The position numbers were made by a program, and so were the translations under genes. Below are positions 1-64,000 of a stretch of 64,000 nucleotides of DNA, in pieces. Each line of letters opens with the position of its first letter. The stretch's first letter is position 1. The stretch comes from Eutreptiella sp. 'Long Island Sound 2002' (lineage: Eukaryota > Euglenozoa > Euglenophyceae > Eutreptiales > Eutreptiaceae): the NCBI GenBank assembly GCA_964036045.1, contig OZ038381.1, forward strand, positions 102,739,367 through 102,803,366. The letters run 5' to 3'. Under the pieces are notes generated by a model, which made no database searches, was not told the DNA's origin, and was given only the letters and a program-made list of their open reading frames with translations.

Positions 1-361
1 AATTTTAGCGGGGTTGGTGGGCAGTGGCAGTGGTTAATCTAGGTTTTGGCCTTCAAAGCAAACAGGCGCTTTCATGCCTTCATAGCTTTTGGCCACCCCT
101 TCCCTGTAGTAGGCAGGTAGGTAGGAAAAACAATACCTGGACTCGTATGCTGGGTATTCCCCCAAGGTTTTGCGCCAGCACAGAAACTGGGCGCTTAGGA
201 ACGGAGACACCCGGGGCGTACCCCGTGGCACCGGTAAGACATCCGCTGGGTTTAGCAAGCGTGAGGACTTGGGTATAATTAGGACACCATTTCTGCGGCT
301 TGCTCTCAGGACCTTAGGAATAGCACACTCAGACATACGCTTAGGCGGGTAAGGGTAAGGT
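1..361. other. Downstream of the family-A chromodomain, no gene seen
   Basis: This stretch follows the end of the chromodomain frame on the minus strand. It should hold the 3' untranslated region and possibly part of the 3' LTR of the family-A element. Short open frames on both strands have no recognisable content, and I found no matching LTR at the other end of the element. Confidence 0.4.
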
Positions 362-799
362 TCAGTCCCTAGCTTTAGTCTTGCAGGCAAGGGTCTCAGC
401 GAGCCTCAGCAACTCACCAAGGTTGTTCTCCGACAAGTAGTCTACAAGAACTGAGTTCAAGCGTTCCTCAGGTAGAAAAAACGCTGAGAAGGGCTACCAG
501 GTGGCCTCTTTGACTTCAAACCCTTCCCAGAGGGTGAGGAAGCGCCAACCCTGGCGATAGCGGTGGCGTAGTACAGACTTCACCAGGTAGAAGCCTTCCT
601 TAGCCATCTCCTCCGCGTTCATGTCGGGGAGGTCCCCTTCAACTTCCCTAGGGCTGGCAGCCCCCTGTAGGTCCAGAGCGGCGATCGCCTCGTCGTTCAG
701 CTCCCACTCCTCCCCACATAGGTCTTCAGAATCATAGTAGCGCTTCAGGTGCTGAGCAGCGCACACCAGGGTCCCCCCTAGTCGGGGAGAACACCGCAC
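362..799 (-). pseudogene. Chromodomain at the end of family-A pol
   Basis: The frame carries the chromodomain signature: a segment beginning EGFYLVKSVL, then WRFLTLWEGF, then EATW followed by a stop where chromodomains have Glu (consensus W-E-P). The next residues, PFSAFFLPEERL, show that TAG has replaced the expected Glu codon. The frame then stays open to TCA at 362-364. Chromodomains at the integrase C-terminus of chromoviruses bind histone marks and steer integration. The upstream part is acidic linker. This is a single nonsense change in an otherwise readable domain. Confidence 0.75.
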
Positions 800-1006
800 T
801 GTGATACGGTTTCAATCCACAGATAGAATCTTGTAGGGCCCGAAGTAGGGGTCATCGCTGGTAGAGTGTGGCCAGGCGGGTAGTCTGCTGTGGTGAACCA
901 GCACCCAGTCCCCCTCTTGGTGGGAAGCAGGCACCCGGTTCTTGTTCTTCTTGTTTCACTGACGCTCCCTCACTCTCTGGAGCATAGCCTTAGCCTTGTG
1001 CACCTT

Positions 1007-1706
1007 CTAAGAATGGGTATCCTCTGGATAGGGAGCATGTAGGAACCACGCCGGGCGTCCTAGGAACAGCTCATGGGGCGAGTAGCCAGTCGCCGAACTC
1101 TCTTGGGAGTTCATTATCAAGGATATGACGGGGAGTAGTCTCACCCAGTCTCTGGTGCGTTCAGTTTTGCACCATATCCTTACATTCTCCTTGAGGACAC
1201 AAATCCGTCGCTCACATAGGGGGTTGCTCGTGTGAGAGTAGGGGATCCCTGTAGACACCTTGACATTGAGGGCTCTCAGGACCCTCTTGTACCAGCCGGT
1301 GTCTGAGCGTACTTGTACGTCCTCATCGGAGTTGATCTCCTTGGGCGCCCCATAGACACAAAACCACTCCTCCAGGAGTATCTTGATAGTCTCCTCTCTG
1401 GTAATGTGCTTGGTACATGGGAACACCCTGGTAAACCTGGTCAACGCACAGGTCACCACGAGGGCAAAGTCATAGCCCCCAGAACTTTGGCATCTCCGTG
1501 TAGTCCACATAGAGAACACTATTAGCACAGTGGGGAATGGGCAGAGTCCAGTAGAGACCCTTGTCCCTGATATCCCCAGGTTTGCAGGACCTACACGGGC
1601 ACTTGTCCACAATAGGCTTGAGGGTCTTCCGCAGTTGGTCATCAGTCCACGTAGTGTGGAACCACTGCTTGATTAGCCTCAGCACCCACGTGACCGCTGG
1701 ACTCAT
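1007..1706 (-). pseudogene. Integrase of the family-A element
   Basis: Two overlapping frames, 1706-1470 and 1642-1007, together give an integrase core. The zinc-binding part begins just upstream in the RNase H frame (HESSGHVGAEAN) and ends with CPCRSC. The catalytic acidic residues are all visible: D in LYVDYTEMP, D in EINSDEDVQ and E in NPLCERRICV. A frameshift falls after the first Asp, near KFWG/GYDF. The family function is insertion of the cDNA into the host genome. It lies between RNase H and the chromodomain, as in other chromoviruses. Confidence 0.8.
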
Positions 1707-4207
1707 GGATCCACTTCAGTAGCACTGGGACTCTGTCACTGGGTACCACGATGCGGTCCTCATGCCAGAGGTAGCTCTTGTCCCTCTTCCACTGCTCTTG
1801 GTTGCCGAGGAGGGGTTCAAGGCGCTTCTCCAGGCGCTTACAGATATCCCCAAACTCCTTCAGGTATTCCGCTTGTTGGAGTCCATCTAGAAGCTGTATC
1901 ATTGTCATGTTGAGGTCCAGGTGTACGTCCATACGGCTGAACGCCTCCTTAGCAAGCGCTTCAGACCGGGTACCAATCAGGGCGTCGAAGTTGTTGCGGC
2001 TCATGTAGTCCGCACACTCGTTCTTCACTCCCTGGATATGGTGTACCGTGAGCCGTACTTGGCTGAGGTAGGTCCACCAGCGCCGTAGCTTGGCCTTCTC
2101 AGGTGGGGGACCCTTCTGGAAAGTGCGGACCGGCTCTTGGTCGCACAGCCAGACCACAGGGTTACTCCCCAACAGTCGTGCCTGAGAGGATAGCACCAGC
2201 ATACCCGCGAGCAACTCCTGCTCATAGGTGGAGTAGGTCCCCGTGGCCTGGTTCCATTTCCAGTTGCAGTGGCCCAGGGGTACTAGGAGCCACTTGTCGT
2301 CAGGGTAGCTGTGCTTGAGAGTTCCATCTCGGTTGACACCTTCCGTCCCCCATTGGGAAATAGCCTAGTCGAACTCCTCCTTCTCTGGTGCTTGCCATTG
2401 GAACAACATTCCACCACCGCCCACATTGCTGGCGTTGGTCACCAGGATAATCTCACCTTGTGCTCTAGGCACGCCCAAGCACTTAGCGTTGGCCACCTTG
2501 TCTTTGAGCTCGTCAAACGCTTGTTGCTCTTGTGGGCCCCAGCGCCAAGTAGTACTCTTCTTGATCAAGCCCGTCAGAATGGCGCTGGTGTAGGTGAGGT
2601 TCTGGATATGGCGGCGGTAGAAGTTGCACGCCCCAATGAAACTGCGCACATCATGGAGTCCTTTCCTGGGGTCTTCATGTCGTTCCTTAGCATCCATCAG
2701 AGCCTTGGCCTTAGAGGCCGCTGGGGTCAACCACCCATAGCCAACATCAAACCCCAGGTACTGCATGGTCTCCTGCATGAACTCACACTTCTCCAGCTTG
2801 AGTCGTGTGTGGTTTCCCTGGCAGACCGCAAAGAACTCACCCAAGAGAATTAGGTGATCCTCCTGGGTATTGGTCCCGAGGCATACATCGTCGATGTGCG
2901 CTTCCATCTGTGCCCTACAGGATATAAGTTTTTGCACCTTGGGTCTTCGTCGTAGGATGGACAGGATCTTGTTCATCAGCTCTTGGAATAGAGCGGGTGT
3001 GTTGGACACGCCAAAGCGCATGACCTTCTACTTGAACACCCTCTCCTGAGGGGTGATGAAGGCTACTAGCTCCTGGGCGATGGGCGTCAGGTCCACCTGC
3101 CCAAATCCGCTCCTCTTGTCCATCTTGGTCTTGTAGCGACAGTAGGCTATCTTCTCAAGGGTTGACTCCATATTAGGTATTGACCCTGAGTTGTTCAAAG
3201 TTTTCTTGTTTAGCTCTCCATAGTCCACTACCAGTCGTTTGGCTGTAGACCCAGGTTGGCCACCAGGAGACAGGGGCTGCAGTGTTTGGGGTAGTCCCCA
3301 TCCCTGTACTCCAGGACCAGCCAGCGTCGATACACTCTTGTATCTGTCGCTCTATCTCATCGGCCTGTTCTTTAGGAGCAGGATAGGGTCTCCTCCGGAT
3401 CTTGTGACCCACGAACTCGGGTTTAAGCTTGAGGTCCATCTGTATCAGTTTGTCGCATGAGGCTGGGGGTGGTAGTTCTCCGAACACCTCCAGGTATGTC
3501 CTGATAAGCTTCTGCACCCGGGGGTCCAATAGTTTCATCTTGTCATCCATGTCCTCGTTGGAGTGTAGGTTGCTCGCCCCCTGGGTAATAGAAGCCGGGA
3601 GGAGGTGCTCCGCCGGCCCTTTGCCCTTGGTAGTATGCTTCAACCCTTGGTAGGCGTATAGAAGGTCTTGTTCAACCATCTCCGGTGGACGATGGCAACA
3701 TAGGCACACTCGTGGGGGTTCACATACACATTCCTCCGAGCGTTCATCTTGCTCGGGGGTCCTCACATGGGCACCCCACACGCTCTTCATGAGCTTGAGA
3801 TCTACCTTCCCTTGCCAGGTGGTGATCTTCTGTTCGAGGTCCTCCCTCAATTAGGATAGATCTCCCGTACATCCTTGCTTCAGTGGCGATGAGCTGCGCG
3901 TAGGCTTGGCGTAGATTAGCCTTTTCGCCACCAACCTCCTCTCGGAGTCCACGTACTCCCTTAGCCCGGGTCGGGGGTCCGGCTCCTCGTCCAAGGGGTC
4001 ATCCACCCTCATGGAGAGTAGGGGCTTCAGTGGGGCGATGTACTCGGCGTTCTCCACTTCCTCCACGCATGTCTGCACGAAGAAGGCGTCATGCTCAGTT
4101 TCGTCGTCAGAATGGATAGAGCTGGGGAGCTCAGATAGTCCACACTCAGAGACTCCATCAGGAACCGGTACATGGCAGGGAGAGTTGGGAGCATTAGTGT
4201 TAGTCAC
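1642..4207 (-). pseudogene. Reverse transcriptase and RNase H of the family-A element
   Basis: The frames run 4207-3851 (acidic linker), 3850-3173, 3228-3028, 3021-2365 and 2214-1642. The RT fingers include the MDLKLKPEF and PYPAPKEQADEIE segments, then LVVDYGELN, and the catalytic loop reads AHIDDVCLG, so both Asp residues survive although the preceding residue is atypical. RNase H shows ILVTNASNVG, where the usual TDAS has Asp changed to Asn, then TYEQELLAG and ECADYMSRN. One frameshift (near 3.2 kb) and several stops break the reading. The enzyme copies element RNA into cDNA. The Asp-to-Asn change alone would disable RNase H. Confidence 0.85.
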
Positions 4208-5461
4208 GACGTATTCATCTCCCCCTGGTATAGTCTCAATAGCATCTTGAGGTTGTAGTCAGTGCTTCAAGTCACCCAGGGTGAGTCCATCGCTCTCTCG
4301 TTGTATAGTCTGGACCAGAGTTGAGTCCAGGTCCTCCCAGGGGATAGAGGTAAGACCTCTGTCCACCACGCTGAGCATACTCCCCCATCCGGGTTTCCCG
4401 ATGAGCGTCTTGGCCCCCAGAGGCTCGTAAATGGCCTCATCAGGTAGCCGGACAGAGCTGATAGTCAGCCTGTCCAGGAGGGTTCGCCAGTACTCGTTGC
4501 CCCCATGGGCTCCCCAATCGGGGGAGCACAGGACCATACGGGAACGTTCCAGGGCCACCTTGGTCAAGACCTTCCCCAGTTCACTGAAACTGGGGTTCCC
4601 GTAGGCCATCCCGAAAGAGGGCCAGTAAAATTTGTAGCAGCAGTTTTTCCCCCTGCTGCAGTAGAGGTTGAAGACATGTTGCTTATCGCTGGCGAAGAAC
4701 TCCACGCTCAGGTCTTCTCTGGAGTAACCCAACTCCTTCAGACCTTGGTCTAGGACTTCCCCCAATAGTTGATAGTACTCAGTTTTGGAGGCCGACATCA
4801 TGTTCAAGGGCTCCTCCTTCGATACCCTCAGGTAGCTCGAGGTGTACCTCGACTGCTCCAGTGGCACGGACTTTCTGCCATTGCCGTGGTCCACGTAGAG
4901 GAGGTAGGGCGCTTGCAGCGTCAGGGATTGTATCTGGGAGTTCTGCAAGAAGAAGTCAGTCCCCAATACAAAGTCGAAAGCCTCAGTGTCCATCACATAG
5001 CACCCATGGGCGATAGTTCGGGAGCCCATTGGTACCTCCCCTTCACAGTCCCCACAGCTGTGCACCACATGTCGATCCCCCATTCGTATAGCCACGGTGG
5101 TCATGGTGATCGTCAGGCTCCCACAAGGTAACATTTTCTTGGCCACTATAGAGATGGTGGCTCCAGTATCCAGTACCCCCAGGTATTCACCTCCCTCTGG
5201 TCGGATACGTACCCAGAACACCAGGCCCAAGGCTCCACCGGAGCGTCCCCGTCAGAACTCCGCGGGACAAGTCACCTCGAGCCCCTTGTTCCGCAATCTG
5301 CGGGCCATCCTCATAAAACGGCTTCCCTTCTTGGTGTTGCCGTCATCACCCCCTTCATGCTCACGCTTGGCCCCTTGCTCTCGCTGGGCCTGTGTCTGCG
5401 AGCGTGTGGTAGGACCAGACTGCCCTCCAGAGGGTTCGGAGTTCCCCCCTGGATTCGGGTT

Positions 5462-5486
5462 GGTATGGTATGGTATGGTATGGTAT
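5462..5486. repeat. Pentanucleotide microsatellite (GGTAT)5
   Basis: Five perfect copies of GGTAT lie within the linker between gag and protease of the family-A element. On the minus strand they encode a short Tyr/His/Thr-containing stretch. Such a repeat is prone to slippage and may explain local frame changes. Confidence 0.9.
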
Positions 5487-5597
5487 GCCCTACGGTATCG
5501 GGAGTGTCTGGTGGGCCGCTCCCTCACAGTCCCCGTGTTTAGGGCCCGGGTCAGGGGGCAGCTGGCCGTGACACTCGGCTGCTGGTCCCCTGGCTTT

Positions 5598-5613
5598 GGG
5601 GGGGGGGGGGGGG
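5598..5613. repeat. Run of 16 G
   Basis: A homopolymer of 16 G on the plus strand reads as a polyproline run in the minus-strand linker frame. Its length in the assembly may be unreliable. Confidence 0.85.
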
Positions 5614-5948
5614 CTGCGCACTCCCCTTCGTCCTGCCTTTCCTCCCATGCTCCTGCCTCTTGTGCCGCCGCCATTCCCGTGGTCCCTGTGCTGTGTGTCC
5701 CTGTGCTAACCAAACCCAAGACACGCACACTGGTGGGGCGTACTGGTTGACTTCAGTTTCCAAGTGTCCAAGAATGTCGGGGGCTTGCTGCTGAGCCCAA
5801 TGGGTCCGCTTGCCTGTCAGACCCAGAGGCCCTGCACATAGGCGCCCGGGGAGACCCAGAGTTCTAGGTCACCCATGGCAGAGTGCAACCCTGGATTAGG
5901 GTTGGGGTTGCCTCTGTTCCTGTCCTGGTTCTTGTTGTCCTTGTCAAG

Positions 5949-7929
5949 CTAGCGATTAGCGCCTTCTCCTGGTCCACCTTGACTCTTGTCTTCGCCTTTC
6001 CCACAGCCTTTCAACGTGCCCTTGCCGGAGTCGTTGCCGTTGCCCTTGCCACCGCCCTTGCCAGAGCCTTTGCCAGGATCTTCGCCCTTCAGCTTCGCCA
6101 ACAGGCGCTGCTTGTGGTAGCACTCATCCTCGTAGTGCTTCCTCTTCCCACAGAAGGCACAGGTGATAGTGCACCTGTAATGATCCGGCATCTTAGGCTT
6201 GGCGCTGGTGTTGGTCTCCTGCTTCTTCCTCTGGACCACGAAGCAATCGCGCTGATCGCAGTCGGGGGCGTGCTGCAGGTGACCATGCTCGTCTCTGGCG
6301 TCACACCAGAAGAGCTCCCGGACATTGCCCATGATACAGGCGTGTTTGGGGGTAGTCCCCTGTCCAGGTCTGGGTCCCTGGTACCCTTTGCCATGGCTCC
6401 CAGAGCCTCCTCCTCCAGGACGGTAGGCGTTCAGGTGCTGGTTTGCTTCCTTCCTCCAGCGCCAGCTCCAAGAGTAGCAAAGACAAATCCTCGTAGTTGA
6501 GGGCTCTCGCCTTGCGCTCTGCCGTTGACCGGCACTCGTCCCACAGCTCCCGAGTGAGCTTAGCCACCAACCAGAAGAGCAGCTCGTCGCTGCCGTAGGA
6601 ACCGGGCGTCAGTCTTCCCACCCAGTGGTCCTGGTCAGCCAGTAGCCCCGAGATCCTGGCTGGTTTGGGGTTGTTGGGTAGCACGGCCAGGTTCTGGATC
6701 TTTGCCCTGATGGAGAGGTCGGTTTTGTAGGTAGTGTACTGCCTCTCCAAGGCAACCAACACGTCGGCAAAGGTGGCGGACTTCGTCACGATCTGCTTCA
6801 CCTGCTTCTCCAGGTACTTGGTCTTGCAGCACTGCAGGAGCAGATCGCACTTGACTCCCCCACTAGCATGGGTTTCGCCGGTCATTCAGAGGAACCGGCC
6901 AAAGTTCTCAGCGAACTTGCTGAGATCCTTGCCTGTGAAGTCAGACAAGTTCACCACAATTTTGGAGGTGGCGATTGCCTTAGCCTCCTGGGACCTGCGT
7001 CCCTCAGGGCGCTTGGTCTTCCTCTTCTTCTTCTTCCTCCGCTCGCTCGCGTTCTCAGGGTCCTCAGGGTGGTTGTCCTCCGAGGGCGAAGCAGAAGTCA
7101 TGGACGGCGGCTCATCGTCAGAGGGGTCTCCGCCTAGGTCACTGAAGCCGTAGGGCTCCACGTCAACCATTGCCCTCAGGGCTGTTAGCCCAAGCCGGTC
7201 TAGCTCGGCTCTCGTGGAATTCTCCACGTCGCTGTAGGGGGGCTGGGCCGTTCTTGGTATGAAAGGGCTTCTGGGTATCACCACAGGGGTCGGCATCGGT
7301 CGGCTCCTCAGGCTTCCCAGGGTGTTTGTCAACCCCGCCACCAGTTCATTGCCTTGTACTCGGTGAGGTAAAACTCCCAGGATGGCAGGTGACGCTTGGG
7401 GAGGAATCAGGGGCTCCAGTTTAGCCCCAATCTCTTGAGTGAGATCCCCAACAAGTTCAGAGGTGGCTCCTCGGAGGGTCCCTCTAATCTCCAACCGCGT
7501 CAGGGACCTGTTGGAGGATCTCCCCGATCCTCTACTCGTGCTCCCTCATGACTCAGGGCCTCTCCTCAGCCCACTCGGGGTTGCATACCCAGGAACATCA
7601 GTCGGATATGCTCCCGTAGCGGGTAAAGGATGGTGATAATCCGCCGCATACCAGCGCGGCGCAGAACTGGAGGCCACTGGCTCACTGGCAGTAGTTGCCT
7701 CTGGAAACGCAGTGGTGGATGGGTCCACACCATAGGCAGGGTAGGTAGGCATGCCAGTAAAGCCTCTGCCCTCAGCCATAGGCGGGATTGTTATGGGTGT
7801 GGATGTTGCAGCAGCTGGGTCTGGAGTTTGGTATGTCTTGGTTGTAGGAGCGGGTGATGCGTGGAGGTCCGAGGGGCTTGTTGCGCCCTCGAAGGTTGAC
7901 TCGCTCGTAGAGTCGTCCCCATGGTCCAC
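5949..7929 (-). pseudogene. Gag of the family-A element
   Basis: Frames 7929-7546, 7494-6886 and 6885-6301 are in one register, with stops between them. Frame 6332-5949 is shifted. The N-terminal part is low-complexity Pro/Thr/Ser. A Lys/Arg-rich patch (RRKKKKRKTKR) precedes a helical capsid-like region from about 6.9 to 6.45 kb. The shifted frame ends in a perfect CX2CX4HX4C knuckle, CAFCGKRKHYEDEC, and a Gly/Lys-rich tail. Gag packages the RNA and forms the particle. The N-terminal half aligns by eye with the split gag at 8.9-9.4 and 62.7-63.1 kb, which defines a second copy of the family. Confidence 0.8.
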
Positions 7930-8115
7930 TGCTTCGTCGGTGTCCTCCTTCTTTGTGTCTGTACTCGCTCTTCCTGCTCAGGACAGTCCTTGGCGCGCTG
8001 GGTGTACGGCACGGGGTTGCTGCCGGCACGCAGAGGCTGTCACCACTCTGCTACCAGAAAGTTTTAAAAGAGTTCTTTCAACTCTTTGTTGTGCCTCTCC
8101 TGCTGCTTGCTGCTG

Positions 8116-8850
8116 ATGTAGGGTTCCTGCTGCTTGTTTTTAATGAAGAAAATGTTTTGTTATTGAAATACAAACACCGCAGGATAACCCAATGCCAGAG
8201 ATAAGCAAGTAGAGTTCAAAACAGGATCAAAGCATAGAAGGGCTGCAGTCAAATGAGTTGGGTGCAAAGAGATATCAGCAACAGAAACTCACAATAACTA
8301 CAACAGATAGAAAATCGATGCAACTAAGAAATATTTTACAAAGATTGAGGAAAACAAATAGGAAAACTGCCCCAAGGGCTCAGACGCTCCATAGTGTCAT
8401 CTTTGGGATGTGCACTCTTTGTTTTTGGACCCATAGGTGCTGAGGTGGCATGGCTTGTGGCGCTGAGGTCACTGCCATGTCACATGGGAACTTCCTACTT
8501 AGCTAGGCTGACTAGGTATTGAACCCAGGACCTCTCGAAAAGAGGTACCCCAGCCCCCTAGGGAGTATACCACTAGGATAGCTAAGAATTCATGAAAAGA
8601 CATGAATAAATCCATAGGCTCTGAATCAATGTCAAAGCCTCAGTCAGTACAGGCAAAGATGTTTTAGTTCACAATGTTTGGGGATTAAGGGGTCCACACA
8701 ACATCCTGATTTCGTGCTTGGTTCTATAGGTCAAAATGTGTTATCACCCATTTTGGTTAGGCCAATACTAAGATAAAAATGCAACAGTGCTTAGAGCACC
8801 TCTAATACAACTAAGGTGTACCCTAAAGCATTGGAAAAACACTTTTTCTT
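8116..8850. other. AT-rich spacer between two family-A copies
   Basis: No coding signal is seen on either strand. Base composition is clearly more AT-rich than the flanks. It lies between the 5' ends of a minus-strand copy and a plus-strand copy of the same retroelement family, so it could contain degraded 5' LTRs. The only structured item is the tRNA-like segment at 8,499-8,585. Confidence 0.4.
8499..8585 (-). other. tRNA-like segment (pseudo-tRNA or SINE head)
   Basis: On the minus strand a B-box-like GGTTCAATACC (8,515-8,525) sits in a five-pair stem with a seven-base loop. A second stem, ACCTC/GAGGT, encloses a seven-base loop TTTTCGA, whose anticodon position would read TTC (Glu). A D-arm-like CTAG...CTAG hairpin with a GG-containing loop lies upstream, and TTAGCTA/TAGCTAA closes the whole. 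The closing stem is offset by six bases from the T-arm, so this is not a standard functional tRNA. A tRNA-derived SINE head or a decayed tRNA gene are the options. Confidence 0.4.
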
Positions 8851-9419
8851 ACTGACAAGAAGGTGAACCTGCACCTGAGGACCCTGTACCTTCATTGCCC
8901 TTAGGTGGGGTCAAGGATGACTCGCTTGGGAGCTCCGGAGCCGTCTTCAGTGAATTGCGTTTGGATAGAGCTCAAGGCAGGGTGAGAGATAGGTAGACAG
9001 GGGAAGGAGCAGCCAAAGAGGACCGCAAAGGCAAGCACCAACGATAAAAAGATGTACCTTCCAGAAGAAGCCCGCCATTGCAAGAGCGCCCAAAGCGCGA
9101 GTGAATACCCTGCAAAATCTTCTTCTACAGCCACTACGCTCCCAGCTCCACACCCAGCAGCATCCTCACCTACAATCACTGCAGTTGTAGCTGAGGGTAC
9201 AAGCCTTACTGGCGCGCCTGACCCCACCCAATGAGTTGACCCATTTGTTACAGTGCCACCTATGGCACATCGAGTCAGCAAACATGTGGCGTCTGTCTCT
9301 TCTTACATTGGTATTCAAGAGCGGACCCCATGTTACGACCTTGATGCCTTTCGTAGAGCCCCTATGGGTGTGCCCCTTCTGACAATGCCTGCTTGCACCG
9401 TAGGATAGCATGGCTTTAC
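8851..9419 (+). pseudogene. Element D gag, 5' part, cut by the DNA transposon
   Basis: In the plus direction the frame gives low-complexity Ser/Thr/Pro sequence. Its segment AASSPTITAVVAEGTSLTG lines up with ATSTPITIPPMAEGRGFTG in the N-terminal gag of the family-A element at 7.8 kb. The frame has stops. It runs into the transposon at 9,420 and resumes at 62,714, where homology to the next part of the same gag continues. The last eight bases, GGCTTTAC (9,412-9,419), are one copy of the target duplication. A second family-A copy, oriented opposite to the first, is the simplest reading. Confidence 0.65.
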
Positions 9420-9447
9420 TTAGGCGGCTCAAGTTGCAGGGTCAAAA
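9420..9447. repeat. Left terminal inverted repeat of the DNA transposon
   Basis: These 28 bp match the reverse complement of 62,686-62,713 without a mismatch; the next base differs. The outermost bases are TTAGGCGG. The 8 bp outside are GGCTTTAC. Confidence 0.85.
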
Positions 9448-9763
9448 TCTGCCCAAAAGTGCCTGTCAGCACCAACTCAAAAGAGATAGTTGTTTCGGGG
9501 ACCCGAAAACAAAGAGACACAAAATCAAGCGAAAGATTGATTACTGGGACCGTTTTGATTTGTTTTTAAGAAAACCGACTGCAACAAGAAAGAATTTATC
9601 TCCCTAAAAATGCACTGCTTTTTCTGGAAAACCATGACATTTTCTTTCTTCGACCACTTATGCTTTCATCTGACAATACCCATTATCTAACAATCCTTTC
9701 AAGAACCAGTTTTTGAAATCCATGTTGCATGCAGCACCACCAGAAGCATTTTTCACACCGTTC
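9448..9763. other. Subterminal region of the transposon, left end
   Basis: AT-rich sequence between the left inverted repeat and the first palindrome. I see no convincing exon. It would be the 3' flank of the minus-strand transposon gene. Confidence 0.4.
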
Positions 9764-9785
9764 TTTGCGCGAGGCCTCGCGCAAA
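9764..9785. repeat. Palindrome, 22 bp, perfect
   Basis: The core is TGCGCGAGGCCTCGCGCA with two extra paired bases on each side. It is the copy nearest the left end of the transposon. On the minus strand there is no CAG acceptor at the usual 18-28 bases downstream; the nearest AG directly abuts the palindrome. Confidence 0.85.
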
Positions 9786-9873
9786 CATCAGCACAACACC
9801 GCGATAGAATGCATCACAAGGAGAAATGTGTCGCACAAAGTGCCAGCAAAAAGGTCATCAAAGAGGAATGCAT

Positions 9874-9891
9874 AGCGTGAGCCCTCTCGCA
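9874..9891. repeat. Palindrome copy, degenerate
   Basis: The sequence AGCGTGAGCCCTCTCGCA is a mutated copy of the 18-bp consensus. On the minus strand a GTAATT donor at 9,920 lies 29 bases upstream, the same spacing as in the clear introns. A matching acceptor is not visible before the next palindrome. Confidence 0.6.
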
Positions 9892-9920
9892 TAATAAATC
9901 AGAACAAGCGAAGAAATTAC

Positions 9921-10730
9921 TTTTCCTCCGGAGCAGCTTGCATCTTAGCACCCATAGACTTAGCAAGGGACATCTTGGCCTTTGGCGGTTAATTTGCGGG
10001 CCGGTCTCTTGGCTGGGACTGACGAGCTGGCTGCTTGAATGGAAGTCTGGCCCAGCTCGACTCGAACCCTGGTCTCGCTGCCGCTTTCTTCGCTGTCTTG
10101 CCTTGGGAGACCTGCGGTTCCTCCTCCTCCTCTTCTTCGCTCTCCTCCTCCTCATCTCAATGGCTCTCATCGGTATGCTCACCGGTGCCCGATTTCACTG
10201 CCTGGGGCTTGGAAGCAGTCTTCCTCTTCTTGGGGGCAGGTTCCTCACCAGTTGATTTCCGCTTTGCTGCACGGTCCTGTGCTTCTGCAGCTTGACCCTT
10301 CTGAACGATCTCGTCCTCCTTCAGCCCGCACGCATGCGAACCGTACTTTTCATCCCAAACCCAAAGAGGAATACCACGGTTTGTCCAGTTGGCCTGCTGG
10401 TCCCAATCACCAGACTCGTCTAAAGCGACCCTTGTGTCAAGACTTGGTTCAGCTGATTCTGCACTCTGTTGATCCATCAGAGGCACTGTCGGAAGAGACA
10501 CCAAGAAGGTACAAGCAAGAATCCGGCTCGATGGCAGCAATCCTGAAAGCGCGGTCTGGTTGATGATCAATGAACGCAAAAGGAGACGTGAAGCCCGGCG
10601 GGTTAGTCTTCTTTAGGTGACGGGGAGAATCGAAATACCACATGACATGCGCTATGGACAGGGGGCCGCCAAATTCAGGTTCCACCATCTGCTGTACCTG
10701 AGTAGGCTCAAACTTCAGAAAATTCGGAAT
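9921..10730 (-). pseudogene. DNA-transposon exon, acidic/basic region
   Basis: The exon starts after the acceptor CAG at 10,731-10,733 and reads IPNFLKFEPTQVQQMVEPEF onward. A one-base shift near 10.46 kb leads into a frame beginning MDQQSAESAEP. That frame carries a nuclear-signal-like cluster (PAPKKRKTASK), then a Glu-rich stretch with a stop, then Lys/Arg-rich sequence to about 9,921. I recognise no catalytic domain. The charge pattern suggests a nuclear or nucleic-acid-binding tail. It is the most downstream exon block before the left inverted repeat. Confidence 0.5.
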
Positions 10731-10797
10731 CTGCAAAGAGGGAGAATTTCTTGCGCGAGGCCTCACGCAAAGAGAGGACATAACGACGAAATTATGC
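10731..10797 (-). other. Probable intron with palindrome (GC-AG)
   Basis: The acceptor CTTTGCAG at its 3' end is clear, and the palindrome (10,752-10,769, one mismatch) sits 18 bases before it. No GT lies at the expected donor distance. A GC donor at 10,797 would give 67 nt and keep phase 0 between the two exons, at the cost of one in-frame TAG at 10,807 in the upstream exon. The donor assignment is tentative. Confidence 0.5.
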
Positions 10798-11610
10798 CGT
10801 TCTAGTCTAGCTATCCAGTGCCGAAATCAGCAACCAGCGAACGACGAACAACATAGGATCCCTCGCTGCCTTGGGTTTCGTTGGCCAACTGAAGATGGGA
10901 ATCTGCAACATGTTGTCAATGCGCGGCAGTTTAAAATCATCGGGGAGACGCCTCTCTGTCTCCGTGTCCAGAACGTTGTACATGTTATCAACAACAGTTT
11001 GAGATCCGCAAATAAGTGTATCAGCACGCGCCATTTCTTCATACAGCCAGGTCGGGCACATCATCTCAGGAGCAAGATGTTCAAATATGTCGCCGTTGAT
11101 GACAGTCAGGTTCTTGTCAATCTCCAAGAACCGCTTCGGGTGTTCGTTCACCAGAGCTGCAATTTGCGTCGCCTTAATTGTGATAGTTTGACTTTCCAGC
11201 ATTGGATCCCGCTGTTCCACTGTCTTGAAGTCACCAGTAACGCGAGCAGCTGCGGGGACCACACGGGTCTTGGCAATCTCTGTACCCAAGAGTCTTTGGA
11301 CATTTAGGATTTGCGGGCTAACGGATTTGCCTTTCTCTGCCACCTGCAACAGCCGTGCGCGCAACATGGATTTCCACACCGGCCAAGGACCGCGACTCTT
11401 GCCTTCAGGCTCTCGCCAATAGGCCCATGTACAAAGAGTCACCTTCAGGGCTTGCTTTCCAAGTGCAGCAACCTCTTTGCAGCTGCGCATGTCCTTGGCT
11501 ACAGAACAGAAAAGGACAAGGTGTAGCGCAGCCATGTAGAACCACAGCCAATGCCTTGTCGACAATACACACCCTTCTCAGGTCGAACGTACTGGCCGTT
11601 GTGCGGGTGG
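10798..11610 (-). pseudogene. DNA-transposon exon, left part of a frame split by the outer Ty3 element
   Basis: This frame (252 codons open from 11,565 to 10,807) has no recognised domain. It is a mixed helical sequence containing PWPVWKSMLRARLLQ and MMCPTWLYEEMARADT. Upstream it has one TGA (near 11.58 kb). It then runs to 11,610 in the same register as the frame ending at 35,590 once the LTR element and one copy of its GTGG duplication are removed. The two pieces were therefore one exon interrupted by retrotransposon insertion. The function is unknown; it belongs to the transposon-encoded protein. Confidence 0.55.
11607..11610. repeat. Target duplication GTGG, left copy
   Basis: GTGG precedes the 5' LTR and recurs at 35,590-35,593 directly after the 3' LTR. 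Four bases is short for a Ty3 element (usually five), but it restores the transposon reading frame. Confidence 0.65.
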
Positions 11611-13965
11611 TGAAGCCGGTTCGGACCCCCGTGGCCATCTTGGGGTCACTTGGAGTGTGTATCTATGTGCCGGCAAGCCGCCATTGGCTGATATCATACT
11701 CTCCCATCCACCTGATCTAACCCGATGTGATAGTATGATAGGTTTGGCCATTCCGGCTATGAGCGGCCATATTCAGAACCGAGGCGCCGCCAGCGGAGAT
11801 TTATATATCGGAATATCAGGAATCAACAGGGTTTTATTATCATAATGTTTCCGTAATTTTTCAGCCTTTCGTTCTGATGGTCAATGTATCGGCGACTGTC
11901 AGTTGGCTCGCGATTTTGCGTTAACCGATTGGTTAACTGTTATTTCCAGATATTTTGGCGGATCTTCCGTTGAAGGGTCAGATTTCATCAGCGAAGGGTT
12001 CGTTGCTTCCGCAATTCTCTAAATAAGCACTCGAAATTTTAATCTGAATTTTTCGCGATGTCGAAATCGGATTTTCGACTTCGACATCGCCGCACTTGAT
12101 TTGGACTTCTTCGAGTGGTCATACTCCTTTCCCTATGCCCGAATCAGGTTTCCCTTATACTTGCCACCCATTTGACTTGGAGATATAAGGGAAACAAAAG
12201 TGAATCGTGGGACCACTTTGAAGGACCATATCTACGCGTGAGTGTGAGGAAAGAGAATAACGAAGGTTGGGTTGCAAGCGCGTTAGTCTCAACTCAATTT
12301 AGGAAGCATCAAACGCCTTTGGTGCGCACACATGCCCGGTGTTGCAAGGGATAATGGTCAAGAGGGTCTAAAGTGATATATAACTCCTGGACCGTGCAAC
12401 CGAACATTTTATTGTGACTTTCGAGTTTACCGCATGAGTGTTGGGGTTGCATAGCAACTTTCCTTGGGTTTCTACGTATTTTTAACGTGAAGTTATGTCA
12501 ATGGAGGGACATGGCATATCATGGTGGGAGCCATATTTTGAGGGTATGTGTTGTATGCATGGTATATGTTTGATATGCTCAGGCCCATGTTATATATCTT
12601 CGTGTGGCCGAAGAGATGGGGAGCCATACGTGACAAGGGCTTTGCCCATGTCCCAATTGTGGAATTGAAAGCGCTAGACCAAGTCTACCGCGTATGTATT
12701 GCTCATGGTATGTTTGACAAAGAGATCCATGCGTGCACTCCCATTTTCATGGGGCATGTAGATATTAGTGGCGAAGGTATCTCCATGCGCCCGATTGGGG
12801 ATCCAAGTGGGGGAATTGTTCGCTAATGGTTCGAATCATTTGTGTATTGGATCATGAGCGGATATCATGGGTGAGCATAGAGATATACTATCATGACAAC
12901 TTTGTATTTGGTCATATTTTCATGTTTTTGACCTCAATTTTTGCTCATTTTTGCGTTTTGTGTACTTACCTGGTCGGCAAAGAGCAAGAAGCCTGTGGGG
13001 AGTCGAACCATGGTATGTTGTTCATATGTCGGCAGATGCTTTGGGGTTGAACACCACCATATGCTGGATCACGTACTCCATTTGGCTTGGCGCACGAAGG
13101 ATCACAAGAATTGGTCTCAAGATCATGGGCTGACTGGGGCAGTGCGTGGCGCCCACATCCGAAGGGGTTTCGAAGGTAAAGTGGGATGTACATGGGCATT
13201 GGCCTTTGGTCTCTATCCTCCATGAAAACTAGACTTCGATTCCATGCATGCTCAGAGCCTTCGGATAAGTAGTAACTCCAATTTTGAGCATATCTTTGAT
13301 ATATGGCCAATATGGTGTGAATTGGCAGTTTTTTGACATGTTCTGAGTTCAAACTCATAGGTCATTCCTCTAAGCCCATTCGACTCCAAGTCCAACCAAG
13401 GTTATGTCAGGGTAGGGCATGGTCCTGAGTGCCACCCTGAGCCATGACACGCCACCCCCCGCATTGGGCTAGGATTTGGAGGCTTGGGAGTGAACACATT
13501 TTTGGGTTCTATGTAATGACTTTTGACATGTGGCATTTAACCATCTTATTGGACTGGGTTCAGGGCATCATGTTGGTGAGTCAAGGGAAGGTCTTGAGTC
13601 CAGGGAATGAGGGGTCTATGGCTGTGATTGTATAAGTTTCCATCTTTCCCCAACTTTGTTTTATTTGTGTTCATATGCCATTTTCAGGGCTTTCTTCCTT
13701 GGTGCAATTCTTGTACATGCCCGCCATCGTGAGACAATCGATGTGCTGAACGAAAGCCCGCAGCCTGATTTGGATTGTGAATTGGGTTATTGCTGTACTT
13801 GTGGGATCTGGTTGCCATTCAGGGTTGAAGGAGGATTTTATTTTCTATATTTTTGGATTTGGACCCTGGAAATTGAGGAATGCAATCGTTGATCCGGAGT
13901 AAATCAGCAGGGGTTACAGGCGGAAGGGGCACAGCGGGGGCCGGTCCTGGTAGGGACCTTCTTTA
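11611..13965 (+). repeat. 5' LTR of the outer element
   Basis: This LTR is 2,355 bp, starts TGAAGCCGG and ends CTTTA just before the primer site. It matches 33,251-35,589 over its full length with scattered substitutions. It also holds a 16-base segment near 12.84 kb that is missing from the 3' copy and accounts for the whole length difference. A TATATAT box lies at 11,802-11,808. The first gag codons are inside its end. Confidence 0.93.
11802..11808 (+). promoter_or_regulatory. TATA-like box in the outer LTR
   Basis: TATATAT about 190 bases into the LTR is the only clear core-promoter-like element. The same box is kept at 33,442-33,448 in the 3' LTR. Its position fits a U3 promoter; the transcription start is not determined. 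Confidence 0.4.
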
Positions 13966-16549
13966 TGGTAGCAGAGGCTTACCTGCTGCCCCTACCAACC
14001 GCCGACCCGGGGACTTGGGCCCTTATGAGCCCTGCCCAAGTACGCCCCGGGTGCGTATTGTGGACTCGGTGGAGACCAGGCCGGAGATTGGAGCCATAGA
14101 AGGACCGAGACGTTCAACAGCATGGCGAACTCCGGAAGTTGAAGCCCAAAGAGAAGAACGACACTCGGGAAGAGGACGACGTGACATGGAGGACCTGGTC
14201 TCCATGTTTGAGCGTCGCTGCCGAAAGGCATGCAACCTCCGCTCCGCCGCGGAGGACTCTGATGAGGCCTGCCATTCAGGCAGCAGTGGAGGACGCGCCC
14301 GGCGCTACCGGAAGCGCGGGTCACCCAAGTCCGCGGCAAGGGGCGCCGGGGCTATGGACATGGACCGCAGCCGGGTCAGGTTGTGGGAATCTGAGGGGCA
14401 TTCCGAGGGCTATTGGACAGCCCACGAGCCACCTTCGGAGCCGGAGACGTCCGCGCCGATCGCCAGGGCGCATACGGCCCCCGAGCCCGCCCTGCAGCAC
14501 GACGCCGAGGGCTTGGAGAGGCCAGCCAGGGCCCGGACGGCACCTGTGCCCCGACATACGGGACCTGAGACGGACACCATAGGCGATACGCCCATGGGCG
14601 ATGAGTCCGAGGCGCCGGGAACCGCGGGATGCGCTGGATCAGGCGGACAGCACGCCGCGTGCCACTGTGAGCACGTGTCCTTCCTCATGGGGAAGTACCC
14701 GAAGATGGGGATGGACGCCATCGTGCGTCACCTTGACTGCCTGGACAACGCCAAGGACGCTCTAGAGGAGGACGTCGCGGGGATCCTGGACGACCAGTCG
14801 GCCGCGGAGAACCACATGGAGGAGCTGCGAGCGGATCAGGCCCGGTACCGGGAGAATCTGGAGCTGGCCCTGCAGAAGCAGCAGCAAATGGTGGACAGCG
14901 TCCTCCACTTAGTGGAGGACATGTCGGGACGCCTGAGAAGGCTAGAGGAGCGACAGCTCCTCGCCTCGGGTCCGGAGCTCCCGGCAAAGCCGGCCGCGGT
15001 AGAGCTGGCGGAGCGGGTTAAGACCCTCAGGAGCGCCATGGAGAAACCCATGGGCGGCCCTGCAGAGGCACCCTACGCGCCTCCGCGTGTTGACCCGGGT
15101 GCGTTGCCGTTTGTTCCCCTATTCAGCGAATCCACAATGCTCGGGGAACACACGGCACCGGCTGGGACCATGCGGGAAGGGCACGTGACCACGGACCCGA
15201 GGAGCCTGACGGTAAAGATGTCCCATGCCGCCCAGGATGTACCGCTCACTACGAATATGGCAGTCTATGCTGAAGAGAAGATCAAGATCCAGAACCAGAC
15301 CATGCAGGGGCGAACCATGGGAAGCGCCGACGGACATGGTCGAGGCCATCCAAGCGGAAACCTGTGGGCGAAGGATCCCAATACGGGGATATGGACGGCC
15401 GATGGGGCAAATCCTTCCCGCATTCCAAACCCCATGGGTTCAGGCCCAACTGGACCGCACTCCATGGAGGAGAGGGATGTACGGGGAGTGTACTCACACC
15501 CCCCGGCCACAGGTGGTATCCGTCTCGGTGGAGTGGTGGCGGGAGACGTCGGAGACGCCATCAGGATTGACGACCTCAGGGGAATCAAAATCCCCTACTA
15601 CGATGGTAACCCCTCCAACCCCGATGACTTCATCCTGGATTGGGAGGATTTCGCTGAGGAGGTTGTCGGCGAGATGCGGGGAGCGCCGCGGGACAAGTGG
15701 GTATGCCGGACGTTCCCACACCGCTTGGCGCAGGACCTGAAGGAGGAGCTGCGGGATCAGATCCGGGAAGGATTGATCCGTACGGAGCAGGCCTGCCTCC
15801 AGTGGTTGGAGGATGAGGAGCGGGTGGACGCTCCTAACCAGAAGCTGGAGGACCTGTGGTCCATTCCGCTGCCGCTGGACCGCGGTGAGTTGCGGGTCCG
15901 GGAGTGGAATCGGTATCTGCGGAAGTACCGCAGATGCCTCAAGTTGGTGGAAGACTGGAACGAGGCCAGTGAGATCCGCCACTTGCTGAAGGACGTCCTC
16001 CCGGGCAACTGGAAGAGGAGAGTGGAGGACGAGGAGAAGAAGAGGGCGAAGAAGCGCGTGGCGGTGAGGATTATGGCGGCGGAGGATACCCATGCGGGTA
16101 TCATGGAGTTCTTCAGGAGGAACCTGGGCGAACCCAACCGGATGTTGGGCCTGAAGAACGCCGTGTACGTGGAGGTATTCGGGGACTCCATTGGGCAAAG
16201 GTTGCTGCGCCTCAACAACGTTGAGTGGAGGCGCGGGGAGCCGCTGAGGATGCAAGTCATCTTCGCCCGCATGAGCCTTGACGAGATCGTGAAGTACATC
16301 ACGGTGGAGTTGAAGCTCAACGCAAAGAACGAGGCCCACGTGCAGGATCGACATGGTCATGGACAACGAGGCCACCGAGAAGATCGCCATCATCGGGAGA
16401 TCCAGGAGGACACGGCCAACTCCGCGGAGGATGGTAGTGGAAGTGGCCAAGACCACTGGTCCCGGGAGGATCACGAGGAGGCCCATTTCTTCGCGTTTGT
16501 GGCGCACAACGTGAAGAACAATGGGCAGGATCGGTCCAGATGGAGCTAG
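13880..16549 (+). pseudogene. Gag of the outer element (start inside the LTR)
   Basis: An 889-codon frame. Its first Met codon at 13,880 lies 86 bases inside the 5' LTR, and the frame reads through the primer site (…GSRG…). The N-terminal third is Arg/Pro/Gly-rich. A coiled coil spans roughly residues 290-370 (heptads around LEEDVAGILDDQ). A capsid-like region follows from about residue 570, starting IPYYDGNPSNPDDFILDW. It ends with TAG at 16,547, in the same register as pol. Downstream of the TAG the frame carries a zinc-knuckle remnant with one Cys replaced. Gag forms the particle and packages RNA. Readthrough or nonsense mutation are both possible at the TAG. Confidence 0.8.
13966..13977 (+). 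promoter_or_regulatory. Primer binding site, initiator tRNA-Met
   Basis: TGGTAGCAGAGG directly follows the 5' LTR. It is the complement of the 3' end (…CCTCTGCTACCA) of eukaryotic initiator tRNA-Met, as known from animals. The inner element has the identical site. Confidence 0.85.
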
Positions 16550-17071
16550 GTGGGACCCAAGAAGGGCAAAGAGCCAAGGAGGATCGGGAACCCACCGCTC
16601 TCGTTCCGGGAGTACAGGTCTCAGCACGACGGGTGCTTGGTCCGTTATGGCAAGGGAAATAACCATGCACACGACCACCGTCAGTGCAAGGTGTATGAGG
16701 CGGACAAGAAGGCCTAATTCGCAGCCCACCCCGAGAAGAAGCCCAAGGAGCAGCGGATTTCCGATCGGAAAGCGAAGGGCGGAGACGGGGGAAAAGGCCA
16801 AGGCAAAGGCCAAGGAAAAGGCGGAGGAAGAGGCTATGGTGCTGGACCTGGTCAAGACCGACGAGTGAGGTCGATCGAGGAAGTTGCTGAGGACATGTTG
16901 AGGACGTTGGAGGAACTCAAAGCCCAGCAACGCGGTGGACAAAGTCCTGGCAGATCACAGCCGGAAGGGGCTGCGGGAAGCCAAGTCTAGAGGAGCCCCC
17001 ACGGGAGTGGGACCTCGGAGGTCTCTCCTCCGAAAATCAGTGGAATCCCTGAGAAAGCGAAGGCACATCGG
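16550..17071 (+). pseudogene. Gag-pol junction of the outer element
   Basis: The frame shared by gag and pol stays readable here apart from TAA near 16.71 kb and TAG near 16.99 kb. It encodes a knuckle-like CLVRYGKGNNHAHDHRQC, in which the second Cys of a CCHC motif seems lost, then a Gly/Lys-rich linker (GKGQGKGQGKGGGRGYG). Together with the gag stop this makes three in-frame stops in an ancestral single gag-pol frame. Confidence 0.6.
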
Positions 17072-20000
17072 GTGCCGAAGAAGGCTCCAGACGAGCCAAA
17101 ACCACTGAGTTTCGCCACTCCCAACCCCTGGAGCGCCCTGCCAAGGGAAGTACATGTGGGTACGGGACATGGCAAGAAAGAAGGAGCGACCACAGAGAGC
17201 CCCGTGGACGGGCAGGACCAACCCAAGATCTACACCATCCGTGACCATACCCTTGAAGTCCTGATGCACCCGGACGTGCTAGAGTTGCATGCCGTGAGAG
17301 TCGTCCATACACCTCATGGCGACGAGCGGCAGTTGCACTTGAAAGTGCGAGTACGGTGCGGACGAGAGGAGAAGGTGGTGGATATGTTAGTGGATACGGA
17401 TGCCCAGGTGAGCCTGGTCCGGAGAGGGTTGTTCAAGGAGGAATCCCTGCAGCCCAGCCGGAGACCGGTCCGCCTGAAGGTCGCCAACGGAGAGATCATG
17501 GGTGGTGGCACCCATGAGGCCACTCTCAGTATGGAATTCTGGGAACATGAGCGCTTGAACCGCCCTGATCAGGCGAAGAGAAGCACTCCATCCGGAACAT
17601 TCTATGTGGCCGACATTACCGATTGGAATATGATCATGGGGTACGCCTTCATGGTGGCCAACGCCATTGGAGCCCTTCCCCATCGCGCAACGCTGGTCCG
17701 GGAGGACGATGAATGCCTCACATGGCTGTCCACGGACTATGCGTGCGGGTCATCCCAATGGAATGCTGAGGAAGAGGATCGGATCGTCCGAGCGGTGCAA
17801 GCTGTGGGTGCCAAGTCCAGAGGAGACCGTGGAGTTCAGCTCACGGAGTATGGAATGGCGCCGCAAGTGTATGACAGGATGATTCAGACGCTGGGAGCTG
17901 AAGTGCCCGAGACAGACGTCTTCGCTTCCCGGGATGCCCCACTTCTGCGGAAGTGTAGGAGGCATTGGCATCGAGGAGACTCAGCCTGGCACAGGCATTG
18001 GGGTTTGAAGGAGTGGGGACCCATGTATTGGCATGGCTCCCTGGACAATACCAGACGTACGGTGGAGAAGATCATCGCGGATAGGGCGAAGGGGATCCTG
18101 GTCATAACCGGCATAGGCTCCACCCCATGTCCGCTGGAGGGTCTCAAGTCGACGCTGGACTCCATCACCCTGAACGGGATGTCATTCGGGCCAGAGGAGG
18201 AGTTTTTCATCGACGCCAAGGGTGTATCAATGCCCTCCCCGGTTCAAGCGTGGGGTACCAAGGCTTTCCTGGTGGATGGGGCGCAAGCCCAGCCCACGGG
18301 TGATGAAGCATTCATCCGTAGGGTGGAGGCGGTGCCCATGAAGGTCATGTTTGAGCCCAAGGAGGGGACGGATCAGCCAATTGATGGCATTGACGTCCTG
18401 TCCCACGCCGAGATCGACGACGTCGTCAACTACATGCGAATGGGGATGCACGACCGTGTGGCAGCCAAGAAGAGGCGGGTCATGGTCACATCTCCGCATT
18501 GGTGGGATGACAAGATGTTGGTCACCGGCAAGTACGAGAAGGATGAGTTCGTGGCGAGGGTCATGGATCACATCGCGGACCAATACGATGGTCCGGTTGG
18601 GTCGGACCCACCAACGTGGGGTTTTCCAAGAGTGGGAACCGGTAGCGACGAGCACCAGCCCGAGGCCGCAAATTTTCGAAGATTATCGGTGGGAGTCGAG
18701 ACCCACGACGATGAAGACGGCATATCGGACGAGGAGAAGTCGGACTCGGACCCCGAAGAGGCCTATACCGCAGTGCGGTCGGTTGTATCGATACCGAAGC
18801 AAGCGGCTGAAGAGGCCCAGGAGAACCCGAAGGTCGCCGAGCTGAAGGAGAGGCTGATCAAAGCCTATCCGCGGCTATTCAGTGGCGTCGCCAACAAGAA
18901 CCCTCCAGATCGTGGGAGGTTTGGTACAGCGAAGATCAAGCTGAAGCCAAACCCGAAGATCTATCGTCATCGGGAGTACCAACTTCAGGGCGATCGGGCC
19001 AAGGCCATGAAGAAGCTGTTGGCCGAGTTCATTGAGCGGGGATGGATCGAACCCTCCGACAGTGAGTGGGCCAGCCCAGCCTTCATTGTGCCTAAGAAGG
19101 AGAAGGGCGAGTGGAGGTTGGTGGTTGATTACAGAGGTTTGAACGAGCAGACCGAGCACGACTCGTACTCGCTTCCCCTGATCGACTCTATCCTCAAAAA
19201 GCAACAGAAAAAGCGGATTTTCACGGTGTTGGACCTGAAACACGGTTACCACCAGATGCCGCTACACCCGGACTCCAGGCCCTGCACAGCGATGTCGACG
19301 CCGCTGGGGCCCATGCAGTGGAAAGTGGTGCCTATGGGTGCCAAGAATGGCAACGCCGCTTTCCAGCGCATGATGGAGGACCTACTCGGTCCTGTCCGGG
19401 ACTGTGCCGATCCCTTCGTGGATGACATCATCATAGGGTCCGGCACGGAGAACATGACTGAGGACGAGCTCATCGACGCGCATGAGAAGGATCTGCGCCG
19501 AGTGCTCAGCGAGTTGGACAAGCACAACATGGTGTGCAAGCCCACCAAAGCCTCACTCTACGTGAAGGAAGTGGAGTTCGCGGGTCACGTGGTTGGCCAC
19601 GGGCAACGCCGTCCCATGCCTGGGAAGCTGGCGTCCCTGAACCACTGGGAGAAGCCCCAGACCATCAGCGAACTCCGGTCCTTCATGGGGTTCTGCAACT
19701 ACTATTCGGGCTATGTCCGGATGTATGCAGAACTGTCGGGGCCGCTGCACAAGATGCTGCAACTGGGCAAGTTCGATGGCCGGAAGGGGAGCAAGAAGAA
19801 GCTTGCCTGGACCCCTGAGGCGGAGGATGCGTTCAACAGCCTGAAGGAGCGACTCCTGGGGCAGTTTGGGCTGTTCCTGGTGGACCCGGACAAGGGATTT
19901 GTGCTACGGACAGACGCCTCGGACTATGCCGTGGGGGCAGTCCTCGAGCAAGTCCGGGACGACGGGACTCATGTTCCCGTGGCGTTTTGGAGCAGGATCC

Positions 20001-20421
20001 TGGCCGAGGGCCAACGCCGAACATGGACCGCGAGGGAGAAGGAGACATACGCCATTGTATGTGCGCTCAGGAAGTGGTCTGGCCACATCGGACTGCAGCC
20101 AGTAGTGGTTTGCACGGACCACCAGTCCCTACAGAGCTGGCACAGGGAGCATGTCGACACCCCCTCAGGACCAGCGGCCAGGAGGGCCCGATGGCACGAG
20201 ACGTTCGCCAAGTTCGACCTCAGCGTGGTGTACGTCCCGGGGAAGGACAACACTGTGGCAGATTGCCTCAGTCGCTGGGCCTACTCCGCGGGCAAGGCGT
20301 GGATGGACATATCCAGCCATGGCGACGCCGAGGAGACCGAGGGGGCCAAGCGCATCATCGAGATGGAGAAGGTCATGGAGCAAGAGGGAGTCAAGTGTTT
20401 TGTGGTGATGGCAAACCGTAC
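17072..20421 (+). pseudogene. Pol of the outer element, N-terminal part (PR, Dam-like, RT, RNase H)
   Basis: The protease shows MLVDTDAQVSLV: residues 108-111 read D-T-D-A where D-T-G-A is expected. About residues 280-400 hold a Dam-like block (ETDVFASRDA … ILVITGIGS … FLVDGA), but the NPPF catalytic position reads HGSL (residues 321-324). RT is well kept: WRLVVDYRGLN, VLDLKHGYHQMPL and the FVDDIII loop with Asp at 784-785. RNase H follows with LRTDASDYAVGAVL, CTDHQSLQSW and NTVADCLSRWAYSA. The frame stops being its own at the inner element's left junction (20,421). Loss of the protease Gly and of the methyltransferase motif mark it as defective. Confidence 0.88.
20417..20421. repeat. Target duplication CGTAC of the inner element, left copy
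   Basis: CGTAC precedes the 5' LTR of the inner element and recurs at 31,217-31,221 after its 3' LTR. Five bases is typical for Ty3/Gypsy integrases. Removing one copy with the element makes the outer pol read …MANRTDLAKFRG… without interruption. Confidence 0.93.
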
Positions 20422-20954
20422 TGTAAGTGCGGCTAACCCCCATCTGCTCAGATTTTCACTGATCTAACCCAGATTGGCTACATTTTGGTCATTTTCTTTC
20501 CTTCGGCGGAATCGCCGCCTCGCAGCTCAGTCTCAGGATCAGACCTATATATTTCTGATATGCCGGATCTGATTCCGCGGTCCATTCTCCGTAAATCCGC
20601 CGCGTTCTGATCATTTGCCTGGAATCGCAATTTGCCGCTGACGCGCGCTCGCGGGCCAGATCGGCCAAATATTTTTCACATTCGGATTTAGTTAAATCTT
20701 TTCAGACAGTTTTGGACACTCAGATGTATTCAGAATAATCCGCATCAATTTTCTTCATAGACTGGGATTTTCTGCCGGATAACAATCATCATGGACCTTG
20801 CTTCAGTTGTTGCTGCTCTCGCCTCCGTTGGTGTCCGTGTCTCCGGTTCTACCCCCAACAGCAGCGTTCAGGTCGACTCCTCGCGTGCCTGCCCCACTGG
20901 TCTTGCCGGCCCCGAGCCCTCCGGCGCCATCAACGACCCAGGGCAGCACTTTCA
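20422..20954 (+). repeat. 5' LTR of the inner element
   Basis: It starts TGTAAGTGCGG and ends CACTTTCA. A TATATATT box lies at 20,546-20,553. The last 164 bases already contain the first gag codons. It matches 30,684-31,216 almost perfectly. Confidence 0.96.
20546..20553 (+). promoter_or_regulatory. TATA-like box in the inner LTR
   Basis: TATATATT lies 125 bases into the LTR and is kept in the 3' LTR at 30,808-30,815. It is a candidate core promoter for the element RNA. Confidence 0.4.
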
Positions 20955-23217
20955 TGGTAGCAGAGGCTACCTGAATGTTGTTCCTTTGGTGTCCCAACCA
21001 CAGCTAGCTCCCCAGTACGGCCCCGTAGACCCCGCCGCTTCCGGAGAAGTAACGATTACGTTGCCCTGGTGCTGTGCGAACGAGGCCTTGAGAGGAATGC
21101 CTTGCGCAAGCCCAAGCTGCTCAAGAAGGGCGCAAATCAGCAGCTGTGGAGACCCAAATTACCATCCCAATCCCAGTCGAAATTGGCCATCAAGCAGCTG
21201 GAATCGGCCAGCCTACGACGATGGCAACGCTCCGGTGGAGCTTACGGACCTGGCAGGTACCAATACTCCCTATCAATGTCCAACATTTGAGACCATTGAT
21301 GCCGACATTGACGACATTGAGATGGGTGGTCCAGGTGAGGTACCTAGCTATAATCGACCAGCCTCTTGGGCACAATGGGACGACCATTTGTCTCCAGAAG
21401 TGACCCGTAACCTTGAGGCCCTTGAAGCCCTTTGTCTCTTAGCCACGTCTAAGCTGATCAGACAAGAAAGAATCGCCTCTGACTTTTTAATGGAATATTT
21501 TTTCCTCCTTCAAGAAGAAATTAATACCAGGATGTGGTGGCGTTCTCAAGAAGATGACTCTTTTGCCATTTTTTTGCAGATCTGGGAGGCAAGCCCCTTC
21601 CCGAAGGAGAAGACCAAGGCACCTGTTGCCGGGCCCTCCGCCCCTCATCCCCCTGTTTCCATCCGCGACGATCTAGCCGCCGCGGTTGAAGAAGGAATTT
21701 TAGAGGCGGCCAGGCAGGCAAGCCTTGAAATTAGGGCTGAAGGAGCTCCCCAAGTGGACTCCTGGCTGCGGACCACCGAGATCAGCGGTCCGATAGCCTG
21801 CTCAGGCCCTTCAGGACACGGTATGTATTGTCCTGCCGACTGCTCTTGCAGATTCCAGCGAGATTCTGAGCTCCAATTGCTCAAGGATCAAATGCAACTC
21901 ATCATTCAGACGCTGGGAATAAAAGATCTTTTCAAGACGCACATGCGATCTGAGGGCGCATCATCGGTGGAACAAGTAACAGAACCGTCGGAGGAGGCGA
22001 CAGAAATTTTTTCAATTGCTCCTTCGGTGGACTCCAAGACCACCGATGCAAGGATCAGCAGGACCAAGCTAAAGGAAAGGGTTACAATCTCTCGTTCTCA
22101 GAGTAGGACGGCGAAGGCTAGGACTGAGGCTCAGAATGCCAAGCGAACTGCCTCCCGTACTGCCCCTCCTGCTGCTGATTCCAATGCCTTAGCCCAGCTG
22201 TTGCTCGCCCAGACCCTAGCCGGAGCTGGTGTGGCGAATGATGCCGCCAAGGTGTCGGCCATTACGGCCGGTGTTGGGCTGGATTCGCTTCTTAATCCTA
22301 CTTCATTGCGACTTCGTCAGGTTGCCAAGCAACCGAAGTATAATGGGAACCCCAGACGTTGGCCTCAGTTCCAACGGGAATTTGAACTGTGGGTTAAGAC
22401 TCGAAAACTCCAGGATGATCAGTTCCTGATGGCCCTCTTGGATTGCCTTGAGGGAGCGCCGGCCAACACTTGGCTCAGGACTTGGAGTGATCGTGAGGAT
22501 TCAAGTTCCCCCCTTACCTTTGATGAGGTGTGGGAACAATTGGAGGTACGTGGATCCCGGCTGCCAGAGAACCATTACCACCAAATGTTGAAGAATTTTC
22601 CTTCATTCTCGCGATTAATCTTGCACGAAGTGCAAGACAAGAGACAGCGCTTCTGGAACTTAGTGGAAGAATCTGAACATTCAGGCGAAAAATTTTCCAG
22701 TGCCGAGCTGAAAAATTTGATTTTTGACAAGATCCCCTCCGAAACTGCCGCCACCCTTCGGAATAAACAATCCGAAGAAAAGGTCAAGACCTGGTGGGCG
22801 GAGGTCGAAGGCTTCGATGCCTCGGCCAACCGGTTTTCAGTTCGGGAAGCACTTCAGAAGTGTTCCCCCACGTCGTTTTCCAAGGTGAAATTCACTGAAA
22901 ACACGTGGAAAATCAAGTTTAATGAACACGAGGATCGGGACTTGTTTGTCCAAGTCCTCAACAAGGGAGTAAGCTTCCATGGCCATCGCCTGAAGGCCAA
23001 GAATTGGGTGTTACCGTTCACCCCAAAGGAACTCTGGGAAGAGGTTGAGCGGCTCGCTGACGCCGCAAATCAAAATTTCCATGAGGGTCTTGGGGGAAAC
23101 AAGAATACCCAGCAAAACACCCAAAACGGGGCCCAAAAGGGCAACAAAAAGGTGAATGACACCCGGAATGTTCAGGATCACTGTAGCATCTGCCTTCTTC
23201 TAGGTTCTACGAACTGA
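20791..23217 (+). pseudogene. Gag of the inner element (start inside the LTR)
   Basis: An 808-codon frame starts at ATG 20,791, within the LTR, and crosses the primer site as …HGSRGYL…. The N-terminal half is Ser/Pro-rich linker. A helical capsid-like region lies at about residues 505-700 (QPKYNGNPRRWPQFQREFELW onward, with LEGAPANTWLRTW). A zinc-finger start, CSICLLLGSTN, is followed at once by TGA (23,215-23,217). The same register continues for 154 more codons. The TGA may be a CGA-to-TGA nonsense change or a readthrough site. Gag forms the particle; the shared start inside the LTR with the outer element is unusual. Confidence 0.82.
20955..20966 (+). promoter_or_regulatory. Primer binding site, initiator tRNA-Met
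   Basis: TGGTAGCAGAGG immediately follows the CA end of the 5' LTR. It is identical to the site of the outer element and complementary to the 3' end of initiator tRNA-Met. Confidence 0.88.
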
Positions 23218-23954
23218 GCTAAGACGCATTCTACTGGTAATCACCGATGGTCTCCTTACGATCACAAGGTGATTGGTGAAAATATCAGTAATCCGCAGAA
23301 TTCAGACAGGAACGACAGACAGGTGCATGGTGGGAAGGCTGGAAAAGGGAATCCGACCCCCTCCGTGGAAAGAAAAATACTGGAGGCCCTGGCGGGTCCC
23401 AAGGCACAAGAAATCGGACTCCATCCAGCTCCGGTGGGCAGCCGAACGGCCAGAAAAACCCCAATAGCAACGCCGGAGGCGGAAATCGAAATCCAGGCCA
23501 AACCCCTCAATCCGGTACAAACAAGGGAAATGCTCCAGGATTCCAGGGTAAAGGTAAGAGAAATCCTTCGGGAACCCCCTTCTCTGGTAAGGGCAGAGGG
23601 CGTGGCGACGATGGAGGTCCATCATCCGGCGGCCGTGGCCGTGGACGTGGAAAGGGCAACCATCGTGTGGATCAGGTCTCAGGTGCAGATCAGGTGTCCG
23701 ATGCGGATCGAGATTATGTCGAAAATGCCTTGAATCCAGCAGATGATCCGTTCCAAGATGAGTGGGTCGACGAATCAGGGTGTGTTCACAATGTTAACGC
23801 AGCCACTGGAGGTCAGAACGCCTAGGGGAGCCACGAAAATCGCCCCTCCCCAGGCGATTTCAGGCATGATCCCCAGATTCCATCTCGACCACTACTTGAT
23901 GTAGGGTCGCTTGTCTCCTCTCCCCTGGATCCGGCAGCGGATCCTTCTGTCGTA
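23218..23954 (+). pseudogene. Gag-pol junction of the inner element
   Basis: After the gag TGA, the gag register stays open until 23,733. From about 23.34 kb the more natural reading is in the pol register: Gly/Asn/Arg-rich sequence (GGPSSGGRGRGRGKG), then acidic sequence, broken by one TAG near 23.83 kb. A one-base indel near 23.34 kb plus two stops therefore separate gag from pol. The basic RGG-like stretch would bind RNA as part of the nucleocapsid. Confidence 0.6.
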
Positions 23955-26900
23955 GTGGACGAGGTTGGTGTACAGTCCAAGCACAGGGCCCGTCAGTTTG
24001 TCACAAAGCTGTGGGTCTCTGATTGCAAGGGCAATTTCCACCTCGCCACTTGTTTGTGTGACAATGGATCAGAGGTAAATCTCCAATCCAATTCTTTCTT
24101 ACCCGACGACTGCGTGATTGATTCGCTTTATCCTGTTACCCTCGAGGGAGTTTCTGGACATTCTCTCGCAGGTGGGCAACGCGGTTGTTATATATCAACT
24201 CATTTGGTCGCTCAAGACCTTTGGGAAGAAGGTAATGTGGAGGAAGTTGTCCTTAAGGGCGACTGGTTCTATCGTGCCGACATAAAGTATGACCTTTACT
24301 TGGGCCATCCTTGGCTTAGCAAGAACAGGGTGGCGCCCGTAGGTCATCGGCGTTGTTTTTTGCTGGAGTCAGGTCCCTTGGAGCGTCCTGAATTTCGTTT
24401 TTTGCACGCAGGGTTTAAAAGTGCAGAAGAATTTTTGAAGCGAAAAGTTACACCAAAATTTGGCGAAGATGTCACCATTGCAGAGGTGAATGGGAGTGCC
24501 GATTACTCCCGAGAGTTAGAATGTCTTCGTAGGGACTCCCAGCCACGACGCCCTTCGCGCTGGCACTCTTCATCCTACAGAGTTGTCGACAAATGGCGCG
24601 ATGCAATTTGTGAATATTTTTATGAACACCATTCCTTTTGGCCACAGTATGATGCCTTTGCTAACCGCGAGAACAAGCGCTTTGACAAGCATTTTCGCGA
24701 CGCTTGGACCCATAAATGGGACAAGAAGTTATGGATTAATCCTCCGTTTCACTTAATCCAGCAGGTCATCCACAAAATCAAGCAAGATAAAACCCAGGCG
24801 ATTTTAGTTGTGCCCTTGTGGGACGACAAGCCTTGGTTTCAGGAATTGCAAGACATTTGTGTAGATTACATCGATCTTCCCAGGAAGATTAAGCTTTATG
24901 CCAGGGACGACACAGGTCCCCTGCCACAGCGGTCCTGGAGTTCGCTTGCATTCCTGGTGGATGGAAAGCTTTCTGACTCTAATTCTGCTGATTCTGGTAC
25001 TGATTCCTGTGTTGGGTCTGAATCTGAGGTTGAGCGTGGTACTGATGATGAATCTATTTTTTCTGATTTTTGTCCGTCAGATACCCAAGGTGATCCAACG
25101 TCAAATGGATCCGCCTCGTCTCCCTCTTCCCCAATACGATCGACATCGAAAAGAATCTTCAGTGCACGGGCGAAGGAAAATTTCAAATCGCGCCGCAAAT
25201 TCAGAGTTCTTTATGAAAAACCCCGTGTGGAAGCTTTCATAGATCCTTTCGAGGAGCTGGATCGTGAAGATAATCTCTGGAATGTCGACACTCGAACCAC
25301 CTATCTTCAAGAGGCAGTTGATACGGACCTGTTTAGGGACATCCGTAAGAATATTCTTCCTGCCAAGGCCGAAGAAGTCGCCAAAGTTTTTTCGACAGTA
25401 ATTCCTGGCGATCAGGTGGACACTGAGTTGTGTTCCAAGGCAAGAGAAAAGATTTTCGAGGAACGGAAGGACACAACCCTTTCAGGGAAGTTGCTCAAAG
25501 ACCCCCCTGTCCGTGGGCAGTTCGGTGAAGCCTTCATCGAGCTTCGTGAAGGGTACAAGGCAAAGAAACAGCGTCCTTATGAGAACCATGGACATAAACA
25601 TGAGATCCTCAGAAAAAAAATCGAGAGAAATCTCAGGGAATTTGGTTGGCTTGAGGGTTGTATGACCAGCGAATGGTGCTGTGCACCCTTCACAGTCCCG
25701 AAGCCGCCGCCTGCAGACCAGAACACTATTGATTGTTTGCGAATGGTTGTTGATTTTCGCAATCTCAACGCCGAAACCAAGGCGGATTCACACCCCCTGC
25801 CCCTCATTGAGGAGGAAATCGCTAAGAGGGCAAGAGGTCGTTTGTTTTCTGTGCTGGATCTCCGTCACGGCTTTCACCAAATGCCGTTGAGGAAGGACAG
25901 CCGACCTCTCACCTGTATGTGCACGCCATGTGGCCCAGTCCAGTGGACGGTCATGCCCATGGGCCTGAAGAACGCCCCTTCGTTTTCTCAAAGAATGATG
26001 GGGGATGTGCTTTTTACAGCCCATCCTGAGCTTCGTGCCTTCGTGAGTGTGTACATAGATGACATAATCATCGCGACGGAGGGGGAGGGACTGACCGAAG
26101 CCGAGCTGGTGGCCCTACATGAAAAGCAGCTGAACCAGGTTTTGGACATTCTTGATGCTAATCAGCTGATTTGTGGGCCAAAGAAGGGAAAATTATTTTT
26201 AAAATCAGTCGAATTTTGTGGTTCTCTCCTTGAGAATGGCACCCGACGACCCAGTCCAGGGAAGCTCGTCGCTATTCAGAAGTGGAAGCGCCCTGAGACG
26301 ATCACGGAATTGAGAGGATTCCTGGGTTGTTGCAATTTTTACCACACTTTTGTGCCGAATTATGCCAAATTTGCTGCCCCCCTCACTGAATTATTGAAGG
26401 TAGGGAGAGATGCAGGCAAGGCAGGTTCAAAGGTTCTTGTCAAGTGGACTGACGAGTGCGAGGAGGCCTTCCATCACTTGAAGGCGGCCCTCTGCGAAGT
26501 CGCCACGTTGCATGTGCCGCAATTTGACCGACCCTTCTACATAAGAACCGACGCTTCTAGGTACGCGATCGGAGCTGTCCTTGAACAGGTTGATGAAGCC
26601 ACAGGTGATCATTACCTTCTTGCATTTTGGTCTCGGAAGCTAGCCCCACGCCAAATGCAATGGTCGCCGCGTGAGCAAGAAACCTACGCCATAATCTGTG
26701 CTTTAAAAAAGTACCAATCGTGGGTTGGCACCAATCGAGTCGAGGTCCTGACCGATCATCGATCTCTGGAGTATTGGGCCACCGAACACATTGATACTGT
26801 CGCGAGCCCAGCTGGTCGACGGGCCAGATGGCACGAATTTCTCAGTCTGTTTGACCTCCATGTGTCGTATTTGCCTGGAAAACACAACACGGTAGCGGAT

Positions 26901-29009
26901 GCTCTGAGCCGATGGGCTTACCCCGCTTCAGAGGGGCTGCAAAATACCAACATCCATGGTACGGAGCAGGACCGCCATGTCATAATCGAATGGGATCAGG
27001 AAGAAAAAAAGCTCATTCGACGTGCATGCATGCAATGCGCTGTTAAACAGCACGCATTACCGTGTCACGACATCACAGCCTTTTCAGATCCGGCGCATGC
27101 TCATGAGATCTGCACCAAAACACTGAAAGTCGTGGAGAAAGTCACCGATCCCTCCTCAGGGAGTGTGAAACGGTTTGACTATACCCGACGAGTAAGTCGA
27201 TTTCGGTTGATCCAGGGCCTTAAGCGTCGAGATCCGGCCAAAACTCCACCCCTGCCGAAAGATTCCCTTATCATCCGTGACTGGACGTCCGATTATCTGC
27301 AGGATCCCATGTTTAAAGAGGTCTTTGGAAATCTCAAATCCAAAGATGCTCACAAGGATGGGATTTTTTCTGAGTATTCGTTGGATGGGGGGAAGCTGTG
27401 GATGGAGGGTAAATTGTGCGTACCAGACGCCCTGGCCCCCCGAGTGTTAAACTGGTGGCATAAATGGGAGTCCCCCCACGCACATGGCTGTCGATTATGG
27501 TCGATGATTAAACATAGGTTGTTTGGCTCACGGCTATATACTCATTGCATGAAAGTAGCCGCCGGATGTGCCCAATGTGCTGTCTCCACGCCCCCCAGCG
27601 CGAAGAAGCACGTCCATCTGAGGCCACATTCTATTCCGGAGCGCCTCTTTAACAGAGTCACCAGTGATTTTTTCTATCTCGGTGAACTCGATGACGAAGA
27701 GTGCCATTGGACCAATAAAAAGGTCAATGGTGTGCTCCTTATTCAGTGCCGTCATTCCAGCTATATTCAGGTGTTGCCTTGTAACATCGAGTCGATGACT
27801 GGCAAGGCTGCCGCCAAATGGTGCGCGCAGACCTGGATGGGAGGTTGGGACGTCCCATCCGAGGTGGTTACGGACTCAGGCAAAGAGTACACCTCCGAAT
27901 GGTGGAGAGAATTATGTGCTCGCCTTGGAATCCACCACCTGAGATGTGAAATTCACTCGCATCGAGCGCTGCCTGGCGAAAGAACCGGCCGCTCTATTAT
28001 AAATATGCTTCGTAAGGAGCTCGCGAGTGAAAAGGATTTCCATTGGCTTGAAGTTCTCTTCGCATTGCTTCGCCGTTACCACAACACGCCTTTGTACCAT
28101 GGCCTTTCTCCAAATGAAATTGTCTTTGGACGAGAGAAGTGTTGGTGGAACATGCCGTTGAATAATCCTCGCCCTTGTAAAGATGCTTCGTTGTTTTTGG
28201 ACGACGTCCAACGAGCAGATAAAACTGTCTCGAAATTAATTGATAAGCATCAAGCTGACTGGCTTTGGGTCCAGAATCAAGGCCGAAAAAACCCCCACAA
28301 TTTTGAAGTCGATGATCGAGTTTGGCTTCGAAAATCCGAAACCACCCTGGACGGAGATGACAAGCTTCTTCCCTTGTGGGAGGGGCCATTCGCTGTTACA
28401 GCGCGTCTAGGTGAGAACAGGTGGAGGATTCGTGTGGATGTCAGCAGGGAAATTGACGTTTCGGGCGATCGCCTCAAGAGAGAGATCCCCTCCCCCAAGG
28501 ATCGGGTTAAACCCCTTTTTTGGACTTCGAAAATTTTGTCAGATCGGGTCATCGAAGGGGGGAAGTACGAACTCAAGAGGATTGTAGAGGCAAGACGTGA
28601 CGCGAAGGGCGAATGGGAATTTCTATGTGAGTGGAGGGGCTTTGATTCCAGTCACAACAACTGGGAACCAGCCCATTCTTTTGTCCATGGGTACACCAAG
28701 GGGTTCATCCACTTCCTCAAGAAGCACCCCGAAATTGGTGTACTCCTGACAGACTGTCTGTCGAAACCAGACAGACAGGTGGAGAGCGACGGAAAAAGAC
28801 CTGTGGTGAATCGAGATCCAGCCTTTTACGGCCCTCAGCAGCCACATTCCAGGGCTGATCCGTCGATCCCCCCTCCTGCGGTCAGGCCAGCCCAGGAACC
28901 AAATGAGGACCAAGCTTCGAGTTCGGCCGCTGATTTGCAGCGCCGTAGCCGTACGAGGGCCCGACCAGACAGATTGGTGGTCACATGTATTCGTGCTTGG
29001 CCGAATTGA
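23955..29009 (+). CDS. Pol of the inner element: PR, Dam-like MTase, RT, RNase H, INT, chromodomain
   Basis: The longest intact frame in the window (1,684 codons; the first codon shown is GTG, so the true start lies upstream or comes from a gag-pol fusion). The protease region has CDNGSEVNLQ (Asp 36, with Asn replacing Thr/Ser) and YLGHPWL. Residues ~225-310 form a Dam-like domain: YDAFANRENKRF (Asp 233), WINPPFHLI (NPPF 262-265), ILVVPLW, WFQEL, IDLP. RT has VLDLRHGFHQMPL and YIDDIII (Asp 702-703). RNase H has RTDASRYAIG. Integrase has an HHCC-like finger and catalytic Asp 1238, Asp 1307 and Glu 1342, a D,D-35-E spacing. The chromodomain is at ~1538-1590 (YELKRIVEARR … CEWRGF … NNWEP). It probably yields all enzymes of the element. 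Confidence 0.93.
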   Translation: MDEVGVQSKHRARQFVTKLWVSDCKGNFHLATCLCDNGSEVNLQSNSFLPDDCVIDSLYPVTLEGVSGHSLAGGQRGCYISTHLVAQDLWEEGNVEEVVLKGDWFYRADIKYDLYLGHPWLSKNRVAPVGHRRCFLLESGPLERPEFRFLHAGFKSAEEFLKRKVTPKFGEDVTIAEVNGSADYSRELECLRRDSQPRRPSRWHSSSYRVVDKWRDAICEYFYEHHSFWPQYDAFANRENKRFDKHFRDAWTHKWDKKLWINPPFHLIQQVIHKIKQDKTQAILVVPLWDDKPWFQELQDICVDYIDLPRKIKLYARDDTGPLPQRSWSSLAFLVDGKLSDSNSADSGTDSCVGSESEVERGTDDESIFSDFCPSDTQGDPTSNGSASSPSSPIRSTSKRIFSARAKENFKSRRKFRVLYEKPRVEAFIDPFEELDREDNLWNVDTRTTYLQEAVDTDLFRDIRKNILPAKAEEVAKVFSTVIPGDQVDTELCSKAREKIFEERKDTTLSGKLLKDPPVRGQFGEAFIELREGYKAKKQRPYENHGHKHEILRKKIERNLREFGWLEGCMTSEWCCAPFTVPKPPPADQNTIDCLRMVVDFRNLNAETKADSHPLPLIEEEIAKRARGRLFSVLDLRHGFHQMPLRKDSRPLTCMCTPCGPVQWTVMPMGLKNAPSFSQRMMGDVLFTAHPELRAFVSVYIDDIIIATEGEGLTEAELVALHEKQLNQVLDILDANQLICGPKKGKLFLKSVEFCGSLLENGTRRPSPGKLVAIQKWKRPETITELRGFLGCCNFYHTFVPNYAKFAAPLTELLKVGRDAGKAGSKVLVKWTDECEEAFHHLKAALCEVATLHVPQFDRPFYIRTDASRYAIGAVLEQVDEATGDHYLLAFWSRKLAPRQMQWSPREQETYAIICALKKYQSWVGTNRVEVLTDHRSLEYWATEHIDTVASPAGRRARWHEFLSLFDLHVSYLPGKHNTVADALSRWAYPASEGLQNTNIHGTEQDRHVIIEWDQEEKKLIRRACMQCAVKQHALPCHDITAFSDPAHAHEICTKTLKVVEKVTDPSSGSVKRFDYTRRVSRFRLIQGLKRRDPAKTPPLPKDSLIIRDWTSDYLQDPMFKEVFGNLKSKDAHKDGIFSEYSLDGGKLWMEGKLCVPDALAPRVLNWWHKWESPHAHGCRLWSMIKHRLFGSRLYTHCMKVAAGCAQCAVSTPPSAKKHVHLRPHSIPERLFNRVTSDFFYLGELDDEECHWTNKKVNGVLLIQCRHSSYIQVLPCNIESMTGKAAAKWCAQTWMGGWDVPSEVVTDSGKEYTSEWWRELCARLGIHHLRCEIHSHRALPGERTGRSIINMLRKELASEKDFHWLEVLFALLRRYHNTPLYHGLSPNEIVFGREKCWWNMPLNNPRPCKDASLFLDDVQRADKTVSKLIDKHQADWLWVQNQGRKNPHNFEVDDRVWLRKSETTLDGDDKLLPLWEGPFAVTARLGENRWRIRVDVSREIDVSGDRLKREIPSPKDRVKPLFWTSKILSDRVIEGGKYELKRIVEARRDAKGEWEFLCEWRGFDSSHNNWEPAHSFVHGYTKGFIHFLKKHPEIGVLLTDCLSKPDRQVESDGKRPVVNRDPAFYGPQQPHSRADPSIPPPAVRPAQEPNEDQASSSAADLQRRSRTRARPDRLVVTCIRAWPN

Positions 29010-30673
29010 GTGTTCTGACAACTTGAAAAACCCACATTCTGCTCAATCCACTGTGCATTCTTCCTGATTATGTCATGATGTGGAGAACTGCAAATGTTTG
29101 ATAATTTGACGTCAATCAACTTTTCTTTGGTCTCCGTTCGGCAGACAAGGCGTAGATACGCTGCCGAGAGCCACGGAGTGTGCTGCCGTGTTCAGAAAAA
29201 ACCAAACTCAGGCTTAATTCAGGCAGATTCGGGGTAATCTTGTCTCTGTTGGTCTGTGCATTTTTGGAATTTGGCTACTCCTGCAGATGGAAGCAAATGT
29301 ACATAGTAAAAACACCGGCCGGTGACATTCACCCCTACAGGCCCCCCCTGTAGTACTGGCTGTACCAGTTGCGACGCCAGGAACTCAGATCTTACCGTCA
29401 TTTGCCGTGATGCTGAAGCCAAAGTCCAGATTCAGATCCAGATTCCTTGAATTTACCTTGAATTCCTCAGGTTTGTCCATCATTCTGCCACTGTTGCACG
29501 AAACCCAGACGTCAATTGTTCAGACAACCTTCAGATAGGAGCTCTAGGGACTTCTAACAGCAACCTCTGGAGTCCGTAAGCTTCGTTGTATTTTTGGCAC
29601 ACGCCAATGTGAGCTCAATCCGACCTGAAACTGTCGAAAATGGTGAATCCAAGTGTCTTCAGGGACTCAATCGAAAGATGGGCCTTGTCCAAGTCGATTG
29701 ACACCGCCGCCACTGTAAATAAAGAACTATTCGGTGTCTCTCAGTTATATACTGTCAGTAAAGCGCCTCCAGCGAGCCTTCGGCGCGTTACATGCCAAGG
29801 ATCCAGGGCCAGCATGTCCCATCATGATGCATCATCACATGATCCACATTTTCATAGAATCTGTTAGATGCTCGCGAACCAACGTGCCGGAAAGCACAAT
29901 TGAGCTGAATAAACGACAATATATATTAACTCTAGTCTAAACGAAAGTGTTGGTAGTTTTAGTTCTAAATATTCCGCTTCATTTCACCTTCATCTTAGGG
30001 AATTTGCACATTTTAGGACAATTTAGGTTGATTTACTTGTCATCTCCTCTCATTCCTCGAAGATCTGTCGACGGCTTTGCCTAACTTCGTTGACGCTTAC
30101 GATTTTCTGTGCACTTAGGGTCTGTAGACTACATTTGTATTTGTTTTCCCTCTCTGTGATTGTTTAATCTCCTTCATCTCTGCTCAATTTGATTCCCAAT
30201 CTTGCTGAATCTTGTGATCATCCACCAGATGCGCCAAATCTGAAGCACATGCTGCACTTTTCAGAACGAGAAAAGCGGGAGTAACACGATGTAGAGTTCG
30301 GCGAGGACACCGTAGCGTGCCCGCGACAGCGAAACTGTGCCAGAGCGCTGAGATGTCACTCAATTTCTTGATTCCCCCACTCAATCCACCATTATTCTAC
30401 CTCATTCTCAACCAGTGCATGGTTTGGTATCGATTTTCGATACGTTTACATGCTTCTTAGCCCTTAACCTAATGTCGTACTGCACGGAGGACTGTTCGTC
30501 ACTCCTCATTCTGTCTCATTTCAGGTTCATCCAGCCTGATTCAGTGCCAATTCAGCCCAAATCAGGTCAGATCAAGCAGATTTCGCCCCATCGAGGCTAC
30601 ATTTCTATTTTCTTCTGGGACTTACCCGCACTACGTTCTTCGTTGACGTAGCGACACACCCCAGTGTGTTTTT
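29010..30673 (+). other. Long 3' untranslated region of the inner element
   Basis: About 1.66 kb without a convincing frame lie between the pol stop and the purine tract. The region is AT-richer than pol and has several short tracts of T and C. I see no second gene, no antisense gene and no tandem repeat. Confidence 0.6.
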
Positions 30674-30683
30674 GGAGGGGGAG
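30674..30683 (+). promoter_or_regulatory. Polypurine tract of the inner element
   Basis: GGAGGGGGAG ends exactly at the first base of the 3' LTR and is preceded by a T run. It is the expected primer for plus-strand cDNA synthesis. Confidence 0.85.
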
Positions 30684-31216
30684 TGTAAGTGCGGCTAACC
30701 CCCATCTGCTCAGATTTTCACTGATCTAACCCAGATTGGCTACATTTTGGTCATTTTCTTTCCTTCGGCGGAATCGCCGCCTCGCAGCTCAGTCTCAGGA
30801 TCAGACCTATATATTTCTGATATGCCGGATCTGATTCCGCGGTCCATTCTCCGTAAATCCGCCGCGTTCCGATCATTTGCCGGGAATCGCCATTTGCCGC
30901 TGACGCGCGCTCGCGGGCCAGATCGGCCAAATATTTTTCACAATCGGATTTATTTAAATCTTTTCAGACAGTTTTGGACACTCAGATGTATTTAGAATAA
31001 TCCGCATCAATTTTCTTCATAGACTGGGATTTTCTGCCGGATAACAATCATCATGGACCTTGCTTCAGTTGTTGCTGCTCTCGCCTCCGTTGGTGTCCGT
31101 GTCTCCGGTTCTACCCCCAACAGCAGCGTTCAGGTCGACTCCTCGCGTGCCTGCCCCACTGGTCTTGCCGGCCCCGAGCCCTCCGGCACCATCAACGACC
31201 CAGGGCAGCACTTTCA
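30684..31216 (+). repeat. 3' LTR of the inner element
   Basis: 533 bp, equal in length to the 5' LTR. Differences by eye cluster around 30.87-30.99 kb. It is followed by the second CGTAC copy (31,217-31,221). Confidence 0.96.
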
Positions 31217-31221
31217 CGTAC

Positions 31222-32856
31222 AGACCTGGCCAAGTTCCGGGGCGCCCGAGTCCAGGCTATTCGAGAGGAAACACTCGATCAATGGATGGTGGCCCCTGTA
31301 GAGCTAGTCAGGTCGGTGCTCACACCGGACTGGTCGGATGACTATGCGGCATCCGAGCACTGGAGTAGGTACTGGAACGCCGTGAGCGCCCCGTCGGATG
31401 ACGAATGGCCCGAGGGCTTGACCGAGGATGGCGACAAGTTGTTCCTCAAGGACAAGCTGCTGGTGCCCGAGAACCGAGTGGAGGAGCTCATTGACCATTG
31501 GCACAACGCCCAGCTCATGCATCCTGCCCGAGACAAGATGCAGCAGGACCTGGAGTGGCGTTTCAAGTTCCCTCCGGGGTATTACGCCATTCTGGATAGG
31601 TACTGCAGCGACTGTGCCGTGTGTCGGGCCACGAAGAGCCCTAACCACTCCACAGCGGGCAACCCACTGTATACGGCTATACCGGAAGCCCCTATGCGGT
31701 CCGTGGCCATGGATGTATTCGTCATGCCTGAGGTCACCGTGGAAGGTGAGACCTACGACTGTGTCATCCTGGCGGTGGATAGGCACAGTGGGTATATCGT
31801 GGCGGTCCCTGGCAAGAAGTCCAAGAAGAAGGACAAGAAGGACAAGCATGGAGTGGGGCTGCAGGCCAGACCGTCGCTAATGTAATGATCAGGCATTGGC
31901 TGACGATTTTCGATGTCCCGGCTGTCATCTGCAGCGATCGGGGCAGTCAATTCGTGGGGACGTGGTTCAAGACGATGTGCAAGCACATGGGTATTCGGCA
32001 CGCCAAGACCGTGGCGTACCACAGCCGGTCGAATGGCCGAGCTGAGGTGGCCGGGCGGCAGATGTTCGAGAAGTTCCGCCAGCTCCACATCGACGAACTG
32101 GGCCGGAACTGGTACAATTCGCTGTGGAGAGTGCTCCAAGCGTACCATGACCTTCCGGGACCCACTGGACTGTCGCCCCATCGCATCCTGTTCCTACGGG
32201 ATCGAGTGTCACGCACTCTCCCGTGGTTGAACCATGGCAAAGTGGCCCGGGATGCGAATGCTATGATGGCTGAGGCGGACGACACGGCGGCCAAAGTGTG
32301 CAAGGCACTTCAGGACGAGCATGACAAGAGGGCCAAGTACTTCAAGCAAGGAAAAGTCCAGAAGTATGCTCTCCAAGACACCGTGTGGGTGGAGCGGCAC
32401 CACAAGGATGTCCTGTCCAGGCATCGACAGGCATCTTGGTATGTGCCGGGGGTGATCGTGCGGAAGGTCGGACAGGATGTGTATGCGGTTCGTGTGGGGG
32501 ATAACAAGATCCTGGACCGCGACCATACCCAGCTTCGTCCCCGAGCACCAGACCCCAGCGGACGTCCAGTCACCTTCGAGTTCACGGCCGGCGATGTGGA
32601 CTCGGACGATGAGGGTGAGGACGACGACTTCACCGCTGAGAAGATCCTGGCGGACAAGCCGGACCCGGGGACGCCTGGGGGTAGTCTTTACAAAGTCCGT
32701 TGGAAAGGATTCGCCGCATCCAGGGACTCGTGGGAGCCTCCGAGCAGTTTTGTGCCGAGGTACACCACGGTCTGGATGGACTACCTAAAGAAAAAGAGTA
32801 TTTCTTTGGATGTCAAGGACGTGTTGGTCCATTTGGTTGCTGCTGTAGCACCGTAA
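31222..32856 (+). pseudogene. Pol of the outer element, C-terminal part (integrase, chromodomain)
   Basis: Joined to 20,421 after excision, the frame continues through the integrase zinc finger (DHWHNAQLMH … CSDCAVC), the first catalytic Asp in VAMDVFVMP, a one-base frameshift near 31.87 kb, the second Asp in VICSDRGSQF and Glu in NGRAEVAGR. A chromodomain ends the protein (LYKVRWKGFAASRDSWEPPSSF). Integrase inserts cDNA and the chromodomain may target chromatin. Apart from the shift, the integrase residues are all kept. Confidence 0.88.
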
Positions 32857-33250
32857 TGGTTTCCCCATTGGCATTTTGTTTGTTTCTGTGCTTGGGGAGA
32901 CGGGTGAGGGCGTTCATCCGGGGATTTTTCGGCCTTGATTGGCCATATACCCCCTTCACTCGATCTCCACGTATATATTTCACTGTGGTATACTTATTTA
33001 GGTCGACCGACGACGTTTTTCTATCTTTGATCCACTTGGTCCATGTTGTAGATCAAGAGGAGACCGGATATGGCGTAGGGCACCGATTATCAGTGTCCTC
33101 ACCCCTCCCTTAGGGCATGGGGGACGCCTACGACGTGTGTGGGGCCTCCATGTGTCCTTGGGACATGGAGGGGGGGGTTGGAGCTCGTTGGGGTCCTCCC
33201 GTCCTCTCTTCGTTGGTTTCCGAGCGGATACAACGCTCTGAGAAGGGCGG
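32857..33250 (+). other. 3' untranslated region and purine tract of the outer element
   Basis: Noncoding stretch between the pol stop and the 3' LTR. It contains several G-rich runs. The final GAGAAGGGCGG (33,240-33,250) abuts the LTR and is the likely polypurine tract. Confidence 0.6.
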
Positions 33251-35589
33251 TGAAGCCGGTTCGGACCCCCGTGGCCATCTTGGGGTCACTTGGGGTGTGT
33301 ATCTATGTGCCGGCAAGCCGCCATTGGCTGATATCATACTCTCCCATCCACCTGATCTAACCCGATGTGATAGTATGATAGGTTTGGCCATTCCGGCTAT
33401 GAGCGGCCATATTCAGAACCGAGGCGCCGCCAGCGGAGATTTATATATCGGAATATCAGGAATCAACAGGGTTTTATTATCATAATGTTTCCGTAATTTT
33501 TCAGATTTTCGTTCTGATGGTCAATGTATCGGCGACTGTCAGTTGGCTCGCGATTTTACGTTAACCGATTGGTTAACTGTTATTTCCAGATATTTTGGCG
33601 GATATTCCGTTGAAGGGTCAGATTTCATCAGCGAATGGTTGGTTGCTTCCGCAATTCTCTAAATAAGCACTCGAAATTTTAATCTGAATTTTTCGCGATG
33701 TCGAAATCGGATTTTCGACTTCGACATCGCCGCACTTGATTTGGACTTCTTCGAGTGGTCATACTCCTTTCCCTATGCCAGAATCAGGTTTCCCTTATAC
33801 TTGCCACCCATTTGACTTGGAGATATAAGGGAAACAAAAGTGAATCGTGGGACCACTTTGAAGGACCATATCTACGCGCGAGTGTGAGGAAAGAGAATAA
33901 GGAAGGTTGGGTTGCAAGCGCCTTGGTCTCAACCCAATTTGAGAAGCATCAAACGCCTTTGGTGCGCACACATGCCCGCTGTTGCAAGGGATAATGGTCA
34001 AGAGAATATAAAGTGATATATAACTCTTGGACCGTGCAACCGAACATTTTATTGTGACTTTCGAGTGTACCGCATGAGTGTTGGGGTTGCATAGCAACTT
34101 TCCTTGGGTTCCTACGTATTTTTAACGTGAAGTTATGTCAATGGAGGGACATGGCATATCATGGTGGGAGCCATATTTTGAGGGTATGTGTTGTATGCAT
34201 GGTATATGTTTGATATGCTCACGTCCATGTTATATATCTTCGTGTGGCCGAGGAGATGGGGAGCCATACGTGACAAGGGCCTTGCCCATGTCCCAATTGT
34301 GGAATTCAAAGCGCTAGACCAAGTCTACCGCGTATGTATTGCTCATGGTATGTTTGACAAAGAGATCCATGGGTGCACTCCCATTTTCATGGGGCATGTA
34401 GATATTAGTGGCGAAGGTATCTCCATGCGCCTGATTGGGGATCCAAGTGGGGGAATTGTTCGCTAATTGTTCGAATCATGAGCGGATATCATGGGTGAGC
34501 ATAGAGATATACTATCATGACAACTTTGCATTTGGTCATATTTTCATGTTTTTGACCTCAATTTTTGCTCATTTTTGCGTTTTGTGTACTTACCTGGTCG
34601 GCAAACAGCAAGAAGCCTATGGAGAGTCGAACCATGGTATGTTGTTCATATGTTGGCATATGCTTTGGAGTTGAACACCACCATATGCCGGATCACGTAC
34701 TCCATTTGGCTTGGCGCACGAAGGATCACAAGAATTGGTCTCAAGATCATGGGCTGACTTGGGCAGTGCGTGGCGCCCACATCCGAAGGGGTTTCGAGGG
34801 TAAAGTGGGATGTACATGGGCATTGGCCTTTGGTCTCTATCCTCCATGAATACTAGACTTCGATTCCATGCATGCTTTGAGCCTTCGGATAAGTAGTAAC
34901 TTCAATTTTGAGCATATTGTTGATATATGGCCAATATGGTGTGAATTGGCAGTTTTTTGACATGTTATGAGTTCAAACTCATATGTCATTTCTCTAAGCC
35001 CATTCGACTCCAAGTCCAACCAAGGTTATGTCAGGGTAGGGGATGGTCTTGAGTGACACTCTAGGCCATGACACGCCACCTCCCACATTGGGCTAGGATT
35101 TAGAGGCTTGGGAGTGAACACATTTTTGGGGTTTATGTAATGACTTTTGACATGTGGCATTTAACCATCTTATTGGACTGGGTTCAGGGCAATATGTGGG
35201 TGAGTCAAGGGAAGGTCTTGAGTCCAGGGAATGAGGGGTCTATGGCTGTGATTGTATAAGTTTCCATCTTTCCCCAACTTTGTTTTATTTGTGTTCATAT
35301 GCCAATTTCAGGGCTTTCTTCCTTGGTGCAATTCTTGTACATGCCCGCCATCGTGAGACAATTGATGTGCTGAACGAAAGCCCGCAGCCTGATTTGGATT
35401 GTGAATTGGGTTATTGCTGTACTTGTGGGATCTGGTTGCCATTCAGGGTTGAAGGAGGATTTTATTTTCTATATTTTTGGATTTGGACCCTGGAAATTGA
35501 GGAATGCAATCGTTGATCCGGAGTAAATCAGCAGGGGTTACAGGCGGAAGGGGCACAGCGGGGGCCGGTCCTGGTAGGGACCTTCTTTA
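33251..35589 (+). repeat. 3' LTR of the outer element
   Basis: 2,339 bp, 16 bases shorter than the 5' LTR because of one deletion next to the second GATCATGAGC-like segment near 34.48 kb. Many more substitutions separate this pair than the inner LTRs, in keeping with greater age. GTGG follows at 35,590-35,593. Confidence 0.93.
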
Positions 35590-35854
35590 GTGGTCCAGAT
35601 GCATTGAGACCCACTGTTGAATGATAATGGTTCCAATAGATTTCTGCAACGACTTGGGGGTTTGTTTTTTCTTCCTGCATCTCGGCTGCCACTTTCCTGT
35701 GGAACTACGGCAAGATGATACCCTCCAGTTTCTCTAGTGCCTTCTTCTGGACCTTTTCCCCTTTATCATGGGACTTTTGCAAACCTTTCACAGCATCCGG
35801 AGCAGCATAATAGGCAAACGTCATGAAATCTTTCCACAATTTATACGTTTTGTC
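35590..35854 (-). pseudogene. DNA-transposon exon, right part of a frame split by the outer element
   Basis: After the acceptor at 35,855 the frame reads DKTYKLWKDFMTFAYYAAPD, is Lys-rich and helical, meets one TAG (LP*FHRKV), and continues to the LTR junction as …NHYHSTVGLNASGP. Removing the LTR element carries it straight into the frame at 11,610 in the same register. I recognise no domain. A second copy of its first ~120 bases is at 43,321-43,442. Confidence 0.6.
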
Positions 35855-35925
35855 CTGAAAATGACAAGGTCATGCGCGAGGCCTCACGCAATGAGCACAG
35901 TTGAAGCAACGTTGAATGAACATAC
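35855..35925 (-). other. Intron (71 nt) with central palindrome
   Basis: GTATGT donor at 35,925 and TTTTCAG acceptor at 35,855. Splicing joins …KQPGQF to DKTYKLW in phase 0, giving a continuous frame where the unspliced one hits stops. The palindrome (35,873-35,890, one mismatch) lies 35 bases after the donor and 18 before the acceptor. The duplicate at 43,443-43,513 is also 71 nt. Confidence 0.85.
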
Positions 35926-36287
35926 GAATTGACCCGGTTGCTTCAGTTCAGCGGTTGGAACAAGGGCACTCATCTGAACAGCATCCACAATGGCGGACTT
36001 GAGATTGTTGTATGTGTCAGGTAAGTTCCGCCGCCGCTGATCTTCAACACAACGAAGGCGGCTATCTGCCGCCTCATACAGTGGTATCGGCTCGACGTGT
36101 TGTGCGTTTCCTCGAGCTTGTCCCGCCAGTTTCGCACGGAAAGCCCACAGTGTATCAGGCTTCAGAATATCAGCCGTGCATGTGGTATGCCACTTGTACA
36201 AATGCAGACATGCTGCCCATCGCTTGTCCCTAATCTTCAAAACTGCTTCAACGCTGTGCTGTCCTGATACACACCAATGATTGCCAT
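35926..36287 (-). pseudogene. DNA-transposon exon of 362 nt
   Basis: Bounded by two palindrome-bearing introns, the exon is open throughout: GNHWCVSGQHSVEAVLKIRD, then Cys/His/Trp-containing sequence (RWAACLHLYKWHTTC), then a helical stretch ending KQPGQF. The Cys/His spacing does not fit a standard zinc finger with certainty. The same exon is repeated at 43,514-43,875 with few amino-acid changes. Function unknown. Confidence 0.65.
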
Positions 36288-36360
36288 CTGCGAATAGAAG
36301 ACAGGTTCATGCGCGAGGGCTCGCGCAACGAAAACAACGAACTGTCGATTGGAAACATAC
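36288..36360 (-). other. Intron (73 nt) with central palindrome
   Basis: GTATGT donor at 36,360 and ATTCGCAG acceptor at 36,288. The palindrome at 36,310-36,327 has one central mismatch. The downstream exon needs phase 1. The upstream frame of that phase contains a TGA four codons before the donor in both copies, so either the gene was already dead before duplication or another donor is used. Confidence 0.7.
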
Positions 36361-36548
36361 TGTTGTCTACTCAGAGAACGACATATATCGGGCATGTTCG
36401 TGGTGCTGCTTCAAGTGACTGATCACGCTTTTGCAGTAACTTTGCATCTTTCCGTCTGATCTGTCCTTATGTCCTCTCCTCATCAATTCTCACCTTGTTC
36501 AGCTCAATCTCCACTTGCTTCGCATCTCATCCCATCTGGTCATCTCAT
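36361..36548 (-). pseudogene. DNA-transposon exon fragment upstream of the 73-nt intron
   Basis: Partial copy of the exon better preserved at 43,949-44,308. It is cut by LINE 1. It carries the same in-frame TAA and TGA as the other copy, plus small differences. Confidence 0.45.
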
Positions 36549-36673
36549 CCCAAATGGTACACCGCAAACACCTCCTGTTAACACACGCGGAGCAACTCAC
36601 CGACCCCACCGCCAGGGAACACATGCGGCGTCTCATCCATTACCATGCCGTGCATGACCCAGACGTCCGCTAA
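36549..36673 (+). pseudogene. LINE 1 ORF2 remnant (C-terminus only)
   Basis: MVHRKHLLLTHAEQLTDPTA to DPDVR and TAA. It is nearly identical to the end of LINE 2 ORF2 (DPDVH). No catalytic domain remains. Confidence 0.85.
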
Positions 36674-39600
36674 CCTACTCCGCGCCCCGCACGCGCCCCC
36701 CATCTCCATCTGCAGGCCCCAAAGACACCACCACAGCGCCCTGAAGCCCATCACTCACCCAAGAAGCCACCCGGCACCGCCCAGCCCAGCCGAGCCCGAC
36801 CACGGCCAACCATACGTCGACGTAGACGCGCAAGACCCCGGCAACCCATCCAGCCGGCCCCCCCGGACCCGGGGCACCCCCCCCTCACACCGGCCACCAT
36901 CCGCGACCCCGACCTCCTCCGAGCAACCCTCCAAGGCAGGGCCCCGACCAGCCCCCTGGGCTGGTACCACCTACAAGAGGACTGGACCAAGCTCACCGTC
37001 AAAGCCCTCCGGGACCTGACCACCCCAGGCAACGGCCTCCAGGAGGCCATCGTAGACCTCGTACTCTGGTGAGCTCGCAAACACATGCAGGGCCAGCACG
37101 TCTGGATTCTCCCCATCGAGTGGGGCCAGGCCCTGACACACGACACCGACATCAACGTCACACGTCGAGGGACCGTACGCCTACGACGGGCCCCAGCGGA
37201 GAAGGACCACCCAGCGGACCCGAACCGCCCGGAGCAGTGGGAAGAGGCCGGCGCACCAACCCGCGACACCGCCCTCCGCGCCGCCGGCCTCTGCACCCCA
37301 GACAACGACCTTGCCCCCCCACCTAGAGACAGTGACCACCCCCCTTCGGAGGTCTGGGTTACAGTCCTCGAGCGCGGGCAATACTACGTAATAGCCGCTA
37401 CGGCTACGTCCCCTGGCCCGCAATGGCTCGTAAAAGGGACAGACACCATGCTCGCCCCAGAAGCCGCCCCACAAGGGGCAATAGGGGACCCCACCACCCA
37501 GGACAGGGTCCTCCGGGGCGTCCACCAGCCAGGGGACAAGCCCCCAGCCCGCGCCCTGGCCCACATCACCTTAAGGAAGGCGGGCTACCACCTGGGACTG
37601 GCCATGCTCTGCCTGACCCACTGGATCCAGCGCCGCTGGCCACCCACGGGGACCGTGCCCTGGATTTGGGCCATCCCCACCGCCCACTCACAAGTCGAGG
37701 CGGGCACGGACACGCGGCCAAACCCCCCCCCCCCCAGGACCGCAGCAATCCCTCACCTGCGGGTACCACGCCATCCACAGGGTCCTCAGCCGCGTGGGTC
37801 TTAGCCCAAAGCTAGCATACCCCCTTCCCACCACTGACCAAGAGGTCCACCAGATACGCAAGCTCGTCTGCGAAATCCTTGCCACGGCAGCAGAAAACGG
37901 CAAGCTTCTCCTCCAAACCGCCCGGCCTACAACTTACCACGCAAGCGCGCCGCGGCGAGCGGACACATACATCGACACAACACAGCCCACCGCACAATCC
38001 CCGCCCATGCCCCTCCCCTCTCGCTGCTCAGCCGGAGACCCACACACGCCCACCATCGCGCGCACCCCCGGGCCCCGCCACACGGGCCTCCCCCACCCGC
38101 CCCAACACGAGCACACGCCCGCCACACACCCACCCGCCGAACACCCCTCAACAACCCCCATACTCGACAACCTGGACACACCTGCCCAGAGGAGCCCTGT
38201 GCCCCGCGGCACGCCCACCCCACCCAGTCGCCCGCACACGCCCCCCCGCACACACGCCAGAAGACCAAGGCCCACCCCCTGCCCGGCCCCTGAATGCAGC
38301 CCACGCGAACTGTTCCCCCCCGCGGACGCCAACCCACACGACCTCACACATTACAGGACCCCGGCCCAGCCAAGCCCGGAAGGAGAAGACCACAGCCCCG
38401 CGCCTCCCCCCCCCGCCGCTGCCGACCAGATCGGCCCGCCAGGCCGCCAGGTCACGACTTGGCCCTCCAAGCCGCCCGCCCCCAACCTACAGCCCGAGGA
38501 GGTGCCCTCCATCCTCCCTGCCGTGGCCGCAGCAGAAGCCGCCGCCCACAAGCCCGCCCGCATCACAGCCCAACCTGCGTCCACCACTTCCTCCTCATCC
38601 TCATCCTCATCCACCTCTACCATCTCATCCACCGACCCCCCCCTCCCCACCACCCTCATCCTCAAAGCTACGGCAAAAGCCAAAGCCGCGGCCGCACGAA
38701 CCGACCCCCCAACGCCCACACAGCCCACTCAGGCACCCCGGCAACGCACCGGGAAGACCCCCGACCCGACATCGGTGCCCTCACACCTCCGGACAGAGGT
38801 CCTCCTCAACCTCGAACCGGACCCCAACCCGAAACCCGACCCAAAACCCAAGCCGGCGCCCACGCGAGCACACACCACACCACAAACGCAACGACACAAA
38901 CCCAACCGACACCGCCCTAACCCAAGCCCTAACCCAAGCCAGGACCCCCCACCCACCACAACCCACGCCCCCCTCCCACTGGTAGCCACCACCACCGCAG
39001 AGGCGGCCACCCCACACGACCCTGTCCAAACCCTCGTCAACATCCCCGTCACCAAGCGCCCCGTCATCCATCCCCCAAAAACAACCACCACCGCCAGCCA
39101 AACCGACCCAGGGACGTGGGACCCCTCGACCACCGTCACGTCAAGCCCGGCCCCCGACCCACCCCCCCTGCCCACCACATAGTACACCCCCAGGGGCTGC
39201 GCATGATGCCCGACCCCCCACCCCCACAAAGGGGACCAGAATACCCACAAGGGGTCCAAAGGCCATACCCGCAACACCAACCCCACGACTACCAACGCCA
39301 CCACCACCAGCGGCCCCACCACAACCACCACCAACACCACCCCCACCACTACCACTGCCCACCACCCTACCCCACCGGGCCACAACCCCCTGTGCACGAA
39401 CAGCACCAGCGAATGGGACGGCAGCCACCGAGCGCTCCACCCGCATACCCCACCTACCACCAGGGGCCGGCCCCCCTGTACCAGCAACCCCCCCCGTACC
39501 AGGAACCGTATCCCCCCGGCCACCACGTCCACGCCGAAGGGGCCCCCTGGGCCCAACCCCGCCAGGGACAGTCACTCGACCCATACCAGGAGCCGCTGCC

Positions 39601-40766
39601 GCCACCACACCCCTACGTGGTGGATCCATGGACGACTAGGGACCTCCCCCCCCCCCCAGTACCAGGCGGCACCACGCGAGGCCCCCCATGACCCGCCGAC
39701 GCCTCCTGAGTGGCCCGTCTCGAGCGATGAGTCCCGGTTCGCAAACGGCAGCGCTCCTGCTCCCCCCCCTGCACGGCACACTCGCCCCCGTCGCCCACAC
39801 TCCCCACACCGCCACCGCGCCTCAACCACCCACTCGCGCCGCTCCTGCTCCCACAGGTGCCACCACGACCCCTTGAGACCCCACTCCCGCCCCTCTCATT
39901 CCCCCGGGCGCCACCACGAGCGCCACGGCCGCCCCATGTCCACCTCCCCCTCCCCCCTCCGGGCCGTACACAACCCCCACCCCCAGCCCCCGCCACCACG
40001 GCTCCCGCTCCCCCCGGCGCCGCCAGGCACGCCGACGCCGCCCCACGTCCACCTCCCCCTCTCCCCACAGGCCCCGCCAGGCTCCCTGTTCCCCCCGCCG
40101 CCCATACCCATCCACCACCCCCAGCCCCCGCCACCACCACTCCCGCTCCCCCAGGCGCCACCAAGCGCGCCACCGTCGCCCCAAGTCCACCTTCCCCTCC
40201 CGTTCCCCCATCCGCCCGTACCCGTCCTCCACCCGCAGCCCCCGCCACCGCCGCTCCCGCTCCCCCAGGCACCGCCATCCCCACCACCACCACAGGTCCA
40301 CGTCCTCCCCCCGCCGCTCCAATACCCCGGGCACGGAACCCCCCCCCCCCCCCCCCCGGGCCCCCGCCCAACTCGCCTGGTGGTCTGCCCCGCTTTACAG
40401 GAGCTCCGCTGCTGGGTGAAGTGGGCCGGGGGAGCGCAAAGGCGAGAAGGGGTGAGCATGATGGACACCTTCGAGGAGATGCGTACCCGCACCCCCGCCG
40501 ACCCCAACGAGGCCGCCCCGGAGGCCATCATGCCGCAAGCGGCATGGGAGGCCCTCCTCCGCGATGCGGTCCAGGGCCTCCGCCCCCCCTACACCCCCCA
40601 AGCCCTCCGCCATTGGCTCCAGGCCACCCACCCCCAGGCCTGGGCCATCGGCGCCCCCTCCCCACCCCGCCACCACCACACCGGGAAGGGGAAGGACAAG
40701 GGCAAGCAGAGGGCAAGGGATAGCAAGGGGCACTCAGGCAAGAGGGCACGGAGGGGCCCTAAGTGA
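36674..40766 (+). pseudogene. LINE 1 ORF3: Ulp1-like region, Pro-rich linker, basic C-terminus
   Basis: The N-terminal region reads QEAIVDLVLW … GQHVWILPIEWG … YYVIAATATSPGPQWLVKGTD … SLTCGYHAIHRVLSR. It resembles the core of C48/Ulp1-type cysteine peptidases (catalytic Cys codon 37,758-37,760). The position matching the catalytic His is CAA, Gln (37,379-37,381), while LINE 2 keeps CAC. A C-run near 37.73 kb shifts the frame. A very Pro/His/Gln-rich linker with Ser/Arg-Pro repeats follows, then a conserved end from LRCWVKWAGGAQRREG to a Lys/Arg tail (GKGKDKGKQRARDSKG). The peptidase assignment is inference from motifs. Confidence 0.55.
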
Positions 40767-43301
40767 AGGCAGGAACCCATAGGGACAGGGCGCCGGAAGA
40801 GACACAACATGGGGGCAGGTAACCACCCAAGAACCAGGAAGGGGCAGGAGCGGGGACCGAGGCACGGAGGAAAAGGGCACCACGGCAAACGCCACGACCC
40901 ACACCCAGGAAGGGCATACCACGACGGGGGGACCAGCGCCGCCCCACCCCCACTGAACGCCGCAAGACTCCCGGGGGCGCAGCCCCCAACACGCACCGCC
41001 GAAGCAAGCATCGGACGCCGTACGGAACACACCAGCGCACACCTACCAGCCACCGGAAATGACACGGGGGATGGAGGGCACACCTACACGGGGAGAACGG
41101 GCCACCCCCACAGAGGAAGCCGCAGGGAACGCCGCCGCGCGGCGCACCACCATGCCCTCACCGCCAGGCGACGACCCCGGCCGCCACAAGGGCCACCTCA
41201 CAGGCACCGGAAGAGGACAAAGGCACAGCCACAGCGACCAGGGCTAGGGAGCGGGACCCCCAGAGGACACGGGACAAAGGCACAGGCCCCCAGGGAGGGC
41301 AACCCCACGGACGCCTACCTGACCCACCAGCCCGAGCGGCACGCCAAGGCCCCCACAGCACGGACCCAGCGAGACACCCACACCTAACCGCACCCCCCAG
41401 CAACCAGCCAGGCGCACTCCGGCCTGCACTCCACACCACGACACAGGCCAGGCTGACCTCCACTGACCCACCACGGCACAACGCAAGACCACGGCACACC
41501 GCACCATAGCGCGCCACAGTGCAACGCGCCACAGCACGACGCGACGTGACGCGGCACAGAGCGGCACAACACGGCACGACTGACCCCAACCTGAAGGACT
41601 AACTGAAACAAGCCACCGCACACCCCGGAAGGCGTCGCACCAGCACGCCACACACCGGCACCGCAGGCCACACACGGGGCCACCGCGCGCCCGGCAACAA
41701 CGGTGGCGGACCACCCCGAAGGTTAAAACCGGCACCGCAAAGGAGAAAGGACACGAACAACCCCAGCCCCCTAACCCAGAGCCACACGCAGCCACCTGGC
41801 GCAGGGGCCCAGCCGGCAGAGCCAGGACCTAACCCGACAGGAAGGGGCGCCGAGCCCAACGTGTACATAGCCCTCCCGACCCATGGGGCCGGAACACGGC
41901 CAAGAAGAACGCAACCTCCAACAGCAGCCTGAAAGGCAGAGGGAGGAACAGACAGGCCCCCCCCCCAAAAGCAAAAAACAGGGGGGGGAGGGGGGTTGGG
42001 CACGAGGACAGCCCACAGCCACCAAACCGCCCGCCAACACCACAAGAGGCGGCGAAACCCCCCACCCAGAAGGCACCGAAGACAGGACCCTGAGAGAGGC
42101 ACAGGGGGACCACCCAGCCAAAACCGGCAACACCAAGCCAGGAACAGCGGGCAACCAGGAAGAGGGACACCGAAACATGCAGACACACACGACGGAAAAA
42201 AGGAAAAAAAAGAAAAAAGAGCCAGCAGTCCAGCCCGAAAGAAAGGGGATGGGGGGACAGGGACCACAACGCACGGGACAGGGACAGCCAGCAACCAACA
42301 CCACAAAGCCAAACCATTACACGCAAAAAAAAAACCGCAAAAAACACACCACGACAACCCAGCCAAGAAGGGCGGGGCACAGCCGAGACCCGGTCCGAGC
42401 ACGCACGCCCACACACCGCACCCCAGCCAGGAAAGGCGGGGAACAAGCGGGGCGCGCGCACAAACACGCACCCCCGCACAGCAACCCTAACCAGGAGGTG
42501 CAGGAGACCATTCGGGACGGGCGCACACCCCAACACCCCCCCAAGGAGAGGCGGAGCGCATCCGAAACCCAAACCCCAACACGCAAGCCGACACCGCACA
42601 CCAGAACCGGAAACCGCGGGGGGCAAGCGGAACGCACAGGCAACCACACACGTCCCATAAGCAGGCCGAAACCTAAGCGCAACCACGAAGACCAGAAACA
42701 GCCGGCAAAAGAGGGACAACACCACAAACCGTGCCCGAACACACCTACCCAAGACCCAAGCCAGGACTGGCGGGGTTAACAGGACCCACACCCAACCGCA
42801 ACCCGGACCCAAACACAAACGCCGCACAACAGTACGAAACCCAGTGCCCACAGCCCGGGCACTGAGGCAGCCCGTGCCATGCAGGTGACCCGGCCAAACG
42901 AGATCCGGAGACCAGGGGTAAGGCTGCATCCTAAGGCCTGCGCTGCTTGCGGACTTGAGGCGGAGCGTGCGACATCCAAGCGCCTCGGAACCCTAGTACC
43001 AAGAACGTGCATGCATGCCTTGGGAACGGGATACGCCAGGAAGTCCGGTGAACTTCTAGGGTTCCGCCCAAAGGAGGGGACGTGCGCAAGCACGGGGGCA
43101 CACCCTCCCAGCGAGACCAGCAACCCCACGCTGGCGGCAATCAGCCCTCCTGGTGTTGCCCGGGGCCGCTTTGATGGGGGCGAACAGTCAGATCTAGCGG
43201 GATGTAAGCCGCCTCCCCTCTTCACGCGCGGAGCCTCTTCCTGTTCGTCACAGGGGCGACGCCAGGGGGGAACCATGGGGCGCCTCTCCATGACCGAGTG
43301 C
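40767..43301 (+). other. LINE 1 3' untranslated region
   Basis: About 2.5 kb of strongly A/C-rich sequence. Open frames here differ in register from those at the same place in LINE 2 after a short shared start, so I read it as noncoding. The large open frames on the opposite strand follow from scarcity of T on the sense strand. It contains a 3'-terminal block (about 42.86-43.3 kb) well conserved with LINE 2. Confidence 0.6.
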
Positions 43302-43320
43302 ACCTACCTACCTACCTACC
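43302..43320 (+). repeat. LINE 1 3' tail (CTAC)n
   Basis: Repeated CTAC ends the LINE. The transposon sequence resumes at 43,321. LINE 2 ends with the same kind of tail at 44,309-44,333, so it is part of the element and not a chance microsatellite. Confidence 0.85.
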
Positions 43321-43442
43321 TTTAGTGCCTTCTTCGAGACCTTTTCCCCTTTATCATGGAACTTTTGCAAACCTTTCACAGCATCCGGAGCAGCATAATA
43401 GGCAAACGTCATGAAATCTTTCCACGATTTATACGTTTTGTC

Positions 43443-43513
43443 CTGAAAATGACAAGGTCATGACCGAGGCCTCACGCAATGAGCACAGTTGAAGCAACGT
43501 TAAATGAACATAC
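43443..43513 (-). other. Intron (71 nt) with palindrome, duplicate copy
   Basis: Duplicate of the intron at 35,855-35,925 with the same GTATGT donor, same acceptor and same length. The palindrome has decayed to TGACCGAGGCCTCACGCA. Confidence 0.8.
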
Positions 43514-43875
43514 GAATTGACCCGGTTGCTTCAGTTCAGCGGTTGGAACAAGGGCACTCATCTGAACAGCATCCACAATGGCGAACTTGAGATTGTTGTA
43601 TGTGTCAGGTAAGTTCCGCCGCCACTGATCTTCAACACAACGAAGGCGGCTATCTGCCACCTCATACAGTGGTATCGGCTCGACGTGTTGTGCGTTTCCT
43701 CGAGCTTGTCCCGCCAGTTTCGCACGGAAGGCCCACAGTGTATCAGGCTTCAGAATATCAGCCGTGCATGTGGTATGCCACTTGTACAAATGCAGACATG
43801 CTGCCCGTTGCTTGTCCCAAATCTTCAAAACTGCTTCAACGCTGTGCTGTCCTGATACACACCAATGATTGCAAT
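43514..43875 (-). pseudogene. DNA-transposon exon of 362 nt, duplicate copy
   Basis: Same exon as 35,926-36,287, open throughout, with a handful of changes (for example RRRNL to QWRRNL, and KSAIV to KFAIV). The kept frame suggests the duplication is not very old. Confidence 0.65.
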
Positions 43876-43948
43876 CTGCGAATAGAAGACAGGTCCATGC
43901 GCGAGGGCTCGCGCAACGAAAATGACGAACTGTCGATTGGAAACATAC
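43876..43948 (-). other. Intron (73 nt) with palindrome, duplicate copy
   Basis: Duplicate of 36,288-36,360: GTATGT donor, ATTCGCAG acceptor and palindrome at 43,898-43,915. Length and spacing are unchanged. Confidence 0.7.
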
Positions 43949-44308
43949 TGTTGTCTACTCAGAGAACGACATATATCGGGCATGTTCGTGGTGCTGCTTC
44001 AAGTGACTGAATACGCTTTTGCAGTAACTTTGCATCTTTCCGTCTCATCTGTCGTTATGTCCTCTCCTGGTCAATTCTCACGTTGTTCAGCTCAATCTGC
44101 ACTTGCTTCTCATCTGGCTTCAGGTGGTCCTCGGTGTCTGTACCAATTGTCAGGCCAGGATCTGGTGTTTCCTTCTTCTTCCGTCCCTTCTTTGGCGTTC
44201 CAGTCCCCGATTCCAATCCTTCAGGGTCATAGTCGGTATCCACCAGTTCCTCACCTGTCTTTGTGGCGGGGCTTGCCATTCTGCGATAAGAAGAAAGCCT
44301 GTTTCGCA
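43949..44308 (-). pseudogene. DNA-transposon exon, Lys-rich, split by LINE 2
   Basis: From the LINE 2 junction the frame reads RLSSYRRMASPATKTGEELV, then a Lys cluster (PKKGRKKKETPD), then a coiled-coil-like stretch (EKQVQIELNNVRIDQERT), an in-frame TAA, RQMRRKDAKLLQKRIQSLEA, and a TGA near the donor. Across LINE 2 it is in register with the open frame ending at 59,662 (…YPILIPRFLRN). The stretch looks like a basic, helical nuclear-protein segment; function unknown. Confidence 0.6.
44297..44308. repeat. LINE 2 target duplication, left copy
   Basis: GCCTGTTTCGCA here and at 59,662-59,673 flank LINE 2 exactly. Confidence 0.92.
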
Positions 44309-44333
44309 GTTAGGTAGGGTAGGTAGGTAGGTG
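44309..44333 (-). repeat. LINE 2 3' tail (CTAC)n
   Basis: The minus strand ends CACCTACCTACCTACCCTACC…; this matches the tail of LINE 1. Confidence 0.85.
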
Positions 44334-46689
44334 CACTCGGTCGTGGGGAGGCGCCCCTGGGTTCCCCCTGGCGTCGCCCCTGTGACGAACAGGAAGAGGC
44401 TCCGCGCGTGAAGAGGGGAGGCGGCTTACATCTCGCTAGACCTGACTGTTGGCCCCCAACAAAGCGGCCCCGGGCAACACCGGGAGGGCTGATCGCCGCT
44501 GGCGTGATGTGCTTGTCTCGCCGGGAGGGTGTGCCCCCGTGCTTGCGCACGCCCCCTCCTTCGGGCGGAAACCTAGAGGTTCACTGGACTTCCTGGCGTA
44601 TCCCGTTCCAAAGGCATGCATGCTTGTTCTGGGTACTAGGGTTCCGAGGCGCTTGGGTGTCGCACGCTCCGCCTCGAGTCCCAAAGCAGCGAAGGCCTTA
44701 GGTTGCAGCCTTACCCCCGGTCTCCGGATCTCGTTTGGCCGGGTCACCTGCATGGCACGGGCTGCCTCAGTGCCCGGGCTGTGGGCACTGGGTTTCCTAC
44801 TGTTGTGTGGCGTTTGTGTTTGGGTCCGGGTTGCGGTTGGGTGAGGGTTTTGTTAACCCCGCCAGTCCTGGTTGGGGTCTTGGGTGGGTGTGTTTGGGCA
44901 CGGTTTGTGGTGTTGTCCCTCTTTTGCCGGCTGTTTGTGGTGTTTGTGGTCGGGCTTAGGTTTTGGCCTGCTTATGGGACGTGTGTGGTTTCGTGCGCGT
45001 TCCACTTGCCCCCCGCGGTTTCCGGTTCTGGTGTGCGGTGTGGGCGTGCGTGCTGGGCCCGGGTCCCAGCTCTGCCCCGCCCTTCTTGGCTGGGTAGTCG
45101 GGGTTTGTTTTTTGCGCTTTTTTTGTTTTTTTTGGTGTCCGTTTCTGGGTGTCCCTGTCCCGGGCCTTGTGGTCTGTCCCCCCATCTCCTTTATTTCGGC
45201 TGGGCTGCTGGCTTTTTTCTTTTTCGTCGTTTGTGTTTGCATGTTTGGGTGTCCCTTTTCCCGGTGGGCCGCTGTTCCTGGCTTGGTGTTGCCGGTTTTG
45301 GCTGGGTGGTCCCCCTGTGCCCCTCTAAGGGTCCTGTCTTCGGTGCCTTCCTGATGGGGGGTTTGGCCGCCTCTTGTGGTGTTGGCGGGCGGTTTGGTGG
45401 CTGTTGGCTGTTTTCGCGCCCCCCTCTCCCCCCCCTCTGTTTTTTTTAGGGGGGGGGGCTGCCTGTTCTTCCCTCTGCCTTCCCTGGGCTGGCGCACGCA
45501 CTGGCCCGCATTCAGTGTGGTCTTACGGGCTGCTGTTGGCGGTTGCGTTTTGTTTGGCCGTGTTCCGGCCCCATGGGTCTGGTGGGCTATGTACACGTTG
45601 GGCTCGGCGCCCCTTCCTGGCGGGTTAGGTCCTGGCTCTGCCGGCTGGGCGGCTGCGCCAGGCGGCTGCGTGTGGCTCTGGGTTAGGAGGTTGGGGTTGT
45701 TCGTGTCCTTTCTCCTTTGCGGTGCCCGTTTTAACCTTCTGGATGGTCCGCCACCGTTGTTGCCGGGCTCGCGGTGGCCCTGTGTGTGGCCTGCGGTGCA
45801 GGTTTTTTGGCGTGCTGGTGAGGCGCCTTCCGGGGTGTGCCGTGACTTGCTTCGGTTATTCCTTCAGGTTAGGGTCAGTCGTGCCGTGTTGTGCCGCTCT
45901 CTGCCGCGTTGCGTCGCGTCGTGCTGTGGCGCGTTGCACTGTGGCGCGCTGTGGTGCAGTGTGCGGTGGTGTCGCGTTGTGCTGTGGTGGGTCAGTGGAG
46001 GTCAGCCTGGCCTGTGTCGTGGTGCGGAGTGCGGGCCGGAGTGTGGCTGGCTGGTGGCCGCGGGGTGCGGTTAGGTGTGGGTGTCTCGCTGGGTCCGTGC
46101 TGTGGGGGCCTGGGCGTGCCGCTCGGGCTGGTGGGTCGGGTAGGCGTCCATGGGGTTGCCCTCCCTGGGGGCCTGTGCCTTGGTCCCGTGTCCTCTGGGG
46201 GTCCCGGTCCCTAGTCCTGGTCGCTGTCGCCGTGCCTTCGTCCTCTTCTGGTGCCTGTGAGGTGGCTCTTGTGGCGGCCGGGGTCGTCGCCTGGCGGTGA
46301 GGGCGTGGTGGTGCGCCGTGCGGCGGCGTTCTCTGCGGCTTCCTCTGTGGGCGTGCCCGTTCTCCCCGTGTAGGTGTGCCCTCCATTCCCCGTGTGGTTT
46401 CCGGTGGCTGGTGGCCGTGCGCTGGTGTGATCCGTACGGCGTCCGATGCTTGCTTCGGCAGTGCGTGTTGGGGGGTGCGCCCCCAGGAGTCGTGCGGCGA
46501 TCGGTGGGGTGGGGTGGCGCTGGTTCCCCCGTCGTGGTATGCCCTTCCTGGGTGTGGGTCGTGGCGTTTGCCGTGGTGCCCTTTTCCTCCGTGCCTTGGT
46601 CCCCGCTCCTGCCCCTTCCTGGTTCCTGGGTGGTTTCCTGCCCCCATGTGGTGTCTCTTCTGGCGCCCTGTCCCTATGGGTTCCTGCCT
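44334..46689 (-). other. LINE 2 3' untranslated region
   Basis: Counterpart of 40,767-43,301 in LINE 1, inverted. Sense-strand A/C richness is marked. Its antisense open frames (for example 44,703-45,449 plus) share a start with those of LINE 1 but are hydrophobic shadow frames of low T content. I see no gene. Confidence 0.6.
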
Positions 46690-49600
46690 TCACTTGGGGC
46701 CCCTCCGTGCCCTCTTGCCTGAGTGCCCCTTGGTGTCCCCTTCCCTCCCCTTGTTCTTGTCCTTCCCCTTCCTGATGTGGTGGTGGCGGGAGGGGCGGGG
46801 TGGGGAGGGGGCGCCGTTGGCCCAGGCCTGGGGGTGGGTGGCCTGGAGCCATTGGCGGAGGGCTTGGGGGGTGTGGGGGGGGCGGAGGCCCTGGACCGCA
46901 TCGCGGAGGTGGGCCTCCCATGCCGCGTGCGGCATGATGGCCTCCGGGGCGGCCTCGTTGGGGTCAGCGGGGTGCAGGTGCGCATCTCCTCGAAGGTATG
47001 CACCATGTGCACCCCATCGTGCCTTTCCGCTCCTCCGGCCCACTTCACCCAGCGGCAGAGCTCCTGCAAAACGGGGGCAGTCCACCAGGCGAGGTGGGCG
47101 GGGCCCTGGGGGGGCTGAGGGTCCGTGCCCGGGGTCCTGGAGCGGCGGGGGGAGGACGTGGACCTGTGGTGGTGGTGGGGGTGGCGGTGCCTGGGGGAGC
47201 GGGTGCGGCGAAGGCGGGGGCTGGGGGTGGAGGACGGGTACGGGCGGAGGGGGGAACGGGAGGGGGAGGTGGACATGGGGCGGCGGTGGCGCGCTTGGTG
47301 GCGTCTGGGGGAGCGGGAGTGGTGGTGGCAAGGGCTTGGGGTGGTGGATGGGTATGGGCGGCGGGGGGAATGGGGAGCCCGACGGGGCCTGTGGGGGGAG
47401 GGGGAGGTGGACATGGGGCGGCGATGGCGCTCTTGGTGGCGCCTGGGGGAGCGGGAGGGGCGGAAGCGGGGTCCCGGAGGGTCTTGGTGGCCCCTGGGGG
47501 AGCGGGAGCGGCGGGAGTGGGTGGTTGAGGCGCGGTGGCGGTGTGGGGAGTGTTGGCACCCTGGGCGAGTGTGCCGTGCGGGGGGGGAGCGGAAGCGCCG
47601 CCGTTTGCGGGACCGGGTCTCATCGCTCGAGTCGGGCCAGTCAGGATGCGTCGGCGAGTCCTGGGGGGCCCCGGTTGGTGCCGCCTGGTACTGGGGGGGG
47701 GGGGGGGGGTCCCCTGTTGTCCATGGATCCGCCACGTAGGGCCTTGGTGGCGGCAGCGGCTGGTGGTATGAGTCAAGTGACTGTCCCTGGCGGGTTTGGG
47801 CCCGGGGGGCCCCTTGGGCGTGGACGTGGTGGCCGGGGGGATACGGTTCCTGGTACGGGGGGTGGCTGGTACAGGGGGGGTGGCCCCTGGTGGTAGGTGG
47901 GGTATGCGGGTGGAGCGCTCGGTGGCTGCCATCCCATTCGCTGGTGCTGTTTGTGCACGAGGGGTTGTGGCCCGGTGGGGTAGGGTGGTGGGCAGTGGTA
48001 GTGGTGGGGCTGGTGTTGGTGGTGGGGGTTATGGGGCTGCTGGTGGTGGTGGTGTTGGTAGTGGTGGGGTTGGTGTTGCGGGTATGGCCCTTGGACCCCT
48101 TGTGGGTTTTCTGGTCCCCCTTGTGGGGGTGGGGGGTTGGGCATTCTGCGCAGCCCCCGGGGCTGCACTATGTGGTGGGCAGGGGGGGCGGGTCGGCAGC
48201 CAGGCTTGACAGTGACGGTGGTCGAGGGGTCCCACGTCCCTGGGTCGGTTTGGCCCGCGGTGGTGGTGGTTTGTGGGGGATGGATGACGGGGCGCTTGGT
48301 GACGGGCATGTGGACAAGGGTTTGGACGGGGTTGTGTTGGGTGGCCGCCTCTGCGGTGGTGGTGGCTACCAGTGGGAGGGGGGCGTGGGTTGTGGTGGGT
48401 TGGGGGTCCTGGCTTGGGTGAGGGTTCGGGTCAGGGCGGTGTCAGTGGGGTTTGTGTCGTTGCGTTTGTGGTCTTGTGTGTGCTCGCCTGGACGCCGGCT
48501 TGGGTTTGGGGTCGGGTTTGGGGTTGGGATCCGGTTCCAGGTTGAGGAGGACCTCTGTCCGGAGGTGTGAGGGCGCCGATGTCGGGTCGGGGGTCTTCCC
48601 GGTGCGTTGCCGGGGTGCCTGAGTCGCCTGTGTGGGGGTCGTGGGGTCGGTGCGTGCGGCCGCGGTATTGACTTTTGGCGTGGCCTTGAGGATGAGGGCG
48701 GCGGGGAGTGGGGGGGTCGGAGGATGAGGTGGAGGAGGTGGATGAGGCTGAGGACGAGGAGGAGGTGGTGGACGCGGGTTGGGCTGTGATGCGGGCGGGC
48801 TTGTGGGCGGCGGCTTCTGCTGCGGCCACGGCGGGGAGGATGGAGGGCATGTCCTCGGGCTCCAGGCTGGGGGCGGGCAGCTTCGAGGGCCCGGTCGTGA
48901 CCTGGCGGCCCGGCGGGCCGATCTGGTCGGCAGCGGTGGGGGAGGGAGGCGCGGGGCTGTGGCCTTCCCCTTCGGGGCTTGGCTGGGCCGGGGTCCTGCA
49001 ATGTGTGAGGTTGTGTGGGCTGGCGTCCGCGGGGGGGAACAGTTCGGGTGGCCTGCATTCAGGGGCCGGGGGGGTTGGGCCTGGGTCTTTTTGGGTGTGT
49101 GCGGGGGGCGTGGGCGGCCACTGGGTGGGGTGGGCGTGCCACGGGGCGCGGGGCTCCTCTCCGCAAATGTGTGCGGGTTGTCGAGTGTGGGGGGTGGTGA
49201 GGGGTGTCCGGCAGGTGGGTGTGTGGCGGACGTGTGCTGGTGTTCGGGCGGGTGGGGGAGGCCCATGTCGCGGGGCCCGGGGGTGCGCGCGATGGTGGGC
49301 GTGTGTGGGTGTCCGGGTGAGCAGCGAGAGGGGAGGGGCATGGGCGGGGATTGTGTGGTGGGGTGTGTTGTGTCGGTGTATGTGTCCGCTCGCCGCGGCG
49401 TGCTTGCGTGGCCAGTTGTAGGCCGGGCGGTTTGGAGGAGAAGCTTGCCCTCTTCTGCTGCCGTGGCAAGGATTTGGCAGACGAGCTTGTGTATCTGGTG
49501 GACCTCTTGGTCAGTGGTTGGAAGGGGTATGCTAGCTTTGCGCTAAGACCCACGCGGCTGAGGACCCTGTGGATGGCGTGGTACCCGCAGGTGAGGGATT

Positions 49601-50661
49601 GCTGCGGTCTGGGGGGGGGGTTTGGCCGCGTGTCCGTGCCCGCCTCGACTTGTGTGTGGGCGGTGGGGATGGCCCGAATCCAGGGCACGATCCCGGTGGG
49701 TGGCCAGCGGCGCTGGATCCAGTGGGTCAGGCAGAGCATGGCCAATCCCAGGTGGTAGCCTGCCTTCCCTGAGGTGATTTGGGCCAGGGCGCGAGCTGGG
49801 GGCTTGTCTCCTGGCTGGAGGACGCCCCTGAGGACCCTGTGCTGGGTGGTGGGGTCCCCTACTGCCCCTGGTGGGGCGGCCCCTGGGGCGAGCATGGTGT
49901 CTGTCCCTTTGACGAGCCATTGCGGGCCGGGGGACGTAGCGGTAGCAGCTATCACGTAGTAGTGCACGCGCTCGAGGACTATAACCCAGACCTCCGGCGG
50001 GGGGTGGTCACTGTCTGTAGGTGGGGGGGGGGGAGGTCGTCGTCTGGGGTGCGGAGGCCGGCGGCGCGGAGGGCGGTGCGGTGGCCTGTTCCCACTGCTC
50101 CGGGCGGTTCGGGTCCGCTGGGTGGTCCTTCTCCGCTGGGGCCCGTCGTAGGCGTACGGTCCCTCGACGCGTGACGTTGATGTCGGTGTCGTGTGTCAGG
50201 GCCTGGCCCCACTCGATTGGGGGGATCCAGACGTGCTGGCCCTGGGTGTGTTTGCGGGCTCGCCAGAGTACGAGGTCTACGATGGCCTCGTGGAGGCCGC
50301 TGCCTCGGGTGGTCAGGTCCCGGAGGGCTTTGACAGTGAGCTTGGTCCAGTCGTCTTGTAGGCGGTACCAGCCCAGGGGGGTGGTCGGGGCCCTGCCTTG
50401 GATAGTTGCTCGGAGGATGTCGGGGTCGCGGATGGTGGCCGGTGTGAGGGGGGGGTGCCCCGGGTCCGGGGGGGGGTGAGCTGCATGGGTTGCCGGGGTC
50501 TTGCGCGTCTACGTCGACGTATGGTTGGCCCTGGTTGGGCTCAGCCAGGCTGGGCGGTGCCGGGTGGCTTCTTGGGTGAGTGATGGGCCTCAGGGCGCTG
50601 TGGTGGTGTCTTGGAGGCCTGCGGATGGAGATGGGGGGGGGCGTGCGGGGCGCGGAGTGGG
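46690..50661 (-). pseudogene. LINE 2 ORF3: Ulp1-like region, Pro/Arg-Ser linker, basic C-terminus
   Basis: The N-terminal part reads ALRDLTTRGSGLHEAIVDLV … TQGQHVWIPPIEWGQ … ERVHYYVIAATATSPGPQWL … TCGYHAIHRVLSR, with the putative catalytic His codon at 49,962-49,964 and Cys at 49,587-49,589 in one open frame. This order (His, then Cys within CG-h-H) fits C48/Ulp1-like peptidases. A Pro-rich linker, then repeats of SRSPRRHQxRHRRPMSTSPS, then the conserved end WVKWAGGAERHDG … HAAWEAHLRDAVQGL and a basic tail follow. One-base indels shift it at about 49.5 and 46.97 kb. The function could be processing or host-factor cleavage; this is inference. Confidence 0.55.
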
Positions 50662-53600
50662 TTAGTGGACGTCTGGGTCATGCACGGCATGGTAATGGAT
50701 GAGACGCTGCATGTGTTCCCTGGCGGTGGGGTCGGTGAGTTGCTCCGCGTGTGTTAACAGGAGGTGTTTGCGGTGTACCATTTGGGCCGCTGCTTTGCGG
50801 ACTGCCTCTAGCTGGAGGTGCGCTGCTGCCTCCATGGGGCTTTCCGTGTGTTTGGTGAGGTGTCGGTGCAGGGCCTGTGTCACCGCCCCTCTCATGGTGG
50901 CTTCTTTGACCAGGGGATCCCGGAAGAGGTGTTCAGTGGCCTGGTGTGCGTGGCTGTGGGTTGGCCATCCTTCGTGTTGTCGTAGGGTTTCCGCTGGGGA
51001 CCAGCCCACTAGCGTGTCCCTGCCTGTATGGAGGGGGCATTTCTTGAAGTGTTCCCAGTTCTCCGGGCCGGTGTGGTCGCACGGGCAACAGCGGTGTTCT
51101 TCGGGGACGTGGATGTGTTTGCGGGCGAGCCATCTTGCGACCCTGGTGAGGAATGGTAGTTGCTCCCTGAGGAGCTGGATGCGTCGTTTTTGGAGGTAAG
51201 CTGGGACGTTTGCGGGGCGAAGCGCTGAGTGGTAGAGGGGGATTTGCAGTCTGTCCTGGAGCTCCTGGATGTGCGCCCGGCTGTCTGCGTCGCCGAGCAC
51301 GCGGGCGAGATGTTGGATGGGGTCGGGGTAGTGGTATGCTCTGTCGTGGGAGGAATAGGGGACGTCCTCTGGTACCCAGTCCGGGGTCTGATGGGGCTCG
51401 GGTACGGGGGGTATGTGTTGGAGGTGTGTGTGGTTTCGGGTGTACTGCCTGGTTGTCGACCTTACCATTTCTGTATTGGTGTCTGTGGGACTCTTGTTTC
51501 ACGATGTGGAGTTGGACGTAGGGGGGAAGGCTGTGAATGGGCTTTCGAGAGCAGCAGTGCCGGGGTGCCGAGGCTCGTTGCGGTGGCTTTGTGAAGTGGT
51601 TGCCTTGCTATGCGGAGGAGCAGGTGTGTGTCGAGAGTGGCGTCTACCACAAACCAGACCCGGACGATGTGCGGGAGGTGGGCGGGTAGGTGGGCCGCCA
51701 TCCCGGCAATGGCGTCGGCCATGGCCCCTAGCTCCCCGTTGGAGGAGGCCCCATAGGTGGTGTGGCCCGTGTGGTGGTCCATGTGGTGGTGTCCCCCAGT
51801 GTGGGTTAGCTGCAGGTTGGCCCCCCCGGTGATGGGCGTCAGGGGGGATTCGCCTGAGGCGTCGGTGAAGAAGAGCCGGTCCGCCGGTGATGGTTGTGGG
51901 GGGCGGCATGGGTTCATGGGCAGGTAGGCGTGTATGGCGAGGCCCGTGGCGAGGTGGGCTACTGGGGTTGTGGGCTGCAGGAGGGGGGTGGCGTACACCC
52001 CTATTCCTTTGGAGATGATGTGTTTCGCTTGGGGGGACAGGGCTATGAGCCCCTGCTCCGGCTGTCCTTGTGTGAGGTAGGAGTAGATGTAGTGGAGGAT
52101 GTAGGCTGTGTCTGGGTTTAGGTCGTGGCATGTGAGAGTTTGTGTTCCGTGCTCGGGTGTGTGGCAGGAGTGGTGGAGCGGATAGTGGGGGTGCTCGTGC
52201 TTGCCCGTTCTGCCTGGCTCGTACATGGTGTAACGGATGGCGACCCCTGCCGGGTCAGGGCGGGGCCATGTGGGTGTAGTGGTGAAGAGCCATTTGGGCG
52301 CGTGGTCGGGGTTCCATGCTACCGTGGGGTTAGTGTCGGTGCAGTGGAACCATGGCGCTACCCATGCGTAGGCCTGTGGTGGTAGGTGGGTTGTGGGGTG
52401 GGTGTGGTGGCGTGCTGTGAGGTGTAGTACGGGCCATGGTGTGGTTGGTGCCTCGGGGTCACAGGCCCAACATGTGCGTGGCATGCTCTGGGAGTCATGG
52501 GGGACTCGTGGTAGGTCTCGGGCGGTCATGTGGTGTTTCAGTATGCGCCATTTTGCCCCGTGGTGGATGACGGTGGTCCGCGTGGGTTTGGCTTCATTCG
52601 GGGCCAGTAGTAGGGTTAGTGGTGGGACTTGGCCCGTCACCGGGGGGACGGGTTCGTGTTTCAAGCCGGTGGGTGCGTAGGGTGGTGTCACTGGGATGGG
52701 TCGGCGGTGTTGCTTTGTGAATTCTCGGTTGGCTGTTTGCATGTCTTTGCTTCCCGGCAAAGTGTGTCCCGCTGCTCGTGCCGTCTGCCTGAGGTACTGG
52801 TGGAAGAGGCGGTAATGAGGCCATTCCGAAAGCTGTAGAAAGGGGGTGTGGTGTGCCCCGCTGTGGCGCAGGACCCGCATTTGAGGGGGGGTGACGTATA
52901 CTACGGTGATGGAGGCCCCGACAAGGTCTATGGTGTGAATGGTGCCCTTGAGGTGATGGTCGAGGTCCCCGCAGAGGACCGCTAGAGGCCCTTCCTCTGG
53001 GCACGTGTGGTTGGTGAGTATGGCGTGGTGTGGGGACGGGAGGAGAAGCTGCAGGTGGTTCCACAGGCGCGTGTTCATGTTGGTGGGCATGCCCGTCTGG
53101 TGGAGTACCCAGCGCGGGCATGTGTTGCGGGCCCGTTGTGCGGCTTGGAGGCGGATTTTGGTGACCTCGCGGACCTCCGGTGAGTGGTTGTGGGTCATGC
53201 AGTGAAGGAGGAGGGCGGTGTGTCTGGTGTAGGCCGCTTTCACCTCGTCCCCTATGGCGTCCCCATAGTGGGACCATGCCGCTCGGATGGCGCGGGTGGG
53301 TATGGAGGTGGGCAAGCCCCCGTGTGCTGCCCATGCCTTGGTCACGGCGCGTGTGGCCGGCTGGAGGGGGGTGGTGGGGTGTGTCAGGTGGAGTGCTTGG
53401 AAGCCTATGGAGGCGTTTAAGACCCCGGTGAGGTAGTACGCCAGGCTCTGGTGGGACAGGGAGAGGGCCTTGGTGATAGGGGACGCTTATCTGGGGAGAT
53501 GGGCGAGGTGTGATTGCTACTTGGGAGGGAGGGTGGCATCCTCAGGGTTGGCGGCCTGGATTACCCCCAGGTGGGTGGTGGTTGTCACGACTTGCATGGG

Positions 53601-55899
53601 GGGCCCTTGTGGCCCTAGGGTGGGGGGGGTGGCAGACCCCTTGATCATGGCCACTGACTTTCTGGGGTGGACGATGAGGTTGTTGTGGGAGAAGTAGGAG
53701 ACGGTCACGTCCAGTAACTCATTGGCCTGTTGGGTGACCGTTGGCCCGCGGTCCGGGGCATGGGGTTCGTGTGGGGTGTGCGCGACCGTGAGGTTGGTGT
53801 CGTCCGCGAAGCCCACCTGGGGAGAGAGGAGGGGGTAGGGTGCGTAGGCCGGGTAATCCTGCTCGATTGCGAGGGCCAGGGGGAGCGTCACTAGAAGGTA
53901 CAGGAAGGGGCCCTCTGCTCCTCCTTGGGGGACCCCGCTGCCTGGCTCCAGGAAGGGGGTGAGGACTGCTCCAGTGCAGACCGCGTATTTGCGGGTGCGG
54001 ATGTAGCCGGAGGCGAAGTTGTAGAAGGGGAGGCCCAGGCGTTTCCACACCGCTTCTAGAAGGAGCCAGGGGGTGTTCGGGAAGGCTCCTTTGACGTCGA
54101 GGGAGGCGATGATGAGGTCCATCGGGTCCGTGTCGGCGATGGTGTCCTTGAGGAAGATGGCCTCGTGTGGGGACAGGCCTGGGATGGCCCCCCAGAGGCT
54201 GGCTGGTATGTGGGGGTCCAGGTGGGGGCGGATGCAGCGTAGGAGGATGGTCCAGACAATTTTGACCTCCGTGACCGCACAGACTATGGGGCGCCAGTTG
54301 TCCGGGCTTGCCCAGTCCCCTTTTTTGGAGAGGGGGCAGACAACGTTTGCTCAGTCTGGTGGCAGGGGGGTCTGCCCCGTGACAATGTCCCAGAGGCGGT
54401 CGGCGAGGATGCGGAGGAGGTGGGCGGGGAGGTGGTAGTATGCCTCCGCGAGGGGGCCGTCGTAGCCTGGGGTTTTGTGTTGCCGGAGACTGTGGATGGA
54501 AGGGGCGCTTTTCCAGTTGCCTCCTCTGGGCCCGATTGAAGACCCGAGGGAGGCGGTCGTTTTTGGCCTGGGTGTCTGGGTCCAGTGTGTCTTGGGTGGG
54601 CGTGTGTTGCCGGAGGAAGCTGTCTTGGGTGGCTTGGAGCACTGTGGCTGGGTCGTTGGTGAGGGAGCCGTCCTCCTGCCGGACCGTGGTGATGGTGCGG
54701 TGGCCGGTGTCGGTCATGGCGTTGTTGAGGTGGCGGATGGCCTTGTAGGGGAGTTCATGTTGCGCATACTGTTCGTGTTCCTGGGCGATGCGCTGTTGCC
54801 TGTGGATGTGCCACCGCTGCAGGTCTGCCCTGATGTGGGCTATCTGCGTCCTGCAGTGGTGTATCTGGCGGCTGGTTTGGGGGGTGTCGGTGTGGAGGAG
54901 GGTCGCCAGTTGTTGCTTCGCATGCCAGAGGTCGTGGAGCATGTCCCCTAGGGCCGTGGGTGGTTGGTCGTTGTCTGTGTGGGGGTGTTGCTGGAAGCCG
55001 CAGGCGACGGCGGCCGTGCGCATGGCTGTGAGTAGGTCAGTGGGGTCTGGTTGGATGCGCCGGGCGCGGTCTATGGCCCTGTGATATTGGGACCAGGCAT
55101 GCTTGTCATGCAGTGGGGGCATCTTCAGGGGGGGTGGTAGGCCTCCGTCCGCATCCTCTGGGGGGCTGGGGGGAAGGTTGGGGATGGTGAGGCGGATGTT
55201 CAGGGGGCTATGGCCTGTGGGTCCCAGCAGGAGGGGTCCATATCGGGCCTCCGCCCGGATGATGGTGGTGGGGTCGCCATAGCATACGTCGATGCGGGAT
55301 GGGGCGGCATCTATTTGGTGGGGGAAGTGGGATGGTTGGCCTTCGAGGTTGGCCGTCAGGTCCACGAGCCCCAGCATTTGGATGGTGTCGCTGACTGCAT
55401 GGTCCTGGGGTGTGGCCTGTCCCCCTCGGGCCGCCGGGGTGGGGGCGGCGTTCATGTCGCCGATGATGATTGTGGGGGCGAGCATGGCCATCTGGCGGTA
55501 TGCCTCGGCCAGGGCTCTGAGGAAGGGTTCTGTGGCGTTGCCGAAGGGGACGTGGGGGTTGATGACGTTGAGCTGCCATCCGTCCCCGACGTCCTCATAG
55601 ACACCTAGCCTCGCTGGGACGCTGAGGTGGTGGACGAGGTGGACGTGCATGCCGGTTTGGGCGTATAGGGGGGTCCCCTTGTGCCAGTAGCATTTGTACG
55701 CTTTCCGGTCCGGGGTGGATATGGGGGTGGTTTCTGGGGGGTCGTCGCGTTGTAGGCCTTGTTCCTGGAAGGTGAAGAGGTGGGGAACTCACCCCGGCCG
55801 CTGTGCCGTCGGGAGCTCCTGGAGGGCGGTTGCGGCGTCCTTGGAGTATGTGACGGCCGGGTGGTTGAGGTCGAGGAGGTTGACTGTGACCTCGATGGG
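50662..55899 (-). pseudogene. LINE 2 ORF2: endonuclease, reverse transcriptase, RNase H
   Basis: The endonuclease (EEP fold) starts near 55.90 kb: VNLLDLNHP … LFTFQEQGL, then IIIGDMNAAPTP, SRIDVCYGD and GPTGHSPLN. RT includes NWRPIVCAVTEVKIV, IIASLDVKGAFPNTP, GSGVPQGG and VGFADDTNLTV (~53.8 kb). RNase H has LFFTDASGES, NGELGAMADA and FVVDATLDTH, then after a shift HRHQYRNGKVDNQA. The C-terminus carries a CCPCDHTGPENWEHFKKC knuckle. Breaks: TGA near 55.79 and 54.35 kb where CGA is likely, frameshifts near 54.5, 53.5 and 51.5 kb. The protein nicks the target and primes cDNA synthesis. It ends DPDVH. Confidence 0.88.
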
Positions 55900-58856
55900 G
55901 GCGGGCTGGGGCTGTGGAGGCGGGTGCCCTCGGCCCTTGCCCCGTCAGGGAGGGGGACTGGGGCTTGGGGACTTTTTGCCGGTTGGTGGGCGCTTGGGTA
56001 GGCGCGGCGGAGGGAGGCCTTGGCTCCACTCCGGGGGGAGCTCCCCAGTGTATTTGGTGCCTCTGTGGGCCTTGTTCTCTTCGGTGCGGAGTCGGATGGG
56101 GTGGGCGCTGGTGAGCTCTGGGCTGTAGCCTTCTGGCTTGTCCGGGGCGCTGCTGCCTTGGTCCAGCTCCTTTTGGCGGTGCCGAACCACCGGGATCTGT
56201 GGCCCCCCATTGTCCTCTGGGTCGCAGAGACGGTACTGGATCGTGCCCTCACACCAGATCCAGTCGCCTGTGTGGTCAATGCGGAAGGGCTGCTGGACCT
56301 TCGCGCCCTATTCGAATCCTGGGTACGCCTCGGGCGGGGGCGGTGCTGGTGGCGGGAGGGAGGATGATGAGGATGCCTGGTCTGGGTGGGGTGGTGGTAA
56401 TGATGGGAGGGAGGATGAGGAGGATGCTTGGTCTGGGTTCGCCGGATGGGTCGGGTGGGGTGCGGGGGGTCGGGAAGTCGCTCCTCTCCGGCTTGGTTGG
56501 GGGCGGGTGCGCCCCTTTTTCGTCTCGCTCGCTTGGTTGGGACTGGAGGTAGCGGGGCTGGGGGGGCATGGGGTTTGAAGAAGGGGTGCGTTGCTTGCTG
56601 GCACGGATCCCTCAGTGGGGGTTCTGCCGGCGTTTGCATGTTCGCTTTAGCGTGGCTGCGCATGAGGTCGGCGAGCTTGCGCACGGTCTCCGGGGGATCT
56701 GATGGCCATGGCAGTGCGGCCCGGCTGTCGTCGAAGGGGTGGTGAAGGTGGTAGTTCCTCATGGCCTTGGCCAGCATGACCCAGGCCTCCGTGGGTTCCG
56801 GTGTGTCTGGGCTGTTGGGGGAGCCTTGAGCCCAGTAGAGTGCTGTGTGGAGGGCTTCCCAGGGGGCGCCTCTGCGGCCTGTGAGAGTGATGGCCTGGAG
56901 GAGTCGCTGCCGGCCCCGTGGGGGGTCTTCCGGGTGTATCTCCGGGGTATAGGCCTCGGCCGCCATGAGGACTCCGTGTGCACAGTGGAGGACCCACCAT
57001 TGGGCGTCTGCTTTGAGGATGTGGATGGAGGGTTGTTGGGGGGGCGTGTCCAGGGTGTCCCACGATGCGATGGCTAGTTCTATCCTGGAGGGCTGGAGGT
57101 GTGGGGTGGCTCTGCGGCTTAGGAGTTGATCGATGTGGAAGGGGGTGACGGGATCTTTGGGGCCCTGCGCTGGTGGGGGCATCGCTGGGATGGTTGTGGG
57201 GTTCCCGTGGCGTTCGTGGGCGGCGAGGGTGTATAGGGCGGCGGTGATGATGTGGTGGGCTTGCCCCTCCAGGACGATGTGGACGAAGTCCTTTGGTAGG
57301 TGGGCTGCGGGCTGGACGGTGATGTGGGCTAGGGCGCGTTGGTGGGCCTTTTTTCCCCCGTCTGGCGCCTGTGTCTGTTTGTCCCCCGGGATGTGCTGGT
57401 GTTGGTGTTTTGATGGAGGCGGTCCCAGGGCGAGGGATTCCACACCGTGGAGGGGGATGGCGTGTTCCCTGGACCTGTTGGGCAGGATGTATATGCCCGG
57501 GTCTCCCGATACGGTGCCCAGGTACATGTTGCCGGTGATGATGGGGGCCGGCAGCGGTTGGCGCAGGGGCGAGGTGCATGGGGTGGAGCAGGGCGGGTCA
57601 TGGTGCTCACACCGGGGTTGGTCGATGCCGTACAGGGTGACGTGTACGGCAAAGGGTCGGACGGCGCGCTGGATATTGTGGGGTTGGATGTTGTGGAGGC
57701 GCGCCACCACCAGTGTGTGGGAGCGCCCTTCGCTGATCCACACGGCATCTTCCCGCGACGCCGCTGGGTTCAGGCAGTCGGTGGTGATGCCTGTGATCGT
57801 GCAGTTGTGGGTGGCATCTGACACTCTGGCGGGGGGGGCGCTGGTGTGGGGGATGGTGTGGTCGTCGTGGAGGGTGCGGGCCTTGCGCCTCGCATCGTGT
57901 CGGTGCTGGGCCTCCTGAGAGGGGGTGTGCATACCTGTTTGTTTGGGCTTCTTGTTGGGGCGGTCTGCGGTGTGGAAGAGGGTGGGCCAGGAGGGGGCGT
58001 GGTGGAGGGTGGGGTGTGGGAGGTCCCCCCGTGTTGCCCATGTGTACAGGGTGGCCGCGGCGGCCCCTTCTGCCTGTATGGTGTATTGCTCGTCGTGTCG
58101 GCGACGGGTGAGGAGGACGTTGGGGGCCGTCAGCTCATACACCTGTGTGGTGTGGGGGAGGTGGCAGGTGACGGTGATCTTGGGGGCGTCGTTCTTGCGG
58201 GTGGTGCTGTGGGAGATGATGTAGTGGGTCGCCCATTCCTCCTGGGGGGTGTGTTCCGTCGGTTCTAGCTTGAGTGGGGAATGGAGCGGCTTCGGTGTTG
58301 GGGGCTTGTCTTGGGCCTTCGCGTGGGGCGCCACTTTGGTTTCGACCAGGTATTGTGGGCCCCAGGTTTCCGGCGCCCCTACCTGTGTGGCTCCCGCTGC
58401 TACGGCTTGGAGGAGGGCAGTTGTGTTGGTGTCTAGAGGGGGGGCCCCCGGTTGGGGGGTGAGGGTGTTGTGGTGTTGGTATGCCCACCAAATGGTGTAG
58501 CCTTGTTGGGTGTTGCAGTGCGGGGTTTGGGTCTGGGCTTGCTGGATGGATAGGGCGGTCTTGATGTCTTCCGCTGCTTGTGGGTTTATGGGTGTGGCGT
58601 ACACCCATACTTCCGGGGTGTGTATGCCGTGTGGTGCTTGGCCTACTCCTCGTATCGGGTGTAGGGTGTGGTGGGTGCGCGTGAGCCCTAGGTGCTCTTG
58701 GAGGAGGTCCCCCCGGATGTCCTCCAACCGTTGTTGCCAGGCCTGGCAACAACGGTTGGAGGACATCCGGTGTGTGTGTGTGTGTGTGTGGTCGTTGGGG
58801 GCGGGGTGGGTGATGACGATGGCTTGCCATGGGGTGGGGCCTGGATGCACCGTCAT
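55605..58856 (-). CDS. LINE 2 ORF1 protein, 1,083 codons, unknown domain
   Basis: A long open frame precedes ORF2 and overlaps its start in another register. Residues 1-~740 are a non-repetitive His/Pro/Thr-rich region with a few hydrophobic blocks (LPKDFVHIVLEGQAHHIITA, PSIHILKADAQWWVLHCAHG). The rest is basic and Ser/Arg/Pro-rich, as expected for an RNA-binding ORF1. I recognise no RRM, esterase or CCHC knuckle. The first ~45 codons run through a (CA)n repeat and a perfect palindrome. In the same register the frame extends further upstream to about 59.05 kb, and after a one-base shift to about 59.6 kb, so the true N-terminus is likely upstream. Confidence 0.65.
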   Translation of the reverse strand: MTVHPGPTPWQAIVITHPAPNDHTHTHTHRMSSNRCCQAWQQRLEDIRGDLLQEHLGLTRTHHTLHPIRGVGQAPHGIHTPEVWVYATPINPQAAEDIKTALSIQQAQTQTPHCNTQQGYTIWWAYQHHNTLTPQPGAPPLDTNTTALLQAVAAGATQVGAPETWGPQYLVETKVAPHAKAQDKPPTPKPLHSPLKLEPTEHTPQEEWATHYIISHSTTRKNDAPKITVTCHLPHTTQVYELTAPNVLLTRRRHDEQYTIQAEGAAAATLYTWATRGDLPHPTLHHAPSWPTLFHTADRPNKKPKQTGMHTPSQEAQHRHDARRKARTLHDDHTIPHTSAPPARVSDATHNCTITGITTDCLNPAASREDAVWISEGRSHTLVVARLHNIQPHNIQRAVRPFAVHVTLYGIDQPRCEHHDPPCSTPCTSPLRQPLPAPIITGNMYLGTVSGDPGIYILPNRSREHAIPLHGVESLALGPPPSKHQHQHIPGDKQTQAPDGGKKAHQRALAHITVQPAAHLPKDFVHIVLEGQAHHIITAALYTLAAHERHGNPTTIPAMPPPAQGPKDPVTPFHIDQLLSRRATPHLQPSRIELAIASWDTLDTPPQQPSIHILKADAQWWVLHCAHGVLMAAEAYTPEIHPEDPPRGRQRLLQAITLTGRRGAPWEALHTALYWAQGSPNSPDTPEPTEAWVMLAKAMRNYHLHHPFDDSRAALPWPSDPPETVRKLADLMRSHAKANMQTPAEPPLRDPCQQATHPFFKPHAPPAPLPPVPTKRARRKRGAPAPNQAGEERLPDPPHPTRPIRRTQTKHPPHPPSHHYHHPTQTRHPHHPPSRHQHRPRPRRTQDSNRARRSSSPSALTTQATGSGVRARSSTVSATQRTMGGHRSRWFGTAKRSWTKAAAPRTSQKATAQSSPAPTPSDSAPKRTRPTEAPNTLGSSPRSGAKASLRRAYPSAHQPAKSPQAPVPLPDGARAEGTRLHSPSPPPSRSQSTSSTSTTRPSHTPRTPQPPSRSSRRHSGRGEFPTSSPSRNKAYNATTPQKPPPYPPRTGKRTNATGTRGPPYTPKPACTSTSSTTSASQRG
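58713..58770. repeat. Perfect 58-bp palindrome
   Basis: Two 29-bp arms with no spacer, centred between 58,741 and 58,742 (centre CCAGGCCTGG). It lies in ORF1 and partly encodes SSNRCCQAWQQRLEDIR. The right arm is followed directly by a (GT)n run. Confidence 0.97.
58771..58790. repeat. (GT)n microsatellite
   Basis: About ten GT units directly beside the palindrome; on the coding strand it gives alternating His/Thr codons near the ORF1 start. Confidence 0.9.
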
Positions 58857-59661
58857 AGGTGCCGACGATGCTTGCGGGGGTATGTGGACGGCGTGGGCGG
58901 GGGCTGCTGTTACGGGGTTTCCCTCCGTGGGTGTGATTGTGGCATCGCCTTGGACGGTGATGAGGAGGTGGTGGCGGCCCGTCGGTAGTGCCCAGGTGGT
59001 GGTGGGCTCAGTGATCGAGTGGAGGCCGATGGCCTGGAGCCCCTGGTGTGATTTCGTCTCATCAGAGTGTGCCGTTGTGGACCGCCCATTCCCGTGGCAG
59101 GTCTCGAAACCCGTTTCGGTCCGGGGTGGGGCGGTGTTGTGGGGGGAGCTTCATTGTGGTGAAGGGGTGGGTGAGGGGCTCCGTGCAGGGTTTTTCTTGT
59201 TTGGTTGGTGGTGATGATGCCTGGGGCATCTCTTCGTCCAGTTGTTGTGGGGCTTTCGCCTCCTCGAGATCTGCGCTGATGGTGGCGAAGACATCTGGGA
59301 GGGTGGGGGAGGCGGGCGGCTGGCATGCCGGATCGTTCCAGGTGATGTGGTATTCCTCCGGGTTCTCGGGGCTTTGCTGTACGGTGATGGCGGCGGTGGC
59401 GTCGTCTTCAGGTGTCCATGGGAGTGGATTGTGGTCGAGGGGGTGGAGGGTGATGGTGTGGCGGTGTTTCCAGCTGTGGAACGCTAGGTGGGCGTGGAGG
59501 CTGTGTCTAGTGTCCCCGGGCGGGCGGGGGTAGGTTTCGGCTGCTGCTTCCAGGAAGGCGTCCGTGGTGCCTTTCCAGGTGTCTTCCGAGAGAAGGTCTT
59601 CCTCTGTGTCCGACTCGTTGTCGTTCCTTTTCTCCTGCTTCCACCCCGAGAGGGTCAGGTA
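58857..59661 (-). pseudogene. LINE 2 5' region with upstream extension of ORF1
   Basis: On the minus strand a frame including EEYHITWNDPACQPPASPTL runs to AVHNGTL and a stop near 59.06 kb. One base later, the ORF1 register is open (HSDETKSHQGLQAIGL…) into the annotated ORF1. A single indel would thus join them. The 5' end of the LINE is set by the target duplication at 59,662. Confidence 0.5.
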
Positions 59662-59673
59662 GCCTGTTTCGCA
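59662..59673. repeat. LINE 2 target duplication, right copy
   Basis: GCCTGTTTCGCA, identical to 44,297-44,308. Confidence 0.92.
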
Positions 59674-59786
59674 AGAAACGAGGTATTAGAATGGGGTAAA
59701 ATGGTCGAGATGAATCGATGTATGACACGTTTTTAGCAAAAGCGGGTGAGGTATTGTTCAGAATGCAAAACAGAGAGGTACCACAA
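59674..59786 (-). pseudogene. DNA-transposon exon upstream of the LINE 2 junction
   Basis: After a CAG at 59,787-59,789 the minus frame reads CGTSLFCILNNTSPAFAKNV, SYIDSSRPFYPILIPRFLRN and runs into the LINE junction, in register with the frame at 44,296. The acceptor lies 43 bases from the nearest palindrome, more than in the clear introns, so it is less certain. No domain is recognised. Confidence 0.5.
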
Positions 59787-59831
59787 CTGTTCTTAGAGAG
59801 GGGGTGTAAAAACATGTTGTTTCACGCTGTT

Positions 59832-59849
59832 TGCGCGAGGCCTCGCGCA
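59832..59849. repeat. Palindrome copy, perfect 18 bp
   Basis: TGCGCGAGGCCTCGCGCA. A GTTGAT donor candidate at 59,878 (minus strand) is 29 bases upstream and a CAG at 59,787 could be the acceptor, giving a 92-nt intron. This assignment is weaker than for the GTATGT introns. Confidence 0.8.
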
Positions 59850-60080
59850 TCACTGCATGGTCTCCAATCTTCATCAACCATTCCGGATCGTGTCACCTTC
59901 TCTCTGCTCCTCCAACACACTGCGTTGGAACATCAGCTCCGACAATTTTCTCTTAAAACCTGACGGAAGCGGCCCCTGCTGAGTCAGCACTAACAACGGG
60001 GACACAAGGACTTGTTTGTAATGGTTAGACCCCTTTGGAATTAGAAGAGATGCCAGAAAGCTGGGTACACCCCTGCGTGG

Positions 60081-60794
60081 CTAATGTGCCTGGATTGCAC
60101 AAGTAGGCTCCGCGCACCACCTAATCGAAGGCACGTACACACGCTCTACATTCAAAAAAGCAGTTGGCCGCTGACGCACGGAATTGACAAAGGAATCGGG
60201 GATTTTGCAGGCATTAACCCTGTGACCTTCTTTCCGGATAGAGGTTAGATGGTACAGTTCGTCAACATCGTCAATGGTCAGTGCACCTCTGTTTTGCCCT
60301 TTCTTTGTTACAAGGCTGGAGAGCAGACCTTCACAAAACTCCTCAGCAAATAACTGTCCAGGCATAGCTGAGTGCCATGCAGTGTGGCATAATAAGGCAG
60401 TTGCAACAGTGTGTTCGTACTTTAAAAGTGTGTCCCCCATGTTCAAACGGTCGAAAAGACACATGACGATCTGCAGTCCCTCAGAAGCAGAAACACCCGT
60501 GTTAGCGGTCTCAGCCACCCAATTGCACTGCCTTAGGAGGTGTCCTAGGTATAGTAACATAGGACAGTATTGTGTTAACAGAACCTGCATGCCTTTACAG
60601 ACAGCGTACCGAAAACAACTTCGCCGATTCGCTGGACGTGCCAACCCGAGAGAGTGACCTTTCCTTTTCGGGCGCCGTATGTGGGCGCCCATACCCAACA
60701 GCAGTGCCCCTACGGTTATTTCCATCGTGATCAGCCTGGGGAAACAGGGGACAGTGTCTGCGCTGCGCAACAAACCTTTACGGAAAAATGCCAC
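60081..60794 (-). pseudogene. DNA-transposon ORF, 237 codons, unknown
   Basis: One of the two largest continuous frames of the transposon. It is rich in hydrophobic helices with several Cys and His (LLRQCNWVAETANTG, HTVATALLCHTAWHSAMPG) and an acidic DDVDELYHLTS segment. The spacing does not let me name a zinc finger. It lies between the 212-codon frame at 61.05-61.69 kb and the exon at 59.7 kb. It could be the helical middle of a transposase; this is a guess from position only. Confidence 0.5.
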
Positions 60795-61051
60795 TATCGG
60801 CCTAAATGAGCAAAACGTTTGCGTAACTCAAATATTGTACGCGTGCCAGAAGCCGTATAATATAGGGTGTGACCACAAAAATAGCCGGACATTCCAGCCT
60901 GTTGTTTTTTCCCCCTACATCATCTTGCAAATGCTGTAATGGGTATTCTCGTCACATAAAAGTGGCACAACTGGTCGAGTGTGTTCAGCCAAGTCCCTAG
61001 TGAGTTGCAATAGGTTAAGAAGCGATACATTGCCGCTTTCCTTTTCTTTGC
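60795..61051. other. Gap between two transposon frames
   Basis: No palindrome and no convincing exon here. It may be an intron without the palindrome, or decayed coding sequence. Confidence 0.35.
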
Positions 61052-61690
61052 TTAGACAGAGGGGCCGCCCATTCGGTCTCTTGGCAGGCACTGGCGAATA
61101 ATGTCAAGCGGTGCCCTGATGTTTCGCACAACAGGCCGCGTGCTTGCAAATCCTAGATCATGTAGGATACGTGCAAAGGTTCCCTCGGTGTTCCCCAGCA
61201 TGCGCGCAACAACATGAACACGCCCTTCGAGCTCTTCCAGGTTAGGATGACCATGCCAGTAGCGTGATGCATCCCGTAGTAGCAAGACAGCCAACACTGT
61301 TGCGTTAAGGCTCTTGTCGTTCTTATCAGTGTTTTTGGTGAATTTTTTGTTGTACCAGTTGTCCATCCACAACACAAACCACTGCTTGTGTATTTTGTTC
61401 CATGTCATCTGTAACCTCACTGCGGCCCTTTCCTTCACTGAAGATGCGCTGTATCGCGCCGGACCTGACCTTGCTAAAATGCGCCGCTGCGCCCTGCTCC
61501 CCTCTATCGCAATAACAGACTTTGATTTTCCCTGGTACAGTACTGCGCGGTGGCGCATCAGTAAATAAAGGCGCCAGGCCTCCTCTATCAAAACACCAAT
61601 GCATCTCTTGCCCGCTGCCGCGATTCCCTTTTCAACGCTGCAACGCGTCCGTTCATTTTTGCGCAGACGCAGAAAAAACACAAACAGCAA
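61052..61690 (-). pseudogene. DNA-transposon ORF, 212 codons, possible transposase core
   Basis: The frame has a basic N-terminal helical part, then FVLWMDNWYNKKFT … LNATVLAVLLLRDASRYWHGHPNLEEL. The hydrophobic strand followed by D-N-W and a later conserved L-N-x-T stretch resembles the first catalytic Asp of RNase-H-fold transposases, but I cannot find the remaining catalytic acids with confidence. It is inside the TIRs, so a transposase is expected somewhere. It ends GGPSV with TAA. Alternative: an unrelated cargo protein. Confidence 0.45.
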
Positions 61691-62184
61691 TCGCGCGTCC
61701 TCGTCCCCCTGTTTTAGCCCTGCCCACTATACGTCTGCCCTGTGTTCCTCTGAGCGGACATGGCGGAATACTCCAAATGCTGCGGCCACTGTCTTCTCGA
61801 GGGCCGACAGTTTTCGCAGGGGGATTGTTACTGTGCACAAAAAAATTGCGCAAAGGTATCCTCCTAAATATCGCTGGTTAAGAGAGTTTCTTGCATGAAA
61901 CATCAAGCTGTCACACAGTTCTCGCGCGACCAGTTATTCAATGATTTGCTGGTCGCATGCACCACTTTCAGTTTACTGTAACTGTCTGGTGGTCCCACAA
62001 TTAAATGGTTAATCCTAACTGCTTACCCAGTTGCGGCGCGCCACCATTGCTTTTAGGCAGTGGAGTCAGCGGTGACCATAGTATGAAAACTAGAGATGCC
62101 GGCGGGACCTGTATGGGCGCCCATGCAGCAGGGCCGCATCCAACGGAATGTACATGCTGTGTAGTTGGTGGATCTGTCCGTTTT
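61691..62184. other. Transposon region without a clear exon
   Basis: AT/GC-mixed sequence. A short minus-strand stretch (ENGQIHQLHSMYIPLDAALL) after the acceptor at 62,185 may be an exon of about 95 bases. The remainder shows nothing convincing. Confidence 0.35.
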
Positions 62185-62260
62185 CTGTTTCCATGCGCGC
62201 TAATGACCTCCATTGCGTGAGGCCTCGCGCAAACGTCACCAAAAATTTAATGTTTCTCAC
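62185..62260 (-). other. Probable intron (76 nt) with palindrome
   Basis: GTGAGA donor at 62,260, GGAAACAG acceptor at 62,185, palindrome at 62,214-62,231 (one mismatch), 29 bases after the donor and 27 before the acceptor. A second palindrome at 62,272-62,289 lies just upstream, so a longer 137-nt intron from a GTAGAA donor at 62,321 that contains both is the alternative. Confidence 0.55.
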
Positions 62261-62271
62261 GTGCCATTTCA

Positions 62272-62289
62272 TGAGCGAGGCCTCGCGCA
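62272..62289. repeat. Palindrome copy, one mismatch
   Basis: TGAGCGAGGCCTCGCGCA. It is 40 bases from the previous copy. No separate CAG acceptor lies between the two. Confidence 0.75.
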
Positions 62290-62380
62290 TGAAACTACAA
62301 TTTCCTCTGGAACATTTCTACATTTCAAGATTAACAGGTGTAGTGATGTCAAAATTTATTTATTCATAGATCCATTTCTA

Positions 62381-62479
62381 TCACTCCATCCTGACAATTG
62401 TACAAATTAACCTGTATAAATACGTTAAGTTTCTCTTTTCCCACAACCTGCCTAATGCATTGCGCTGTAGTACATTAAT
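62381..62479 (-). pseudogene. DNA-transposon exon after the nuclease-like exon
   Basis: From the acceptor at 62,480 it reads INVLQRNALGRLWEKRNLTY and stays open for 32 codons to TGA. It directly continues the frame of the 102-nt exon upstream in phase 0. The real donor probably lies before the stop. Confidence 0.6.
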
Positions 62480-62549
62480 CTGACACAAATATTCGCCTTT
62501 GCGCGAGGCCTCGCGCAAAGAATGAACACAGACAAATACTTTTCCGTAC
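62480..62549 (-). other. Intron (70 nt) with perfect 24-bp palindrome
   Basis: GTACGG donor at 62,549 and TTTGTGTCAG acceptor at 62,480. The palindrome spans 62,497-62,520. Splicing joins …VEVKRPMGH to INVLQRNALG in phase 0. Spacing (32 bases to the donor, 17 to the acceptor) matches the introns at 35.9 and 36.3 kb. Confidence 0.82.
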
Positions 62550-62651
62550 ATGACCCATGGGACGTTTCACTTCTACGACAATATTTATTTCATTGTAATG
62601 GCTCGCAACGGTCCAGACATATCCATCAAAATAATTATTTTTTGATGCTTT
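62550..62651 (-). pseudogene. DNA-transposon exon with PD-(D/E)XK-like motif
   Basis: A 34-codon exon follows TTTCAG at 62,652-62,654. It reads KASKNNYFDGYVWTVASHYN, then EINIVVEVKRPMGH. The pattern D-G … hydrophobic strand … E-V-K is the core of PD-(D/E)XK nucleases (Asp, then Glu-x-Lys). The distance of 18 residues between Asp and Glu is usual for the fold. The exon begins only about 35 bases inside the right inverted repeat. A short conserved core is limited evidence, so the nuclease call is tentative. Confidence 0.5.
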
Positions 62652-62685
62652 CTGAAACCTCTCGTTTTCCTACCTCTTCTGTTGT

Positions 62686-62713
62686 TTTTGACCCTGCAAC
62701 TTGAGCCGCCTAA
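62686..62713. repeat. Right terminal inverted repeat of the DNA transposon
   Basis: Reverse complement of 9,420-9,447, perfect over 28 bp. GGCTTTAC follows at 62,714-62,721. Confidence 0.85.
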
Positions 62714-63120
62714 GGCTTTACTTCTTTGAGAGGCCTGCGAGGTTCTCAGTCTTTTGGAGGAAGGAGCAAGGGGTCTAGGAGATCCTGTCACAGGTCTCTG
62801 ACCCTCTCCAAGATTAGGAAAGCTCTTCGTGGTGCCACTGCTGACTTGGTTGGTAACCCGACGCCAGAAACTAGGGACCAGCTAGAGCATCTGATACCAC
62901 TCAAGGGTCACCTATGACCGTTGGACCTTCCCCTCACCGGGCATAGGCGAACCGCCTGGTTCCTGCCTTAACTCATACCCTGGTTGGTGTGAGAAGTCGG
63001 CCGAATCCGACTCCTGCGGCTATTCCGGTAAATCCCTTCGTGCAAAGGACAACGTGACCGCCCTAAAGGCATGTGGAGAACTCTAGACACGCTGGACTGG
63101 ACTGATGCGGTGGCGGCTGC
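62714..63120 (+). pseudogene. Element D gag, continuation after the DNA transposon
   Basis: The plus-strand frame SLTLSKIRKALRGATADLVG aligns with SLTRLEIRGTLRGATSELVG of the family-A gag. In another register ANRLVPALTHTLVGVRSRPN matches GNELVAGLTNTLGSLRSRPM, and a VENS-type stretch follows near 63.07 kb. Stops and shifts show decay. It resumes the gag interrupted at 9,419 and so proves the transposon boundaries. Confidence 0.75.
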
Positions 63121-63686
63121 CCCTTGCGCTGAAGCTGCTGCCTGTCAGAATGTGAACTGCAAGGAGCGAGCGAGAGCAGAGCAATTGTCGCCATCGCAAC
63201 TCGCCGTCGCCCGCACCAGGCAAACACATAGTGCGCAGGAGCTATGTAGAGCTGTGTAGATTTTTGTTGCCGCATTATTTATAATTATTTTCGCGATGTC
63301 CTAACATATCTCATTGTCTGCCGCTCTGTTGTTCCTGTCTGCAGGCATTCAGATTGTGTCACATGGCGTGGGATTGGGACTGGCAAAAGTCCTGAAAAAC
63401 CTCGTAGCCAGCAACGCCGGACAGTGGACCAGCTTGAGGAAACTGCTGCATTGTCTCGTGCTCATGTTGCTCTGTGCCTGGTGTAGTACGCAGCCACAAA
63501 ATCAAGCAGGATCAAAGCATCAAGCAGGATTAAACGTGCGTTAGAATCAAGCAGGATCCAAGCATCAGGCAGGATCAAGCGTGCGGCGGCTTTAAAACAT
63601 ATTTGGTTAGATGGAGAAACATTTTCTGTGATGGCTACAAGATTTGGATGAAAAGATCCTGGTTTTCACGATGTGAGATCTAATAG
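63121..63686. other. No gene seen, contains a short tandem repeat
   Basis: Homology to the family-A gag fades. Short open frames have no recognisable content. The only structure is the repeat at 63,500-63,585. Confidence 0.4.
63500..63585. repeat. Tandem repeat, two 41-bp units with a 4-bp spacer
   Basis: Two copies beginning AATCAAGCAGGATC and ending CGTGCG, with four substitutions. Each unit itself contains two half-copies of ATCAAGCAGGAT. Confidence 0.85.
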
Positions 63687-64000
63687 AGCTGCCGTGGACA
63701 ACAGATACTCCCAAAAATTACCAGGTTGATTGCCAACATCAGAAGAAGTGGGACAAAGCTACGGGATGAGAAAAAAGAGCAACAGCGGAGTCTAAAGGAA
63801 ATGGACACCCCTACCGACACCGCCTCAGAAGCTCACAGCCTGACATCCTACATCCACGAAGACCACGCGGAGAAGAAGACTCAGACTGGCGACATGTTTA
63901 AACGCCTGATGATCAAGGTCGACACTGAAGTAGCGAAAGACAAACGCAACCATGGCGCCGCGCAGAATTACCCGTGTGTGGTCATCATGGACTGGGTCTG
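63687..64000 (+). CDS. Partial open frame at the window edge, unknown
   Basis: After TAG at 63,684-63,686 the plus frame is open to the end of the window (about 104 codons): RLIANIRRSGTKLRDEKKEQ, then a charged helical stretch, then NYPCVVIMDWV. The composition looks coding and helical. It may be an exon of a gene or another decayed element. No family is recognised. Confidence 0.35.

Follow-up and report, generated by a model that had tools for sequence, protein, structure and literature searches.

A nested transposon and its palindromes

The window, by which we mean the whole 64-kb stretch of DNA that was analysed, contains a DNA transposon with terminal inverted repeats (TIRs) that extends from 9,419 to 62,714 and is split by other insertions. 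The element is bounded by a perfect 28-bp inverted repeat, which becomes 29 bp when one further base is included, and it is flanked on both sides by the direct repeat GCTTTA (Table 1). Inverted ends together with a target duplication of fixed length are the hallmarks of a TIR DNA transposon, and both are found here: among the 15 elements compared, a 5-bp duplication is exact in 10 and inexact in four, with the window copy showing 6 bp. An 8-bp target duplication was also considered for the window copy and was dropped because other copies show 5 bp. Between the ends lie LTR retrotransposons, in which a reverse transcriptase and a chromodomain are present, and two further insertions, which were labelled as LINEs by an earlier interpretation made from the letters of the window (the sequence-only reading). 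One of these (~36,540-43,321) is flanked by a direct duplication of about 0.8 kb of transposon sequence (35,733-36,510 and 43,322-44,100), which reaches 97% in the 300-nt piece reported and is far longer than usual LINE target duplications; its second copy starts directly after a CCTA-repeat tail.

An 18-letter palindrome, TGCGCGAGGCCTCGCGCA, matches the window at ten positions with up to 3 mismatches, against a mean of 0.02 expected from 100 dinucleotide shuffles. Three of these copies are exact (9,766; 59,832; 62,500) and the remaining seven have 1-3 mismatches each. The sequence-only reading had listed these ten along with an eleventh, at 9,874, which is recovered only when 4 mismatches to TGCGCGAGGCCTCGCGCA are allowed. 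It had also placed every copy in DNA-transposon segments and none in the insertions labelled LINE or LTR, and this is borne out; a single TIR element contains all of them. The gene fragments around the palindromes are on the minus strand. The pairs 35,873/43,461 and 36,310/43,898 represent the same two sites copied by the ~0.8-kb duplication, which leaves nine distinct sites in the window. The second of the insertions labelled LINE contains another perfect palindrome, of 24 bp and with a different sequence (GTTGTTGCCAGGCCTGGCAACAAC, 58,730-58,753). Searches with the region 35,700-36,500 recovered no match in plasmids and none in Rfam, a phage hit (L001) is a chance match within a phage gene, and no relative of P0018 was found among viral contigs.

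Table 1. Features of the transposon in the 64-kb window, in order of position; L030 is a complete copy elsewhere in the genome
Feature	Position	Strand	Remarks
Flanking direct repeat GCTTTA	9413..9418	+	6 bp in window copy, 5 bp in most other copies
3' terminal inverted repeat	9419..9447	+	29 bp, CTTAGGCGG...
Palindrome E	9766..9783	.	~347 bp inside 3' end
Palindrome D	9874..9891	.	shortly 3' of gene-1 stop codon; 4 mismatches in window
Gene 1, last exon	9917..10730	-	up to stop codon; frame damaged in window
Intron C	about 10731..10797	-	palindrome 10,752-10,769
LTR retrotransposon insertions in gene 1	11605..35560	.	approximate limits
Intron B, other copy	35855..35925	-	palindrome 35,873-35,890
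Intron A, other copy	36288..36360	-	palindrome 36,310-36,327, sense centre AGCCCT
Insertion flanked by ~0.8-kb duplication of gene 1	36540..43321	.	approximate limits; LINE by label of the sequence-only reading alone
Intron B, one of two copies	43443..43513	-	palindrome 43,461-43,478, 3 mismatches
Intron A, one of two copies	43876..43948	-	palindrome 43,898-43,915
Gene 1, exon 1	43949..44290	-	approximate start
Insertion between gene 2 and gene 1	44330..59650	.	approximate limits; LINE by label of the sequence-only reading alone
Palindrome F	59832..59849	.	in L030 directly 3' of gene-2 stop codon
Gene 2	59871..61930	-	candidate transposase; approximate limits; damaged in window
Palindrome G	62214..62231	.	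5' region of element
Palindrome H	62272..62289	.	5' region of element
Palindrome I	62500..62517	.	~197 bp inside 5' end; exact; part of 24-bp palindrome
5' terminal inverted repeat	62686..62714	-	29 bp
Flanking direct repeat GCTTTA, opposite side	62715..62720	+	

Complete copies, two families and small elements

Across the host genome (2,280,300,865 bases) there are 17,048 palindrome sites with at most 1 mismatch, in a search that finds each palindrome on both strands, and the reversed control gave 0. The 28-bp core of the inverted end of family 1 (see below) occurs, at up to 3 mismatches, 1,828 times on one strand and 1,744 times on the other, 3,572 in total. We sampled 16 stretches covering exact sites listed from contig C1 between 1.84 and 10.98 Mb, each locus being chosen for holding at least one exact palindrome. 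All 76 sites in this sample (up to 1 mismatch) are inside elements: 65 are covered by blastn alignments with a reference element that are 100 bp long or more, and the other 11, in L007, L008 and L015, sit between paired inverted ends. A genome-wide check for the palindrome in host genes and introns had been suggested by the sequence-only reading; none of these 76 sites in the 16 sampled loci is outside a transposable element or in a host gene.

The complete copies fall into two families. Family 1 has inverted ends of 29 bp, and nine of its copies with perfect ends were examined, seven of which carry both genes; six of the seven have ten sites at up to 3 mismatches, and L023 has eight. Family 2 comprises L006, L009, L012 and L020, is 6.85 kb long and has inverted ends of 23 bp or longer, CTTAGCCCACGCAAACTGCACCC, unlike those of family 1. 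Each of its three complete copies has ten sites, and with the two families pooled ten sites are present in 9 of 10 complete elements bearing both genes, the exception being L023. L027 and L028 are 6.6-kb elements with family-1 ends that lack homology to the genes and have four sites each; they lie 5 kb apart and share the 5-bp duplication GTATG, and hence probably go back to a single insertion that was copied together with the neighbouring DNA.

The sites start at 197, 425, 483, 2875, 2930, 3474, 3911, 5047, 5924 and 6032 in L030 (family 1, 6,397 bp), and at 198, 423, 609, 3103, 3159, 4138, 4511, 5293, 6338 and 6497 in L020 (family 2, 6,856 bp). The distances of the first two sites from the left end (197 and 425 versus 198 and 423) and of the last site from the right end (344-347 bp in 6 family-1 copies versus 341-345 bp in 3 family-2 copies) agree between the families. 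Those of the other sites differ, with site D being 441-454 bp from the end in family 1 and 500-504 bp in family 2; the left end of L023 also deviates, with sites at 191, 571 and 629. These fixed end distances could in part reflect common descent, as over the stretch from 30 to 190 bp the ungapped identity between the two families is 0.41, compared with 0.27-0.38 when the offset is shifted. The palindrome is exact at 7 of 10 sites in L030 and 8 of 10 in L020, the others having 1-2 changes; in family 1, site H starts with A in most copies and sites A and D have altered centres. All ten L020 sites carry an extended core, G...CT, an extension absent from L030, which is an apparent shift in specificity shared by every site.

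Outside the palindromes the two families have little in common at the DNA level. With the palindromes masked, blastn (E<=0.01) leaves just two short stretches that match, and these are coding. At 9 of 10 sites per family the core is more strongly conserved than the flanking bases, a comparison based on 6-7 of 7 copies in family 1 and on three in family 2, which say little, and in which sites were located via the core itself, so that lost sites drop out.

Some small elements lack the genes. L008, 1,212 bp long, has an exact 5-bp duplication (AAGGA) and no match to gene 1 or gene 2; with its palindromes masked, it matches family 2 only in the 28-29-bp ends. Its sites have family-2 flanks. One is 200 bp from the left end, and two are at 502 and 346 bp measured from the right end, the family-2 counterparts being 198-199, 500-504 and 341-345 bp; L008, one element, is the strongest single item of evidence. 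L007 and L015, both of 1,709 bp, are family-1-like only in the outer 39-75 bp. Of their four sites, one is about 206 bp inside one end, and three are 376, 482 and 669 bp inside the opposite end; these elements are perhaps a third family. In L021, two perfect inverted repeats of 1,102 bp (4604-5705 and 6857-7958) adjoin a truncated family-2 element, and a 182-bp piece of these repeats occurs one extra time.

Gene structure and the location of the sites

When four introns, A, B, J and C, are removed from L030, gene 1 becomes one open frame of 834 codons with a single, terminal stop, and removal of the same four introns from L020 gives 881 codons; the two products are 33.8% identical over 733 aa. 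Gene 2 of L020 is a single open frame without introns (672 residues translated, counted from seven before the first Met), that of L030 has two internal stops and was counted as coding through them, and gene-2 pieces of the two families share 31-48% identity. At E<=0.001 the relatives of the two proteins number 253, 156 and 226 in three comparisons, with 120 listed for each. Among the relatives are the internally deleted P0260, P0296 and P0325, in which gene 2 is joined either with gene 1 or with sites D and E. As internally deleted relatives join the genes, both are carried by one element, which the complete copies confirm.

Neither gene has a convincing Pfam match or a recognised DNA-binding domain, and no transposase domain was detected among 40 gene-1 and 47 gene-2 proteins and models; likewise, Pfam and PDB searches with the proteins of the element yielded no convincing match to a DDE/D transposase. 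The Pfam matches are weak and scattered: one of the 47 gene-2 proteins matches 2TM_P5A-ATPase (0.00039), the terminal part of gene 1 has a match to DDHD (0.0025) that is below its cut-off, and the AlphaFold model of gene 2 is poor and unusable (pLDDT 49.7). ParB marks DNA via parS sites, and by eye the start of gene 1 looks ParB-like; searches of Pfam at E<=10 and of PDB found nothing.

Introns A, B and C of the window are supported by this gene structure, including the intron at 35,855-35,925, which the sequence-only reading had predicted to keep the frame in phase 0. The donor of intron C is GC in the window copy and GT in L030. The positions of A, B, J and C are common to both families, whether the palindrome is present or absent: it occurs in introns A, B and C of family 1, not in J, and in introns B, J and C of family 2, not in A. 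Introns with the palindrome are 67-73 nt long (97 nt in family-2 C), and those without it are 69 nt (family-2 A) and 74 nt (family-1 J). A pattern search recovered family-1 introns A, B, J and C in 5, 4, 4 and 3 of 8 copies, and family-2 introns A, B, J and C in 1, 1, 4 and 3 of 4 copies, all of them small counts; none of the four family-1 J introns so found has the palindrome. The earlier view that each intron is built around the palindrome therefore has to be abandoned, given family-1 J and family-2 A.

In the two modelled copies, L030 and L020, all ten sites are non-coding and three per copy are intronic. The gene models assign 4,491 of 6,397 bp to coding DNA in L030 and 4,644 of 6,856 bp in L020, and the chance of ten out of ten non-coding sites under random placement is 5.5e-6 and 1.2e-5, respectively. 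Site F, which immediately follows gene 2 in L030, is 13 nt after the stop in L020; its partner F', 55 bp past F in L030, is missing from the window copy. Site D is 25 nt (L030) and 44 nt (L020) past the gene-1 stop, and the candidacy of D as an intron was dropped for this reason. The palindromes at 59,832, 9,874 and 9,766 are all located beyond the stops of the modelled genes. The introns proposed at 62,480-62,549 and near 62,214 are not confirmed. Both would fall in the element's first 530 bp, and the corresponding part of L030 is free of sense ORFs of at least 60 codons between 570 and 1,281.

Candidate roles of the palindrome

The element with its inverted ends, mostly 5-bp duplications and ten sites, its two families and the gene-less elements that keep the end sites is apparent from sequence comparison. 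We consider it probable that the palindrome is a cis site acting at the DNA level, present about ten times per element in non-coding DNA and bound symmetrically by a protein that is itself probably encoded by the element (gene 1 or gene 2). Sites near the ends, located ~200 and ~424 bp inside one end and ~345 and 450-500 bp inside the opposite end, would function in end recognition during transposition, and the inner sites, in introns and between the genes, may be bound by the same protein in regulation or anti-silencing. Introns would hold sites because they are non-coding and not because splicing needs the sites. That the binding protein would be the element's own is suggested by the shift of the flanks in family 2 together with known systems (VANC, Ac and the P element). 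Among the ideas in the sequence-only reading, that of transposase sites hidden in introns comes closest: the palindromes do appear to be cis sites of the transposon, but they occupy every kind of non-coding block.

The same positional and conservation evidence would also be expected if the palindrome were bound by a host protein, for instance a factor in transcription or silencing, recruited or tolerated by the element, and the four CpG steps per site would suit a methylation-sensitive factor. We regard this as unlikely, as all ten L020 sites are extended, which is what co-evolution of site and protein inside a family would produce, and as no site is outside elements in the sample. Ten near-identical copies per element, and flanking bases common to the family-2 sites, are likewise compatible with a functionless short repeat that spread through the non-coding DNA of an ancestral element and was kept alike by gene conversion. 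This is quite unlikely in view of the three end distances that are equal in both families and recur in L008, an element with almost no other similarity to them, and of the near-identity of the cores where the flanks have lost similarity.

An RNA hairpin that aids splicing, e.g. by bringing branch point and acceptor together, would account for the mid-intron position of the palindrome, 25-38 nt from the donor, and three of four stretches do fold more stably than shuffled sequence (z -2.1 to -2.5), two of the four not being exact introns; intron B itself, however, folds no better than shuffles (z 0.35). A hairpin in sense RNA should favour C>T changes, which leave a G-U pair, over G>A changes, which disrupt it. 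Across 20 loci, each of 139 sites was assigned to the closest of four consensus forms, those with more than 3 changes being dropped, and the sense-strand changes were G>A 20, C>T 18, C>G 15, G>T 7, G>C 5, C>A 3 and T>C 1. C>T and G>A are thus about equal, and changes that preserve a G-U pair are not favoured; outside the four central bases 38 changes break a pair, 13 leave G-U and 2 are still paired. These DNA-level counts were used in place of a sense-strand asymmetry from protein read-through, which was too weak. In intron-B read-through proteins (n=94 of 120) the codons of the palindrome are kept at 92%, versus 84% and 73% for the adjoining intron codons and 96% for those of the exon, where the anchor inflates the figure. 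Since, moreover, introns J of family 1 and A of family 2 are equal in size without a palindrome, and seven of ten sites lie outside introns of the gene models, the earlier suggestion of a hairpin joining the splice sites is very unlikely. Introners, each derived from one inserted unit with palindrome and splice sites, were the other proposal, and several introns are indeed alike in palindrome, size and rough spacing. Beyond the palindrome the best of ten pairs of window introns, A-B, is a little closer than most shuffles (equalled by 20 of 500), but the other nine pairs are equalled by 30-304 of 500 shuffles. Known introners spread over many genes, and in Amoebophrya their inverted repeats link both intron ends (PMC9860276, PMC7789003); the present introns resemble them in having repeated sequence, with inverted repeats in Amoebophrya, and differ in that the palindrome is mid-intron, belongs to one kind of transposon and is mostly extra-intronic. 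Similar introns in many unrelated genes, as expected of introners, were not found, the sample having no host-gene site. With palindrome-less introns at shared positions and no preference for G-U, this proposal fails along with the hairpin, and we give it practically no credence.

Binding of the palindrome by a protein of the element would have parallels in known transposons. Ac is a hAT element, a group to which the present element, unlike Ac, is not assigned. The relationship of L008 to family 2 resembles that of Ds1 to Ac, which have only inverted ends and a few transposase motifs in common, but the Ac/Ds subterminal motif AAACGG is 6 bp long and confined to the terminal 200 bp, unlike the palindrome (PMC3260210). 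The Drosophila P element is similar in having 31-bp ends (29 bp here), internal inverted repeats, transposase sites close to its termini, an intron-bearing gene and internally deleted derivatives; it differs in its 8-bp target duplication (5 bp here) and in the absence of a protein match, and the excerpted P-element description has no such palindrome array (PMC7776569). The target duplication is 8 bp in P, usual hAT and Zisupton elements and 5 bp in hAT5. Neither the 8-bp duplication nor the recognisable transposase domain that would mark a P element, hAT or KDZ member is found here, the duplication being 5 bp. A further parallel is VANDAL21 of Arabidopsis, whose anti-silencing protein VANC21 is encoded by the element and binds a family-enriched short motif in non-coding DNA (PMC5735166). 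As in VANDAL21, the motif belongs to one kind of transposon, lies in non-coding DNA including introns and upstream regions, and shows family-specific changes, the two modelled copies both having a family-specific motif in non-coding DNA, introns included. In contrast, the VANDAL21 motif is 9 bp, non-palindromic and arranged in dense same-direction arrays, whereas the present one is an 18-bp palindrome that occurs singly at some ten positions, and the VANC protein and its binding are demonstrated where their counterparts here are predicted (PMC5735166).

A more speculative proposal, which we hold to be somewhat unlikely, is a novel transposon group in which the gene-1 protein grips ten symmetric sites distributed along the full element, also in its introns, and so would mark the whole of it, in the manner of ParB on parS or of VANC on its motifs, for anti-silencing or for a transposition complex. 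No description of the element was found in the open-licence literature, in searches that did not use the palindrome letters as a query. Transposon binding sites near the ends and one anti-silencing system with intronic motifs are already known. About ten palindromes kept while the proteins have diverged down to a third identity and other non-coding similarity has been lost would constitute an unusually clean record of protein-DNA co-evolution, and the element offers the lesson that a repeated intronic motif need not concern splicing.
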